A DNA stretch of 64,000 bases from Owenia fusiformis (Eukaryota; Annelida; Polychaeta; Sabellida; Oweniidae): NCBI GenBank assembly GCA_903813345.2, contig CAIIXF020000009.1, positions 5,574,030 to 5,638,029 on the forward strand, written 5' to 3'. A program made the position numbers and the translations under genes. This document shows, one piece after another, positions 1-64,000 of the stretch. A model generated the notes under the pieces. That model ran no database searches. It was given only the letters and a program-made list of their open reading frames with translations, and was not told where the DNA came from. The first letter of the stretch is position 1; each line of letters starts with the position of its first letter.

Positions 1-371
1 TATGTAGGTTACCTCTATATACCACAAGGTTTTTAGGCAATGTAGACCATGCCCTAACAACAAAAATAAACAAATTACTAAATTTTTGTGTAGGCAATTT
101 CAAACTCGACAGTTTTTCTCTTATTTCATGTTATCCCCGGGCATCAATTTGCAAAGACTACGTTCAAAATATACATTACTGAATGTATCACCGAATGCGA
201 TGCTTACATAAATTGTCCGTCCTTTCATTGATACACAGTAGTAGAAAATAATGCACCAACCTTAGTTTTCTCTTCCATTGCGGCCATTTTATTGGATAAA
301 TCAGTGAACGTAGCTGTCCAACCTCGTTTTCAATGGCGTAACCGTCATGCTATAACACCGTGTATCAGAAC
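1..371. other. Intergenic, no gene seen
   Basis: AT-rich sequence with no supported exon, RNA gene or repeat boundary. The phrase 'cggccatttt' near 282 resembles the satellite unit found from 650 onward, so this may be flank derived from the same repeat family. Confidence 0.4.
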
Positions 372-1975
372 ATACTATTTCAAAGCATGTTTATTAGTGG
401 GATCAGTTAGGACAATAAAACCCTAGAATTGCACTTGCTATATATAATTAAAGCACAATTGTTTGACAGAAGTATCATTGATACATATATATTTATATCT
501 AACGAAGTGGTATTGAAAAGTGGCCCCAATTAATGATAGCAGCCCTCGAAGATTTTGCACATTTACATTGAGCCCCATGTTAATTTATCAATCTTCTACA
601 GACCCCCTGCAGAACAGTTCTAGAGTAACTAGAAAAACAGCAACTCCACGGAGTAGCAAATCCCACCGAAATAAACGTATTTAGATTATTAGTGGCCATC
701 TTGAAAATTCCTTCTTGAGCAGAGCTTGTTTGTCCCTAAGCATCAACATATAAAATGTAAACCATATCCATAAATTAAAATTTGAGTTATCAAAGATTAC
801 ATTCTTTTTTACTAAAAATGGCGGCCAATTCTGCAGTCATTTTGAAAATCTTTCTCGAACAGAGCTATAGTGTCCCTAGGTATCAGCATATAAAATTTGA
901 ATTAAGAAAAATGGCAACCATTTTGAAATTCAGCTGCCATTTCGAAAATTCTTCCTCGAACAGAGCTACTGTGTCCCTACTGTGTTCGCTGGTATCAGAG
1001 TTATCAAAATGTTATGTTTTTTTACGATAAATGGCCACCATTTTGAAATTCAGTGGCCATCTTGAAAATTCATTTTTGAACAAAGCAACTGTGTCCCTAG
1101 CCATCATCATATAAAATTTGAACCAAATCCGTTCACTGGTATTTGAGTTATCAAAGATTATGTTTTTTAACGAAAAATTGCCGTCATTTTGAAATAAAGC
1201 GGCCATCTTGAGAATTCTTTGTCGAACATAGCAACTGTGTCCCTAGGCATCATCATATAAAATTTGAACCAAATCCGTTCACTGGTATATGAGTTATCAA
1301 AGATTACGTTTTTTACGAAAATTGTCCGCTATCTTGAAATTCAGCCGCCATCTTGAAAATTATTTCTTGAACAGAGCTACTGTGTCCCTAGGCATAATCA
1401 TATAAAATTTGAACCAAATCCGTTCACTGGTATTTGAGTTATCAAAGATTACGTTTTTTACGAAAAATTGCCGCCATTTTGAAATTAAGCGGCCATCTTG
1501 AAAATTTTTGTAAACTTTTTGGGAAAAGGACATTTTATTAAAGCCATGTTAATAGCTCTTTATAATGGCAGTCAATGGGAATTTTCCAAAATTCAACGGT
1601 CAATATCTTTGGAACTAGGCAAAAGAAAAAATTTAACCCTTCTTATTTTGAAGATAATCATATAATTATAACACACTGGGAATATGGGCTTTATTATACT
1701 AGAACTGTTCTGCAGGGGGTCTTTAGAAGATTGATAAATTAACATAGGGCTCAATGTAAAAATGCAAAATTTTCAAGGGCTGCTATTATTAAATGGGGGC
1801 ACTTTTCATTACCACTTCGTTAGATATCAAAACTATATGTATTAATGATATATTGGTCAAAAAATGGTGCTTTATATATAGCAAGTGCAATTGAACAGCT
1901 AACTGACCCCACTATATGTTGAACTACATTATTAGCCAAAGTGGTTCAGACTTTATTTGGGGGCTTTAACGAAAT
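372..1975. mobile_element. Foldback (TIR) element with internal satellite
   Basis: Positions of about 385-640 recur as an inverted copy at about 1,690-1,935. Landmarks on the left arm are 'gtgggatcagttag', 'attgcacttgctatatata', 'ctaacgaagtggta' and 'cccctgcagaacagttcta'; all appear reverse-complemented, in reversed order, on the right arm. The right arm runs further out to 'gggggctttaac', a terminus shared with another element at 18,148, so the left end looks truncated. No transposase is visible, which points to a non-autonomous DNA element. Confidence 0.75.
650..1510. repeat. Tandem satellite, about 150-190 bp unit
   Basis: About five diverged units in direct orientation fill the centre of the foldback element. 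Each has 'ggccatcttgaaaatt', 'gaacagagctactgtgtccct', 'atataaaatttgaacca' and 'gagttatcaaagatta'. The short open frames at 782-1030 (plus) and 1012-1206 (minus) lie inside the units and follow the repeat, so I do not treat them as genes. Degenerate relatives of the unit lie in a ferritin-gene intron at about 11,930-12,560. Confidence 0.8.
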
Positions 1976-2954
1976 CGTGATATTGCATTTATATTTTTAT
2001 TATTCTGATAAAATCATTTTGCTCCGCAACATTGTTCATAATTATCTTTTATTATTTTCTAAAAATTAGATAAAGGAAGCTGTGTTTCTGATTAAGAAAG
2101 AAACGTGATAAACGGTAACTTATTATGCAAAACCGATCATTTCGAGTTTAGGACGTTCGCACATTTCGCATTAACTTTGTATCTGATCAGAAATGGACTT
2201 TCGGCGAATTTCGTGCAGAAGTACCATTGACATTGTCATTGTTTGTGCTGGTTCATTTTCTCTGCGAATCAGCAGCTTTTAAGTCAAAAATAAATTATTT
2301 GAAAGTATTGAAATTTCTTGTTAAACGACCTGCTCCGTCTCATCCAAATTAGTCGATGACATCCCGTAATTTAATATGGTGTGTTGGTCAGAATGTCGTA
2401 CAAATCATGAAATTTCTGAAATTCTGTCCAACGAGTTAGGCCCATGAAATAGGTATGATAGTACCCCACACAAGTTTTTGATAAAAACTTTGACCCATGT
2501 CACTTATCCCATCAATGATGGGAGAAATAAGTGACATTTTTCAATAGAAATTAATGCCCAACTCATCTCCAATCGTTGCTGCCCATTTCAATAAAGACGC
2601 AAATTAATTTAATATCATGCAAAGAATGGAGTCTCTGGTAATGCCATAGCGTTGTTGTTGAAATGAACACAACACTGTGTGCTTCATTCTATATATTCAA
2701 ATGATGAAATTACACGTATCGTATTCAGAACAGAACAACAATGTTGACAGAGATATTCAAATATATGGTAAAAATAAGCACATAAAACGACATACACTTT
2801 CGATGGAAGAACAATTGCATTGAATTCCATTTATAAAACAGGGGAAATGATTTGCAGTTATATGGCGCCATCTGTATGAATGACTTGCACACTATTTATA
2901 TGTAACATGTAACACAGTGTATTCAATAAAAAAAAATTATAAATTAGTCTAGGC
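1976..2954. other. Intergenic; one hairpin, no gene
   Basis: No supportable exon. The only structure noted is a hairpin at 2,499-2,535 with arms GTCACTTAT / ATAAGTGAC and an inner CCCATCA / TGATGGG pairing. Confidence 0.45.
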
Positions 2955-5185
2955 TCTTAGTTTTTTTGTTCAAAACGATGAAGAAATTAAGCCATTATGA
3001 TTTGATGAATATATTGATTGTTTGAAATAAAAAAATCCACCCGAGCAAGTTTGTCGGTCACTTTTTGTCCCTTAAAATTATCTTTTGCCCCCACCCCCAG
3101 GGGGTAGCAGGGGGTCAAAACGAAAAAAATTAAAAAGTGTAAAATTTTCTAGGTGGAGTGGGCCACTCCTTTCACCCCCATAAACCAATTGGAAAGTTTG
3201 GAAGTTGCATTTGTTAATTTTAAAGACTTAAAAGTGCCCAGAAATCACCAAGTGACATAATGAAATCATAAACATTTCTCGCACCCCACCCCAAAAGCGA
3301 AAGCATCCATTTACTCAAACACATTAAAAGTGCTCAGAATTAACCAGACAGCATCTTGAATTAGTTAAATTTTCCTGTGCTGTCCCCTCGCTCCCCTAAG
3401 AAGAAAATGATTGTATTGATTGATTGAAACACTTGAAAGTGTCCAGAAATCTCTGAGTGTGATCTTGAACTGGTAAAAGTTCTCGGGTGAACATTTATGA
3501 CCTTACTAGCACACCCTCCCCCTATTCCATTGTTTCTCCAAACCGACCCCCCCCCCCCCCCCTGTGACTTACACGATTTGACTTACGCTGCAAAAAATTG
3601 ACAATTTTATATTCTCGTAGTGGGAACCGCACCCCCCTTGGAGAAAAGTGTCTTACGGGCCTGATAACGAACATTTGTTTTCAGAATTTTAAATTATTAC
3701 CAATATTTTGATCACTTAATGTCCAGTGATTCTTGTTGGTAACATGGATTTTGATGATATTTAGTCATAATTCTAAGATCTTTTCATTTTTATTGATGGA
3801 AAATACAACAAGTGAGCACTGATATCATTCTATAAGCTCAATGAATTTCAAACTATAGGAATCATTTAATACAGAGAAAAATTCTTAGCCAACTAAGCCA
3901 AGAAGCAAGAGGGAGGGGGGTAGTCCAGGATCTTCATGTTCTTTCTTGTTTGAATTCCTGCAGAAATTAAGCCATTAAATTTCATAAATATTTTGATTTT
4001 AGATGAAAAATCCATCTGAGCAAGATTCTCGCACACTTTTTGCCCCAAAATTTATGTTTTACTCCCACCTCTGGAGAGGGTCCGGGGGAGGGGAGTTAAA
4101 CTCTAAGGAAATATTTTGAGCAAACTCTTTCCCAGATTTTCATGAAATAACTGTTACTATTAGGTAATGACCATAAGCATTAGTAATATGTGTTTATTAT
4201 AGGTAATGACCTTTGGAATTAGTTGTTTTATTGCAAAATTGATATTTTAACCCTCGATATCCACCTTTTCAAGTTTTGTTAACATTAATTTTGAGGATAT
4301 TATATCACTATTCTAAGATCTTTTGATGTTTAGTCAAGCAAATTCAGCTAAAAAAGGTCCAATATGAATCTTTATGTCCAAACTAATTTCATATTATAAC
4401 AAATATTGATGATGCAGAAAAAAAGATTTTGCCTATTCAGTGTGTACACGGGGGGGGGGGAGGGTTAACCATCTCTCCCTGATTGTCTCGAGAAACTGGT
4501 TTTGAAATTATTGTTTCACTCATTTAACAAGAGACAATCTTATGTTTTCTTAAATCAATTTGAGCGATCTAGTTTATCAAGCTAGCAAAATAAATAGTAA
4601 ACTAAATGCTAATACCCTGAAAATTTGCAATTTACCATAACTGTGCCTCAAATTAAACATGTTTTTTCTCCTCGGTCTTATACTTACATAGTCAAACAGC
4701 TTTATGTTAATGTAGCATGGCATTTCGAGGCCATTGGGTTTTTTCATGGTCAAAGTTTACCATAAATATACTTCAACCATATTATTTAATTGCAAGAAGG
4801 ATGAATCAATTCATTGTTTAAATCCACCATAAGATGCACAGAATACCATGATTGGCCATAGTTTATGATGACCTATCTATGAGTATGAAATACCTTAAAA
4901 GATCATGTAGGTAAAAATCAAGTTAAATTGTACATTTCTCAAGGGACCCCCACACAAGGATCAGTTTTTGAACAATATGTTAATAGACGTACTTAATAGT
5001 AGTAGAAATCTCATGGTTGAAGCAATACAGTAGGTAATAATGCATGTGCATGTATGACTCATTATATTATTAAATCCCCCCATTGACACCGGGTTGATGG
5101 GGTGGAGTAATGTTTATATGAACTTATATGTTCATATTATCTGGATACATCACTGTTATAATTTCTGGATCTATAAAATGATATA

Positions 5186-6725
5186 TCAATAATATTACAA
5201 TGCAAGACATCTTAAACATGATGCATCAGTATAGCATTAAATGGCGCTTCAATTATCATCCGGACAAATGTAAGGCCATCATATTTAGTAATAGTCGTGC
5301 CACTCAACAGGCAGGAATAGACTTACAACTTGGAGGTCGTACAATAGATGTAGTCCAAACAACACAACATGTCGGCCTTCCAATGTCGAACTACAACAGT
5401 AATAGAGAACTGATAGAGTCTGCACTATCAAAAGGAAAGAGAGCAATGAATGCATATGTTGGGACAACAACACACACCCAGAACCCAACCAACCCCCTCA
5501 CTGCGTCTAAGTTATATTGGTCTGTCAGTATGCCTTCTATGACGTATGGAATGGAACTTGTCCCCCTCAGTGAAACCGATTATAAGATGCTCGAGCAGGG
5601 ACATAGAAGTATCTGCAAACAACTACAAGGCCTGCCAGTAACCACATCTGACCCAGCTGTCCTACCCCAACTAGGCTGGCATACTATGACGGCGACTATA
5701 GTAGTGGCTAAAATGATGTTCCTGCTACAACCTCTATCTCATGTATCAGGTTCGATCTTCCGTACCATAGCAATAAAGCGTATCACGAAGTTCAGATATG
5801 ACAGTAACCCGCTACACAAAATGTCACCTATTGGTGACATAATGACACTCGCATCACGGTTTGGCATATCAAACGTGATATATGAAATGATGGACAGTGG
5901 TGAAGTTCCCCCCAAAACTACCTGGAAACGATATATTAGGAATATAGTAAGGACTTTTGAATACAACATGTGGAGAAGAGAACTTATTACATATCATAAA
6001 TTAACATTATACCGAACTGTAGTCACTAGTACAAAACCGTTTGCCTGGTGGGAAATAGCTAGGCAGGACTGTAGATACATTAAGAGATGCACCCTGATGG
6101 TACGACTGCTCACGGGTCAAGGAGAACTCCGAGCTATTACCGGTGAGTGGGAAAATATTCCTGTGTATGATCGCATATGTGGAATATGTGACATGCAACG
6201 CATTGAAACTCTGAAGCACTTCATCTTGGAATGCCCAAGATACTGCTCATTAAGAACAAATACAACAAATATATTACATATAGGATACCCAATGGGAGAC
6301 ACATGACTTACATACTGAAGCTACGGTGCATATTTGGAGGAGATGAGACTCTAACAAACGAAGATCTTAAATGCATCTCAACAGCTGTGCAAAATATGTA
6401 CATTCTAAGGATGGAGTGATACTGTAACACGAAACACCAATCAGGATGTCAACAAAGAGGCGTGATTGGCACTCCTGGTGATGTCCTAGACAACTGCTTT
6501 TGTATATAATTTCCTTCTCATTTTGAAATCGTAATGGATCGCAGAGTGGTGCAGTGGGACCCCCAGGGGAGAACATGGGCTAACCAGGGGGGTTCTGCTG
6601 TATCAATGCTTTCCGCTTGTCTTTGTATTTTTATAAATCTTTATTTTTATTACTTTTATTATATACTCTAATAATATATTATCTCCATAATTGGAGGGGC
6701 AATAAATATAATAATAATAATAATA
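5186..6725 (+). mobile_element. 5'-truncated LINE inserted in a repeat unit
   Basis: The insertion interrupts one of the roughly 350-bp units of the surrounding element: unit sequence ('ggatacatcactgt', 'ggatctataaaatgatat') stops near 5,185 and resumes after 6,725. The inserted piece has an ORF2 C-terminal coding region, a 3' UTR of about 400 bp and an (AAT)n tail at about 6,705-6,725, typical of non-LTR retrotransposons with simple-repeat tails. The 5' truncation removes the endonuclease and the catalytic YxDD part of the reverse transcriptase. Confidence 0.8.
5200..6306 (+). pseudogene. Non-LTR retrotransposon ORF2, C-terminal part
   Basis: The 368-residue open frame begins just downstream of where the YxDD catalytic box of a LINE reverse transcriptase would lie. 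Its first 35 residues match the usual post-catalytic segment (N-x-Y-H-P-D-K-C-K, then F-S-N-S-R). It continues through the thumb region and ends with a cysteine-rich motif C-x2-C-x7-H-x4-C near residues 322-338, typical of LINE ORF2 tails. The starting ATG is probably an internal methionine exposed by truncation, so this is a dead fragment. The intact 1.1-kb frame suggests a fairly recent insertion. Confidence 0.8.
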
Positions 6726-6744
6726 TATGAATTTTTCATTGGGT

Positions 6745-8000
6745 TCCAGTATGTACACAACAATGAATGTGGAGAGGGGGGGGGCTTAAAAAGATTTATA
6801 TCACAAATAAATTCTAAATACCCTACAGAATACCTATAAAAAGTGAAGTTTACATGAACAGACCATCTAAGGCATGATAAAAAAAAGTTTGCACAAATAC
6901 TAGAATTGTACTCACAAAATACTTTTTCATAATGACCCCTACCCCCTGTTGAAGAATGGGTTGGGATCTTGTGATTTTTTTCTCAGTATTGATCAAACAA
7001 ATCACTGTCTTACTTTCTTGATCTATCAAATGATACGTGAGCAATGTTTTTGAAAACTATGATTGGATATTCTTGATAATAGGTATATTCAACACTGAAT
7101 GGGGGGGGGGGTAGTATAAAGCTTGAAATCACAAGTAAATTCCAAATATCTTTCAAAATGTCTCATAAATAGCAAACTGTACATTAATTGGCCATTTCAA
7201 GCATGATAAAAAAGAGTTTGCAAATCATAATATAATCACTAGATAGTTTTTCATGTTGACCCCTACCCTCTGTTGAAGAAGGGGTGAGGCTGTTATGATT
7301 TTTTCTCAACATAAATAGGACAAATTACTGTCATACTTTCTGGATCTATGGAATGATTTTAGAACAATGCTGTGGAATTATTTCATATGCTTTAATGTAC
7401 TATTGCAAAAGTTATGGGAGAATCCTCTTGAAATGAGGTACACTCAACATGGAATTAATGGTAGTAAAAGGCTTAAAATAACAAATTAATTTAAAATATC
7501 CTGCAAAATGTCTGATAAATAGTAAACTTAATATAAACTGACCACCTTAGGCAAGATAAAAAGATTTTGAACAAATAATGTACTCACAATTTTTTTTCAT
7601 ATTTACCCCCTCCCCACTGGTGAAGAAGGGGTGGGTTTGTTGGATTTATTCTCTCAACATTACATGGACACATCACTGTCAGACTAACTGGCTCTATCAA
7701 ATGGTACTTGAGCAAAGTTGGTATCAATATGCTGAAACAAAAGTTATGAGGGAATATTCTTGAAAATAGATATACTCAAAATTGAATTGGGGTTAGTAAA
7801 ATGCTTAAAATAATAACAAATAAATCTAAAATATCCTGCAATATTCCCAATAAATAGTGAACCTATATCAACTGACCATTTTGGGTATAGTTATGAGGAA
7901 CTCAGGTTATATATAGTGCCCACAAAAAATATTTCATTTTGGCCCCCAAATAATTTGGGGGAGGGGGTCTACCCTAATTTTCTCTTGCAATACCCACCCT
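6745..8000. repeat. Tandem repeat, about 350 bp unit, 3.5 copies
   Basis: Units start near 6,745, 7,083, 7,437 and 7,785 (partial). Shared blocks include a G-run, 'aaatatcctgcaaaatgtc', 'gacccctaccc...gttgaagaa', 'cactgtcatactttctgg' and 'atctatcaaatg'. Another partial unit lies at 5,050-5,185, left of the LINE. Short open frames here (for example 7,578-7,763) follow the repeats and are not genes. Confidence 0.8.
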
Positions 8001-8543
8001 TCAACTTGCTCGGGCGGATAAAATTTATTGCAATATAGAGTTGTTTCACCATACAACAATTCACGATTTCTTCATCGTTTCGAACAAATCTTGTACTAAA
8101 TGGCATTGATATGTTTATGTTTTATTGATACGGACAACACAAAGACAAGAGAAAATAATGCATCGACGATTACAGAAGCAATGATCTTGAAGTAATCTTG
8201 AATCATCTTGAAGTAATGTGAAATAATTATGAACTGGGAAATGGCTGTTCATTTCGTGTCACTTTCGATTAATAAGAAGTATTTGACTATTATTCTTTGT
8301 TAATGTATGTGGATGTCTTAGTTCATATACGCTATTTTTTATTTTTTTTTATTAAAAATATTTATTCTCTAAAATTAAAATCAAATACATAATAACACTT
8401 AACACTTTTAATAAGTGTATCAGCGTGAAAACATTTAAATATTAACCAAATGGAAATGAGAAAAAAAGAACAATTTAAAAATATTTACTCAGTTAAATTA
8501 GAATAAAATTGATAACAATATATAAAATCTACATATATGTTTG

Positions 8544-8929
8544 TCAGTAATTCAGTTCATGATAGGTTGATGTCATATGAATTTTAAAATTCTTTTTAAA
8601 ACAGTTAATGGAAGGTAATGTTTTCAAAGAAGTTGGCAGATTATTCCAAAGCTGAGCACCTGAATATTTTATTGAGTTATGACCTATAGTTGTTCTAAAT
8701 TTTTTCATGTGAAGACAATTTTGGAATCTTGTCTCATGTTCGTGAAATATCAAATTTGGAGTAAAATAATTTTCAAATATGTCAAAAGGAAAGCCATCGG
8801 GTTTTGTTGTGTATTGATAAAGAAATTTTGCAACTTCAAGCTTATGTATGTCAAAAATATCTAGAAAATTGAGTTGTTTAAAAAGAGGTGGGCTATGTGC
8901 TAAAAAGTCAGAATTAATCTTCGAATTTT
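8544..8929 (-). pseudogene. LINE ORF2 3'-terminal fragment
   Basis: Reading minus from about 8,929 to the stop at 8,544 gives about 128 codons in one frame. The end has the layout common to many non-LTR ORF2 tails: T-R-x-x-N, then R-T-T-x-G-x-x-S-I-K-Y-x-G-A-x-L-W-N-x-L-P, then a lysine/phenylalanine-rich end. A stop lies just upstream and no RT core is present, so this is a relic of a 5'-truncated insertion of a different LINE family from the one at 5,200. Confidence 0.7.
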
Positions 8930-9920
8930 ACATCATTCAATATCCTACAAGCTTACCATAGTTTGGTGTACACATGTGCTAAATATCAGGGAGTATTCCC
9001 TCTAAAATGACAAAGATATGAGGTAGAATTCTATATTAGAGTGAAATAAAAAAGATGCTGTTATAGTAAATAGGTGTGACAATAGAGGTCAAAGGTCAAA
9101 TATTTGGCTTGTTGGATTCCCCTTAACCTTGATATGTAGAGAATCAACCATACCACTTGTTTAGAATGGGTGTAATACTCTTTTGAAATTAACTATAGCA
9201 TCAATAAGTACCCGAATGTACACACTATTTTCAAATATCATATCTCATTTCTACCGAAAACTAAAATTCAGACGCTTTTTTAGCATAATTGGGTCACTGA
9301 ACTTAATTACCCCTCTCAGCCTATCTGGGTTCAAATCCTTAAAGATTCTCTATTTGACATTGAATTTGTTAATTCAAACCTAAAAATAATCCATTCTGGC
9401 CATATGGGTATTTGTCATTTTGAAATGGATTTTCATATAATTAATAAATGACCTTTATAGACGAAACGGTTAATATCTAATTTTGCATTCACTAAAAATT
9501 CAGTGAATACAAAATACAGAGGTCAGATTCTTACAGCTGACCCTTTTAGCTTTCCAATGGTGTATTGGAACCTTAGTGCAGTGGTGGTCATTAATAACAC
9601 CCTAGTTTGTTCAACTATATAATATGGTATATAGCGTTGACAAATTAGTTTATCCTACTTTTTGACACGGAATGTAAAGTAATACGGAACAAACATAATG
9701 TGACAATTTTATATAATTTCATGTAATTAAATTTATATGCTTATAATTGTGATCATCAAAGTTGAGATGTGTCCTCGCAGCTTTTAGTGACGTTATCTGG
9801 AAAAGGGCAAAAGCCAGTTATCAAGGCAACAGATCGAATATTTTCTTTAGTTTCTATCTTCAATATATTTGTTACTGTTTATTTCAAAACATTAAAAGTG
9901 TTACGGACACTTTGATATTC
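8930..9920. other. Intergenic; short mariner-end relic
   Basis: About 8,960-9,015 ('acacatgtgctaaatatcaggg' split by 'agtattcc', then 'atgacaaagatatgagg') resembles the subterminal sequence of the mariner-like element ending at 22,204 and is probably a truncated copy. Nothing else was recognised up to the ferritin-like gene. Confidence 0.4.
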
Positions 9921-12900
9921 TTATCCGTGAGGGGCTGGACCAAAGTTCCATTTTTCAAATTTGTCTAATAAGAAGACTCCAATTCCGTCAGGACCATTTC
10001 GTTTGGCATTTGTCACGTGACCTCCCATCTTCTTGACTATTTCGATCCTGTCGTTCAACAATCGTTCAATGTAACCAGTAGTCTGGAAAGTATATTGAAG
10101 GATATAATTAAATAACGCAGATGCAAGTAGGTAGTTACCAGTTTTACCACCAGGTGGCTCTTTCGGGTCAGATAGCACGGTGGGTATAGTACAAAATTCC
10201 CTTTAACTTAAATTACATCTGTTTTTAGTGTTCAATTTTCATATAACATGTATCTAATAGTTATGCAAATTAAACGTCCAGTAAAAGAAAATGTTATCTG
10301 TCCAATACAAGAAAAGATATTTCACTTTTTGTGATTTTGCATGGGGAATGAACCCGAACTAGAAGTCAAATTTTCAAAACAAATTAAATTTTCAAACAAT
10401 TTTCGAAACCATATTTCGAGATGTACCTTAACAATCATGTAGGTTTCAAATATGACATCAATTACTAAGGGTGTCGAGTGCACACGTTTTGTACTTTACA
10501 TTGTTATATTATGAAATAAACTATAAACTAACTATAAACTAACTAACTTTGACTGAATTTTGAATATTTAATGACGTAAATCAAGATTTTTTATTTATGA
10601 TTGTTTTGATAGCAAGTCGTGCCTGCTAAATGAATGCATAGGGTATGTGATGAGAACGTAGTGTGTCTCGTTTCCTATTGTCATTTCTATAGTAAAGACC
10701 ATAAATCGCTAAGAATGATAGGTTCTCCGTCAGCAGCCTAATGGGGGGGGGGGGGGCTATCGGTTGCGCCTCGGGTTGTGCCAAAATGTTATATAGTGTT
10801 CATTTAGTGGTGTGGGTTGTGCTCCATTACGCTATGTGATCGTGATCAAACTAGTATGCCAAATGGTACAAGTTATCCACTTGGGCCTTCTTCCCAGCTT
10901 CTTTAGAGGCCCATAAATGTCCAACAGTCCTTAATGGCCTAGCTCTGCTTGAGTCAATACAGTAGATTGCTTCCCGGTAAAAGGTCCTCGTAGATCATTG
11001 CTTTACACATTTTCAATACAATTCTTTTTCGCCTCCTCGGATTACCAAATATTCTCAAGTTGCTTTTTCTGCTATATCGACTATTGTGGTAGGTATGAAT
11101 CGATGAGTGGTGTTTTTAAAGTCGAGATATGTCACTCTTCACTCTAAAGTTCTCAGTTGCCTTCATTTAACCTGAGATCTCTCCCTTTACGATTAGTTCC
11201 AACAGCTCTATTCTAAAGTCAGCGAGGCTCTGGCCGTCATCGCTGTTTTCGTTTGATGGTCGTATTTTTGCCAATAGCGTTGATATGTTTCATTCCAAAT
11301 TGTAAATTGTAGCAATAAAATAATAAAAACTACAGCTTACGATTTAAACGTATCTAAATGCTTTGCATTACCCATTTGTGCTAGTGAGCTTTGAATCTTT
11401 CTTTGAAGTCGTATTGCATTGATTAATTTTAAATGAAAAGCAGATCCAATTGCAACCAAATTTTGTCAAACCAGTCAATGCCTTTAATTTTTACGTCACC
11501 TGCATTCTAATTAATAGATCAGATGGACATTGACTTACCCCTCCATCATTTGTTTCTTTCGCTTTGGTGTAGACATCATTGTAACACTGTAGTACTTCTT
11601 TGGCATTTGAAAGAGCTCTTTCAAGTGCAAAAAGAGGGTCTTGCCAATTGGTTGTCGAAGGTCCCTGAAATAATTGCATTATTGTTGTTTAATGTACATT
11701 TACTACATTATCTCATCGTCTTAAATTCATTTTCAAAACTAACAATTTGAGAGTGGTCAATCAGTCCATTTTAACATTTTTTTGAAAGCGTTGGCAATTG
11801 TAGAAAAGTAGGATAATATCAAAGTCTATGACAGAGTGACCCATTTTCAGAAGAATCGCGAAATAGATTAGCAAATCCTACCGAACAAGACTCATTCAAT
11901 TCATTTTTTGAGTCCTTTGCCAATAAGGCATTGGCCATTTTTAGTCAAATGGTCATATTTGAAATTCCTTTTTGAGCAGATCTTTTTGCCAATGTGACTT
12001 TTACCAAAATGGTAGCCATCGAATTGAACAGCTATATCGGTCATTTAAATTGACAACTCATCTTGAAAATTCCTTTTTGAACTAAGTCTTATGTCCCTGG
12101 AGTATTAGCATATTAAATAACCAATCTGTCATCTGGTATTCGATTTATTGAACATTATATTTTTCATGACAAGTGGCGGCCATATTAAAATGAGTGGCCA
12201 GATTAAAATTGCCTTCTTGAGCAGAGGTTCCTTGCCCATTAGTTATTAGCATAATAAATTTGGTCCATATACCATAACTTGGTCCATAAAGGGTTATCAA
12301 TATTAAAAATTACATTCTTAATGACAAATGGCGGTCATTTTGAAATTCAGTGGCAATCTTGAAAATTTCTTCTTGAGCAGAGTTCCTATATTTATGTCCC
12401 TATGTATCAGTGTACACATTTTTACAAACATGGCGGCCATTTAAAATTAAGCGGCCATATTGAAAATCCCTTCTCGAGCAGATGTTCTACACTCGTAAGA
12501 CATAAGCCTGTACAATTTGGACCAAACCCGTCAACCTTTATTTGAGATGGTCATCTATATCCATATATCTATATCCATACGAACTTCGTTGGGATAATAA
12601 CAGATCAGTGTGTTCAATGGATAAACAGTTATATAGTATACAAAAAGCATCAACAGTTTTGCTTTTTGAAAAGAAAGCAGTTTCCATCTAGACGTCCTCT
12701 CCCATCAAATACTTCAAAAATGCGGATTTTGGATTGCATTGATTCATCATTCCTTGCCATTATTGGTAAAATAATATAATCAAGTTATTTCTGAATTTCT
12801 TCAATTCACATTTCCTTGAAGGTCCCCATCATAATGATACTCCAAATACAATGCAGATTCAATGTAGTGTAATGGTGCTACACTAATTTTGTTCATTAAA

Positions 12901-14596
12901 TACTGCATGTTTTGAAGTTAGACTAGTACTAGAATAGTACGCTGGCTCGACTTGTCATCAAATTAGGCTCATCTTGATATATCAAGGCATATTTCATAGG
13001 ACTATAGGAATGGCGTAACAATATGCAGAGGCTTCCAGTTGCCAAATCTACAGGGAAGTGGATACCATTTAAACTGACCTGTATCGCAGGATAGCTCACA
13101 CAGCCACCACGCTGAGTAATATAGGCTTGCAACGTCGCCGCATCTTTGGACTCTGTGCTTGATGCGTGGCTAAATTCAAATTCGAGGCCGGGTAGTGCAA
13201 CGTCGGCTTGGTCGAAAAAGTTTTGCTGAAAACAAGTGTGAGTCTATGCTTGTCTCTCATTTGTTAATAACCGTATTATTCACAATTTCTTACTTTGGAT
13301 TCGAGGTTTTAAAATTCATCAGTATCATTTAGCAAAATCGAGTAAAAAGTGAGCTTTTTTAAAATGCGTCAATGTTAAGATTACCATGATTTATGTTCTT
13401 TTTGGTTTCCGTGATATCTGAGACTAACATAACATTTTATGTTAGTCTCAGGTGATACTCTAGTCTCGTGTAAATAAGTGATTGGAGTTTAGCATTATTA
13501 AAGGTAAAAAGGTGATAATTGTATGTATACTTCAGAGCACTGGACTAAAATTACCAGTTAAACGAATAAACGAACCACCTACTATACTTCCATATTCATA
13601 GGAGTGAGTCAAGAGAAGCTTATAACACCTATTGAGTATCTTCTCCGTATCAATGTGGAAGCTTTGCCTTATTTCACTACTGCGATCCTCACATTCTTCA
13701 GTGACTACAAAATCATAACGTATCAAATCCATGGACAAATTGGAAAGTATCGTGTAGATATACACTCCCCTCCACACGTTTGGAAAACTTAGCCAATTTG
13801 TATACCTGTTACCGTTGGGAATGTCGATTTTGAACCACTCGTCAAAGTCATCAATTATTGACCTGTTGTAACTGAGGGGAAAGTGGGATTTTGAGGTATA
13901 TGATATAAACTCAAGTTACATGTCCGCCTTTATTAGGTAATGAAATGAAAAAGTCAATCAAAAGAGAAGCTTAAAGACGAAAACCAATGGGGAACCAAAC
14001 TTATGGAGGGGAGTGTATGAAGAGCGAAACCTGTGCAGTGTAAGTAGAACGCCTCTGGTACTAAATGTGATCCACTTTTCTTTGGGAGGGGGTGTTCCAT
14101 TTACAGAGTTTACATTTACACTTACATTTAACATCAAGTTAGAATGTATCAAATTAATAATTAAACGTATTTACCAAATAACATGATTATTTTCTATTGT
14201 TATAATTGAAGAATTTGAAGATAAACGCCACCGTAATCCCGCCAATGAAACTTACTAGTAAAATCTGCTCCAGAGGCAACTGAAAGGACTGAAAATAAAT
14301 AAAAAATGCTAGTTACAAGCATATAATTATAACAAGGCAAGGAACAATACGGCACCTGTTTCCTATATTGTACAAATTATCTTCAAGTTAGGCCAGATAG
14401 ACCACGAATGCACAACTTCATCAATTACTTCCGTAGATAAGTGTACGATTCAAAATGGAGGACACAAAGTGCAAAGGGGATCTTAATCTCGTTTATCATC
14501 AAGAACCCTTTTCTACACATTGTAAAGATATATTTTGTAAAGTCTCCTGTCTCGTCTCTACTTACCTCCCGTTAGCCCAAGCAAGATGGTGTACAT
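9921..14596 (-). CDS. Secreted ferritin-like protein lacking ferroxidase ligands
   Basis: Six exons on minus: 14566-14596, 14256-14288, 13583-13704, 13079-13225, 11539-11664 and 9921-10082 (stop TAA at 9921-9923). All junctions are GT-AG and in frame, giving 206 residues. Residues 1-17 form a signal peptide (start MYTILLGLTG, then LSVASG), so the product should be secreted. The rest aligns with the ferritin four-helix bundle: S-F-H-I-D-T-E near helix A, V-A-L and Q-R-G-G around helix B and the loop, N-W...L-E-R-A-L in helix C and G-G-H-V-T-N in helix D. Compared with vertebrate H ferritin, E27, E61, H65, E107 and Q141 are replaced; the Y34 and E62 equivalents remain. Ferroxidase activity is therefore unlikely. 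Exon 1 begins exactly at the ATG, so an upstream 5'UTR exon is expected. Family membership is a fairly safe call; function is unknown. Confidence 0.78.
10306..10590. repeat. Dispersed repeat in ferritin-like gene intron
   Basis: The blocks 'gaaaagatatttc', 'aagtca..attttcaaa', 'accatatttc' and 'tgaatatttaatgacgtaaat' recur in the same order at about 42,565-42,740 in the V-ATPase gene. This marks an interspersed repeat copy, with no coding content. Confidence 0.5.
11930..12560. repeat. Degenerate satellite related to 650-1510
   Basis: Intron sequence between exons 4 and 5 of the ferritin-like gene repeats 'ggcggccattttaaaat', 'ccatcttgaaaatt', 'cttgagcagag' and 'tatgtcccta'. These are diverged versions of the unit at 650-1510 in similar direct array form. 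Confidence 0.6.
13418..13451. repeat. Perfect 15-bp inverted repeat
   Basis: Arms CTGAGACTAACATAA / TTATGTTAGTCTCAG separated by 4 bases, in the intron between exons 3 and 4 of the ferritin-like gene. It would form a strong hairpin in pre-mRNA. It may be a MITE core; no function is evident. Confidence 0.7.
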
Positions 14597-16806
14597 CTGT
14601 AAAAGAAAACTTATATTATAGTTCAATATACAGTATGAATTCTGGACCTCATAACAGTGTGAATGACAGTTACCATGAATGAAGTTACAGTAACATTCAA
14701 TTTTTCATAATGGTGGAAAAGTTTTAACTTTTCGAATTATCCACTCTTATCCACTCTTCCAATCGTAACACCATAATCACTGAGCCATCAACGAGAATTG
14801 TGCGAGGGGATGACAAGTGTCAATCATTTTGTCAATAAGCTGACGGTAACAGATGACATTTGTCCGGTTCTTGGACTATAGACTGTTGTTCTAGAAGCGG
14901 ATAGGGTAATATGTAGATACTATTGTCTTTAATGCAAATTATTTATCCTGACATCTAAATAAATAGATCAATGTTGCTAATCGTAATATTTGAGTATCGT
15001 ACTTCATTTTATCAAAAAAAGAACTTGATACGCTTCATTTACTTGTCCTGTGATTTATCCTTTTGCGGATATCCTCATATTTATAAACATAAAACACTCA
15101 TAACAAGTTGCAACAAGTACTCGTGATTAAGTACTATAAATTGTTGATTTTAAATATGGGTTGCAACATTGATCCTCAGTCAGTCGGTTCTTCTATCCGA
15201 ATAAATGATTCCCGGGTTACACCAGCAAAGTGATCGATAAACGCTGCCATTTGCAAAATGCAAATATGTGAATTCAAATGTAAACATATTATATTTTATT
15301 ACAAATTTATCAAACGTTAACCAAACAAACAATAACGATGTCCTTCTCTTGTTAATGATGCAAACAATGATAATACTGTCTACATATTTGATTTATTCGA
15401 AACTTATTTCTGTCGACGATTTCGTATTTTTGTATTTTCCGATGCCATATTTGTTTCCCCAACTGTAGCAGATCGGTAATCAATATCATATATTATAGTT
15501 ATACATAATTAAAAGTTAATTTGTAATGAATATTGGTCAAAATCGTTTGGGATTTAATTGCTAAAAAGACAAAAATCAGAAGTCCATATTGACCTAATCT
15601 ATCCAAAATGGCCGCACCCGGATTCTGAATTGTATTTAATATAGCTTATGATTCTCAAAATGATCCTAGAAAATGATGTGTAACATTTATGATCGAGAAA
15701 ATGATGTTAAATTTTTTTTAATAATTTTGGCTTGTGTATTGTAATCTTACAAAATAACAAGCAAGAGCAAATATGAAATTTTTCAAATTTCAAATACCTT
15801 GGTTTTTGAACAACTTTGAAGTTTATTATCCTTTTTTGAAAAAATGAGGTTAATCACAAGACTGTGAAAATGCTATAAAGTGGAAAAACGTATGTGTAAA
15901 CATGAATTTAGTGCTTCAAATATTGTGACATGTAATCAATATATTCTGTTTTGAGAAAACAATGCGTTTTACAATATTAATTTAATGTCTATTTATTTTT
16001 TGGTTTCTCTCATCAAATGTATAACGGGTGTAATTAGAAACTAATCAACTTAGCAATATATCATAAACAAAACATTGAATCATAAATTTATTTTTTTAAA
16101 CTTTGCATATGGCCTTTAATTGAATAAGTCACTATTTATATTCAAGTTTTAGCAGGGAGGATGACTTTCTCCTTGTTTCCCATTTCAGTAAGATGATGAT
16201 GCACTTGCGAAATACATCTAGTATGATTCATAAATCTTTTTATTGATTAACAGTCGATGATTGATGATTGATCGAGTGAATACTAAATGACGGGATGCAC
16301 ATTGAAATTCTCCTCCTAAAATTGTGTGATCACGACACCCATTATTTGGATAACTTGTAAAAACTCGTTTTCCAACCTCTTTCTTTCTGCTGTTTCTGTT
16401 TCTTGATTTTTATAAATCGCCAAGCATTGACATGCTTTAGCAGGATTTCCTATAGAGATTAGGTGTTACCAAAGAGAAAGTGGTGTTTTAAAAATTAGCC
16501 TTGCCGAATACCTGAAAAGTCGAAAAACATTTTTCCTCGGTTGGGTAACGTACGTCACTAAGCAACAAATTATCAATGCATACAAACAAAGAACAATATT
16601 GTACAGCAAACATATGTAATAAGTTCGCTTTATATTTTAGCTTGAACAGTTACGTCGCATCAACGAACAATGAACAATTAAAAGCTGTACTTCATGTTTT
16701 TTCTTGAAAAGTTTCATATATTATTTTAAACCTAAATACGAATTTGTATTCGAAAATATGTTGCATAACAGTGAAGTTATAATATAATCATAATCATTAT
16801 ACATAC
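14597..16806. other. Upstream of the ferritin-like gene; nothing recognised
   Basis: AT-rich sequence between the minus-strand ferritin-like gene and its probable 5'UTR exon. No exon, RNA gene or repeat boundary could be supported. Confidence 0.4.
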
Positions 16807-17124
16807 CTTTTGATTGAGTATGTGATCTTTCCGATATCACATATGACTGTCGCTCTGTAAAGAGCCGTCCTATTGTTTAGAAAATGGCGAAAGTACTAAT
16901 AAAATATTGAAATAAATCACTAACTCAACTCAACCATGACGGTAAATATGTGAAATTGATGCACATAGAGATGCAAAGAAAATGGCGCCTATGTAAACGT
17001 TAATAGAACAACCTTGATCAACAGGAATTTTATATCGGTACAATCGAATTATCCTTGGATACTCCATCTTGAAAATAATGATTTTTTGTAAAAAAGACTT
17101 CAATCACTAGGAATCTACACACAG
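16807..17124. promoter_or_regulatory. Candidate divergent promoter between ferritin-like genes
   Basis: Two good 5' splice donors face away from each other: on minus AAAAG|gtatgt at 16,807 and on plus CACAG|gtaagc at 17,124. Each could end a non-coding first exon, for the minus ferritin-like gene (whose first coding exon starts at an acceptor) and for the plus LU-ferritin gene. That would put both start sites in a stretch of about 200 bp. A TATA-like 'ttttatatcgg' lies near 17,027. This is inference from splice signals only. Confidence 0.35.
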
Positions 17125-17934
17125 GTAAGCAATTTTAAAGTGGTGTAATAATAGATTACAAAATAGCGATGTCTAAATATCGTAATGATCCTATCTTTTA
17201 AGTGACCATTTATTATAAATAACTTTATGGAATTTTCTTTCTAATATCAAAAGTTTAAGCTACCCGTTTTTAAGACAACTTGTACGTAAAAATGTTTTAT
17301 TATGAACCAATATCATAACTGTCCCACTCTATTCTATTTTCTTACTATCCTTATACGCAAATCGACAAATAAACGCTACGAGGGGGGAAATAGTCCTTGG
17401 ATGACCATAATTCTACACGTTCACGTATAAGTTATCTTAAGAGCGTTTGCCTTCACTTAGATTTGTTTTTATGTTGGAGTGTATTGGATGATATGATTGA
17501 CATTTGGAAGACTCAGATTGACCCGACCTCCCCTGACATGTGTTAAACTTTAATTGATTTTCCGAAATAACAGTTTATTTTATTGACCTGCCTAATACCA
17601 TTCTCGTGCCCGTACTGAAATCGTATCTTCTTTTTCAATCTTATGATGAATGTCCAAATATACACAAAATATTGATAGGTGTCCTGGAGTTTTGCTTTGA
17701 TATTTTGGTCTTATTTATGTTAAATTTCAAATACTCGTTCGAGAACGAACTTTTCTGCTTTATGATTTAACCTGGATATTATGGGTGAATAAATCTGTCA
17801 GAGCAGTATTGCCGAAGCAATTTGACTGTTTAAACCAGCGTTATGAATATAATCACCAACGTGCATTCAACTGGAACTACGAGTTAATAGTTATAAGTAA
17901 TAACAGCTGAATTTCCTTTCTAGGGGAACTGGCC

Positions 17935-20900
17935 ATGGTTGTGACGTCTAACGTAACAGGTATGCAAATGACCAAAATTAACAGAATTAATCATTCATTC
18001 CAAGGGCTTTATTTATTCCTCAAAGAAATGAAATATCCTTGGGCCAAGGCCGGAAATTAATACCATCTATTTTAATACGTAAAGTATATTTAGACATTGA
18101 TGTATAAGGTATTCTTTTCTCCACTTACCCTACCATGTTACTGTACGTTAAAGGCCCCATATAAAGTTTAAACCACTTTGGCTTATATTGTAGTCTTACC
18201 CAATGTAATCAAAGTGTGATATGTGAAAGTTTTTGCTACCTTAGTGACATCACTAATGTTTCAAAATATTTTTGATATGCTAAAACATTGAAGTGGCCCA
18301 TTAAATATGGCATTTTATTATTGAAATAGTGTTTCCTTTGTCCAATCTTTGCATTGGTGTTAAAAAGATGATCTTTTTTGAAATGCATTAAGAAATATTT
18401 GTTGATTAAAAAATTTCCACTTTTTTTGAAAAATGGCGGGAAATTTGAATATTTGAGAAATGAAATGCTCACAACTTTTTTTCAAAAAACGTTTTTTCTG
18501 AAGTCTCTAAAATAACTTTTTAAGTCATGACAAATAGTAGATGAATGATAAAAAAATATTTTCAAACTTTAGACGGGGACTTTAGCAGAGAAATTTGAAG
18601 GAGTTTAGGGTTTATCCAAGATTTATTACATAATCTTGATCGCATGATTTAATCATTCCGCACCTTATTGCCAAATTATGAAAAATCTGTGTATGGTATA
18701 TGTCTCGATATACCTTTGTGGTCAACTAGGTCAGTAGGTCACCACTGTCAATTGCAATGATCAAATATTACAATCCATACTCGTTCAAAGTGAATATTAA
18801 TCGCAAATACTTGCAATATTGATTGATGATGACAGTGACTTGAAATCAGTAATGATGAAGTATGTTGATGTAAGTGATAAATTACCATATGATTGATTCA
18901 TATCAATAGAGAAAAAAGACACGCATTGATACACTTTACTATACCTTGCATTTGGTGTTCATGAGCAACCCATTGGGCTTATTAGTAATGATTATGTATT
19001 TGTTTATATTTGTCTGTTCCTTATTAATGGTTTATCGGTTGAATGTTAGATGTTACTAAGGCACTTTCAAAAATATACTAAACAATACAATTAGACAAAT
19101 AAAGTAGCTTATGCATTTCTAGGTGTTAGGTATAGTAGAGTGATATCATGCCTTGAGGAGCAGAACAGCCAGCTTGTAATTTACCTTGCGTGCGCATAAC
19201 CTAATCAGATCTTGGCTATAGTCTACTCTTGCATCTTCAAAAATTTGAAAGTTGAACAGATGAAGAGTTCTCCTGGAATTTTGAACAATATAGTATATAT
19301 GTGTCGCTAACCCACTCGCGTACCCACCTTGCATATTGCCAATGTGACAATATTCATGAAGATCGTCAACGTAACAAAAGCGAAGGACTAAATATGTCAA
19401 TTGTGTCTTCGTTAATGTACCAAACATAGAACCGCCTGCATATTCTCAAACTAAGCTATCTTCCTTAACATTGAGCCAAAGTATTGTCCACAACTTAACT
19501 TATAAGTGGTGAAGAATCGAGAAATAAAAATATCTTACCGAAAACGAAGCCCGGAAGTTCTTCCATCTTGTTACGCTGACGTATCGTCAGCGTAACTAGG
19601 TTAGTAGCAGTGATAACGCACGCTATTATGAACATCGATTTACTGTATATCATATTGATTTATGAACCATTGATTCGACTTGATATTTGCTCGTAACCTT
19701 AATGTGCAATATAACATGGTATGGTTTGTTTTATAAACTTATAATAAAAAACCGTGAACACCAATTAACATTGCACATTACGCATACGCATGTAATCTGC
19801 TAAAAGGTTTTACTAACTTCAAATTTATTGCTCATATTTTTGCAAAATTATATTTGTTGAGTATTCCTTTCTGGATAATGCATTAATTGTCAAACGCATA
19901 TGAATTTTATTAGTCAAGCTACAATTGCAAGCCCTTGTTACCCCCCCCCCCTAAACACCTCCCCACAGAGAGAAGGTGTCTAGTATAGGGGAGGGTCACA
20001 GTGTCGGAGTTAGACTAGAATTTTATCCTATTAGATAAGATGTATTGAATTTAAACTGGTGTAATTAATACTTTGATGAATATGAGGTGAATTTAAGGAC
20101 AGTGAGAAAAAATTGCGGGGTTTGCATCCATTAATCTTAGCTTTCTTGCTACTTTGACTTTCCTTCATGAAATGACAGCCACTACTTCAGACGAATGTGC
20201 CAAAATTATTAACATTTACCTAATATCCTTTTGAATGACTTATACGTTTCCTCATGCATGGAAACGAATGATTACATCAAATTTTATTTCCATATATAAT
20301 TTCAGATAGTATTTACAAATTTCATTTTTTAGTTTTTATTGTCGTGCTGTGCTTTGCTGGATACGTTGCCCAAGATGCAAAGAAGAAACGAAAGGGTAAT
20401 ATTATATCAATATCTTATTCAATTATTGAAGTGAATACTATTACTTATAATTTAATTGCGTGACCATATAAAATATAAACCTGAAATTCCTATAAAGGAA
20501 AATGGTATGCAAATATCATTAACCATGTAATTTAGGTGATATTTCGGTGTTCAATGTGTCCCTTATTGCAAATAAAATTTCAAGGTCGCTAGCTTTCTTG
20601 GTAAACGCGTTCTGAACTGTTAAGGCGGACACAATGCATCAATACACTTCTCATTTTTAAGATAGAAGATATATCAGGCAGTTTTGGCAAATTCGATGTA
20701 ACCTCGATACTAGGATAACTTCTACTCATAATTGCTGAGGAATACCAGTCTGGCAGAAACATGAGCATCAATTGTTCTATTCTTAGTCCATGGTATAAAA
20801 TCTCTAGAACGTCTAATAAAGGAGGTGGTAGCATATTACACGGGTTACTAGAGTATCCGCGTATATTGAGTATGACCGGTTCTAAGCTTACGAGTGTGAC

Positions 20901-23900
20901 CGTATTTCTGTTCCTATAAACAGACGAGGTGACTACTTGCTTTTTATGAACACTTTTGAACGTTTTCTATTTATCCTACTTGGTCAATGAATGATACTTG
21001 GTATACTTATAATGCCAGGCATATCACAAGGGGCCTTAATCAAGAGAAAACGTATTAATATTAGATTGAAGCCGTAAAATCCTAGTTTCCAGCATCTTTG
21101 ATCAGTTTTTGTGTAACACAACGCAACTCCGAAGAGGATGACACATCTTATGTATAATATATAGCTAGATCTACGAATTAGTCATGAATATTTTAAATAA
21201 TTTAGCCTGCTCTGTCCAAATATGATACAGGGTGGTCAAAAAAATGGCAACCCTAATTTTTCCTCATATCTTTGTCATTTTTGGAAATTTTGCCCTGATA
21301 TTTGGCACACATGTACATCATTCAATTTCATACTAGACCGTGTTATTTCATGAAAATTGGACAGATAATCGCAATGTAACAGCACTTTAAACAAGATGCC
21401 CCAGTTCTCCAATATCGTGCTGTAGGCAAACCTGCACATGTTTTCCAAACCTGTCAGTGACATAACAGCATCCCTCAGCAAGTATGGCCTGAATGACACA
21501 TGTGATCTTTATTTTGAGGTCAAATGTCTTTCTGGAGTTATTACCCTACACTCTATCTTTTGGGTTTCCCCACTGGTAAAGATTAAATGGGGCCATATCT
21601 GGACTATGGGGTGCCCATTCATTGTCTGTTGTACTGCTGATTATGTGGTCATTGAAGTGGTCCCAAAGCCAATATTGTGCATCATTTGGTGTATGGGGTA
21701 TGGTTCTGGCTTGTTGGAACCACTGTTGCTGCCTTTCAACCACCCTGGGTTCACCTAAAGTCCCCAAAAACTCCATGGGAATCATAGACTTTGACTTTGA
21801 TGTTGACAGTTATTGCATATCTGTTAGCATCATCAAAGGTAAAGGACCCAATCTTCTGAGAACACACTAAACTTTGCATCTGTCTGTGTGAAAGTGCCTC
21901 TCCACTACTTCATAAAGTGCTTGGCTCCCCAAGAATACATAATTGTTACAGATCACCAGTGCATCAAGTTGAAAATGGAGTTCATTTGGATAACAGACCA
22001 GCTCAGACAGCCCGAAAGTGGCCATCTGGGGTATGTTGCTTAAAATGCAGTAATATTGTGACTATCAGTCCGATGGTCATGAAATATGGTAGGTTGGTAG
22101 GAAATTGAATGATGTACAAATGTGTAAAATATCAGGGAGTTATTCCTTAGAATGACAAAGATATTAGGAAAAACTAGGGTTGCCGTTTTTTTGACCACCC
22201 TGTACATCTTTGAATTTTTGAGAATACGAATGTCACTGGTGCCCCATTATTGGAGAATACGGTTGTGAAACAATCAGTGGGCCGTGTTACACGGAGTTAG
22301 ATATTGCTCAGTTGCTTATAAAACAACCATCACGTGACTTATGAATGGGGAATCCAAATCAAATTTAAGGAAGGATGATATTTTTCTTCTGTTTATATCG
22401 TGGGCCAGTGAAGGTCTTATAGATTAGTTAAACCTTTGTTTGTTTTGTTTTTACCACCATAGTGGTAAGTCGGTATTTCACCTTGGTAAGTGATTTTAAT
22501 CAACATTTACATATTTTATATGACTTTGAAGAAGCTTGCGTTAATTTGACATATAATTCGCAAATATGCTTCTGAAATAAAAAAAAAGATATCATCTAAA
22601 TATATATGTTACATCTCTTTAGATCAGCATAGATCATCAAAAATTGCTCCATCGGTCTCAGATGCAATTTGCATGACAGAATGCAAATGAAATGCTATCT
22701 TAGAAAAACTTCACAAGCCTTTAAGACCAGAAATAGAGAAAGCAGCCTAGCACAATCTTTCATTCCAATGCCAACTTGCAAGTAACCACTATGCATTTCG
22801 AAATCTCGTGAATATACAGTTGTTCCTTACTCTGAAGGAATAACTTATTTGGTCAATTTGACACTTTACCCATTGTCTCTAAATCCACGTGACTCTGATA
22901 GTATTGCCAAATCTGGTTCCCATCTTGCGAAGTCATCATCTTAACTTTGATAAGCTTCGACTTTCTTAGGAAATGCAAGGACAACGACAGATACCTACAG
23001 AGAATGGAATACTAACATTAACTTCGTGATTCACCTTAATATTTCCAATTTTCAGGTGTATCATATTCTTAGTCACTCTTAAAAAATATTACTTGGATTT
23101 CCTTATATTGAGAACTTGTACTACTCATTTTAAGTAAAAAATTACTTAAATAATCTTGAACTACTGAATAATTTTTAAGTAATTACAAGTAATTATAAGT
23201 AATTTAAAACAATGATATATATATTAATTTAAAAAAATTAAAATGACTTCACAGGCACTCCGAATTTATGGTGAATTTACTAATGCAACGAGAGAAATTG
23301 AAATACTTACTGTAGTAATTGTAATACTCATTTACATAATTAAGCAATTAAAAAACTCAAAATGACAATATAAGTAAAACCTAAGTAAAATGAAGTAAAA
23401 CTAAGTATTTAACTTTAAGTAATTTCTATACTTGGGAAATACTCAAGTAATTCATTTTAAGAGTGGTCTCATTCACGATGACACACTTAATACAATATAA
23501 TCATATCGATATTAATCATATGTTTAAGTATTAACAGTTCTGATAATATATTAAATAGCTCAACATCATTTACTTCAGAGTATAATAGTTATTTTAGTAT
23601 AATAGTCATTTTGAAGGTAATCTTGATAAAGCTAGTTGGATGACTGGGGAAACTTAGAAAATAAACCATTATACTCTGAAGTAAATGGACTTGAGTTATT
23701 TATCATATCAATAGTGTGTAATCATGGAATGAGACTAGAAACATTAATGATGACAACGCGTATTCTCCATCATAATTAAAATGTGAGCTATGTCTATATA
23801 GATGTGATAAAATGCTATGATTGTGATGGTTTAACTGGACTACTTTCCCCCTGCTACAACAAGAAGAGGTGTGATAAATCTGAATATGTGAGTAATTTCA

Positions 23901-26900
23901 TAATTAGACATTTTAGTTTCTAGAGTAGTATGTCATCTTTGAATTCCAAGGCGAAGATAATTACGTCATAGTTCAGCAATACAAGATAATAGCGGAACGA
24001 ACTTGTACGCGAACGCGTAGAATTATGGTAATCTAGTTGTTGGCCTCCCCTTCGTAGTATTACTTACCTGACTCAGTATGAAAGATAAAGGAAGACTGTT
24101 GCAATTAGGTGCATGGGAAAACCAATAGAGATGGGAGTCGGTAACCACTATAGTTACATGTATAAAATAGTACACGTCTACATACACGTTTGTACACATT
24201 CTCTTAATACGTGTAGCTGATCCTCCTTAATATGCCAAAGAAGAAGTCATTAAAAAAACATTTATCTAATATATTTGTAGTTTTGTGGTATAACTTATCA
24301 GTTCACCCCGTCTGAAGGCATACGGGTGAAACAAGGATGTTCTAGTAAATCAAAATGCCCATCTGTACTGGACGAAATAGCATGTCAAGGAGTACCAAAG
24401 GCACAGTGTAAACTATGTTGCGACAAAAACCTGTGCAATAAGCGTACGTCATCCTTATTCATTATACAGTATAAAATGACCAATGCAAAATGATTGATCT
24501 TACTTTGGTTTCGAGCTTTTGTTTAAGACTAAAACATGATGTTTACTATGAATCGTTTGACGAATATCTCTGTAATGCCTAGCAAGGGCAATTGGCGTTA
24601 TAGTACTTATGATCAAATATTTTGTTTATTTCAGTAAATAGTTAAATACATGAAAAAATTGAATTAAGAATACAGTGCCTGAATTCAGTCATGACAAACA
24701 CTAAATTCTCTACTTTCACCACGTATGAAAATATGAATGAAGAAAGTTCCCTTCATTACAGCTGATCTAGATATAGGTATAACAACTCCGGTGCAGCCGT
24801 CCACCCCTGTGCCAAACACAACACCCGCACCGACGACTACCCAAAGATTCAAAAGTACATTCGCTCCCGTATCACAATGTGCGGTGGTACTTCAGGTACC
24901 GACAACAGACTTGATAGGACATTTATATGAGGCGTGGTATACTTATTATAGCATGGTTAGTATACTTGTTTTCCAACGGAAATGCTTTTTAGTAATTTTA
25001 TTAATCGTAACGTAATGGTTATCATGCTTTTTGTGATGTATTAGTCTTCTGTGGGAGGTGTCTAGTCAAGTAGATGGGGGTGGGTCACAGAGGCTTGTAG
25101 ATACAGACGCGTGATATATCATCACGAGTAGGTTTTACCTCTGATTTCTGGATTTAGGCGGTGGCGTTTAACCAGTGGTACGTTGCACTGCCCGCAGCGT
25201 CTAAATATTTTGCCGTATCAAGTTTCGTCGGGAAGATGAACGACATCATTAAACTACGGACTATACAAAATATGTACAACATCCCTCAAAAATATCCACG
25301 AATAAAAGTAAGTGTGATATATTATCTATCTGGATGAACTATTCATGGGTAAACTCCAAATGAGTGTTGTACTAGATATAAGATATTTGAGTAAAACATT
25401 AACATTTTTACTAAGTTGCGTTAGTGATGGCATTTTTGTGTCTTAAAGATTTGCAGCTATGTAATGAAACAACAATTTTGACATCAATCTAAAAATAATT
25501 TTTCTTCATTATTTCATTTTCCTCAATTTCGCAAGACATACAACATTCAAAAACAAGGAACTGTTCTTCATTTTGAATAGATTGAAAAGATTCTCTCTCT
25601 GTGTACATCTCCTTCCCGATATAATGGGAAGTACATGAAGTACATGGGTGGAGGGTGTACACAGCGTTCCTATGAATTTGAAAAAACACTTATTTTATAT
25701 CTTCATATATTTTTACACGTATGTTTAATTTCCACAAGCCACCGAATCTCCAATGGGGCAGCTTACTGGAAGCTCTTGAAACGGCGTTAAGAATCGAATT
25801 AGGCGTTGCTGATTCATATCAAATCCTTGCGCAAGCCTCCGAAGCTTGCGCTGCTGCAACGGTAAGTGAATTATACAGTAGAAGGACCGAGAAATGTTTT
25901 TTTTGTTTAGTTTTATCATTCCAATATTACTCCTCATGACTTGAAAAACTATATGAGACATTTATTGAAATTGTGACCTTTGAAAAAAGTTTTTTATTTC
26001 TCAAATATTCAATTTTCCCGCCATTTTCAAATAAAAGTTGAATTAATTTTATGATGAATTTATTATTTTATTATTCCACTATACAGTGCAAAAACTATAT
26101 TTCTAACACCAATGCAAAGATTGAACAAAGAACACACTATTTCGATAATAAAATTTCATATCTAATGTGCAACTTCAATGTTTTACCATGTTAAATCTCA
26201 GGTGGCAAAAACTTTGTGAAAATTGAAATTTTTTCCATGTCAGTCTTTTATAAATTTTCTTAAAGTTCAAAAATAAAACAATTTTGATTGTATAACCGGG
26301 TTAAAAGGAAGAATATAATATTATTTAAGAAATATAGACCGAAGAGCAGGTGTTATATCGACGAATACATCCTGCGGGGCTAGGTTCGAAAGCCTTTGTG
26401 CCAGCCCCAGAACAAATTTTAAGGGCCCCAAAAACTTCGCTGGGCCTCAAAAATAGGCCTTTTTGGGCAAAACTTGTCCAGATTGTCAAAAAATTGGCCT
26501 CAAATTTTAGCCCAATTTTGGGTTTTAGGAGCCCAAGATTTTAGTTAATTTATTATATGTGCTTTATGCTTTTTTCTGAACCACTTTTCTTATTTTTTCA
26601 ACACAAAATGGGTTAGAATTTACTTGTATGTTACACGTTTGTGTAAATTATCGCTTAACACTGATGTAATGTGACTTTTATACTTTTATCATAGCTCAGA
26701 TATTGATTTCAAGTATTCAATAACTATTTCAACCATGTCAAGAAATTAAATATAATATATTCAAAACAAATTGCTTATTACCCATACTTGGACATGATCC
26801 AATGAACACTGTAACCTGTTAACATAAATTATATGATATATATTTATCCTAAAGCCTTAATATTTCATTTTCAATTGAATATCGTTTCTCAGTTGTCGTT

Positions 26901-27664
26901 GGTCCTCGATCCAATTATTTTACTACTATTCCCTCAATCGTCAATGCTAGACGGCTTAGCCTAAATGTTCAATTGATTGAGAGATAAAATGACTCAAGGT
27001 AACCAATAAAATCTTGCAATAAACATATTTCTAAATTGACGGTCGAGAATTGAATAGGCATCATCATATAGTATAGTTTTTGAGGCCAGGTGATCTAGGA
27101 CTTACTATGAATCATGGTCATTATTAAACCCCCTGTTAAATGTCGATGCAACAATCATATCAAATGGAATCTGTTGATATTATCGATAGAATGTTTCACT
27201 TTCTATATGATAGATATATAGATGTCACGCTTGTTGTTCATGGTTTCCATGAAAGCAGCATCCCCGGGCAGGATCCAATCCAATTATCATGAAGATTTTA
27301 TTTTTTCATCTATCTATATAATAGAGGCTATATAATTACCACTGTCAGTCCGTCTAACCTTAAGTTAATTCATAATGTTTTACTTTTCCGACTATAGGTG
27401 TCGCAGAGTGTCCAGGAAAATCTCTCCGTCTCGAATACGGTTATCAAAGAACTCGCTGGCCTGATCACGTCTCTAGCCCGTGTAGGCGGTCCAAGAGGGG
27501 ACTATTTGCTCGATCGAGTAGTGTTAAATCATCCGAACTTCACACAGGTGTATGCTGCAACGGCACCTAAGACTCAATTTCTTACCTCGCTGGGGAACAA
27601 GGAGGCGCTTGTGTGGTTACCAAAGCAAGCGATTTCAATGATTCAACCTGGCTATAGTTATTGA
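17935..27664 (+). CDS. Secreted LU (Ly6/uPAR)-ferritin-like fusion protein
   Basis: Eight coding exons: 17935-17959, 20333-20395, 23802-23887, 24281-24443, 24762-24955, 25158-25307, 25739-25861 and 27398-27664. They total 1,071 nt (356 residues plus stop), all GT-AG and in frame. Residues 1-22 are a signal peptide (VFIVVLCFAGYVA core). Residues 31-112 form an LU three-finger domain with 12 cysteines, opening C-Y-x-C and closing C-C-D-x-x-x-C-N. Residues about 117-141 are a Thr/Pro-rich linker likely to be O-glycosylated. Residues about 147-305 match ferritin, including S-M then Y-V-A-L...K-Y-F across helices A-B, W-x-S-x-L-E-A-L-E-x-A-L in helix C and I-K-E-L in helix D. About 50 unassigned residues follow. 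The helix C glutamate is kept, but the E27, E61/E62, H65 and Q141 equivalents are lost. A poly(A) signal is at 27,700. I know no family with this architecture. Confidence 0.75.
18148..18605. mobile_element. MITE with TAAAG-CCCC ends
   Basis: The left end 'gttaaaggccccatataaagtttaaacc' (in two blocks) is mirrored at the right by the reverse of 'taaagtccccgtctaaagtttga', giving imperfect terminal inverted repeats. The left end also matches the right end of the foldback element at about 1,935-1,975. An interior block with 'aatctttgcattggtgtt' recurs in reverse orientation at about 25,960-26,240. It lies in intron 1 of the LU-ferritin gene. Confidence 0.6.
19223..19635 (-). CDS. Possible small secreted or membrane protein, three exons
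   Basis: On minus, exons 19539-19635 (ATG at 19633-19635), 19328-19435 and 19223-19272 (stop TAG) join in frame to 84 residues. The start is hydrophobic (MFIIACVITATNLVTL), like a signal or anchor, and later segments contain five cysteines. The first donor (CG|gtaaga) is good; the acceptor before exon 2 has a weak pyrimidine tract. It would sit inside intron 1 of the LU-ferritin gene on the opposite strand. I recognise no family, and this may be a chance open stretch. Confidence 0.28.
21226..22204. mobile_element. Tc1/mariner-like element, degenerate
   Basis: Long inverted ends begin TACAGGGTGGTCAAAAAAA and continue through 'ggcaaccctaatttttcct', 'atctttgtcatt' and 'gtacatcattcaatttc'. The right end is the reverse complement with few changes. 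Both ends abut TA, the expected target duplication. At under 1 kb it is shorter than a full mariner, and its coding region on minus is broken. Confidence 0.85.
21275..21785 (-). pseudogene. Mariner-like transposase, C-terminal remnant
   Basis: On minus, 21546-21785 encodes residues typical of the mariner/IS630 catalytic half: W-F-Q-Q near the second-D region (the usual D-G-A is degraded), P-H-T, and A-P-H-S-P-D-M-A-P-F, the conserved SPDLxPxD block ending in W-G-x-x-K-D-R-V. The frame then shifts and the C-terminal tail continues at 21275-21499. Upstream transposase sequence (residues resembling G-S-F-T-F-D-D-A-N) is present in other frames. Inactive. Confidence 0.75.
23074..23465. mobile_element. 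MITE with CACTCTTAAAA ends
   Basis: Inverted ends: 'cactcttaaaaaatattactt' at the left and the reverse of 'cactcttaaaatgaattactt' at the right. The interior is a low-complexity field of 'aagtaatt' and 'ttacttaa' motifs. It lies in intron 2 of the LU-ferritin gene. Confidence 0.7.
23560..23698. repeat. Inverted repeat, about 30-bp arms
   Basis: 'catttacttcagagtataat' (about 23,569) pairs with 'attatactctgaagtaaatg' (about 23,667), plus outer 'gctcaa' / 'ttgagt' matches. It is a small foldback unit in the same intron. Confidence 0.6.
25960..26240. repeat. Reverse-oriented copy of the 18,148 MITE family
   Basis: 'ttcccgccatttt', 'aacaccaatgcaaagatt', 'cttcaatgttttaccat' and 'ggcaaaaactttgtga' are reverse complements of blocks at 18,220-18,440, in mirror order. 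It lies in the intron before the last LU-ferritin exon. The two copies are about 7.7 kb apart in opposite orientation, so they could pair within one pre-mRNA. Confidence 0.6.
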
Positions 27665-27699
27665 ATCCAATTTTTTGTTAATGTACCAGTGAAACTATA

Positions 27700-27705
27700 A
27701 ATAAA
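27700..27705 (+). terminator. Poly(A) signal AATAAA, LU-ferritin gene
   Basis: AATAAA lies 36 nt after the TGA stop, followed by further overlapping AATAAA-like motifs. The 3' UTR would be very short. Confidence 0.55.
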
Positions 27706-27719
27706 AAAATAAAATAAAA

Positions 27720-30700
27720 ATTAAACCACTGTGAGTCTCATTTTGTTGTTAATTGTTCATCATGAGTTTTTACATAAACATAGTATGGATTTCGAGAAAT
27801 TGTGAGGCTAAGATACAATAGAAATGCAAATATATAATCTAATATAACAAGGGACGGACCTTAATTCAGAATGAAAATCACAGAGCGGAGTCTATATTAT
27901 GGTTATTTCATATACTTCGATCTGCTCAATTACATTCGTAGGGAGAGAGGGTTCGGAGAGCTCGTGCGACCCTCCCCCCCAAAAAAAGAAATCTTGACTA
28001 AAAAATCGAACCCACCTTTTCCGGCAACTATGCGAACCCCCCAAATTCTGAGTTAATTTTTTGAAGTATTTCAGTAATTTAACGGTTTTTGGTTGCCTTA
28101 GATATTCGAGGTACAAATGTTTATGTAAGATTTATAACTTTATCTTGGGTAAAAAAGACTTCAAGGATACAGAAAAAACGATGGGCGATAACAGGTTTCT
28201 ACTTCGCATTTTAGGCATGAAATACTGATCTAATACCATCTAAAGGAATCCAATTGTACAAATGAAGCATACTTACCGAGTATAAATTGTCAGATTGGGA
28301 TAAAACGTCAAAATGGTCCCTAATTTATGATATAAATCAGAGAATTTTGAACATGTGAAAGTTCAGTGATGCGATGCACGTGATGCACCAAAGTTCTGAG
28401 CGCTAGAAAATTCTATTTTTGGTCAGGAGTCACTTTCAAAATTGTTTTCTTTCATTGGAACTCACATTTTTGCTAATACTAATGTTTTGTCTCCTATTTA
28501 TTTGAAGAGACATTGTGCAAGTAATGGAAAATACAAGACAATTGAATTACACAACCTATGCTTGGATTAAATTGGGGGGGGTCTATGTCTGATAATGTCC
28601 TTGAGCTATTTATTTTGGATTAAATTTTCTGACGTATCCAGAAAGTGGCAAAAACTTAAAATGTAAAGGGATTTTAACAGGCCTTTGTTGAAAAAAGGTT
28701 CTAGATTTCTGCCTTTAACTGTTCCAAATGAACGAAATTGGTAAAAACATTGTGATATTTCACTTTGATTTTGCTCTTGCAAATGTTTTGCAAAGGTATA
28801 CTTTTAATTCCAGCAAACAAAAAAAGTATTCAAAAAATTAAAACAAACAACCCAAAATAGATAAAAATTAAGATAGACCTTTTATTTCATTAACAAGATA
28901 CTTTTTTAATTCAACCAAAATTTCGTTTGTACAATTTCAATATTGAGAGACCTAAATACGTTGTGTTTATGTCATTTTGTTCCAATGAGGTTCGGATAGA
29001 TGTTTCATTTCATTCCGAACGATACCAGGAACAAAAGAAGTGTCTAATGTGTTTTCTAAAACAATATAGAGAAATGTATATATTTATTTCAAATTGTAGT
29101 GTTACCATTCAAAAGATGATCATTAAATTGACAATGTGTAAATTTTTTAGATTTTTTGGATGACTGGTTTAAGAGAAACGTGTGTTCAAATTTAAGCTAA
29201 ATTGGCATTAAGCAAATTAAGCAGAGATTAAGCAAAGTTTCAGGTAGGTTATCGCAAACAATTACAGACCAGACAGTTATATCTTGGATTATGACTATTT
29301 TCTGACCTTGAAGACAGGCCATTCACTATCTCAAAGAAAATTATATACAATAATTAAAAAGTCAAATGGACTTGGAATATTTAACTAGCAATGTTACAAT
29401 GTTTAATGCATTACATTTCTTTATCAAATAGTTCTTGAAAGATAAACTCTAAATTGCTCAAAGATTAGTGTTCCCCATGTTATTCCTCCATTGAATAATC
29501 TCATGTTATCCATTGGTTTCAGTATATTTTGGTCATCCAAATTCAGTATCTTTAAAGTCCCTGGAGCAATCAACTTTTCCTTTTAGGAAGGAGGTTGTGT
29601 ATGATATGGATTATAGTAAAGATGCCCTCGGACGGTCGCACATGCATCGTTCGCTACCCGGGGTTCGCTATGCCCTGATTAAAAGTACTGTATTACTTTT
29701 TGTTCAATACGAGAATATTAATTGGATTCTAATTCATGTCAAATATGCTACCTGTCATTTAGTAATTACTAAACACTCCAATAGAAAGTGTGACGTTTTG
29801 TTGGCCTCGTGCGTCTATCAAGCTGTGACCGCTACTTCACTAACTGACGTGTGCTTGTATTATACGCGTACAACATCCATCTCATCCGCTCCACCTTCGT
29901 ATGCACGTGCACGCTTTACAAACGCTCTCAGAAAACATGGAGGTTGAGGAAATAAACTAAAAGCGTATGATGTCTTTTTTCATCGAGTTTTTGTTTGTTT
30001 AGCAAAAACGTGTGCTGTGATTAGATGAGCACGATATTAAGATCGTTTCCCAGGGCTTTGTTTTATCAAACGGAAGTCAGGCCATCCCTCTTTGCCATGC
30101 GTATGCATGCCACCGTCGAAACTGATGCACGTCACTAAACACCCCTAGATGAGAATACGTTCGCTGAATGTATTATAACATGTTAACTAATAGCTAAATG
30201 TTGTCTCTTCACAAGGTGTATGCGTGAGAATGGGGTCAGATTGCTCCTTTCAATAATTTGGTTTTGCTTCTTTAAAGAGGAACTAGGTTCTGACCCTCGG
30301 TGGTAGTAGGGTGAAATCAATTTTGGGATGAAAGTCCCGAATCATTGGATCATGATGTGGGGCAATCGTTTTTTAATCCGTTAATGCATTCCATGATAAA
30401 CATTCGTCATTCGGAACATTTTCTCCCATTTTACTTAGGTATTTTCTTTGATATAATTAGAGGCAGAATTTAGACAAATATGACATTGTATATATTGGTA
30501 TATGATGACGTATAATAAAAGTAGAAATGTTTAATATGAAATTATGCATGTCTGTGTATACGTTTACTCCAAAATTTTAACTAATTAATTTGGCAAATTC
30601 AAGTTGAAATGTATCAAAATAACAAAAATATAGTGAAATGTGTTTATTAATTTTGACATTTTGATACGAGAGCGCCCCTTGGCTGAGTGGGTACCCAGTA

Positions 30701-30855
30701 ATGAAAATTACAAATCGTGCCGAGATAATTTCTAACTCAGAATTTGCAAATGTCTAATAAACATAACCCTTTCGAATACATTTTCTAGAGTCGCAATATT
30801 GTTTGGAAAGGACAGGAGTCAATAAATATGATGATTAGCCTAGATATAGCTATAT
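27720..30855. other. Intergenic with one palindromic-MITE copy
   Basis: About 28,830-29,190 is a reverse-oriented partial copy of the element found at 44,479 and 50,649 ('tattgagagacctaaa', 'tgttccaatgaggttcgga', 'ggtttaagagaaacgtgtg'). A 144-codon open frame at 29,513-29,947 (plus) shows no domain, signal peptide or splice logic that I recognise, and I do not call it a gene. Confidence 0.5.
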
Positions 30856-30859
30856 ACAA

Positions 30860-30865
30860 TTTATT
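30860..30865 (-). terminator. Candidate poly(A) signal for HELT
   Basis: TTTATT on plus (AATAAA on minus) lies about 590 bp past the HELT stop. It is a candidate only, since this AT-rich DNA contains other matches. Confidence 0.3.
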
Positions 30866-31236
30866 TAAACACGATATACATACAATTACATCCTTTTAGC
30901 AAAAATAAACATCAATATTTACAGAAACAATTACAAAATGAAATAATAAATTATTTGCTTTCTGTTTTGATAAAATATTTGTTCACATTGCACAGCTCCC
31001 GGCGTTAAGTCAAGCGATATTTTGCACGCCATCGCAAAATATTGCGTGCGATAAAAATGATCGCAGTTAGTGTTTCTCCTTTGTAGTAGCTATATACACA
31101 TGAATATTACAATAAGCACATTGCAGTATTTACATTTGAAGTGGTATTTACAACTTATTAAATAATGACTACGTACACTCATCACAATAGCAGATTTATA
31201 TAAAACTGCCTGTTATAATCTCCGAATACAGATAAT

Positions 31237-31368
31237 AGGGAGTTTAAGCTTGCATATAGAATCGAAACGCCAACCTATACATATGACCAATCGCCCATAC
31301 AAATGCATTGCTTCAAAATTTTCCGTTCGCGTTTAGGTTGTGAAAAACATTGCAAGCTTAAACTCCCT
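31237..31368. repeat. 18-bp perfect inverted repeat in HELT 3' UTR
   Basis: AGGGAGTTTAAGCTTGCA at 31,237-31,254 and its exact reverse complement at 31,351-31,368 flank about 96 bp. It lies just downstream of the HELT stop on minus. It is either a tiny MITE or a transcript-level stem in the 3' UTR. Confidence 0.75.
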
Positions 31369-31456
31369 AATGTTGGAACCGATCATCCTTCAAGATCGGG
31401 TGGCTTTACTGCTTAGCAGTTATGGAAAGAATTGGAATACCCTTGGACCAAGGGTG

Positions 31457-34400
31457 CTACCGATGCATGCCCAAAGGTCTGCTGAATGCAGAAATGTGCA
31501 TTTCCTTTGTATTTCCACTCGGAAGTCTAGATGATCCATGTTCATAATTTGAAAGACTGTCTGGGAATAAGCCTGGTTTCATTAAAGGGTGGGGTCCCCC
31601 TAATGGCGTTGTCCCTAAACCATATCCACCGGGGGTTATGGGTGACACTATCTCAGGTAGTAGCTGGGGGAGTTTGGTGTGGGGTTGTGACATCCTTGGA
31701 ACGACGATATGTGGCGCCACTGTCTGAGATTGCGCACGTGATACGGAGTAAGGTGAAAATCTTATTGGTTGACGAGAAGTCGCAACAGTGGTTCCGGCAT
31801 ACGGAAGCCTCCCAGTGGGCGGTGGCACATGTGACTCATTATGTAGAAGACTAACGGTGCTTGTGACACTAGAGGGATGGTCAGTTACTGTTTGGGTGGT
31901 GGATAGAGCCGGTGTGCTTGTTACTGGACTGCCTTTTTTGTTGCGATACATATTACCGCCACTAACCGACGCATCTGGTCGGAAACGGGTCCGTAGGTAA
32001 CTGACGATGCGCACGCATCGTGTATTGTTAACATCGATACCTTCAACATCAGACATGTAGTTAATGATTTGCCGCATGCAATCACTGTATCCAGTTTGGT
32101 AGTGATGCATGAAATCCGTCCACACGTCTGAACTATACCAATCACCTGTAACAAAATTAAAAGTGCCTTAACTTTTTTTCTTTTTTATTGAAATCAATGT
32201 AACATATTAATATTTACAGTTTGCAGTGGCTATGACACCCAAGAGGGAGTATTAGGTGCCACAGTGTGTGTTTACAATGATTTGTGATATATTATAAAAA
32301 GTGTACATGAAATCGCGTAAAGTATGATATTGTACATAAGTGAGAAAATAAACTGATTTGGTGAAAATGGTATACAATATGTATAGCATACTACCCTGCG
32401 TGCAAAGTCTAGTTAAACTACACGACGGAGCTCTCTTTTAAGAAGTGAAGTCCAACGAATGCAAAGGGTAATAGCATACTATAATGCGGTGCATATAAAT
32501 AGTACGGGAACCTGGTGCGTGGCAAGATGGTCACCTAAGCAAGACATGTACAAAGTCTCGTCGAATTCACTCATGATAACAAATCCAAATCATTCACCAA
32601 TTTTGGCTCACAACACACATGGGGTTTCTCCTTTTCAACGAGATTAGTTAATGTTATAATTGGGAGACAACTGTCATGAACCATTCTAGGTCCACACGAC
32701 CATTTTGCCCAAGGTCGCCCTATATTAGTCCCAAAAGTAAAAACGTACCATTTTCGAATCTGGTCCCAATCTCGGTAGACTGTATTGCTCTTAAGTATTC
32801 GACTGTCATCTCAAGAATTTCAGCCTTTTCTAGTTTTCCCGAAGACTGGAAAATAAATATTATACGCTATATATACCAAGCCCTATATTTAAGTTTTGTG
32901 GTACTAGAGATAACATCATGTAATTAGTTAGTTACAATTAGAGTGTCTAACGTTACAAATGTATGTACAAATTTAAAACGATTTAAGACAAAGTGAGGTC
33001 CTAATTTATCATTAAAGACATAATAAATGTGACATCTTTTACTGAAGTTCACGAGGCACGCTATTTTTGATGAGTTTTTTCCCTATTAAAAATTCACCCT
33101 TTGTAATTTATTTAATGATTTAGAAGTAATTAACAAGTTGTCAATGGGCATGGTGGTTTTAGATGTGGCTGGGGGAGAAGTAAAGTCGGATAAAACATAC
33201 GTTTTTTCAGATTATCTTTGGGATTGGCGCGTGTGCGGCGTGCGCGTCACAATCGTGCGCAAATTGTACATGCGCGTGTCAGATACTACACTCGTGTGAG
33301 CATATACATTGGAGTGTCCCTATACACCTGAATAATTATGATAGCGACAGAATACAAGGGAATCCATTGTCTCTTTGGTATAATGACCCATATATAGTCT
33401 TTTGATACTGCTTTGTCTGTGTTGTATGGTTTCCTGCGAAAAAAACTTTCTTCCGTACACTTCTTTAGAATTTGAACCAATTGGGTTTGTAGAACCAGAT
33501 TTCTTGGACTCTGTGGAAGAACTAACTTATGAACAGTAATGAACCAAGACCTACTAGTATAAAGATAACCCATTTGAAAGATAATAAATAAACTACATGT
33601 ACTTGTCGTACCAAATAAATCTGATCTGTTTACAGTGTGTGTTGTTGTTGTGTTGTTGTTGTTCTGAGGATAGAAATAAATAAGGAAACAATAACATGTT
33701 TATTTCATCTCGTTTGTAGTGCGTTAACATCCCAATAAAGTCTTAGTGAGAAACATTAGTCGGGATAACATATTGACGTCAGGCCCTGGAACGTTGTTGT
33801 TGGACGTTGTTATCTGATTTTATTAAAAGAATCAGATGAAAGGGCGTTTTCTTTTTTGTTTTACTCAAAATTCAAACGCTAATTACACATCGGGTCAAAT
33901 TAAAATATCCGAGCAAAATTCTGTATTTCGGGTTATTGGATTTTTTTCATTTTAACTGCGAATGTTATTATAAAAAAGCCTTTTCACCTGGTGCTTTTAA
34001 AAAGAAAACAATAAATAAAAGATTGACCTTTTAGGGGACTACTATTTACATTAACTTCACTTTATCTTAATAAAACCTGTTACGTCCCCGCATAAATTAT
34101 CATGTCGGTGGTAACGTTTTTTTTTATTTCTGAAAAGAGAATTATGAAAAATATGCCAAGATGTGACGTACATTAAAAAAGTATGAAATCAGAATCTTGT
34201 GATTTTAGAAAAGAATGAAGTCTGTAATCGATTTTACAAGAAAGTGTCACGGAAGAAACAAGACATTGGCCTCATTTTATATTGAGGTAATATAAAAAGT
34301 AGGCCGACATTATTGTGATTAATGTGCATATTATGAACGTATTGCTCATTCACTGAACGAAACGGCACTTCCCGCTGAAATCACCGGGTATTGATTTTTC

Positions 34401-35379
34401 CCTTGATTTACGGATCAAAATTACATTTATTGTTGATGTTGTTAAATACTTTGTGTAGTTAAGATGAATCGAAAGATGGAAGGACTAGTATTGCAATTAG
34501 TTTTTCACGCAATTATTGTACCAGCTGTAATTTTTGAATATGAACAATTTCTGGAATTTCTTTAAGACAGATGCAGACGATGTTAGAAAAATTTGAAAGT
34601 AGATCTAGTCACCTGTTTTGCGAATGCCGCGGGGACAGTTTGGCTCAGTTCCGCAAGGCAATTGTTTATCCTGTCTCTTCGACGTTTCTCGATGACTTTA
34701 TGTGACGTCTGTTCCTGTAAGGTGAAGGCTAACACATTTTAAAATTTGTAAAATAAAATTTGATTGTCATGCTATCATCAAAAACCCAAATTGCAAACTT
34801 TTGAAGATTGCAAACAAACCGGAAATCAGATCTTCACGATCGAATGTCACTAATCCACCCGACCATGTCACCAATGAATAGTTTACATAGGTCTATACAT
34901 TAGACATTTCATTTATGTTTTTGTAATATTAATGTTTTGAAACACTATTTATATGTACAGGTGATAAATTGAATTTTAAATTATTGAGGAAGTTTGTAGT
35001 AATTTATCAACCTGAGTATAATCAAATGTGCGATTCATATAAAATATTATTTTACATTATCAGTAGACTGATAGTGTCCTAACTGAGGATTACATAATCA
35101 TAAAATTAATCTTTGAAGTCTGCTTTCTATATATCCGATTCTCTTATTCATTGTGAATACAATTTTTAGTTGAAAAAAACGTATATATAGGCCTATAAAG
35201 TTAACATAATTTGAAAACTAGCTAACAAACAGATTGTGTTAAATAATTTCAATATTTATACTTACTTTGACTTTTTGTGAATCTATTTTTACTAGCATCC
35301 ATCAATAAAGAAATAAAAAATAAATTAATTTACAAACCTGCTTCTCCGGCATTTCTTCGCTCATTTCTCTTGTCACCAT
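31457..35379 (-). CDS. HELT: bHLH-Orange transcriptional repressor, HELT-like
   Basis: Four exons on minus: 35338-35379 (ATG), 34613-34714, 32749-32845 and 31457-32145, giving 309 residues. Exons 2-3 encode the bHLH domain (about residues 18-70): basic region S-H-K-V-I-E-K-R-R-R-D-R-I-N, helix 1, and S-S-G-K-L-E-K-A-E-I-L-E-M-T-V in helix 2. The basic region has neither the HES proline nor the HEY glycine, and both this and the K-L-E-K-A-E-I-L-E-M run fit HELT. Exon 4 begins with an Orange domain (about residues 87-130: H-Y-Q-T-G-Y-S-D-C-M then N-Y-M-S-D-V-E-G), followed by a Ser/Thr/Pro-rich tail with no WRPW or YRPW end. Family members bind E-box-like sites in the nucleus and repress transcription; vertebrate HELT acts in midbrain GABAergic neurogenesis. 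Role here is inferred from homology. Confidence 0.88.
33228..33278. promoter_or_regulatory. CGCGTG (class C) sites in HELT intron 2
   Basis: CGCGTG occurs at 33,228-33,233 and 33,273-33,278 within a locally GC-rich patch in otherwise AT-rich intron. CACGCG/CGCGTG is the class C site used by HES-family repressors. Whether it is used here is inference. Confidence 0.3.
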
Positions 35380-35815
35380 CGACGTCTCTTTTTGGTTTTC
35401 CACTTTTCCCAAGCCTCCGCAGTATCTTTTTAATAAACTTTTGTGGAATACTTTTAACAGATTGAATAATCTTGAAAAAGTCTTAATTTGGCTTGATGAT
35501 TTAATATATCTTATTCTCTCTCTCTTTCCTAGTTCATTATTTCCAGTGATTTTCGCGTGAACAATGATCGAACCTAGTGCAAATTAAAATAAAATTTCAA
35601 AGAGATAATTTCCTTTATATGGGAAGGCTGGCTATCGCATGCTGGTATCATGGTATCATGTGTTTTGTTTCTAATTGGACGACACTTTCGGTTAAGATGT
35701 GGACAATATGCCAGGGATCATACTAGACCCATCCTAGCGTAATGGAAGCTTGTACGGTCGTGTGACTGCTTATTTAATCAGCACGGTTGCATTGTAAACC
35801 TACCTAAATGAGCGG

Positions 35816-35880
35816 CGTTCGCACACGCGCAATGCATAATGGACTCGTGTGAGTGGCACGCGCCGCACGACGCAAGTAAA
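35816..35880. promoter_or_regulatory. CACGCG cluster upstream of HELT
   Basis: CACGCG at 35,824-35,829 and 35,857-35,862 lie in a GC-rich island about 450-480 bp upstream of the HELT ATG. HES/HEY/HELT-type repressors bind this class C motif, so negative autoregulation is a reasonable guess. No start site or TATA box could be fixed. Confidence 0.35.
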
Positions 35881-36174
35881 TTATGGGCGTGTAGTACGCC
35901 CTTTGAATCGTGAGAAATAGCTTATCCATAGTCTATCTAAAACCAGTAAATTATAAGTTATTTCAATTACACAACCAGACAGTTTTTCTGACCGGATTAA
36001 AATAATATATAGGCCTCTTATTATGCGATCAATAGTAGTGTTCTAATAACATACACAAACACCAGGAATGTAGAATGCGAAAATATCATTCCACGTGTAT
36101 CTTCTATCACTGCCGTTTAATTGCTGTTCGTAAGATAATACCATCAATTAAAACCGGGTATTGTTTCACTTTTC

Positions 36175-36378
36175 TTATCCAGTCTCAACGCAAGTGGACA
36201 GTTTATGTCCACACGAGGAGAAACGGGGGCGAAACATCTGCCGAAAGGACATGTCTCGTGAAGCGCCATTGCATTGGCGAAATTTATCGTTACAGGTGCC
36301 ATATCCACTGCCGATCACTATAATACAACCGGGTTTTCTGTACTTCAGACCCTCAGTGTATCGCCTCTTGGGTGACAC
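36175..36378. other. GC-elevated segment open on both strands; unassigned
   Basis: Between 36,175 and 36,378 base composition rises and long frames are open on both strands. On plus, a strong acceptor ('tttcttatccag') precedes the segment. On minus, the frame ends in a Cys-rich tail with spacing C-x10-C-x6-C-x19-C-x6-C before a TAA at 36,175. Either could be an exon of an unmodelled gene. I recognise no domain on either strand. Confidence 0.25.
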
Positions 36379-38310
36379 ATGCAGGGCTTTCTTTTTTCTT
36401 ATGAATTTAAGTCAACGACACTTGTCGGAGATGTTTATGCGAAGTCTTGCTCAAGAAATACCCTCATTCCTTAAGGAGAAACCGCCATCCCTCATTTCTT
36501 CATACTTTTGAGAACATCGATCCTTACGTATGATGTGTTAAATTGAGTGATTTAAATCTGCACAAAATATATTCATGAAATCAAACAAAGCTGAAAACTG
36601 TATACCCATACACGCGTTGACCAAAGTGCTTTCGACCTGTATATCTAATATACACTCCACTCAATAAGTGTAGCAATAGCAATTGTTAACATTTGACTCT
36701 TTATTTTGTTCAATTATTACGACGCTTCCGAAGTCGATAACTTTGATGATTTTTTCAAATCGCCAAATCTAAACTGGCGTTATAGACACACGATTCAGAA
36801 AGGGACTTCTGGTATGCCATACTTATGGAGGGAGTGTACAGTCAAAATTATACAATAAATAAAGTATTGTTACTTTGCAGGTGATATTGATTAATTCTTC
36901 ATGACTCGTGCCTGCTAATAGAAGAGTTTATAGCCTATCCTAATCCTAGATACCATTCCACTAGCCACGCTAGGAAGTCACGAGCTGTTTAATCTTTAAA
37001 AACTGCATTCAAATAAAAAAAACTCCGTTTTTGCATTATTTATTGGAACATTCCGCGTAATTTTATTTGATCGAAATTTCTGACTCATTAAATAATATTA
37101 CAAGAAAAATCAGTTCCGGTGACTTTGTAATATAAAAGTTATTTTCTCATGTTTCTGAATTGTTCCGTTTGCAATAAAGCATATAAATCCATTTACTAGA
37201 GCCTGAGACCATCATCTCGGGCCAAGAAATACGTTTGAGCGTTGATATTTGAAGAAGAGGGGGGGGGGGTATTTTGGTATTTTCAGTAAGGGGGTGCGAC
37301 CATGGCATAAGCAACACCAAAAATAAATAATACATAAAAAACAATAATAATGAAAGGTATATGTGAAAAAATCACAAAATGAGAGCATTTTTATCAGAAC
37401 ATATGGATCGCCCCTTGTATAATATGATTTGTTTTGAATTTTACAAAAATTAATGAGCTAGAAGATTCAAATAAAAAGCATCTTATACGCCCATGTTGAT
37501 GGTGGAGTTACAGATCTAGATCGGTATGATTTAAATAATTGGGTACATATAGTTACAGGGTTGAGGTATTTAATATTAAAATTAATTGTTCAGTTATTTC
37601 CTGTTACACTGACAAATGTTTATTTTATTACAGTCTGTTACAAGTGAGTGACTATGTTTTTATTCACAATCTCTGCGTTATCGATCAACGGGCACTAGTG
37701 ATTGGCTTTTGATATAATTTTTGTTACAAATTAATTGCATTTCTCGTGACTTTGGAAAATAACATTTAACATTCTTTTGTAGTCAGTGCAAATTAAATTG
37801 GAATTTAAAACATGGCCTAACGATTCAATCAATGAACCAGATTTTAGACTCCCGTTACTCTCGACTCTGTCCCTGCGCAGAGTCTAATCGTGGGCTTTCA
37901 TAATTGAAAGCCCATGGTCTAATTAACAATCTACAATCTCAGTCACTCAAAGATGTCACTAGTCATAAAGAGAATTTGGGAATATAGTTTGCATTGATAA
38001 ATTTATAGTATTATTAATACTTTGATTTAGTGTCCTCTATTTTATAATTTTGAAAAAAATAATAGCACATCGACCTTAATGTACATGAATTTCGGATGAT
38101 CTTGTTATTAATAAGTGACATCCTAAAACCGGTGTGAAACATGAGAAATGATGGTCCCCCGGGGATTATGGTCCCCTTTCTTAACGGCCCTTCTGGCCCT
38201 GATTGCGTATAAGATAATGAGGGAAAGAGTTGTATTTAGGTCACCATATAAATCAATGGAGAGTAGAACCATAATTTGATAGAACCTCCTACCCTTGTTT
38301 TACACGGTAC
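36379..38310. other. Intergenic, no gene recognised
   Basis: Mostly AT-rich. A hairpin at about 37,891-37,912 (GGGCTTTCA / TGAAAGCCC arms) and a nearby pair 'gactctg' / 'cagagtc' at about 37,858-37,884 suggest a small foldback unit. A G-run of 12 sits at about 37,258-37,269. Confidence 0.4.
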
Positions 38311-38317
38311 ACCGGGA

Positions 38318-38325
38318 TATAAAAG
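38318..38325 (+). promoter_or_regulatory. TATA box, probable V-ATPase a promoter
   Basis: TATAAAAG sits about 110 bp upstream of a good donor (AGGCAG|gtgaga at 38,431). A non-coding first exon from about 38,348 to 38,431 would then splice to the acceptor at 39,884, ten bases before the start codon. The model is inferred from signals only. Confidence 0.4.
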
Positions 38326-38347
38326 TTGAAGGTCGCTATAGCGGCTT

Positions 38348-38431
38348 TTGTTATAGCGAACAGGTGTGTTCGTCTTCACAAATTGAGCTCTCCTGCAGAG
38401 GAGGAAAAATACGCCCCTAAAAACTAGGCAG
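38348..38431 (+). other. Candidate 5'UTR exon of the V-ATPase a gene
   Basis: Lies 25-30 bp past TATAAAAG and ends at AGGCAG|gtgaga. The coding exon at 39,885 begins after 'tgctacataag', so an upstream exon is needed or transcription starts locally. No ATG-initiated frame of note is present. Confidence 0.35.
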
Positions 38432-38789
38432 GTGAGAATCCGTGTTTATTCTTTGATTTTAATGTGTAATAAAAACTTATATCTAAATGAAACTCATGTT
38501 ACTTCCTCAGGTGATTGTCTGAGATGATTTGGAAACGTGTTTTTCTCTTCCGAAATTCCTATTTACTCTATACTCATCTGAAATTATTTTTTAATAAATT
38601 TATTTCTGACTTGAAGTTGAATTGAACTTTCAAAAACATGAAAATTGAATCTGAATCTTGAGTGACCCACCCATTCAAAGAGGTCAAATGAATTCTCTGA
38701 ACATAATTTTTGCTATTCCCTGAATTCTAAGGTTCTGACATTTTGTTACTGAAGTTGAAAAATATAGTTCATAATATCAAATCATGGGC

Positions 38790-38920
38790 TATTGCCCCCT
38801 CCCCTCACCAGTAAAGTTGGCCAAAAGTGGTGTTAATTAGAAACAATATATTTAGATATGAAGGTTTTATATGATCTTTTTGTTTATTTGTAACATGTTT
38901 TTGTACATTTATATTGTATT
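38790..38920. repeat. Intron duplicate of 40,455-40,630
   Basis: 'cagtaaagttggccaaaagtgg' (in two blocks), 'ttagaaacaatat', 'ggttttatat', 'atctttttgtttat' and 'aacatgtttttgtacattt' occur in the same order here and at 40,455-40,630 just before coding exon 2. It is either a local duplication or two copies of an interspersed repeat. Confidence 0.7.
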
Positions 38921-38939
38921 CGTGTAAAGTTGAAACATG

Positions 38940-39490
38940 TTTAGGGTCATTCCGATTTATCCTGAGAATGACTCAATCTTTTGCCTGTACGACTCCAACA
39001 TGGGAGAATTTTCTACACCTCTTACACTTAGATACCTACTTCGATAGATTCCTGGGTATTTTAGCATTCTACCGTGTAGTTGAATACACAATTATCTGGG
39101 TTTATCGGCAGAACAGGAACATTTTTCTTTCTCATCAAGAGAGATTCCATCACTTTTCAAGATGGTGGTTGAATTTAAAAAGGGATTCCCCATTTGACTG
39201 GCCTGGAAGTACCAATAAATGGAGGAATTTGATGGTTGAAATAAGTTAAATATTACACGCTAATATTGCGATCAAAAATAAAAATTTCTTCATTCTGCCA
39301 ATAAACCCAGATAATTGTGGATTTAATTACATGAAAAGAATGCTTAAATACCAAGGAATCTATTGAAGTAGGTATCTTAAGTGTAAGAGGCGTAGAAAAT
39401 TCTCCCATGTTGTAATCGTACAGGCAAAAGATTGAGACGTTCTAAGGACTATAGTCCTGGCACAGGATAAATTCTGATAATCTTTCAAAT
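38940..39490. mobile_element. Foldback MITE with arms of about 160 bp
   Basis: About 38,950-39,115 recurs inverted at about 39,285-39,485: 'caatcttttgcctgtacga', 'acatgggagaattttcta', 'cctcttacactta' and 'acaattatctgggttta' all pair. The two arms flank about 170 bp. It lies in the proposed 5'UTR intron of the V-ATPase gene. Open frames here (38,914-39,249 plus; 39,360-39,572 minus) are the two arms read in mirror and are not genes. Confidence 0.8.
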
Positions 39491-39893
39491 GATACCACAT
39501 CGTATTTCGAATATGTAAATATACTTTATGTTCTTTAGAATATTTCAGCATGACAAAATTTGGTATAATCAATTAAATAGGATGAGGAGAGATTTTCAAG
39601 AGCTTCAGTCTATTTCTGTAAGACCATATTTCCACAGTGAGCACTATTTTGAACACTGCTATAAAACTGAAAGTGAAGTAAAAAATTAACATGAAAAAAA
39701 TCAAAATGTTGTGTTTTTCTAAATTACCAGACTTTAATATAAGCTTGTATAAAGCATGGGTAGTGCTTTCTCTGGTTAATTCCAGCAATATATTCAATCA
39801 AAATCAGAAAATCTTAATAACAGTATTTATGATTTCAGATTTACCTTATAAGATTAGGACCACTATCTTTTTGTGCTACATAAGCGGGCAACG

Positions 39894-42800
39894 ATGGGTG
39901 AGTTGTTCCGCAGTGAGGAGATGAGCCTCTGTCAGCTTTACCTGCAGACAGAGGCAGCTTACGCATGTGTCTCAGAGCTTGGAGAATTAGGGCTTGTCCA
40001 GTTTAAAGATGTAAGTTGTTTTTCCTCTTCCAGCAAGTTTTGTTTAACTAGGTAATGCACAGGCAGGCCCGTAGCCAGGGGGGGGGGTTCTTTCAAAATC
40101 ATGCAGTTTTTCACCATTCTGAGCACTTTTTAAGTGATTTTGGCCATATTTGGACCAAAATTGTCAGAAGTGAACCCCATTGGAATTTTTCAAAAAGTGA
40201 CCCCCCTCCCTTTGGCAAATGCTGGCTACGGGGAGGATAAGTGTAGCCAGGTTTGAGGTTTGTGGGGTTTGAGGTTTGTGGGACACCAAGATATTAGTTC
40301 CTATTTTTCAATTTTACTTAGACTAATTATCAATATATCCTCACCTATTTTTAATTAGAATATCTAAATTCCTTCAGAAAAATGAATACATGAAACCACA
40401 TTTACCTGTAAAATAGCTAAAAGATGAAATTCATGGACCTTTTATATATTCCCCCCTCTCCCCTGGCACCAGTAAAGTTGGCCAAAAGTGGTGTTTAATT
40501 TAGAAACAATATAATATATTACTTAGATATGCAGGTTTTATATAATCTTTTTGTTTATGTATAACATGTTTTTTGTACATTTAAAACACAGATCATGTTT
40601 GATATTAAATTAACTATTGTATTCCTGTAAATGTTTCTAGCTGAACCCAGAGGTAAATGCTTTCCAACGAAAGTTTGTGGCTGAAGTTAGACGCTGCGAT
40701 GAAATGGAGAGGCAACTACGTAAGTTGACTTTTCAAAAGCCTATCAGTTATTGATTTCTGTGGACAAGTGGGATAAAATTGATTTCTGTGTTTTTAAATA
40801 ATTACAAGACAATGTTTGCTCTCCTTAAAATTCTTCATGTTCAGTGTAACCATACTTATGTAATATATTAGGTGAGATCCTTTTGGATGGTAATACCAGG
40901 TCCTGTTTATATTGATCGATTTAAAGCTTAGTCAATAGTGTAGGTCACAAGAATATGTAGCACAGGCACATATACAGTGAACCTTGTTTTAGTGAAACCT
41001 GTGTCTTGTGGACACCCTTGTCAGCACATACCTCATTGACTTTTGAATAAAATCACCTATCTATAGTGACCCCTAGGCTACCTACAGTGAACACATTTTT
41101 GTGGCTCCATAGGTGTTCACTAACACACAGGTTTTATTGTATGATGTAATTTCAGGTTTCTTTGAGGGTGAGATTAAAAAGGAAGAGATAAAATATGAAC
41201 TGTCTTACCCCAACCCAGAGGCACCCTTCCCCAGGGACATGGTCGATCTGGAGGTAAGAATTTTAGTCATTGAGATGTACAGCGTTTGTGAATAAATGAT
41301 TATGCCTCAGTTACATTTGATCTACGGCAACCGTATGGTTTCCCAAAATGGACATTTACTCTATCAGTAATCATTTGTTCAGTGTAAAAATGTGACTTTG
41401 AATTTCCAGGAACATTTTTTCATGGGACGCATTTTTTTTTTTGGACAAACCTACTGAAAGCACTGTCTATGTATGTCTGTATTTGCAATGAAGGCTAACA
41501 ACCATAATGCATTGCAAAGACTCTTTAAGTAGAGTTTCTGGGTGTTTCATACTGTGTTAAGCAATAAAGAATGAAAATAGCAAACTTACAAAGAGTTACT
41601 CTAGTAAGTTAACCTTTCAGCTATACTGTATATACAAATATTTTCAGGCTACATTTGACAAACTGGAGAATGAGCTGAAGGAAATCCACAGTAATGCAGA
41701 GACGATTCACAAGAATTATAATGAGCTCACTGAATTGAAATATGTGCTTCGAAAAACTGCTGATTTCTTCGAAGAGGTGAGGGATATTTAAAGTGTGTTA
41801 GAATTTTAACATTTACATATACATGTATGTCACTTCATTCACAAGCAACTTTTGTCACATTATTCACAAGAATTTATTATTTTCTCATATATTTTACCTC
41901 ATTGTATATATCTCAGTGAATCTGAGCATTTATTTATCGTAAGTTAGGGTAATTCATGCATTGAATATTTTAGGTCTCGAAATATTTTTATATGAACATA
42001 CCTGAAAGTCAAGTTTATAATTGCTTTCACACATCACATACATGCAATCAATTTATGAGGAAAGATGATAAATATTTTTTGTCCACTTTTTGTGTAATTT
42101 ATATATCTGGTTGTGTTAAAATATTGCTTCATCAGACTTAAATTTTGCAATCACTTGCTCAGTGTGTAAATCAAACATTTGCATGTGCAAATCAAACACC
42201 CAGTGTGTAAATCAAACATCTTAGTCTGTAAATCAAACATCCAGTGTGTAAATCAAACATCTTGGCGTGTAAATCAGACATCCAATGTGTAAACCAACCA
42301 TCTCCGCCTGTAAACTAAATATCAGTTGTGTAAATCAAACATCTCTGTTTGTAAATCAAACATCCAGTGTGTAAATCAAACATCTCTGTCTGTAAATCAA
42401 ACATCCAGTGTGTAAATCAAACATCTCGGCATGTAAATCAGACATCCAATGTGTAAACCAAACATCTCCGCCTGTAAATTAAAAATCAATTGTGTAAATC
42501 AAATATCCAGTGTGTAAATCAAACATCTATGTCTGTAAATCAAATATCCAGTATGTGAATACATGAAAAGATATTTCGCTTTTCATGATTTACAACAGAA
42601 GTCACATTATCAAGTCATATTTTCAAAGAAAACTAAAATTTCAAAGTCAATAAACAATTTTTTAAACCACATTTCTAGGGATAATTTTAAATGTAGATTT
42701 CTTGAATATTTGATGACGTAAATCAAGATATTTCCCCTCGCATCTAGTCTATGGAGTTAAATTTTTACTCTCTAATAGTCAGCATCTAGTAGGGCCAACT

Positions 42801-45800
42801 AATAGGGACACGGAGTAATGTTTTAACAATTATGGGGCACCCGGCATATTTCCCCATATAAATGCAGCAAAGTTAATACTAGTTCCCATTTGTAGTCTAT
42901 GGGGAGCTTTTCAAATCCTATGGCCCCATTTAGAGACTTAATGGTTAAAATGTTGGACGTATTTGCTTGTAGCGCCCAAGAACAGGGAGTATTCTAGAAG
43001 AAGCAAAAGATGCATTGCAGCAAGACTATCAGCTTAAAGATATGTCTGATCGGGACAATCCCTTGCGACTTGGGTAGGTCTACCAGTAGATCCCCCACCC
43101 TACCCCCTTCAAGATACCTCCTATCACATAGTGGCCATGGAAAAAAATGTTTTTTTTTCTATTTTGAAGATTTAAACTTAAGAAGTGCTTGTTTTAAGCC
43201 AGTGAACATTAACTAAATTGAGGATATTCTGTGGCCAATATGTTGATTTAAAATCTGGATTTCCCAGAAAGCATGTACCCTCCTCTCACTTGACCTTGAC
43301 CTTTACACAGCTGGTAGCCTCAATAAATCACTTGACCTTGACCTTTACACTATCCATTGAATTGCCCCAATAAATCATTTGTATACATTTGGAAGCTGTA
43401 TTCTTCAAAAAATTGAATCCTTGTTTCAAGAACCCTTAACTAAAACCGAACAAGGTTGGTTGAAATAAGGCCAAGCAAAATAATGCTTAAAATCAAATAA
43501 ATTTTCAAAGCTTATTATATTTAATTAACCATGAAGAGAATGGTCTTTTTTTCTTTTTACCTTAGTAATATTTATTACAATACAAAACTTGAAAAATAAT
43601 ATATAATTATAATTTGTGTAAAGAAATTTATTTCTGATGAAACAAATATTTAACACTGCTTTGCCTAAATAAACACAAAATTCTAATGAATTGATTGCAT
43701 ACCGTGTGAAAAAATAATTAAATTGTAAAAATTCTCAAGACATTACTACTATGGTGATCTTTTGATTGAGTATAATTTGAAGATGACACAAGGAACCTTA
43801 GAGATACTGATTCACATGTACATGAGTTATGATAAATGTTTAAATTATTGGGACAAGGCTGACAACAATGATACACACTTACAATAAGTGATATCTTATC
43901 AGTGGTCTAGTGTTGTCAAATATTTATAACAACTGCTATGAGTTCAAAGGTTCAGCACTGAGTTTGATATTACATGTCATTTGTATTTGTATTTTCTGTG
44001 TGAACTATATTGTATTTTAAAATCAAGTTCTATTGAATTTTTCTCCTTTTGAGGATATTTACTTGAAATATTTCTAGGAATAATTATTGTATAGAAAAAT
44101 ATTTTATAAACTACTAAAGAGAAACATGTTCTTTAACATTATATATATTCAGGTTTCATATGTTCGGCTTTGAAAAACCTTTTTTGAAAGTTTTATTTGA
44201 AAACCCCATCTTTGAAAATTATTGAAATATTTGAAATACTCAACTTTTATTTTTTAATACTCAACTTTGAATTACTTTGAAATATTCAATAATGACTTAA
44301 ATTAGCTTAAATTAAATTGTGTTGAAATGTTTAACATTTAATTACTTTGAAATAGTCAGCTGTGAATCACTTCAAAACACTCAACTTTCATAACTTTGAA
44401 ATCTTCAACTTCAAATTATTTTGAAATATTTCAATTTTAATTTGAAATACTGAACTTTGAATTGCTTTGAAATACTCAAAGAATGGGTATTGATATGGCG
44501 AACTTTTTGAACACATGTTTCTCTTAAACCAGTCATCAAAAATATCTGAAAATCTTACAATTTGTCAATGTAATGGCCATCTTTTGAATGGTAACAATAT
44601 AATTTGAAATAGATATACATACTTTCATCTATATTGTTTTAAAAAACACATCAAACACTTGTTATGTTCTTGGTATCATGTTTCCAGAGTGAAATGAAAC
44701 ATCTTTCTGAACCTCATTGGAACAAAACAACATAAACAACATGTTTAGGTCTCTCAATATTGTAATTTTACAAAGGAAATTTTGGTTGATTTTAAAAAAG
44801 TATCTTGTTAATGAAATAAAAGGTTTTTCTTGATTTTTATCTATTTTGGGGGGATTTTGTTTTAATGTTTTGAATACTTTTTTAAAATCAACCAAAAATT
44901 CCATTGTATAACTTTAATATTGAGAGGTCTAAAAACATGTTGTATATGCTATTTTGTTCCAACAAGGTTCGGAAAGACGTTTTATTTCATTCTCAAGAAT
45001 TGGTAGAAAGGAGTAAAAACAATTGCACTAAAAAAACAAAAAATGTTAACAAAAACAGTTATATAAAATATTTCTAAATAATTTTCGCATTAAATTGTTG
45101 TCAATCAGTCAACATTACATAAAATACCATGTTTTTTACAGAATGTTTTCAATGATTGGTTTAAGAGAAAAACATTGTTGAATTCAGTTCTCCATATCGA
45201 TACCTATCCTTTGAATTACTTTGAAAACTCAACTTTAAATCACTTTGAAACATTCAACTTCAAATGACTTTGAAATACTCAACTTTGAATTTGAATTACT
45301 GAACATTGAGTTACTTTGAAATGTTTAACTTTGAATTACTTCATCAATACTCAGCATTGAATAACATTGAAATACTCAATTTTGAATTACTTTGAAATAC
45401 TCAACTTTGAACCTGCTAGGGTCATGTTAGAGAGGATGCTCCTAAGAGACTTGCAGATCAGGCCCCTGCCAGTGGCATCCAATCATCATCAGAGAGGACC
45501 CCTCTACTCAAAGGCCGCCCTGCCCAAACGCAGGCCATAGAGACCGTCTCCACCATGGGGTATACGCTAATGTTAAGATTTATGCATAATATATGTTCTG
45601 TGTTAGCACTTAGGTTGAGTGTAACATTGGCCATGTCTCTTTAAAATTGAATGGATAAAAATAATATCCCTCAAATATCATATTCTATGTGTCTCCTATT
45701 AAGTGAATAAAGGACAAATAAAAGCCCTTGATGAGGTTCAATTTCTTGGGCAATCTTATCATAATAAGTTTGTTTAAATAAGAATGAATTTAAGTACTGT

Positions 45801-48800
45801 TCAAAATTTGAATTAAAGACACATGACTAGTGTAATATTTAACATAGGACACTGGATGGAACCATTTATACAAAAAGAAATTTGTTCAGAGTTAAGGAAA
45901 TGATTAAGTAAATAACTAAATAATATTTGAACTAATTGTGTTTTTGTATAATGGTTCTCTACAGTATAGTGCTTAAGGTAACTAAGAGGTGTCTGTTTGA
46001 AAAATTAATTTCTATTTAGGCAACGGAGAAAACCCCATTGGTCCAAAATGATTCAACGGGTACAATCCATCTGGGGTAAGCCCCTTAGCTGTGCTCCAGG
46101 CTTGCCCCACCTCTCCCACATGCCTTATCACACTGCTCATCTTTTTTTCCTACTTTTTCTGCTCACCTATCCTTTGCTCACTTTATTCTGCTCACCCTCT
46201 CTATCTTCTACAGAATTGAGCCATGGACTCATATTAACATAGGTTTATCACTATTCACATTTAGTTTAAAATTTTAACATAGAATTCACCATTTTATATG
46301 CAGAAGAGAAGATTACATGCAACAATCCCAATTTGGTATATAAGATATGATATCTTCCTCCATGCACTCCCTACCTGCATGGAATATACTTCATATCTCA
46401 TACTCCCAGAAACACTCCATAAATATTTTAATGCATGGGGCTCCTCAGTTTGAAATCTATTACTTGTAATTTATATTTAAACTTTCATAGAGCAGTTGCA
46501 GTTTTGTATCTTCAAGAATATTTATATTTCAGTTACAGTAAAACATGTAAAGGTCGATCTAAGTGGAACTCAGGAAGCATCCCGCTTTCTCATAATTGTA
46601 CCATTTTGCATTGAAGATATCTGTCAATCATATAGAATGGTTTTGAGACTGCCATCTGCATCGATCACTATTACCACCCCAAAACCACAAGTTTTTACAC
46701 AGGGATTTAACAATATTTTTTTGGCACATGATAAGACTGGGTATCCAAATATTGAATTTTCAAATTTTCTTACAGGTTGGAGTGCAATGATGTTTTTTTT
46801 CTTTTTAGTAGAAACTGTAGCTGTTGTATAAAATAATAACATGTCAACTGGTTCTTATTATTTTGACTGGTACATTAAAAATTCTTATATCGCACCCCAT
46901 TGACCTATGTCTTTTTCCTAACGGCACCAAGGAACATGGACTTGATGAAGTCTCAGATATGTTAACGCATCCTACGTCAGACAGGCGCCATCTGGTGAGC
47001 CCTGTGGCATCACGGTATGAGACAGAGACTCATTTGGGGTAAGAGAGTTGGTGTGAATCCCCGCAACATTTTAATTGGTGCATGGATAACATTTTTATTT
47101 TGCGATCTAACTTTCTAGTCTAGAATACTATATGTTGGTATTTTGTGTATTGTTTTCCCGTCATTACCAAGAAAAGGTAACATGTTGTCATAGCAACAGT
47201 CCTTTGTTATCAGCATTTAGTATTGGCACTTGGCATTTGTAACACATTGTTTTTTAAAACCATTTGCAGTAGGCCTGGCATGGGACAGAATGGATTTCTG
47301 CACTTGCCTTTAGAATTTCAAACTTCTATTTTAAATATGTTGCATATACAACTCCAGATTTCTTTTACTTCTGATCATTATGGCGAATGTTCTTTATGGA
47401 ATATAATAAATTCTGAAAACATCAGAAAGTAAGAAGGCAGTTCCAAAAGTCCATTTACAAAGGTAAAATAGGTCATATCGAACAATGATTCTGTTCCGCA
47501 CCAGCCCTAATTTGCTATATTTTGCCACATTTTGTCATGTTAATGCCATATTTTGCCATGCTAATACCATGTTTTGCCATGTTAATGCTATATTTATCAT
47601 GTTAATGCCACATTTTGCCATGTTAATGCCTTGTTTTGTTTCTTACTTGCATGTTTCACAGGCCCGTAGCCAGGATTTGCCAAGGGGGGGTTCAGTTTTC
47701 AAAAATTTCCAGGGGGGGTTCACATTTGACAATTTTGGCCCAAATATGACTAAAATCACTTGAAAAGTGCTCAAAATGGTAAAAAACTGCATGATTTTGA
47801 AGGAATTTTTGGCCTGCGAACCCCCCCCTGGCTACGGGCCTGTTTCATACATTAATGTTTGAGATAACATGCATGTCTTCTCCTTTCTGCATGTATTTAT
47901 CAATACCCAATTTCCATCTGTTATGCAATTTTATTACAGGATATTTATAATTTGTATTTTAGTTTATGCATTTTAGTCTGTGTTTGATACACACTGTGTT
48001 CATGATTTGAAGCTTTTGTATATTTTTGTAGCATGTAAAAGCGCTCTTTTTTAGATAGTGTATTGATAGCTTGGTTTTGCTATTCAGCTTAAATATTAAT
48101 ACTGTACTTGTATGTAAAGTGCAGTTATAGGTAATAAAAATGGCTGACTTACTTGTTGAAATTATCATTATGGAAGGACTACTTTGTGAACAAAATTTAT
48201 ATTTTAAACTCTTTGATTTTTATGTCACCACCAAAAGTGGTGACATATTGTTATGGTCTCCGTTTTTTTTGCGACGGCGTCCGGCGGTTGGTGGTTGGTG
48301 GTTGGCGTCCGGCGGTTGGCGTCTGTAACAATTTCTTACAACTTCCTATAACTTAACAAATACTGTTTAGACTGACTTCAATTTTTTTCTAAATCATCTA
48401 CATGTTCTCAGAAGTTCAAATCTGACTTTAGATTTGACATTTGACCTTCAATGACCTTCTCAAGGTCAAAAAGGTCTTTTTTCAACTTGCTTCACATTGA
48501 CTAAATTTTTTTTCAAAATCATCTACATGTTCTCAGAAATTCAAATCTGACTTTAGATTTGACATTTGACCTTCAAATCTGACTTTAGATTTGACATTTG
48601 ACCTTCAATGACCTTCTCTAGGTCAAAAAAGGTCAAAAAGGTCTGTTTTCAACTTGCTTCAAATTGACTAAATTTTTTTTTCAAAATCATCTACGTGTTC
48701 TCAGAAATTCAAATCTGACTTAAGATTTGACATTTGACCTTCTCAAGGTCAAAAAAGGTCAAAAAGGTCTGTTTTCAACTTGCTTCAAATTGACTAAAAA

Positions 48801-51800
48801 AAAATTTCAAAATCATCTACGTGTTCTCAGAAATTCAAATCTGACTTTAGATTTGACTTAAGATTTGACATTTGACCTTCAATGACCTTCTCAAAGTCAA
48901 AAAAGGTCAAAAAGGTCTTTTTTCAACTTGCTTCAAATTGACTAAATTTTTTTTTCAAAATCATCTACATGTTCTCAGAAATTCAAATCTGACTTTAGAT
49001 TTGACATTTGACCTTCAATGACCTTCTCAAGGTCAAAAAAGGTCTGTTTTCAACTTGCTTCAAATTGACTAAATTTTTTTTTCAAAATCATCTACGTGTT
49101 CTCAGAAATTCAAATCTGACTTAAGATTTGACTTAAGATTTGACATTTGACCTTCAATGACCTTCTCAAGGTCAAAAAGGTCTGTTTTCAACTTGCTTCA
49201 AATTGACTAAAAAAAAATTTCAAAATCATCTTCGTGTTCTCAGAAATTCAAATCTGACTTTAGATTTGACTTAAGATTTGACATTTGACCTTCAATGACC
49301 TTCTCAAAGTCAAAAAAGGTCAAAAAGGTCTTTTTTCAACTTGCTTCAAATTGACTAAAAAAAATTTTCAAAATCATCTACATGTTCTCAGAAATTCAAA
49401 TCTGACTTTAGATTTGACATTTGACCTTCTCAAGGTCAAAAAAGGTCTGTTTTCAACTTGCTTCAAATTGACTAAAATTTTTTTTCAAAATCATCTACAT
49501 GTTCTCAGAAATTCAAATCTGACTTTAGATTTGACATTTGACCTTCAATGACCTTCTCAATGTCAAAAAAGGTCAAAAAGGTATTTTTTCATCTTGCTTC
49601 AAATTGACTAAATTTTTTTTCAAAATCATCTACATTCTACATGTTCTCAGAAATTCAAATATGACTTTAGATTTGACTTTAGATTTGACATTTGACCTTC
49701 TCAAGGTCAAAAAAGGTCAAAAAGGTCTTTTTTCAACTTGCTTCAAATTGACTAATTTTTTTTTCAAAATCATCTACATGTTCTCAGAAATTCAAATCTG
49801 ACTTTAGATTTGACATTTGACCTTTAATGACCTTCTCAAGGTCAAAAAAGGTCAAAAAGGTCTGTTTTCAACTTGCTTCAAATTGACTAAATTTTTTTTT
49901 CAAAATCATCTACATGTTCTCAGAAATTCAAATCTGACTTTACAAGTTCTCAGAAATTCAAATCTGACTTATATTAAGTTTGAACTCATAATATTGTGAG
50001 CAACTAGGTGGTGACATTTTGTCATGTTAATGCCTTGTTTGTTAATGCCAGCTGTTGAAGTGATTAGAAATTAACTGTGAACTATTGATGGTCTAGAGAA
50101 TTGTTGGGTTTAGATAAATCTTCCAGAAAAAAGCTTTGTTTTATTTTATTTTTTTTATTATTTCATTGTACAGTATTATTTCAAGGGTGGGTAGATGTTG
50201 ATATGTATGCAGTAAAAATGTAAACTCAGCAGCTGGGAAAGAAAACAACTGATAAAAACACAATATTTAATAATTATTATTTTCTTCACTTTATACATGT
50301 AAGATCTAAAGTTGTAGAATTATCTCGAAGCCATTATTGAAATGTAAACTAACAGTTATTTAGTGAATGTGAACATTATTCCACATCCTATTTTCTATAT
50401 TCCATACATGTATTTTAATGGTTGATCATTTTTTCTCTGGACTACAGGTTTGTTGCTGGGGTCGTATTGAGGGAAAGAATGGCGGCTTTTGAGCGTTTGT
50501 TGTGGTTTGCGTGTCGCGGCAATGTCTACATCAAGACAGCTGAGATTGAGGAGCTTATTGATGACCTTGGCACGGTATGTTGATGTCACCCTTATAGGAG
50601 CCTTTAGTGACACACATAATTCCCATCTTGTTATGGGTTAAATCAGGCAAAGGAGTGGTATCGATATGGAGAACTTTTTGAACACACGTTTCTCTTAAAA
50701 CAGTCATGAAAAAAATCTAAAAATTTAACACATCATCAATGTTATGATCATCTTTTGAATGGTAACAATATAATTTGAAAAATATATATATATACTTCCA
50801 TCTACATTGTATATTGTTTTAGAAAACACATCAAACACTTGTTTTGTTCTTGGTATCATGTTTCCAGAGTGAAATGAAACATCTTTCCGAACCTCATTGG
50901 ATCAAAACGACATATTAAACACAACATGTTGTACAAAGGAAATTTTGGTTGATTTTAAAAAAGTATCTTTATTTATCTTGATTTTTATCTATTTTGGGGG
51001 GATTTTGTTTTAATTTTTTGAATACTTTTTTAAAATCAACTAAAAATTCCTTTGTATAACTATAATATTGAGAAATCTAAAAACATGTTGTATTTGCTAT
51101 TTTGTTCCAACAAAGTTCGGAAAGACATTTTATTTTATTCTCAAGAATTGGTAGTAAGGAGCAAAAACAATTGCACTAAAAAAACAAAAAATGTTAACAA
51201 AAACAGTTATATAAAATATTTCTAAATAATTTTCGCATTAAATTGTTGTCAATCAGTCAACATAACATAAAATACCGTGTTTTTTTACAGAATCTTTTCA
51301 ATGATTGGTTTAAGAGAAAAAGTTGAATTCAGTTCTCCATATCGATACCACTCCTTTCCCTATAATTTGGGATAATTTTTAAATTCCTAAGTTTTTATTA
51401 TTTAGATATTCAGGTGAGACCATGATTAGCCCTTGTTTTATTTCTTAAAGGTAACATTAAATGATCAAGCAGAAATTATTCTATCCAGGAAAGTGTTTTC
51501 ATTTGGGGCCAATGAACTCTCTATAAAGCTTTTAAAATGATTCAGCCTCAAAATAACTGGGACGAACCTTTTCCCTAAGAACTCAAAGATTAAGATGCAT
51601 AATAGTTTCAAAACAGATTTGTTCACATACCATATTCCTCCTATAGCTGGTCCATGCATTGTTTTAATAAGACTGGTTCTACTTAAACAAGTATCTGAAT
51701 TCCTGATGTGTTATCACCCCACCCCCCCCCCCCCACCCTCATTTTCCCCCATGCAGAGTGAGACATTTTATATGAAACATGAATTTTTTTAAACTACAGG

Positions 51801-54800
51801 GTGAACCAGTGCAGAAGTCTGTGTTTGTTGTGTTCTTCCAAGGGGAGCATCTCAAGACTAAGGTCATGAAAATATGTGAAGGGTAAGTGCATATGAACAG
51901 TCAAATCGATCTGTTGAATATAGACTCTAAAAGGGACATATCTTACATCAAACTGCTCCTTGTCACTTTAACTCAGGGAATGTGAAAAGGTGATCTTTGT
52001 ACATATCATATTACACCAAATTAAAAAACATTTATGTAGGGGAGTTTGGTGGGTTGCAGGTCAAATCAAGGATGGTCAGGTCATAGGTGAATTGAATAAT
52101 CACATTCAATCTGATGATACATTGGTCATCTGTGAGCGAAATTTACCTGCTACTATATCTGAGTATTGATGATGCATTATGGGTATATGTGACCAGTATT
52201 TACTCCATATATAATGAGTATACAGTAAAACCTGTCCGAGGGAACAACTCTCTGTAAGGAACAACTTTTTTTCTTTTTTTTTTTAAATAAGTTAATATTT
52301 TATCAATATTCTAACTTGATACTTATGCTTCATATGAACTTCAACTTGAAAAGACAATGTTTTAAAGAGTGTAATGTTGTTTTTAACATAGGTTCCGCGC
52401 CACCCTGTACCCTTGTCCAGAGTCATTGGCTGAAAGAAAGGAGATGGGTGTCGGTGTTATGCAGAGACTGGAAGATATGAAGACAGTAAGTACACTCATG
52501 ACTGAGTACAGAGACCAATGGCATATAGTTGCCGACATCTATTAAATACAACTGTTGTATTTTATTTTGACAAAATGTTCAATTGTATTGAAAATCAACA
52601 TTCAGATACGTTTATTGTATTGTATATTAATATAAACAGACATGTATTGTATTGTAAATCAACATTCAGATACATTTATTGTATTGTATATTGATATAAA
52701 AAGACATGTATTGTATTGTACATTGTATTATATATTAACAGAACAAAAAAATCATCTACTGTGTATACCACTTTTAGAAAAGTGGGACCAAAAGAATAAA
52801 TTAAGAAATAAAAGGATAACATTGGAATGTTTAACCCTTAGGTTCTTAACCAGTCAAAAGAGATGCGTGTACGTGTGCTGACATCTATCTCCCAGAACCT
52901 AGAGTCATGGTTTGTGAAGGCGCAGAAGATCAAGGCCATTTACCATACCATGAACATGTTCCGAACAGACAACAAGACGTACATTGCCGAATGCTTCTGC
53001 CCTACCAAGGATCTGGATCTTGTCCAGGTCGCCCTGAGAAGAGGCGGGGTAAGTTATCTTTTTACCAGCAAAAGTGATACCATTTTACAAAAGCTCAGCA
53101 TTTTTATTGTTTAAATAATTTATTTCATTAAAACATCATATCTTACTGAGTACATATATGTGTTACCTACTCTTTTGATTCATTGATCTATATTTAATAA
53201 AATATTCAGCCAGAAAATTGTGAAATTACATTTTCTGCCCATTTAAATAGGTAACATTCACTTCGAATTCAAATTTCTATAATTATAAATGCCATGACAA
53301 TTACATTTGAAATTAATAAGTTTAGATCAAATCCACAATAGAGGGAAAAAATGAAGACTTCAGACTTTAGGGAGTTGTTTACTTGTATTACAGCAGTAAA
53401 CCTATTCATTTACATGATAATCAAAGAGGTTCCTTTCATGTTGAATCATTTTGAAAATGAAATCATGGAATTATTTAGTCCAAAGTACTAGTACATAATA
53501 CAAGTTTATTTTGAGTAGAAATAAAAAAGAATTTAGTACAAGTAACAAGACAATACAAGTCACTTCATGTATAGAGTACACATAAGTACAAGTAAATACA
53601 AAGTTCAAGTAAATGTTTGTTACAAGTAACTGTTTACTACAAGTACATGGTAAATGCCTTTTTCAGGAGAAGAGTGGTAGCACAGTGCCATCTATCGTGA
53701 ACACCATTCCAGCCACGTCCTACCCCACATATTTCCGTACCAACAGATTTACACTAGCTTTCCAGGCAATTGTAGATGCGTATGGTATAGCATCATATAG
53801 GGAGGTGAACCCAAGTAGGTGTTCAGTAATTATGTGCAGGCCTCTAGCCAGTTTTTGTCACTTTTATAAAATTCCAGGGGGGGCTCACGATGACAACTTT
53901 TGCCAAAAATCACTTGAAAAGTGCTCAGAATGGTGAAAAACTTCATGATTTTGAAAGATTTTTTCCCCCCACTGGCTTCGGGACTAATATCTTAATAAGC
54001 TAGTGTAAAAACAGGGATTCCATTTTTTGTAAATTAAACTTCTTTTATTTAACCTCCTTAATAAAAGTGAATTGCATTCATATAAGGTTCAGAAAGTTAA
54101 ACTTATTGTTCCTCCACACAACGTATTTTGATGTATTTCAGCACCCTACACAATCATCACATTCCCCTTCCTGTTTGCCATCATGTTTGGTGACTCGGGG
54201 CATGGTCTCATCATGTTCGCCTTTGGTCTCTGGATGGTGGTCTACGAGAGAAAGCTCAGCAAGGGCAGAAGTGATAATGAGGTAAAGTGATATTGAGGTT
54301 ATGATAATGAGGTAATATGATATTGAGGTTATGATAATGAGGTAAAGTGATATTGAGGTTATAATAATGAGGTAAAATGATATTGAGATTTTAATAATGA
54401 GGTAAAATGATATTGAGGCTATGATAATGAGGTAAAGTGATATTGAGGCTATGATAATGAGGTAATATAAGAATGAGGTTGTGTAGCCTAATAATGAAGT
54501 AATGCACTTATGAGATGTAGATTTAATGATATATAACTTTCCTATGTAGATTTCAAATATCTTTTCGACTTAATTTAGAACATTTGATATTGTAAATCAG
54601 AATTATTTCAACACAACTTCAATGTTGTCTATATTATATATGTTTTCAATATTTTCTTTTTATGCATGCTTTGGTGTATTTCAGATATGGACCACGATCT
54701 TTGGAGGCCGCTATGTCGTATTCCTGATGGGATTGTTCTCTATATACACTGGATTTATATACAATGATTGCTTTTCCAAATCATTGAATATATTTGGATC

Positions 54801-57800
54801 ATCTTGGAGAGCCAATGCTTATGAGTGAGTCTTTGCATGTAATAACATGAATATGCTTATGAGTGAGTCTTTGTAATAACATGAATATGCTTATGAGTGA
54901 GTCTTTGCATGTAATAACATGAACCTTAAAACATGATATTTATATGAATCACTAAACCTATTCAAAGCAATATATTTTATGTATCCTTATACGCATTTTA
55001 CTGATATTAAAACTTATTAATTGAATAAAATAGAAGTACAGTAAAACCTGTAAAGTGGAACACCTATGTACATGAAAAACCTCTATTAGTGGAACACTCT
55101 TTAAAATCATGTTACTCATGTAATAGGTCTAATTTAAAATGATTCTCTGTACAGGGTATATCCACTCCTTCCTCTAGAAAATTGTTTTGGGGTACCAGTG
55201 GCATTCCACTACGAGTTTTACTGTTAGTCCATCTCATCGTATTTAATGTTAATTCCATAGGTTTTGGGCCGATATAAAGATGGCAGCACCAGAATTCACT
55301 GTTATAAATAAACACAGATCGATTACTATGCCATCTTTATTTAAAAATTATTTCTATCGACCTTAGCCTATGGTTATTTCCCTCAGAATCTTTAAAATAA
55401 CTTGAAATCAAAAGCTATTGCCTAAGTCTAATAATATTATATCATCATCCTGAAATTGTGAAATGGTTTTGTTATTTCAGTGAATCGACAATTGAGCACA
55501 ACAAAGTACTACAACTCGATCCTGGCGATCCTAACGCTTGGATAGGACGACCATATCCCTTTGGAATGGACCCCGTAAGTGACTTAATATTTGAGTTAAA
55601 GCTCTCGTAGAATTCTCCTCTGACAAATATCGGGGTCAGTTGTCTAAATACTAGGGTTGTCTAAAAGGTCTTGGATTTTTTGCTCTAATTTCATCAAAGT
55701 TTATCCTTTTGACTTCATATTTTACCTAAATAATATTCAAACATTCAATGTCAAAGTGTTTTAAGTTGGGATAAATTTAACACAAGAGTTTTACTTTTTT
55801 GACAACCATCGAACTCCCACAATTAGCCTTTCATTTGTGTGATAATTTCAATCTTCTCTTCTAAACACATTAGTAATTAAAGGAAGTGGTGACATATTGT
55901 TATAATTTCCAACTTTTTGTGGATGGTGTTTGTCGGTTGCCATTCAGTGGTCAGCATGTGTAAAAATGGCAGGTAGTGACATTTTGCATGTTAATGGCTT
56001 GTTGTTTGATGTTAGAATGACACATTGAACGTTAGTAATGAGGTTTGTCCATGTATATTGTATTTTATTTTGTTGTATTGCTGTATTGTATTGTTGCATT
56101 GTATTGTTATATTGTATTGTATCATAGGTGTGGACACTGACCAAGAACAAGATCACATTTCTGAACTCATTCAAGATGAAGCTATCTGTCATTCTGGGCG
56201 TCCTGCAGATGACATTTGGTGTTATACTAGGAGTTTTCAATCATAGGTGAGTTTTCCATGAAAAAAAATCAAAAAATATCACATCAATTTGCTCTAAATT
56301 TTACATGTCACAACAATTAAACACTTGTTGTTTGTTGATGATTGCATGAACATACATGTATGTATAAAATCTAGAATCATCGTTTAAATTATTTAATTTA
56401 TTCATAATTAGTAACTATTACATTGTTGTACTGTTTTGCATTTCCAGGCACTTTAGACGTCCCTTGAACATCATTTCCGAGTTCTTGCCAATGATTATCT
56501 TCCTTATGGCCATTTTCGGGTACCTCTGTGCTGTCATCGTGGTCAAGTGGGTTAAATACAATGTGGCAACTGGACACTGCGCTCCTAGTCTTCTCATTGG
56601 TAATTAGAATATGTGATGTAATTGTCGGTCCCCCCCAGTACTTTAATTACCATTATTAAAATTGAGACTGCATGGGATATCTTGCTTATTTTGTCTTCAA
56701 ATTTTCAAGACTGATGGATAATTGAATGAAGCATCACTGGTGGAAAAAGCATTTAGATAAGTCGATAAGAAACATCTGTGTAAAAAAGCGTTCATAACTT
56801 ATTGATCACCCCTCGTATAATAGGGTGGTTGTAATAAAGCCCTTGCTAATAATAAGGGTCCACCATGTAATGATTAACCATAAGAGCTCATTTCTCCTCA
56901 GCCATCAGACTTATGCCAGTTGTAACTCATACCATATCAGATGAGCTAATATCAAAGAATATGTCTCTCTTTTCGTGTCATCTAACATTTTTGATAAATA
57001 TGTCTCATAATATCAGAGCTTGTTGTTGAGTATCAGAATTATAATGTATTTCTTTCCTATCTTTCCTACTGCCAGATTTAATTTACTTGATTGGTTTATT
57101 CTCTATTTTAAAGAGTATTAGACTAAGACAAAGTACTTAAGTTGAAACTAAAATCAAAAATTAATGATGGGTTTAAATTGCATGGGATATTAATAAAGTT
57201 ATTGTTCACATACAATACTTAAATAATTGTTGTAAGGTAGATGACCTATAACTTTTGGATCTACCCTCGTAAAATGTTATTTTATTTTTCAGGTTTAATC
57301 AACATGTTCCTGTTCAAGGACCCAGTGGTCGGTAAGGACCCTTGTAATACATACTTCTGGTACCCTGGTCAACATTCCTTCCAGTTGTTCCTAGTGGCCA
57401 CAGCAGGTATCTGTGTCCCATGGTTGCTGCTCTCTAAACCTCTCTACCTACTATGGAGGCATAAGAGAGAAACACAGGTAAGGAGGGTGACTATGTATGA
57501 TTTCAGTATAACCCCAACCCGATCCATTGCGAAATGCATGTGAAAACAATGTGGATTACCGTGGGTCCTCAATGATTGCAACACGTTTCCATGTGGATAT
57601 TTTGCATGGATTCTATGAGGATCAATGTGGAAAACCTCTCCGTGTGCCTAAAATTCACATGGATTTCGAGTGGGTTCTCAATGATTCCGTACAGATTTTC
57701 ACAGCATGGGTTCCATGTGGACTGGCTGTGTATACAGTAGAACTATCCAGACATCTCTCTGATCAGAACATCTCTCGATGTTAACACTTTCTCTGTCCCA

Positions 57801-59502
57801 CTTTTTAATCTCCCATAGACTTCTATGTGAAAATGTGAACACATACCAGTACGAACACGTTTGGCCAGTCAAGGTGTTGTTAAGATTAGACAGGTTCTAC
57901 ATTTTACTGCACTGTTATTAAGGGGGCCACTGTTCAAAATGTCAATTTTATTTCCTCTGTTGAAGCTGATGGACAGAGAAATGAATTTCATTTGAATGTA
58001 AAAAATAACTTAATTAAAGCAGATCTTAAAGCTTAGATATTCAAAGTGTTTGCCGCTGTTGTGGAAATGATATTAAATGAATAAAAAGTTGTAATAACAT
58101 TTTTCATTTCAGGCCATGATTCACCAGCCAATGGTAAATGAGTCTGATGAACAAGTTGCCAATGGAAAGCCCACCACATCAAGTGATGCTGGGGGACATG
58201 GACATGGGGAAAAGGTGGGAAATAAGTTTGATTTAGTCATTCTGGATATTTATGATGGCATTAACTGTATAATGATAAAAATATTTTCATATAGCCTACA
58301 CAATAAAATTATCATTTTAAAAAATATGAGGTGAATCTTTTATGATCACATTTTCAATTTTTAAATAAAACTTACCTCCAAATAATTGTGAACACCAAAT
58401 ATTTCAGTTTGAGTTTGGAGAAATCTTCATTCACCAAGTAATCCACACGATAGAATACTGTCTCGGTTGTATCTCAAACACAGCTTCCTACCTTCGACTC
58501 TGGGCCCTTAGTCTTGCTCACGGACGTAAGTACATGTTCTGTTGCCCAGCAACCAGTTTTTTATTATCTTTATTTTTATTTAGATTTTTTCTTACAATAG
58601 AACAATATGTTACAGTGATTTAAGACAAATCTCAACATAGGATAAGTGATATTATTCAGGTCTTCCCATTGTTTTGTACTTCAATTTCAGAGCTGTCAGA
58701 GGTGCTGTGGAATATGGTGCTAAAGATAGGGCTAGGGATGAACGGTTGGGCAGGGGCACCTCTTGTGTTTGTAGTGTTTGTGCCCTGGGCTGTCCTCACC
58801 ATTGCTGTACTGCTCATCATGGAGGGCCTCTCTGCCTTCCTGCATGCTCTACGTCTTCATTGGTGAGTAAAAGAGCTCTGGAGATATGGGCGTTCAGTCA
58901 GTATGCTTAGTTAATATATTTTTGTAATGAGGTTCTACGTCTTCATTGGTGAGTAAAAGAGCTATGCAGATATGGGCGTTCAGTCAGTATGCTTAGTTAA
59001 TATCTTTTTGTAATGAGGTTCTACGTCTTCATTGGTCAGTAAAAGAGCTCTGGGCGTTCAGTCAGTATGCTTAGTTAATATCTTTTTGTAATGAGGTTCT
59101 ACGTCTTCATTGGTGAGTAAAAGAGCTCTGGAGATACTGTAAAAGCCCACATTTTCAAGGTGCCCTAATTTTCACTATATTCACTGAAGAGGCTAGACAG
59201 TGAAATTAAAGGCACAGTGAATATTTGATTTAATTGAATTCATTTGGATATTTCTTCAAACATAAAGTTAATAAGAATTAACTGGGTGATAGTGTAAAGG
59301 TGTAAAATTGATCAGAGGAGAGTAATGGGAATATCACATTGTACATATTAATGGTTTCTTTGCTAGTGAATGTGACTTTATACATGTATTTTATTTTATT
59401 TCTTGCAGGGTGGAGTTCCAGAATAAATTTTATGAGGGTACAGGGGAGCCATTCGAACCCTTCTTGTTCCAGAATATTGCCGAGAACACTGCAATACAAT
59501 AG
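39894..59502 (+). CDS. ATP6V0A1: V-type H+-ATPase V0 subunit a (116 kDa)
   Basis: Twenty-exon reading: 39894-40010, 40641-40719, 41156-41253, 41648-41776, one of four alternatives (first is 42973-43073), 50448-50574, 51800-51882, 52392-52485, 52842-53048, 53667-53814, 54142-54281, 54685-54824, 55481-55574, 56128-56246, 56448-56599, 57293-57477, 58113-58214, 58408-58525, 58691-58862 and 59409-59502. With the first alternative the CDS is 2,499 nt, 832 residues, the usual family length. The N-terminal cytosolic half opens [10 protein letters not shown]. The C-terminal half holds the membrane helices, including [16 protein letters not shown] and [16 protein letters not shown], which contains the essential proton-channel arginine (L-R-L-W). 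It couples ATP-driven rotation to proton transport in endolysosomal or plasma membranes. All splice sites are GT-AG. Vertebrates have four paralogues; the symbol denotes the family, not strict orthology. Confidence 0.95.
40064..40236. mobile_element. MITE, CAGGCCCGTAGCCAG family, copy 1
   Basis: Ends CAGGCCCGTAGCCAGG and, inverted, CTGGCTACGGG. The interior shares 'tcaaaatcatgcagtttttcacc' (in two blocks) and 'gagcactttttaagtgattt' with copies at 47,658 and 53,835. It lies in intron 1. Confidence 0.8.
42135..42560. repeat. Minisatellite, about 21/43-bp unit
   Basis: About 20 copies of 'tgtaaatcaaacatc' alternate with 'cagtgtg' and 'tctgtctg' spacers, so the higher-order unit is about 43 bp. 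It lies in the intron just upstream of the first alternative exon at 42,973. Confidence 0.85.
42973..43073 (+). CDS. V-ATPase a, alternative exon variant 1
   Basis: 101 nt, acceptor 'tgcttgtag', donor GG|gtaggt. Phase 0 in, phase 2 out. It encodes 33 residues plus a split Gly: acidic and Gln-rich, ending N-P-L-R-L-G. The conserved ending (L-R-L-G before F-V-A-G) matches vertebrate subunits, so this is probably the default form. Confidence 0.8.
44200..45413. repeat. Minisatellite of TTTGAAATACTCAA units, interrupted
   Basis: Direct repeats of 'actttgaaatactcaacttt' fill 44,200-44,478 and 45,213-45,413. They are split by the palindromic MITE at 44,479-45,212, which inserted into the array. The array ends a few bases before alternative exon 2. 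Confidence 0.8.
44479..45212. mobile_element. Palindromic MITE, copy A
   Basis: Ends read 'ggtattgatatggcgaac' and, inverted, 'gttctccatatcgatacc'. Long inner arms also pair, including 'ttggttgattttaaaaaagta' with 'acttttttaaaatcaacc' and 'gaaacatctttctgaacctc' with 'ggttcggaaagacg'. It shares the full layout with copy B at 50,649. The minus frame 44,662-44,904 is arm sequence, not a gene. Confidence 0.85.
45420..45559 (+). CDS. V-ATPase a, alternative exon variant 2
   Basis: 140 nt, acceptor 'acctgctag', donor GG|gtatac. Phase 0 in, phase 2 out. It encodes 46 residues plus a split Gly and is hydrophilic, with [10 protein letters not shown] in the middle. E-R-T-P-L-L fits the [DE]xxxL[LI] acidic-dileucine sorting pattern. 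GC content stands out from the surrounding satellite. Confidence 0.7.
46020..46075 (+). CDS. V-ATPase a, alternative exon variant 3
   Basis: 56 nt, acceptor 'ttctatttag', donor GG|gtaagc. Phase 0 in, phase 2 out. It encodes 18 residues plus a split Gly, including E-K-T-P-L-V, which resembles the E-R-T-P-L-L of variant 2, and ends I-H-L-G. It is the shortest form. Confidence 0.68.
46932..47038 (+). CDS. V-ATPase a, alternative exon variant 4
   Basis: 107 nt, acceptor 'ggcaccaag' after a 'tctttttcctaac' tract, donor GG|gtaaga. Phase 0 in, phase 2 out. It encodes 35 residues plus a split Gly: acidic at the start ([10 protein letters not shown]), basic in the centre, ending E-T-H-L-G. Confidence 0.65.
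47510..47645. repeat. Minisatellite TTTTGCCATGTTAATGCC
   Basis: Six or so direct units of 'attttgccatgttaatgcc'. The same phrase forms the right edge of the repeat element ending near 50,030 and of the short copy at 55,884, so the array probably grew from that element's end. Confidence 0.75.
47658..47842. mobile_element. MITE, CAGGCCCGTAGCCAG family, copy 2
   Basis: The best preserved copy: CAGGCCCGTAGCCAGG ... CCTGGCTACGGGCCTG perfectly inverted, with TTTCA on both sides as a probable 5-bp target duplication. No coding capacity. Confidence 0.85.
48223..50030. mobile_element. Repeat element framed by GTGGTGACAT
   Basis: The left edge is 'gtggtgacatattgttatggtctccg' in two parts, followed by a GC-rich 'ggcgtccggcggttgg' patch; the right edge is 'gtggtgacattttgtcatgttaatgcc' in two parts. 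A 130-bp version with the same two edges but no satellite lies at 55,884-56,015, so the satellite expanded inside an existing element. It lies in the intron between the alternative exons and exon 6. Confidence 0.65.
48413..49985. repeat. Satellite, about 150-bp unit, rich in AGGTCA half-sites
   Basis: About ten units, each with 'tcagaaattcaaatctgac', 'tttagatttgacatttgacct', 'tcaatgaccttctcaaggtca', 'aaaaaggtc' and 'caacttgcttcaaattgac'. Open frames here (49,285-49,999) are the satellite read in frame and not genes. Each unit has several AGGTCA or TGACCT-like half-sites, including the extended TCAAGGTCA. Confidence 0.9.
50649..51357. mobile_element. Palindromic MITE, copy B
   Basis: Terminal inverted repeats of 26 bp are perfect, from AAAGGAGTGGTATCGATA to the matching TATCGATACCACTCCTTT. 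The interior matches copy A at 44,479. It lies in the intron after exon 6. Confidence 0.85.
52565..52730. repeat. Tandem repeat, about 66-bp unit, TTGTATTG-rich
   Basis: Units contain 'aatcaacattcagatac', 'tttattgtattgtatatt' and 'agacatgtattgtattg', about 2.5 copies, in the intron before exon 9. Confidence 0.75.
53835..53990. mobile_element. MITE, CAGGCCCGTAGCCAG family, copy 3 (degenerate)
   Basis: Decayed ends ('caggcctctagccag', 'actggcttcggga') with a well-kept core 'aatcacttgaaaagtgctcag' split by changes. It lies 21 bp past the exon 10 donor. Confidence 0.7.
54273..54480. repeat. 30-bp minisatellite copying the exon 11 donor
   Basis: The unit 'gtaaagtgatattgaggtta' + 'tgataatgag' is repeated about seven times. 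The first copy of GATAATGAG is the end of coding exon 11 (54,273-54,281); each later copy repeats that end followed by gtaaa or gtaat. Use of any later donor would read into an in-frame TGA. Confidence 0.9.
54815..54923. repeat. 38/34-bp repeat copying the exon 12 donor
   Basis: ATGCTTATGA|gtgagtcttt occurs three times, followed by 'gcatgtaataacatgaat'. The first copy is the true end of exon 12 at 54,824. Confidence 0.9.
55037..55225. mobile_element. MITE with TACAGTAAAACC ends
   Basis: 'tacagtaaaacctgtaaagtgga' at the left (two blocks) and its imperfect reverse 'tccactacgagttttactgt' at the right. Solo matches to this end occur at about 52,222, and a related 'tacagtagaac' at about 57,733. 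Confidence 0.65.
55884..56015. mobile_element. Short satellite-free copy of the 48,223 element
   Basis: The left edge 'agtggtgacatattgttat' and right edge 'agtgacattttgcatgttaatg' match the larger element. Only about 90 bp lie between, including a decayed 'tgtttgtcggttgcc' region. Confidence 0.65.
58849..59140. repeat. 83-bp repeat copying the exon 19 donor
   Basis: CTACGTCTTCATTG|gtgagtaaaa occurs four times (one with gtcagt), separated by 'gggcgttcagtcagtatgct' and 'tttttgtaatgaggtt'. The first copy is the end of coding exon 19 at 58,862. Confidence 0.9.
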
Positions 59503-59690
59503 GCTGTTGCAATACAATAGAGGATATTGTAATGCATGTTGCAGTACAATAAAGGACATTGTAGGAAATATTACAATACAAATGTCATTATAGGGAATAT
59601 ACATCACATTGTACAATAAAGGTTATGAATATTGCAGTACAATCAGGGACGTTGTTGGGAATATTGCGATACAATGAAATTTTGAAAAAT
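59488..59690. repeat. Degenerate repeat spanning the V-ATPase stop codon
   Basis: The final codons CTGCAATACAATAG are followed by 'gctgttgcaatacaatag', and further variants 'ttgcagtacaataaagg' and 'attgcagtacaatcaggg' continue through the early 3' UTR. Confidence 0.75.
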
Positions 59691-60382
59691 GTTACAATTC
59701 AGTCTCAAATTGTTTAAAATGAGAATTGATTCAATATTTACAGATCAGTAGCCATATTTTTGAGAATTGGTATTTTTGAGAATTCAGTATTTTGAGAATT
59801 GGTATTTGTATGTCATGTGGAACTTATACAAACTGAATCAATATTGCTTTATTTAGATTGCTATCGATATCTTGTATTTTATATTGCTATGACATGTTAT
59901 TAAAAATGCTACAAGTATCACCGTAACTACAGTTATATCATTAGGGTAAATGGAGATTTGTAAATCAAAGAATCATTCGCAAATATGAGGATCAATTTTT
60001 CAAATCTAACAGATAAAATGACAATTTTTGGGATGATTCTGCATATGTACATTACGATTGTAAAGCCTGCAAGTGAGTCTCTTGATTGATACCTAGTATC
60101 TATAATGACACATTATAATATCTAACACTTAGACATGCACAAGCTACCCCATTGGTCAGATTGGGTTATTCAGTAGTTTTATGAAAGCACCGTATTAACG
60201 TCCAGTTAACATATAATAAGAAAAAACATGTGTGAAAACAATTGAGAAAATTCTGAATGATTAGCCTAATGGCATACTCATGAACACTTAATGCAAGGTG
60301 TTGTAGCATAATGACATTACATGGTATGATATGGTATAATATGGGATAATAGATGGCTCTGTTAGTTTATAACCTAATAAAT

Positions 60383-60537
60383 GTCTCAGTCAAATCTGAT
60401 CTACGGCAACCATACGGCAACTGTAGCTTCAAAAAAAATTGAGAGAAATATGCAGCTTAAATATAGCGATTAGCAGTACAATTTTCTATATCGATTTTAT
60501 GAAGCTGTGGCCACCTTAGAGCAAATGTGACTGAGGC
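60383..60537. mobile_element. MITE with CTCAGTCAAAT ends
   Basis: 'ctcagtcaaatctgatctacgg' (two blocks) at the left and 'gcaaatgtgactgag' inverted at the right. A partial copy ('gcctcagttacatttgatctacggca') occurs at about 41,306. It lies in the 3' UTR or tail region of the V-ATPase gene. Confidence 0.65.
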
Positions 60538-60868
60538 TTTACTCGCAATGTGCAATGTTCATTATGTATCATAATATGTTCAAATCACAATTCTTCTTTG
60601 ATCTCTACAATTTGAATACAAATGGTCTCATTAAAAAAATACACACCAAAATTGGGATTAATAATTCGGAGATTGAAGCATCAAATAAAATAAATGTATT
60701 TGCTTCCAACATCAGGGTGGCCAAAAAAATAGTGACTTACGACACACAACTGAGATTGCAGTTCAATCTAATAATAACATTACACGTTGCATTGTGATCA
60801 ATTCAACTAAAACACTGTACTGAGATGTACCATGTTTTTGAGTCGGATATAAGACCTGAGTAAAGCTC

Positions 60869-60874
60869 AATAAA
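60869..60874 (+). terminator. Candidate poly(A) signal, V-ATPase a gene
   Basis: AATAAA on plus, 1.37 kb past the stop. Earlier AATAAA at about 59,530 and 59,615 are alternatives within the repeat-derived 3' UTR. Confidence 0.3.
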
Positions 60875-60962
60875 ATGTATTTTTCTAACATAATAAAAAC
60901 ATTAATCAACAAATCAAATTTTACTTGTGTTCAGTGTTTTCTTCATATATTTTTCATCATAT

Positions 60963-60968
60963 TTTATT
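60963..60968 (-). terminator. Candidate poly(A) signal, CSN1 gene
   Basis: TTTATT on plus (AATAAA on minus) about 600 bp beyond the CSN1 stop. With the plus signal at 60,869, the two convergent transcripts would end within about 100 bp or overlap. Confidence 0.3.
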
Positions 60969-61562
60969 CTTAATATGTACAGGTTATGTCCGGTTAGTTG
61001 GCAATTTACCATGGTGATAAACAACCATCTTTATCAACAATTTTGCAATCTTCTCTCAGCAATAGTTCACTTTTGAAGTGATATCAATGTTGCTTTTTAA
61101 CACATGTGTTACTTTGATATTGTTGAAGTTTGTCCTTTATCAAAATCGAATAGATTTTACATCCTTGAAAAATAACATGTTTTGATTCCATAGTTTTCTT
61201 GACATTTATGTCTATAATATTTAACGAGGAATGGCCTTAGCGTTAAAGCGCTGAATTTCCGAAATCACAAAAGATGATGTTGGCGAAAGTGTAAAATTAA
61301 CTTCCAGTCATAACATCCTAATTTTGTTTTCGTACTTGAAACATAAATACTTCATTGTTTACAAATTCTGACATCAGAAGATGTGGAAGCTGTGACATAG
61401 CATAAACCAGTAATGCTTTAGAAAAACTAACTATCCTTGGCTGTGGATAAATTTCTCAGTTTTTAGCCATTTAGCCAGACTATTTGCTTCTCTGGATTCT
61501 GTAGTTCTGAGCATTAGTAGTTCAGATTTTAGCGTTTATGTTGGCAATATGAAACTTGACTC

Positions 61563-63748
61563 TCAGTTCCTGGCACTAGATGCTGTCCCTGGGGCAATTG
61601 ACATCTCTCCCCCTTGGCTACCATCCCTCTGGGGCATCTGGAAAATAAAGAAACAAATGCATCAAAGTATTCAAAGTCTTGAATTATATTCATACAGCTT
61701 CAACTATCCCATATGAAAATTAGATTTTTTATTGCACCAAAAAAGGCTATGGTAAGATATCATAGACAGCTTGGAAGCTACTTGGTGGGATGCCTAACTT
61801 TTCAAATCTGTGCATTTCAGGCATCCATTCCAAATTCATCATTTACTATAGACACAAGATTTTTTACACTGACCATTTTGAACGAATACATAGTGATTTT
61901 TGGAGTTGACATATTAAGACTAAAGATGCAGAGTGAGAAGTATAAGCTGAAAATCATGCTATGTTTAAAACTTGCATACCTTAAGATGTATGTTTAGAAC
62001 TTGCATACTTAAAAGTTGCATACCTAACATGTATGTTTAAAACTTGCATACCTAACGTGTATGTTTAAAACTTGCATACCTAACATGTATGTTTAAAACT
62101 TGCATAGCCTAACATGTATGTTTAAAACCTGCATACCTTAACATGTATGTTTAAAACTTACATCCCTTAACATGTATGTTTTAAAGTTGCAAACCTTAAC
62201 ATATATGTTTAAACTTGCATACCTTAACATACATGTTTAAAACTTGCATACCTTAACACATATGTTTAAAACTTGCATACCTTAACATGTATCTGATTCT
62301 TCAACATGGCAGACCTCAAGATGAGAGCTTTAGTTCTACGCTGATACTCCTTGCCAATGTTCAAGGACTTCTCAAATGTTGTACTGCGCTGGTCAATGTC
62401 CTTGGCATACAATATCTAAACAAATAAAATCAAAATATGGCAAAAATGCAAAAAAACAACTCAAAACAAATTCGAGACTGATGAATGTTCTCTGAGGACT
62501 ACTGTGTGATTTTTTACTGGGTGTTTAATGTACTTTTACCTATTTTGTAAGATATTCAATTTTTCTTGTTTCTCAAAAATCTATACTGCCCGAGGACACC
62601 TCCCAATCTACAGGGTGGCCCAAAAAATCTAAATGAAGAAAATCTTTTCTGATATTGAATAAATTTCAGGATCCGAAATTAAGTAACTTTTCTCTATTTT
62701 TCATTTTAACTTTTCCAAAGTTTGGGTCATACTTAAAGTACCTGCATGGTCTTTCATTTCAGTTCCTACTGTTTCTTCACAAAAGTGCATTACATTTTGG
62801 TTCTATAGATTACCTTGTTATGTGAGTCTATAGATCATTTACCTTATTATGTGAGTCAATACGAGCGTTAATCTGGCCATCTAATATAAGTTGCATCAAT
62901 TCATCTTCTAATGCAGCTACTGTTGTGTTAAAGGCAGATGCCATTTTGTTCATATCTGCTGACATATATGGGCTAAAATACTAAAAATAACAACATATAC
63001 TCAATAAGAGTGGTTTATTCAAAATATTTTTCAATTCTTTACGAAATAACCTTAAAAAGCAAAGGAAGGTCCTGAAAGTCAAAATAGTAGTATTTTTATA
63101 AATAAATTAGGTATTTCATGCAATGATGAAAGCAAAAGGTATTGTAAAATTGTGACAATTTTTTGTAACTTACTCCAAAATCATTTCTTATCTATTGTCT
63201 CATCTTTAATGGCACAAAGTGTACCTTTGAGTATATTCAATTGATTCAACCAATCAGAATGCAAGATATTAATTATGCACATATTTAACTGCTTACCTGG
63301 CAAAGGGCTCTGTTCCTAATCTGTACATACAGGGTGTTCACATGGGCAGATAAGTACATGTCTAACAACAGGTTATCCTGAAATGAGGTCATAAGAATCT
63401 ATTATTTTATCATGTATGAAAAACTTTGTTGACTGTGTATCAAAGCTGAATATTGAGATTAACTGTAAAAATATTTGAGTCTCTATATCGACAAACTCAT
63501 TTTGAATTTTCTCTTGCTTTTGAGACAATTTCTAGTTTACACTCCATCAGTTTTATTATCAATATCCTTCATATAAATAGTACCAACTTCTATACCTATT
63601 ATTTAGTTGTATGAAAACAAGAAAACATAGAGCCACACATACCTTAATCTCTTCCAGTAATTTGAGACAGGATGCGTATTTAGAGTCGTAAAACTTGTGT
63701 ATGATATCTCTAAGTGGAGGCTCTAGCTCTAAGAACAGCTTGAAAGAA
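61563..63748 (-). CDS. GPS1: COP9 signalosome subunit 1, C-terminal part
   Basis: Five exons on minus: 63643-63748 (phase-1 acceptor; upstream exons lie beyond the window), 63297-63377, 62843-62980, 62281-62415 and 61563-61637 with stop TGA. Together they encode about 177 C-terminal residues of a protein about 490 long in vertebrates. Seen: [10 protein letters not shown] then [10 protein letters not shown] at the start of the PCI domain; [14 protein letters not shown]...[12 protein letters not shown] of the winged helix; and [13 protein letters not shown] with a basic tail. CSN1 scaffolds the complex that removes NEDD8 from cullins in the nucleus and cytosol. The last exon is Ser/Gly-rich, as in relatives. 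All junctions are GT-AG. Confidence 0.93.
61965..62290. repeat. 28-29-bp minisatellite copying a CSN1 donor
   Basis: On minus, exon 62281-62415 ends ACATGTTAAG|gtatgcaag. The adjoining intron repeats 'acatgttaaggtatgcaag' plus 'ttttaaacat' about 11 times, each copy carrying a usable-looking 5' splice site. Minor variants occur at the far end. Confidence 0.92.
62609..62632. repeat. Solo mariner-like end
   Basis: TACAGGGTGGCCCAAAAAA resembles the terminus of the element at 21,226 and of many Tc1/mariner families. No partner end was found nearby. Confidence 0.45.
62811..62860. repeat. Single duplication of a CSN1 donor
   Basis: On minus, the exon end GACTCACATAATAAG|gtaaat is followed after 15 bases by AGACTCACATAACAAG|gtaatc, a second copy of the junction offset by 29 nt. 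Use of the second donor would meet an in-frame TAG. Confidence 0.8.
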
Positions 63749-64000
63749 CTGAAAATACAAGTAGAGAATAAGTAAATGTGTAAAAAATAAAACTGGTTAA
63801 AATACAATTGAATTAGTAAATTGTAAATAAAATAGATTTACATATCTGATGAAAACAAGAAAATTATGGTATTGTATGGTACTATATCAACAGTGTTGTC
63901 CAGATGGAGAATGGGACCATATCCAAGCCTGCACAGATGCAGTGTAATGGTAACATAAAAGACAGTATGGTACTGTAGCGTAATTTGAGTGTACATGAGT
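63749..64000. other. CSN1 intron, no further exon seen
   Basis: Sequence upstream (minus sense) of the first CSN1 exon in the window is AT-rich and shows no exon. The preceding CSN1 coding exons lie outside. Confidence 0.5.

Follow-up and report, generated by a model that had tools for sequence, protein, structure and literature searches.

Little is yet understood of how V-ATPases reach the membranes for which they are destined. In Caenorhabditis elegans, exons 4a-4c of the subunit a gene unc-32 are described as mutually exclusive and tissue-regulated (PMC3585155), a parallel that the preliminary description of the present DNA drew and that holds. In mammals, alternative splicing of ATP6V0A1, which encodes subunit a1, is reported to be neural and is listed as SRRM4-dependent, with the exon unspecified in the text available from these sources (PMC8638120, PMC13387927), and two splice variants of rat a1 are said to reach different neuronal places (PMC2835735, citing Poea-Guyon 2006). 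According to work on V0a1 in which Tyr23 and Leu147/Leu148 were mutated, mutation of both motifs impaired the interaction with AP-2 (PMC5344305).

Four candidate exons in one intron of a subunit a gene

The DNA analysed here (‘the window’) is a stretch of 64,000 nucleotides from the annelid Owenia fusiformis. It carries a gene for V-ATPase subunit a (V_ATPase_I, PF01496), with Pfam matches exon by exon, most of them above the cut-off. The match extends over the N-terminal half and into the beginning of the membrane part, and residues 1-484 of the 487 joined align to subunit a chains with up to 663 bits. Translation and this alignment place the first coding exon at 39894-40010 (+ strand). The constitutive exon at 41648-41776 (+; 65% identity to the paralogue exon) is read in translation as ending ...RKTADFFEE| at residue 141 in phase 0, and the next one, at 50448-50574 (+; 67% identity to the paralogue exon over 39 residues), needs two bases.

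Four variant segments share the single intron of 8,671 bases between these exons. Each with an AG acceptor, all on the + strand and all ending GG|gt, they are exon 1 (42973-43073; 101 nt, 33 residues), exon 2 (45420-45559; 140 nt, 46 residues, containing the acidic dileucine pattern ERTPLL and the least certain of the four), exon 3 (46020-46075; 56 nt, 18 residues, containing EKTPLV), and exon 4 (46932-47038; 107 nt, 35 residues). Their coordinates, entry in phase 0, exit in phase 2, lengths of 2 modulo 3, terminal dinucleotides, and position after residue 141 are all as first described. Each ends in Leu or Met plus Gly ahead of FVAGV, and subunit a chains read ...LRLG|FVAGV at the matching junction.

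The original claim that exactly one exon keeps the frame was borne out when all 16 inclusion patterns were translated: four are open, every one of them a single-exon pattern, and these remain open through all 11 joined constitutive exons. Skipping all four leads to a stop after 155 residues, and the six pairs and four triples end after 170 to 214 residues, again as had been predicted in outline. The 1+2 and 3+4 joins stop within the second variant, as claimed; the same holds for 1+4 and 2+4, and for 1+3 and 2+3 the stop lies in the constitutive exon that follows. Inclusion of all four restores the length modulo 3, yet a stop falls inside exon 2, within the same range of 170 to 214 residues. 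Skipped or doubly included products would probably be destroyed by nonsense-mediated decay, and early stops together with such decay would thus let the frame enforce exclusivity. Gaps of 2,346, 460, and 856 nt separate successive variant exons, distances too large for steric exclusion, and their introns are GT-AG. One exon per transcript would probably be selected by splicing factors that differ between tissues and act on the weak sites.

Subunit a matches in the genome fall at only two loci. The new observation is that the second of these genes (G000:C1, L001) also has such exons: a pair built to the same plan, lying in the homologous intron at the same position and with the same phases. Exons C1A (L001:2720-2826) and C1B (L001:3938-4023) both enter in phase 0, measure 2 modulo 3, and end LGG|gt. 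A tblastn search with the 11 constitutive exons, over window positions 36001-62000 and L001 (part of the paralogue), found no convincing duplicate of a constitutive exon that would mark a second alternative region like that of unc-32 exon 7. Judged from sequence features, the best explanation is that the window holds a mutually exclusive exon cluster that swaps one cytosolic segment after residue 141, perhaps a segment with a sorting signal; we consider this reading probable.

Splice sites, chance expectation, and kinship of the exons

The two subunit a genes supplied 23 donors and 24 acceptors for a splice matrix. The acceptors of exons 1-4 score 2.2, -5.9, 3.7, and -2.0, all below the weakest constitutive acceptor (5.7), with constitutive sites scored on their own matrix. 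Among the four, the splice sites of exon 3 are the best (donor in the top 0.6% of all GT, acceptor in the top 10% of all AG); exon 1 has a donor in the top 2.0% and an acceptor in the top 17%, exon 4 combines a donor in the top 0.9% with an acceptor in the top 45%, and neither end of exon 2 stands out (acceptor top 73%, donor top 24%). Support is uneven: fair to good for exons 1 and 3, weak at the acceptor of exon 4, and weak at both ends of exon 2. A requirement that both sites score at least 3 leaves, of the four, just exon 3 and an extended version of exon 4; the latter, which uses an acceptor at 46821 (score 6.0), is open, 218 nt long, and 2 modulo 3, and its extra peptide is hydrophobic and looks intronic in origin. 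On splice scores alone, some of the exons are outranked by unrelated segments, at window 47358-47428 in the one intron and at L001:1619-1683 in the other, and the first of these, 71 nt long and ending AA, scores above exon 3.

Could a single normal exon, namely exon 1 as the nearest to the a1 pattern, lie among chance open segments or unused pseudo-exons? Exon 1 does end PLRLG as a1 chains do. Among the three sense-strand phases, phase 0 has the highest codon-usage score in each of the exons, yet the score does not set any of them apart from stop-free shuffles matched in composition (frequencies of 0.56, 0.31, 0.41, and 0.89 for exons 1-4), so it is not used as support here. The chance filter collected stop-free AG...GT segments of 45-160 nt, 2 modulo 3, ending [LM]-GG|GT; its [LM] condition and thresholds were chosen after the exons had been seen, yet LG before FVAGV is also present in a1 chains. 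Unthresholded, it returns exactly the four exon donors in the intron; the controls gave 5 on the + strand and 0 on the - strand of window 1-36000, and 2 on the antisense strand of the intron, a rate of about 0.75 per 8,671 nt. Once thresholds are placed slightly under the weakest of the four exons, the count is 4 against 1, 0, and 1 (about 0.2 per 8,671 nt). With a GG-only ending the counts are 7 versus about 4.3 expected, an excess that is not dependable, and 5 versus about 1.4 with thresholds. Four open segments with [LM]GG ends thus exceed the roughly 0.2-0.75 expected by chance, under a filter that is partly post hoc. Against the single-exon alternative stand this excess, the splice sites of exon 3, and the repetition of the design in the paralogue, and we regard it as very improbable.

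A further question is whether the mutually exclusive cluster comprises all four exons or only two or three, with exon 2 and perhaps exon 4 being decoys or relics. The weak sites of exon 2, the weak acceptor of exon 4, and the presence of only two such exons in the paralogue favour the smaller number. Exon 2, however, ends like the other three and has the strongest composition contrast: its GC content of 0.571 lies between flanks of 0.27 and 0.29 and exceeds 0.564, the 99.9th percentile for intron windows of 140 nt, and for its own length exon 2 alone exceeds the 99th percentile, with exons 1 and 3 below the 95th. Moreover, C1B, of the same design, has a donor equally weak (1.2 versus 1.4 for exon 2). 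A smaller cluster is rather unlikely in our estimation. That at least two of the four candidates are used exclusively is highly probable; for all four, the chances seem evenly balanced.

Mutually exclusive exons are usually, though not obligatorily, similar in length and sequence, having arisen by tandem duplication. The window exons depart from the usual similarity of length, spanning 56 to 140 nt, a 2.5-fold range. Segment similarity was assessed by shuffling for 21 pairs (15 without the mouse segment). The best of the six within-gene pairs is exon 2 with exon 3, where EKTPLV resembles ERTPLL, at a shuffle frequency of 0.01 uncorrected for the 21 pairs; C1B and window exon 1 are weakly similar (0.014, likewise uncorrected). 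Between the variant exons, tblastn gave no match below E 1. This dissimilarity bears on the origin of mutually exclusive exons that are not plain duplicates. A transposon origin was considered and set aside: each exon matched only itself in the genome (the exon 3 query carrying 5 flanking bases per side), in a search that skips very common words and so is no proof.

Among intron elements, the hexamer TGCATG, of RBFOX type, occurs 8 times in the intron versus 2.56 expected under a first-order Markov control and at most 5 times per 8,671-nt block of window 1-39800; one copy, a candidate element from the motif count, lies 41 nt beyond the end of exon 4 (47079-47084, +). On the opposite strand of the intron there are 5, compared with 1.3 for each block elsewhere; base composition may thus account for some of the excess, and the RBFOX element is a lead only. 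In unc-32, by contrast, the exon 4 region is described as being without (U)GCAUG (PMC3585155). The TGCATG at 47788 sits inside an apparent interspersed repeat. None of three CELF-type motifs is enriched in the window intron; in the paralogue intron, TGTTGT occurs 7 times versus 2.56 expected. A tandem array with a 148-bp period and 10.1 copies (48572-49942, +) adds length to the intron in the interval that separates exon 4 from the constitutive exon at 50448. Docking and selector pairing as in Dscam was sought and rejected: the 25 longest of 187 intron inverted repeats belong mostly to the tandem array and one element, with nothing interpretable.

The mammalian a1 junction and a possible sorting signal

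The heptapeptide AELHHQQ is present in one of five aligned a1 chains (9bra) and absent from the other four, a difference that probably reflects alternative splicing. The variable a1 segment and the window cluster occupy the same junction, between FFDE/FFEE and (R)LG|FVAGV. C1A opens with AEIHHQ, the counterpart of AELHHQQ, has a tandem acceptor, and matches the a1 segment of 9bra at the same position with a local score of 65, reached by 0 of 3,000 shuffles.

Residue counts on a1 chains fit Tyr23 and place Leu147-Leu148 of the AP-2 study at the LL of MADPDLLEE, within the segment that is alternative in the window gene; with AELHHQQ included, 147-148 would be QQ, and C1A is without LL at this position. 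The swapped segment, 19 to 47 residues long, would be a flexible loop with or without a dileucine-type signal for adaptor binding, and exon choice could therefore retarget the pump. The strict pattern [DE]xxxL[LI] is found in exon 2, C1A, and the 9bra a1 segment and in none of exons 1, 3, 4, and C1B. This contrast may mean nothing, since shuffles yield the strict pattern in 2.6% (exon 2), 11.7% (C1A), and 16.6% (9bra a1 segment) of cases, and the relaxed pattern occurs in every variant but exon 1. A sorting role for the segment is hence a tentative proposal, possible rather than probable.

If the cluster is real, exon choice could act on pump regulation rather than on sorting, by way of assembly or of contacts that the N-terminal domain makes with lipids or partners. 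That domain has been called a regulatory hub, and its loops lipid-responsive (PMC10313074), which suits such a role, but the available text of that source places no lipid site in the swapped segment, and the AP-2 work (PMC5344305) points to sorting; we consider regulation without sorting somewhat unlikely. For a role in sorting, the overlap of the alternative segment with the Leu147-Leu148 pair makes a concrete experiment feasible.

Comparison with known subunit a splicing

The suggestion that this animal diversifies its pumps by splicing where vertebrates use four genes agrees with the finding of only two subunit a loci. As a contrast it is too simple, because the paralogue has a like cluster, a1 chains differ at the junction, and Drosophila is said to have five subunit a genes (PMC8541823). 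A literature search for Vha100-1 in connection with mutual exclusivity found nothing.

A broader proposal would be a bilaterian-wide splice switch at one N-terminal-domain junction of subunit a that adds or removes an adaptor-binding sorting signal. Its form would vary: mammals would have an optional heptapeptide, nematodes three exons, and the two genes of this animal two and four. The exons, unrelated in sequence and length, would have been recruited or have diverged while obeying a common rule of entry in phase 0, exit with Leu-Gly, and exactly one per message. We think the proposal unlikely in this full form. If one junction did serve splicing-based pump targeting across animals, the exons would be natural test pieces, offering the same pump with one loop changed.

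In ATP6V0A1, the variation directly follows FFDE, at the junction of the window cluster, and C1A matches the start at AELHHQQ; seven residues are present or absent there, whereas the window gene would choose among whole replacement segments. The paralogue shows two exons against four candidates in the window gene, and C1A clearly matches a1, as none of the window's four does. Compared by design and not by codon position, unc-32 exons 4a-4c (PMC3585155) likewise form an exclusive cluster early in a subunit a gene, with three exons where the window gene has four candidates. The best reading is that the window cluster is a relative of unc-32 exons 4a-4c, of a known kind rather than a new one.

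Candidate exon cluster and reading frame

A plus-strand V-ATPase subunit a gene in the window spans 39,894 to 59,400 or beyond. Eleven constitutive exons were located via their AG/GT boundaries; joining them to variant exon 1 (42973-43073) gives a 487-residue product of which residues 1-484 align to PDB subunit a chains (best 663 bits; the search output gives molecule names only, and we take the species to be mouse, human or otherwise mammalian). An intron of 8,671 bases separates the constitutive exon at 41648-41776, which ends after residue 141 (...FFEE), from that at 50448-50574, which opens with G FVAGV. The four segments named in the preliminary description, namely exon 1, exon 2 (45420-45559), exon 3 (46020-46075) and exon 4 (46932-47038), indeed lie in this intron; each has an AG acceptor and a GG|gt donor, and their lengths (101, 140, 56 and 107 nt) are all 2 modulo 3.

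All 16 inclusion patterns of exons 1-4 were translated, and the claims made earlier for the frame held. The four single-exon patterns are open across the joined exons; omitting every variant exon leads to a stop after 155 residues, and the six pairs, four triples and full set reach one after 170 to 214 residues. Including all four restores length modulo 3, yet a stop falls within exon 2. Including exactly one of the four exons is the sole productive choice.

This frame constraint is the part of the mechanism that follows directly from the sequence; splicing factors would choose the exon, and nonsense-mediated decay would remove wrong products. The exons are spaced too widely for steric exclusion, with gaps of 2,346, 460 and 856 nt. 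TGCATG, the RBFOX element acting in exon 7 choice in the C. elegans subunit a gene unc-32 (PMC3585155), occurs eight times in the intron versus 2.56 expected; seven copies are downstream of exon 3, and one lies 41 nt beyond the 3' end of exon 4. The opposite strand of the intron is also TGCATG-rich (5), and that paper describes the unc-32 exon 4 region as having neither TGCATG nor RBFOX regulation. RBFOX may be involved at the cluster, and this is only a lead.

Several other features were observed in the window. Two similar element copies lie at ~44490-45200 (between exons 1 and 2) and ~50660-51345 (in the intron after 50574), with ends that, read by eye, resemble long terminal inverted repeats (GGTATCGATATGG...); the inner arms of the first copy appear in the inverted-repeat listing. 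Three introns of the gene (~40064-40230, ~47660-47850 and ~53850-53985) hold interspersed-repeat fragments that, again by eye, resemble one another and have GGCCCGTAGCCAGG-type ends. The constitutive exon at 54142-54281 has an AATGAG|GTAAA-like end; a tandem array of 30-bp units (54272-54480, 7.0 copies) starts within that end and repeats it, thus multiplying possible donor sites. An open reading frame on the minus strand (31457-32125) carries a Hairy Orange domain (E 8.6e-07) and may represent one exon of a gene for a Hes/Hey-type transcription factor. A plus-strand open frame of 368 residues (5200-6306) matches no Pfam family at E 0.01; judged by eye, it could encode the terminal part of a retrotransposon polymerase.

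Chance expectation and splice sites

We scanned for segments bounded by AG and GT that contain no stop codon, are 45-160 nt long and 2 modulo 3, and end in Leu/Met plus GG|GT; the Leu/Met condition and the thresholds were chosen post hoc, once the exons were known. Without a splice-score threshold, the intron contains exactly four such donors, those of exons 1-4. Threshold-free controls gave five (plus) and none (minus) in window positions 1-36,000 and two on the intron antisense, or ~0.75 per intron length; the control stretch may hold real exons of other genes and would in that case be conservative. With thresholds just below the weakest exon, the intron holds four versus ~0.2 expected. Requiring GG only, the scan returned seven versus ~4.3 without thresholds and five versus ~1.4 with them.

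Splice sites were scored on a matrix derived from the two subunit a genes of the genome (23 donors, 24 acceptors), so that constitutive sites are self-scored and flattered. Among all GT in the window, the donors of exons 1, 3 and 4 rank in the top 2.0%, 0.6% and 0.9%, and the acceptors of exons 1-4 each score below all constitutive acceptors on this self-built matrix. Weak splice sites are expected of regulated exons. A cut-off of at least 3 at both sites retains, of the four, only exon 3 and a longer form of exon 4, together with an unrelated 71-nt segment that scores above exon 3. Exon 2, with unremarkable scores at acceptor and donor alike, is the least certain of the four because of its weak sites. 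Base composition favours exon 2 (GC 0.57; flanks 0.27 and 0.29) and says little for exons 1 and 3, and a codon-usage score on exons 1-4 was of no help.

The second subunit a gene

Searching the genome with Pfam yielded 25 matches, 55 of 57 first-look candidates having been scored. They fall at just two loci, the one in the window and another on contig 1. The homologous intron of this second gene, on DNA piece L001, contains two candidate exons of the same design, C1A (L001:2720-2826; AEIHHQAMNDPALSEENVGLLGEDGLRAGGQALRL followed by GG|gt) and C1B (L001:3938-4023; KEQNVAEEAQHAFESDRSQIIERQPMQL followed by GG|gt), both 2 modulo 3; the threshold-free scan found no further [LM]GG donor in that intron. 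Two acceptors stand in tandem at C1A, 2720 and 2738, and use of the latter would drop AEIHHQ. Against the corresponding segment of a1 (ATP6V0A1, or V0a1) in PDB chain 9bra, C1A scores 65, which none of 3,000 shuffles reaches. Its AEIHHQ aligns to AELHHQQ, which among five printed a1 alignments is present in 9bra and absent from 7u8o, 6xbw, 6wlw and 9b8o. From this match and this presence and absence, we infer that junction variation is common to mammals and Owenia fusiformis.

Similarity among the variant exons is otherwise low. In 21 pairwise comparisons, each segment taken minus its last two residues, C1A with the 9bra segment is the single pair beyond doubt; exons 2 and 3 (ERTPLL versus EKTPLV; shuffle frequency 0.010) and exon 1 with C1B (C1B part NVAEEAQHAFESD; 0.014) are suggestive, not significant once corrected for 21 pairs. 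A genome search with each of exons 1-4 returned the self-match only, at that search's sensitivity. For ten of the 11 constitutive exons, identity to the paralogue is 53-85%; the first falls outside L001. That the variant exons are barely alike while the constitutive ones are so conserved suggests either much faster evolution of the alternative segment or separate recruitment of its exons.

Possible function and known systems

The variant segments are polar on average and lack cysteine, a make-up resembling that of a flexible loop. In PMC5344305, mutation of a tyrosine motif (Tyr23) and a dileucine motif (Leu147/Leu148) of V0a1 impaired AP-2 interaction. Counted on the a1 chains, from which the construct's own sequence may differ, Tyr23 fits, the E of FFDE falls at residue 141, and the LL of MADPDLLEE corresponds to Leu147-Leu148, within the segment that is alternative here. 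On the same count, the a1 form with AELHHQQ would have glutamines at 147-148, and the published numbering therefore fits the short form. Two splice variants of rat a1 reach different neuronal places (PMC2835735, citing Poea-Guyon 2006). A strict acidic dileucine pattern occurs in exon 2 (ERTPLL; 2.6% of shuffles) and C1A (ENVGLL; 11.7%) and not in exons 1, 3 and 4 or C1B; a relaxed pattern occurs in all variants except exon 1. That exon choice would retarget the pump is the favoured, though unproven, reading.

This kind of exon cluster is already known. The titles and abstract openings listed in literature searches, which leave subscription journals mostly uncovered and do not establish absence from print, mention no such cluster outside C. 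elegans. The nearest known system (PMC3585155) is the mutually exclusive exons 4a-4c of unc-32, from which the present cluster differs in the number and heterogeneity of its exons, in having a parallel cluster in a second gene, and in its link to the a1 segment.
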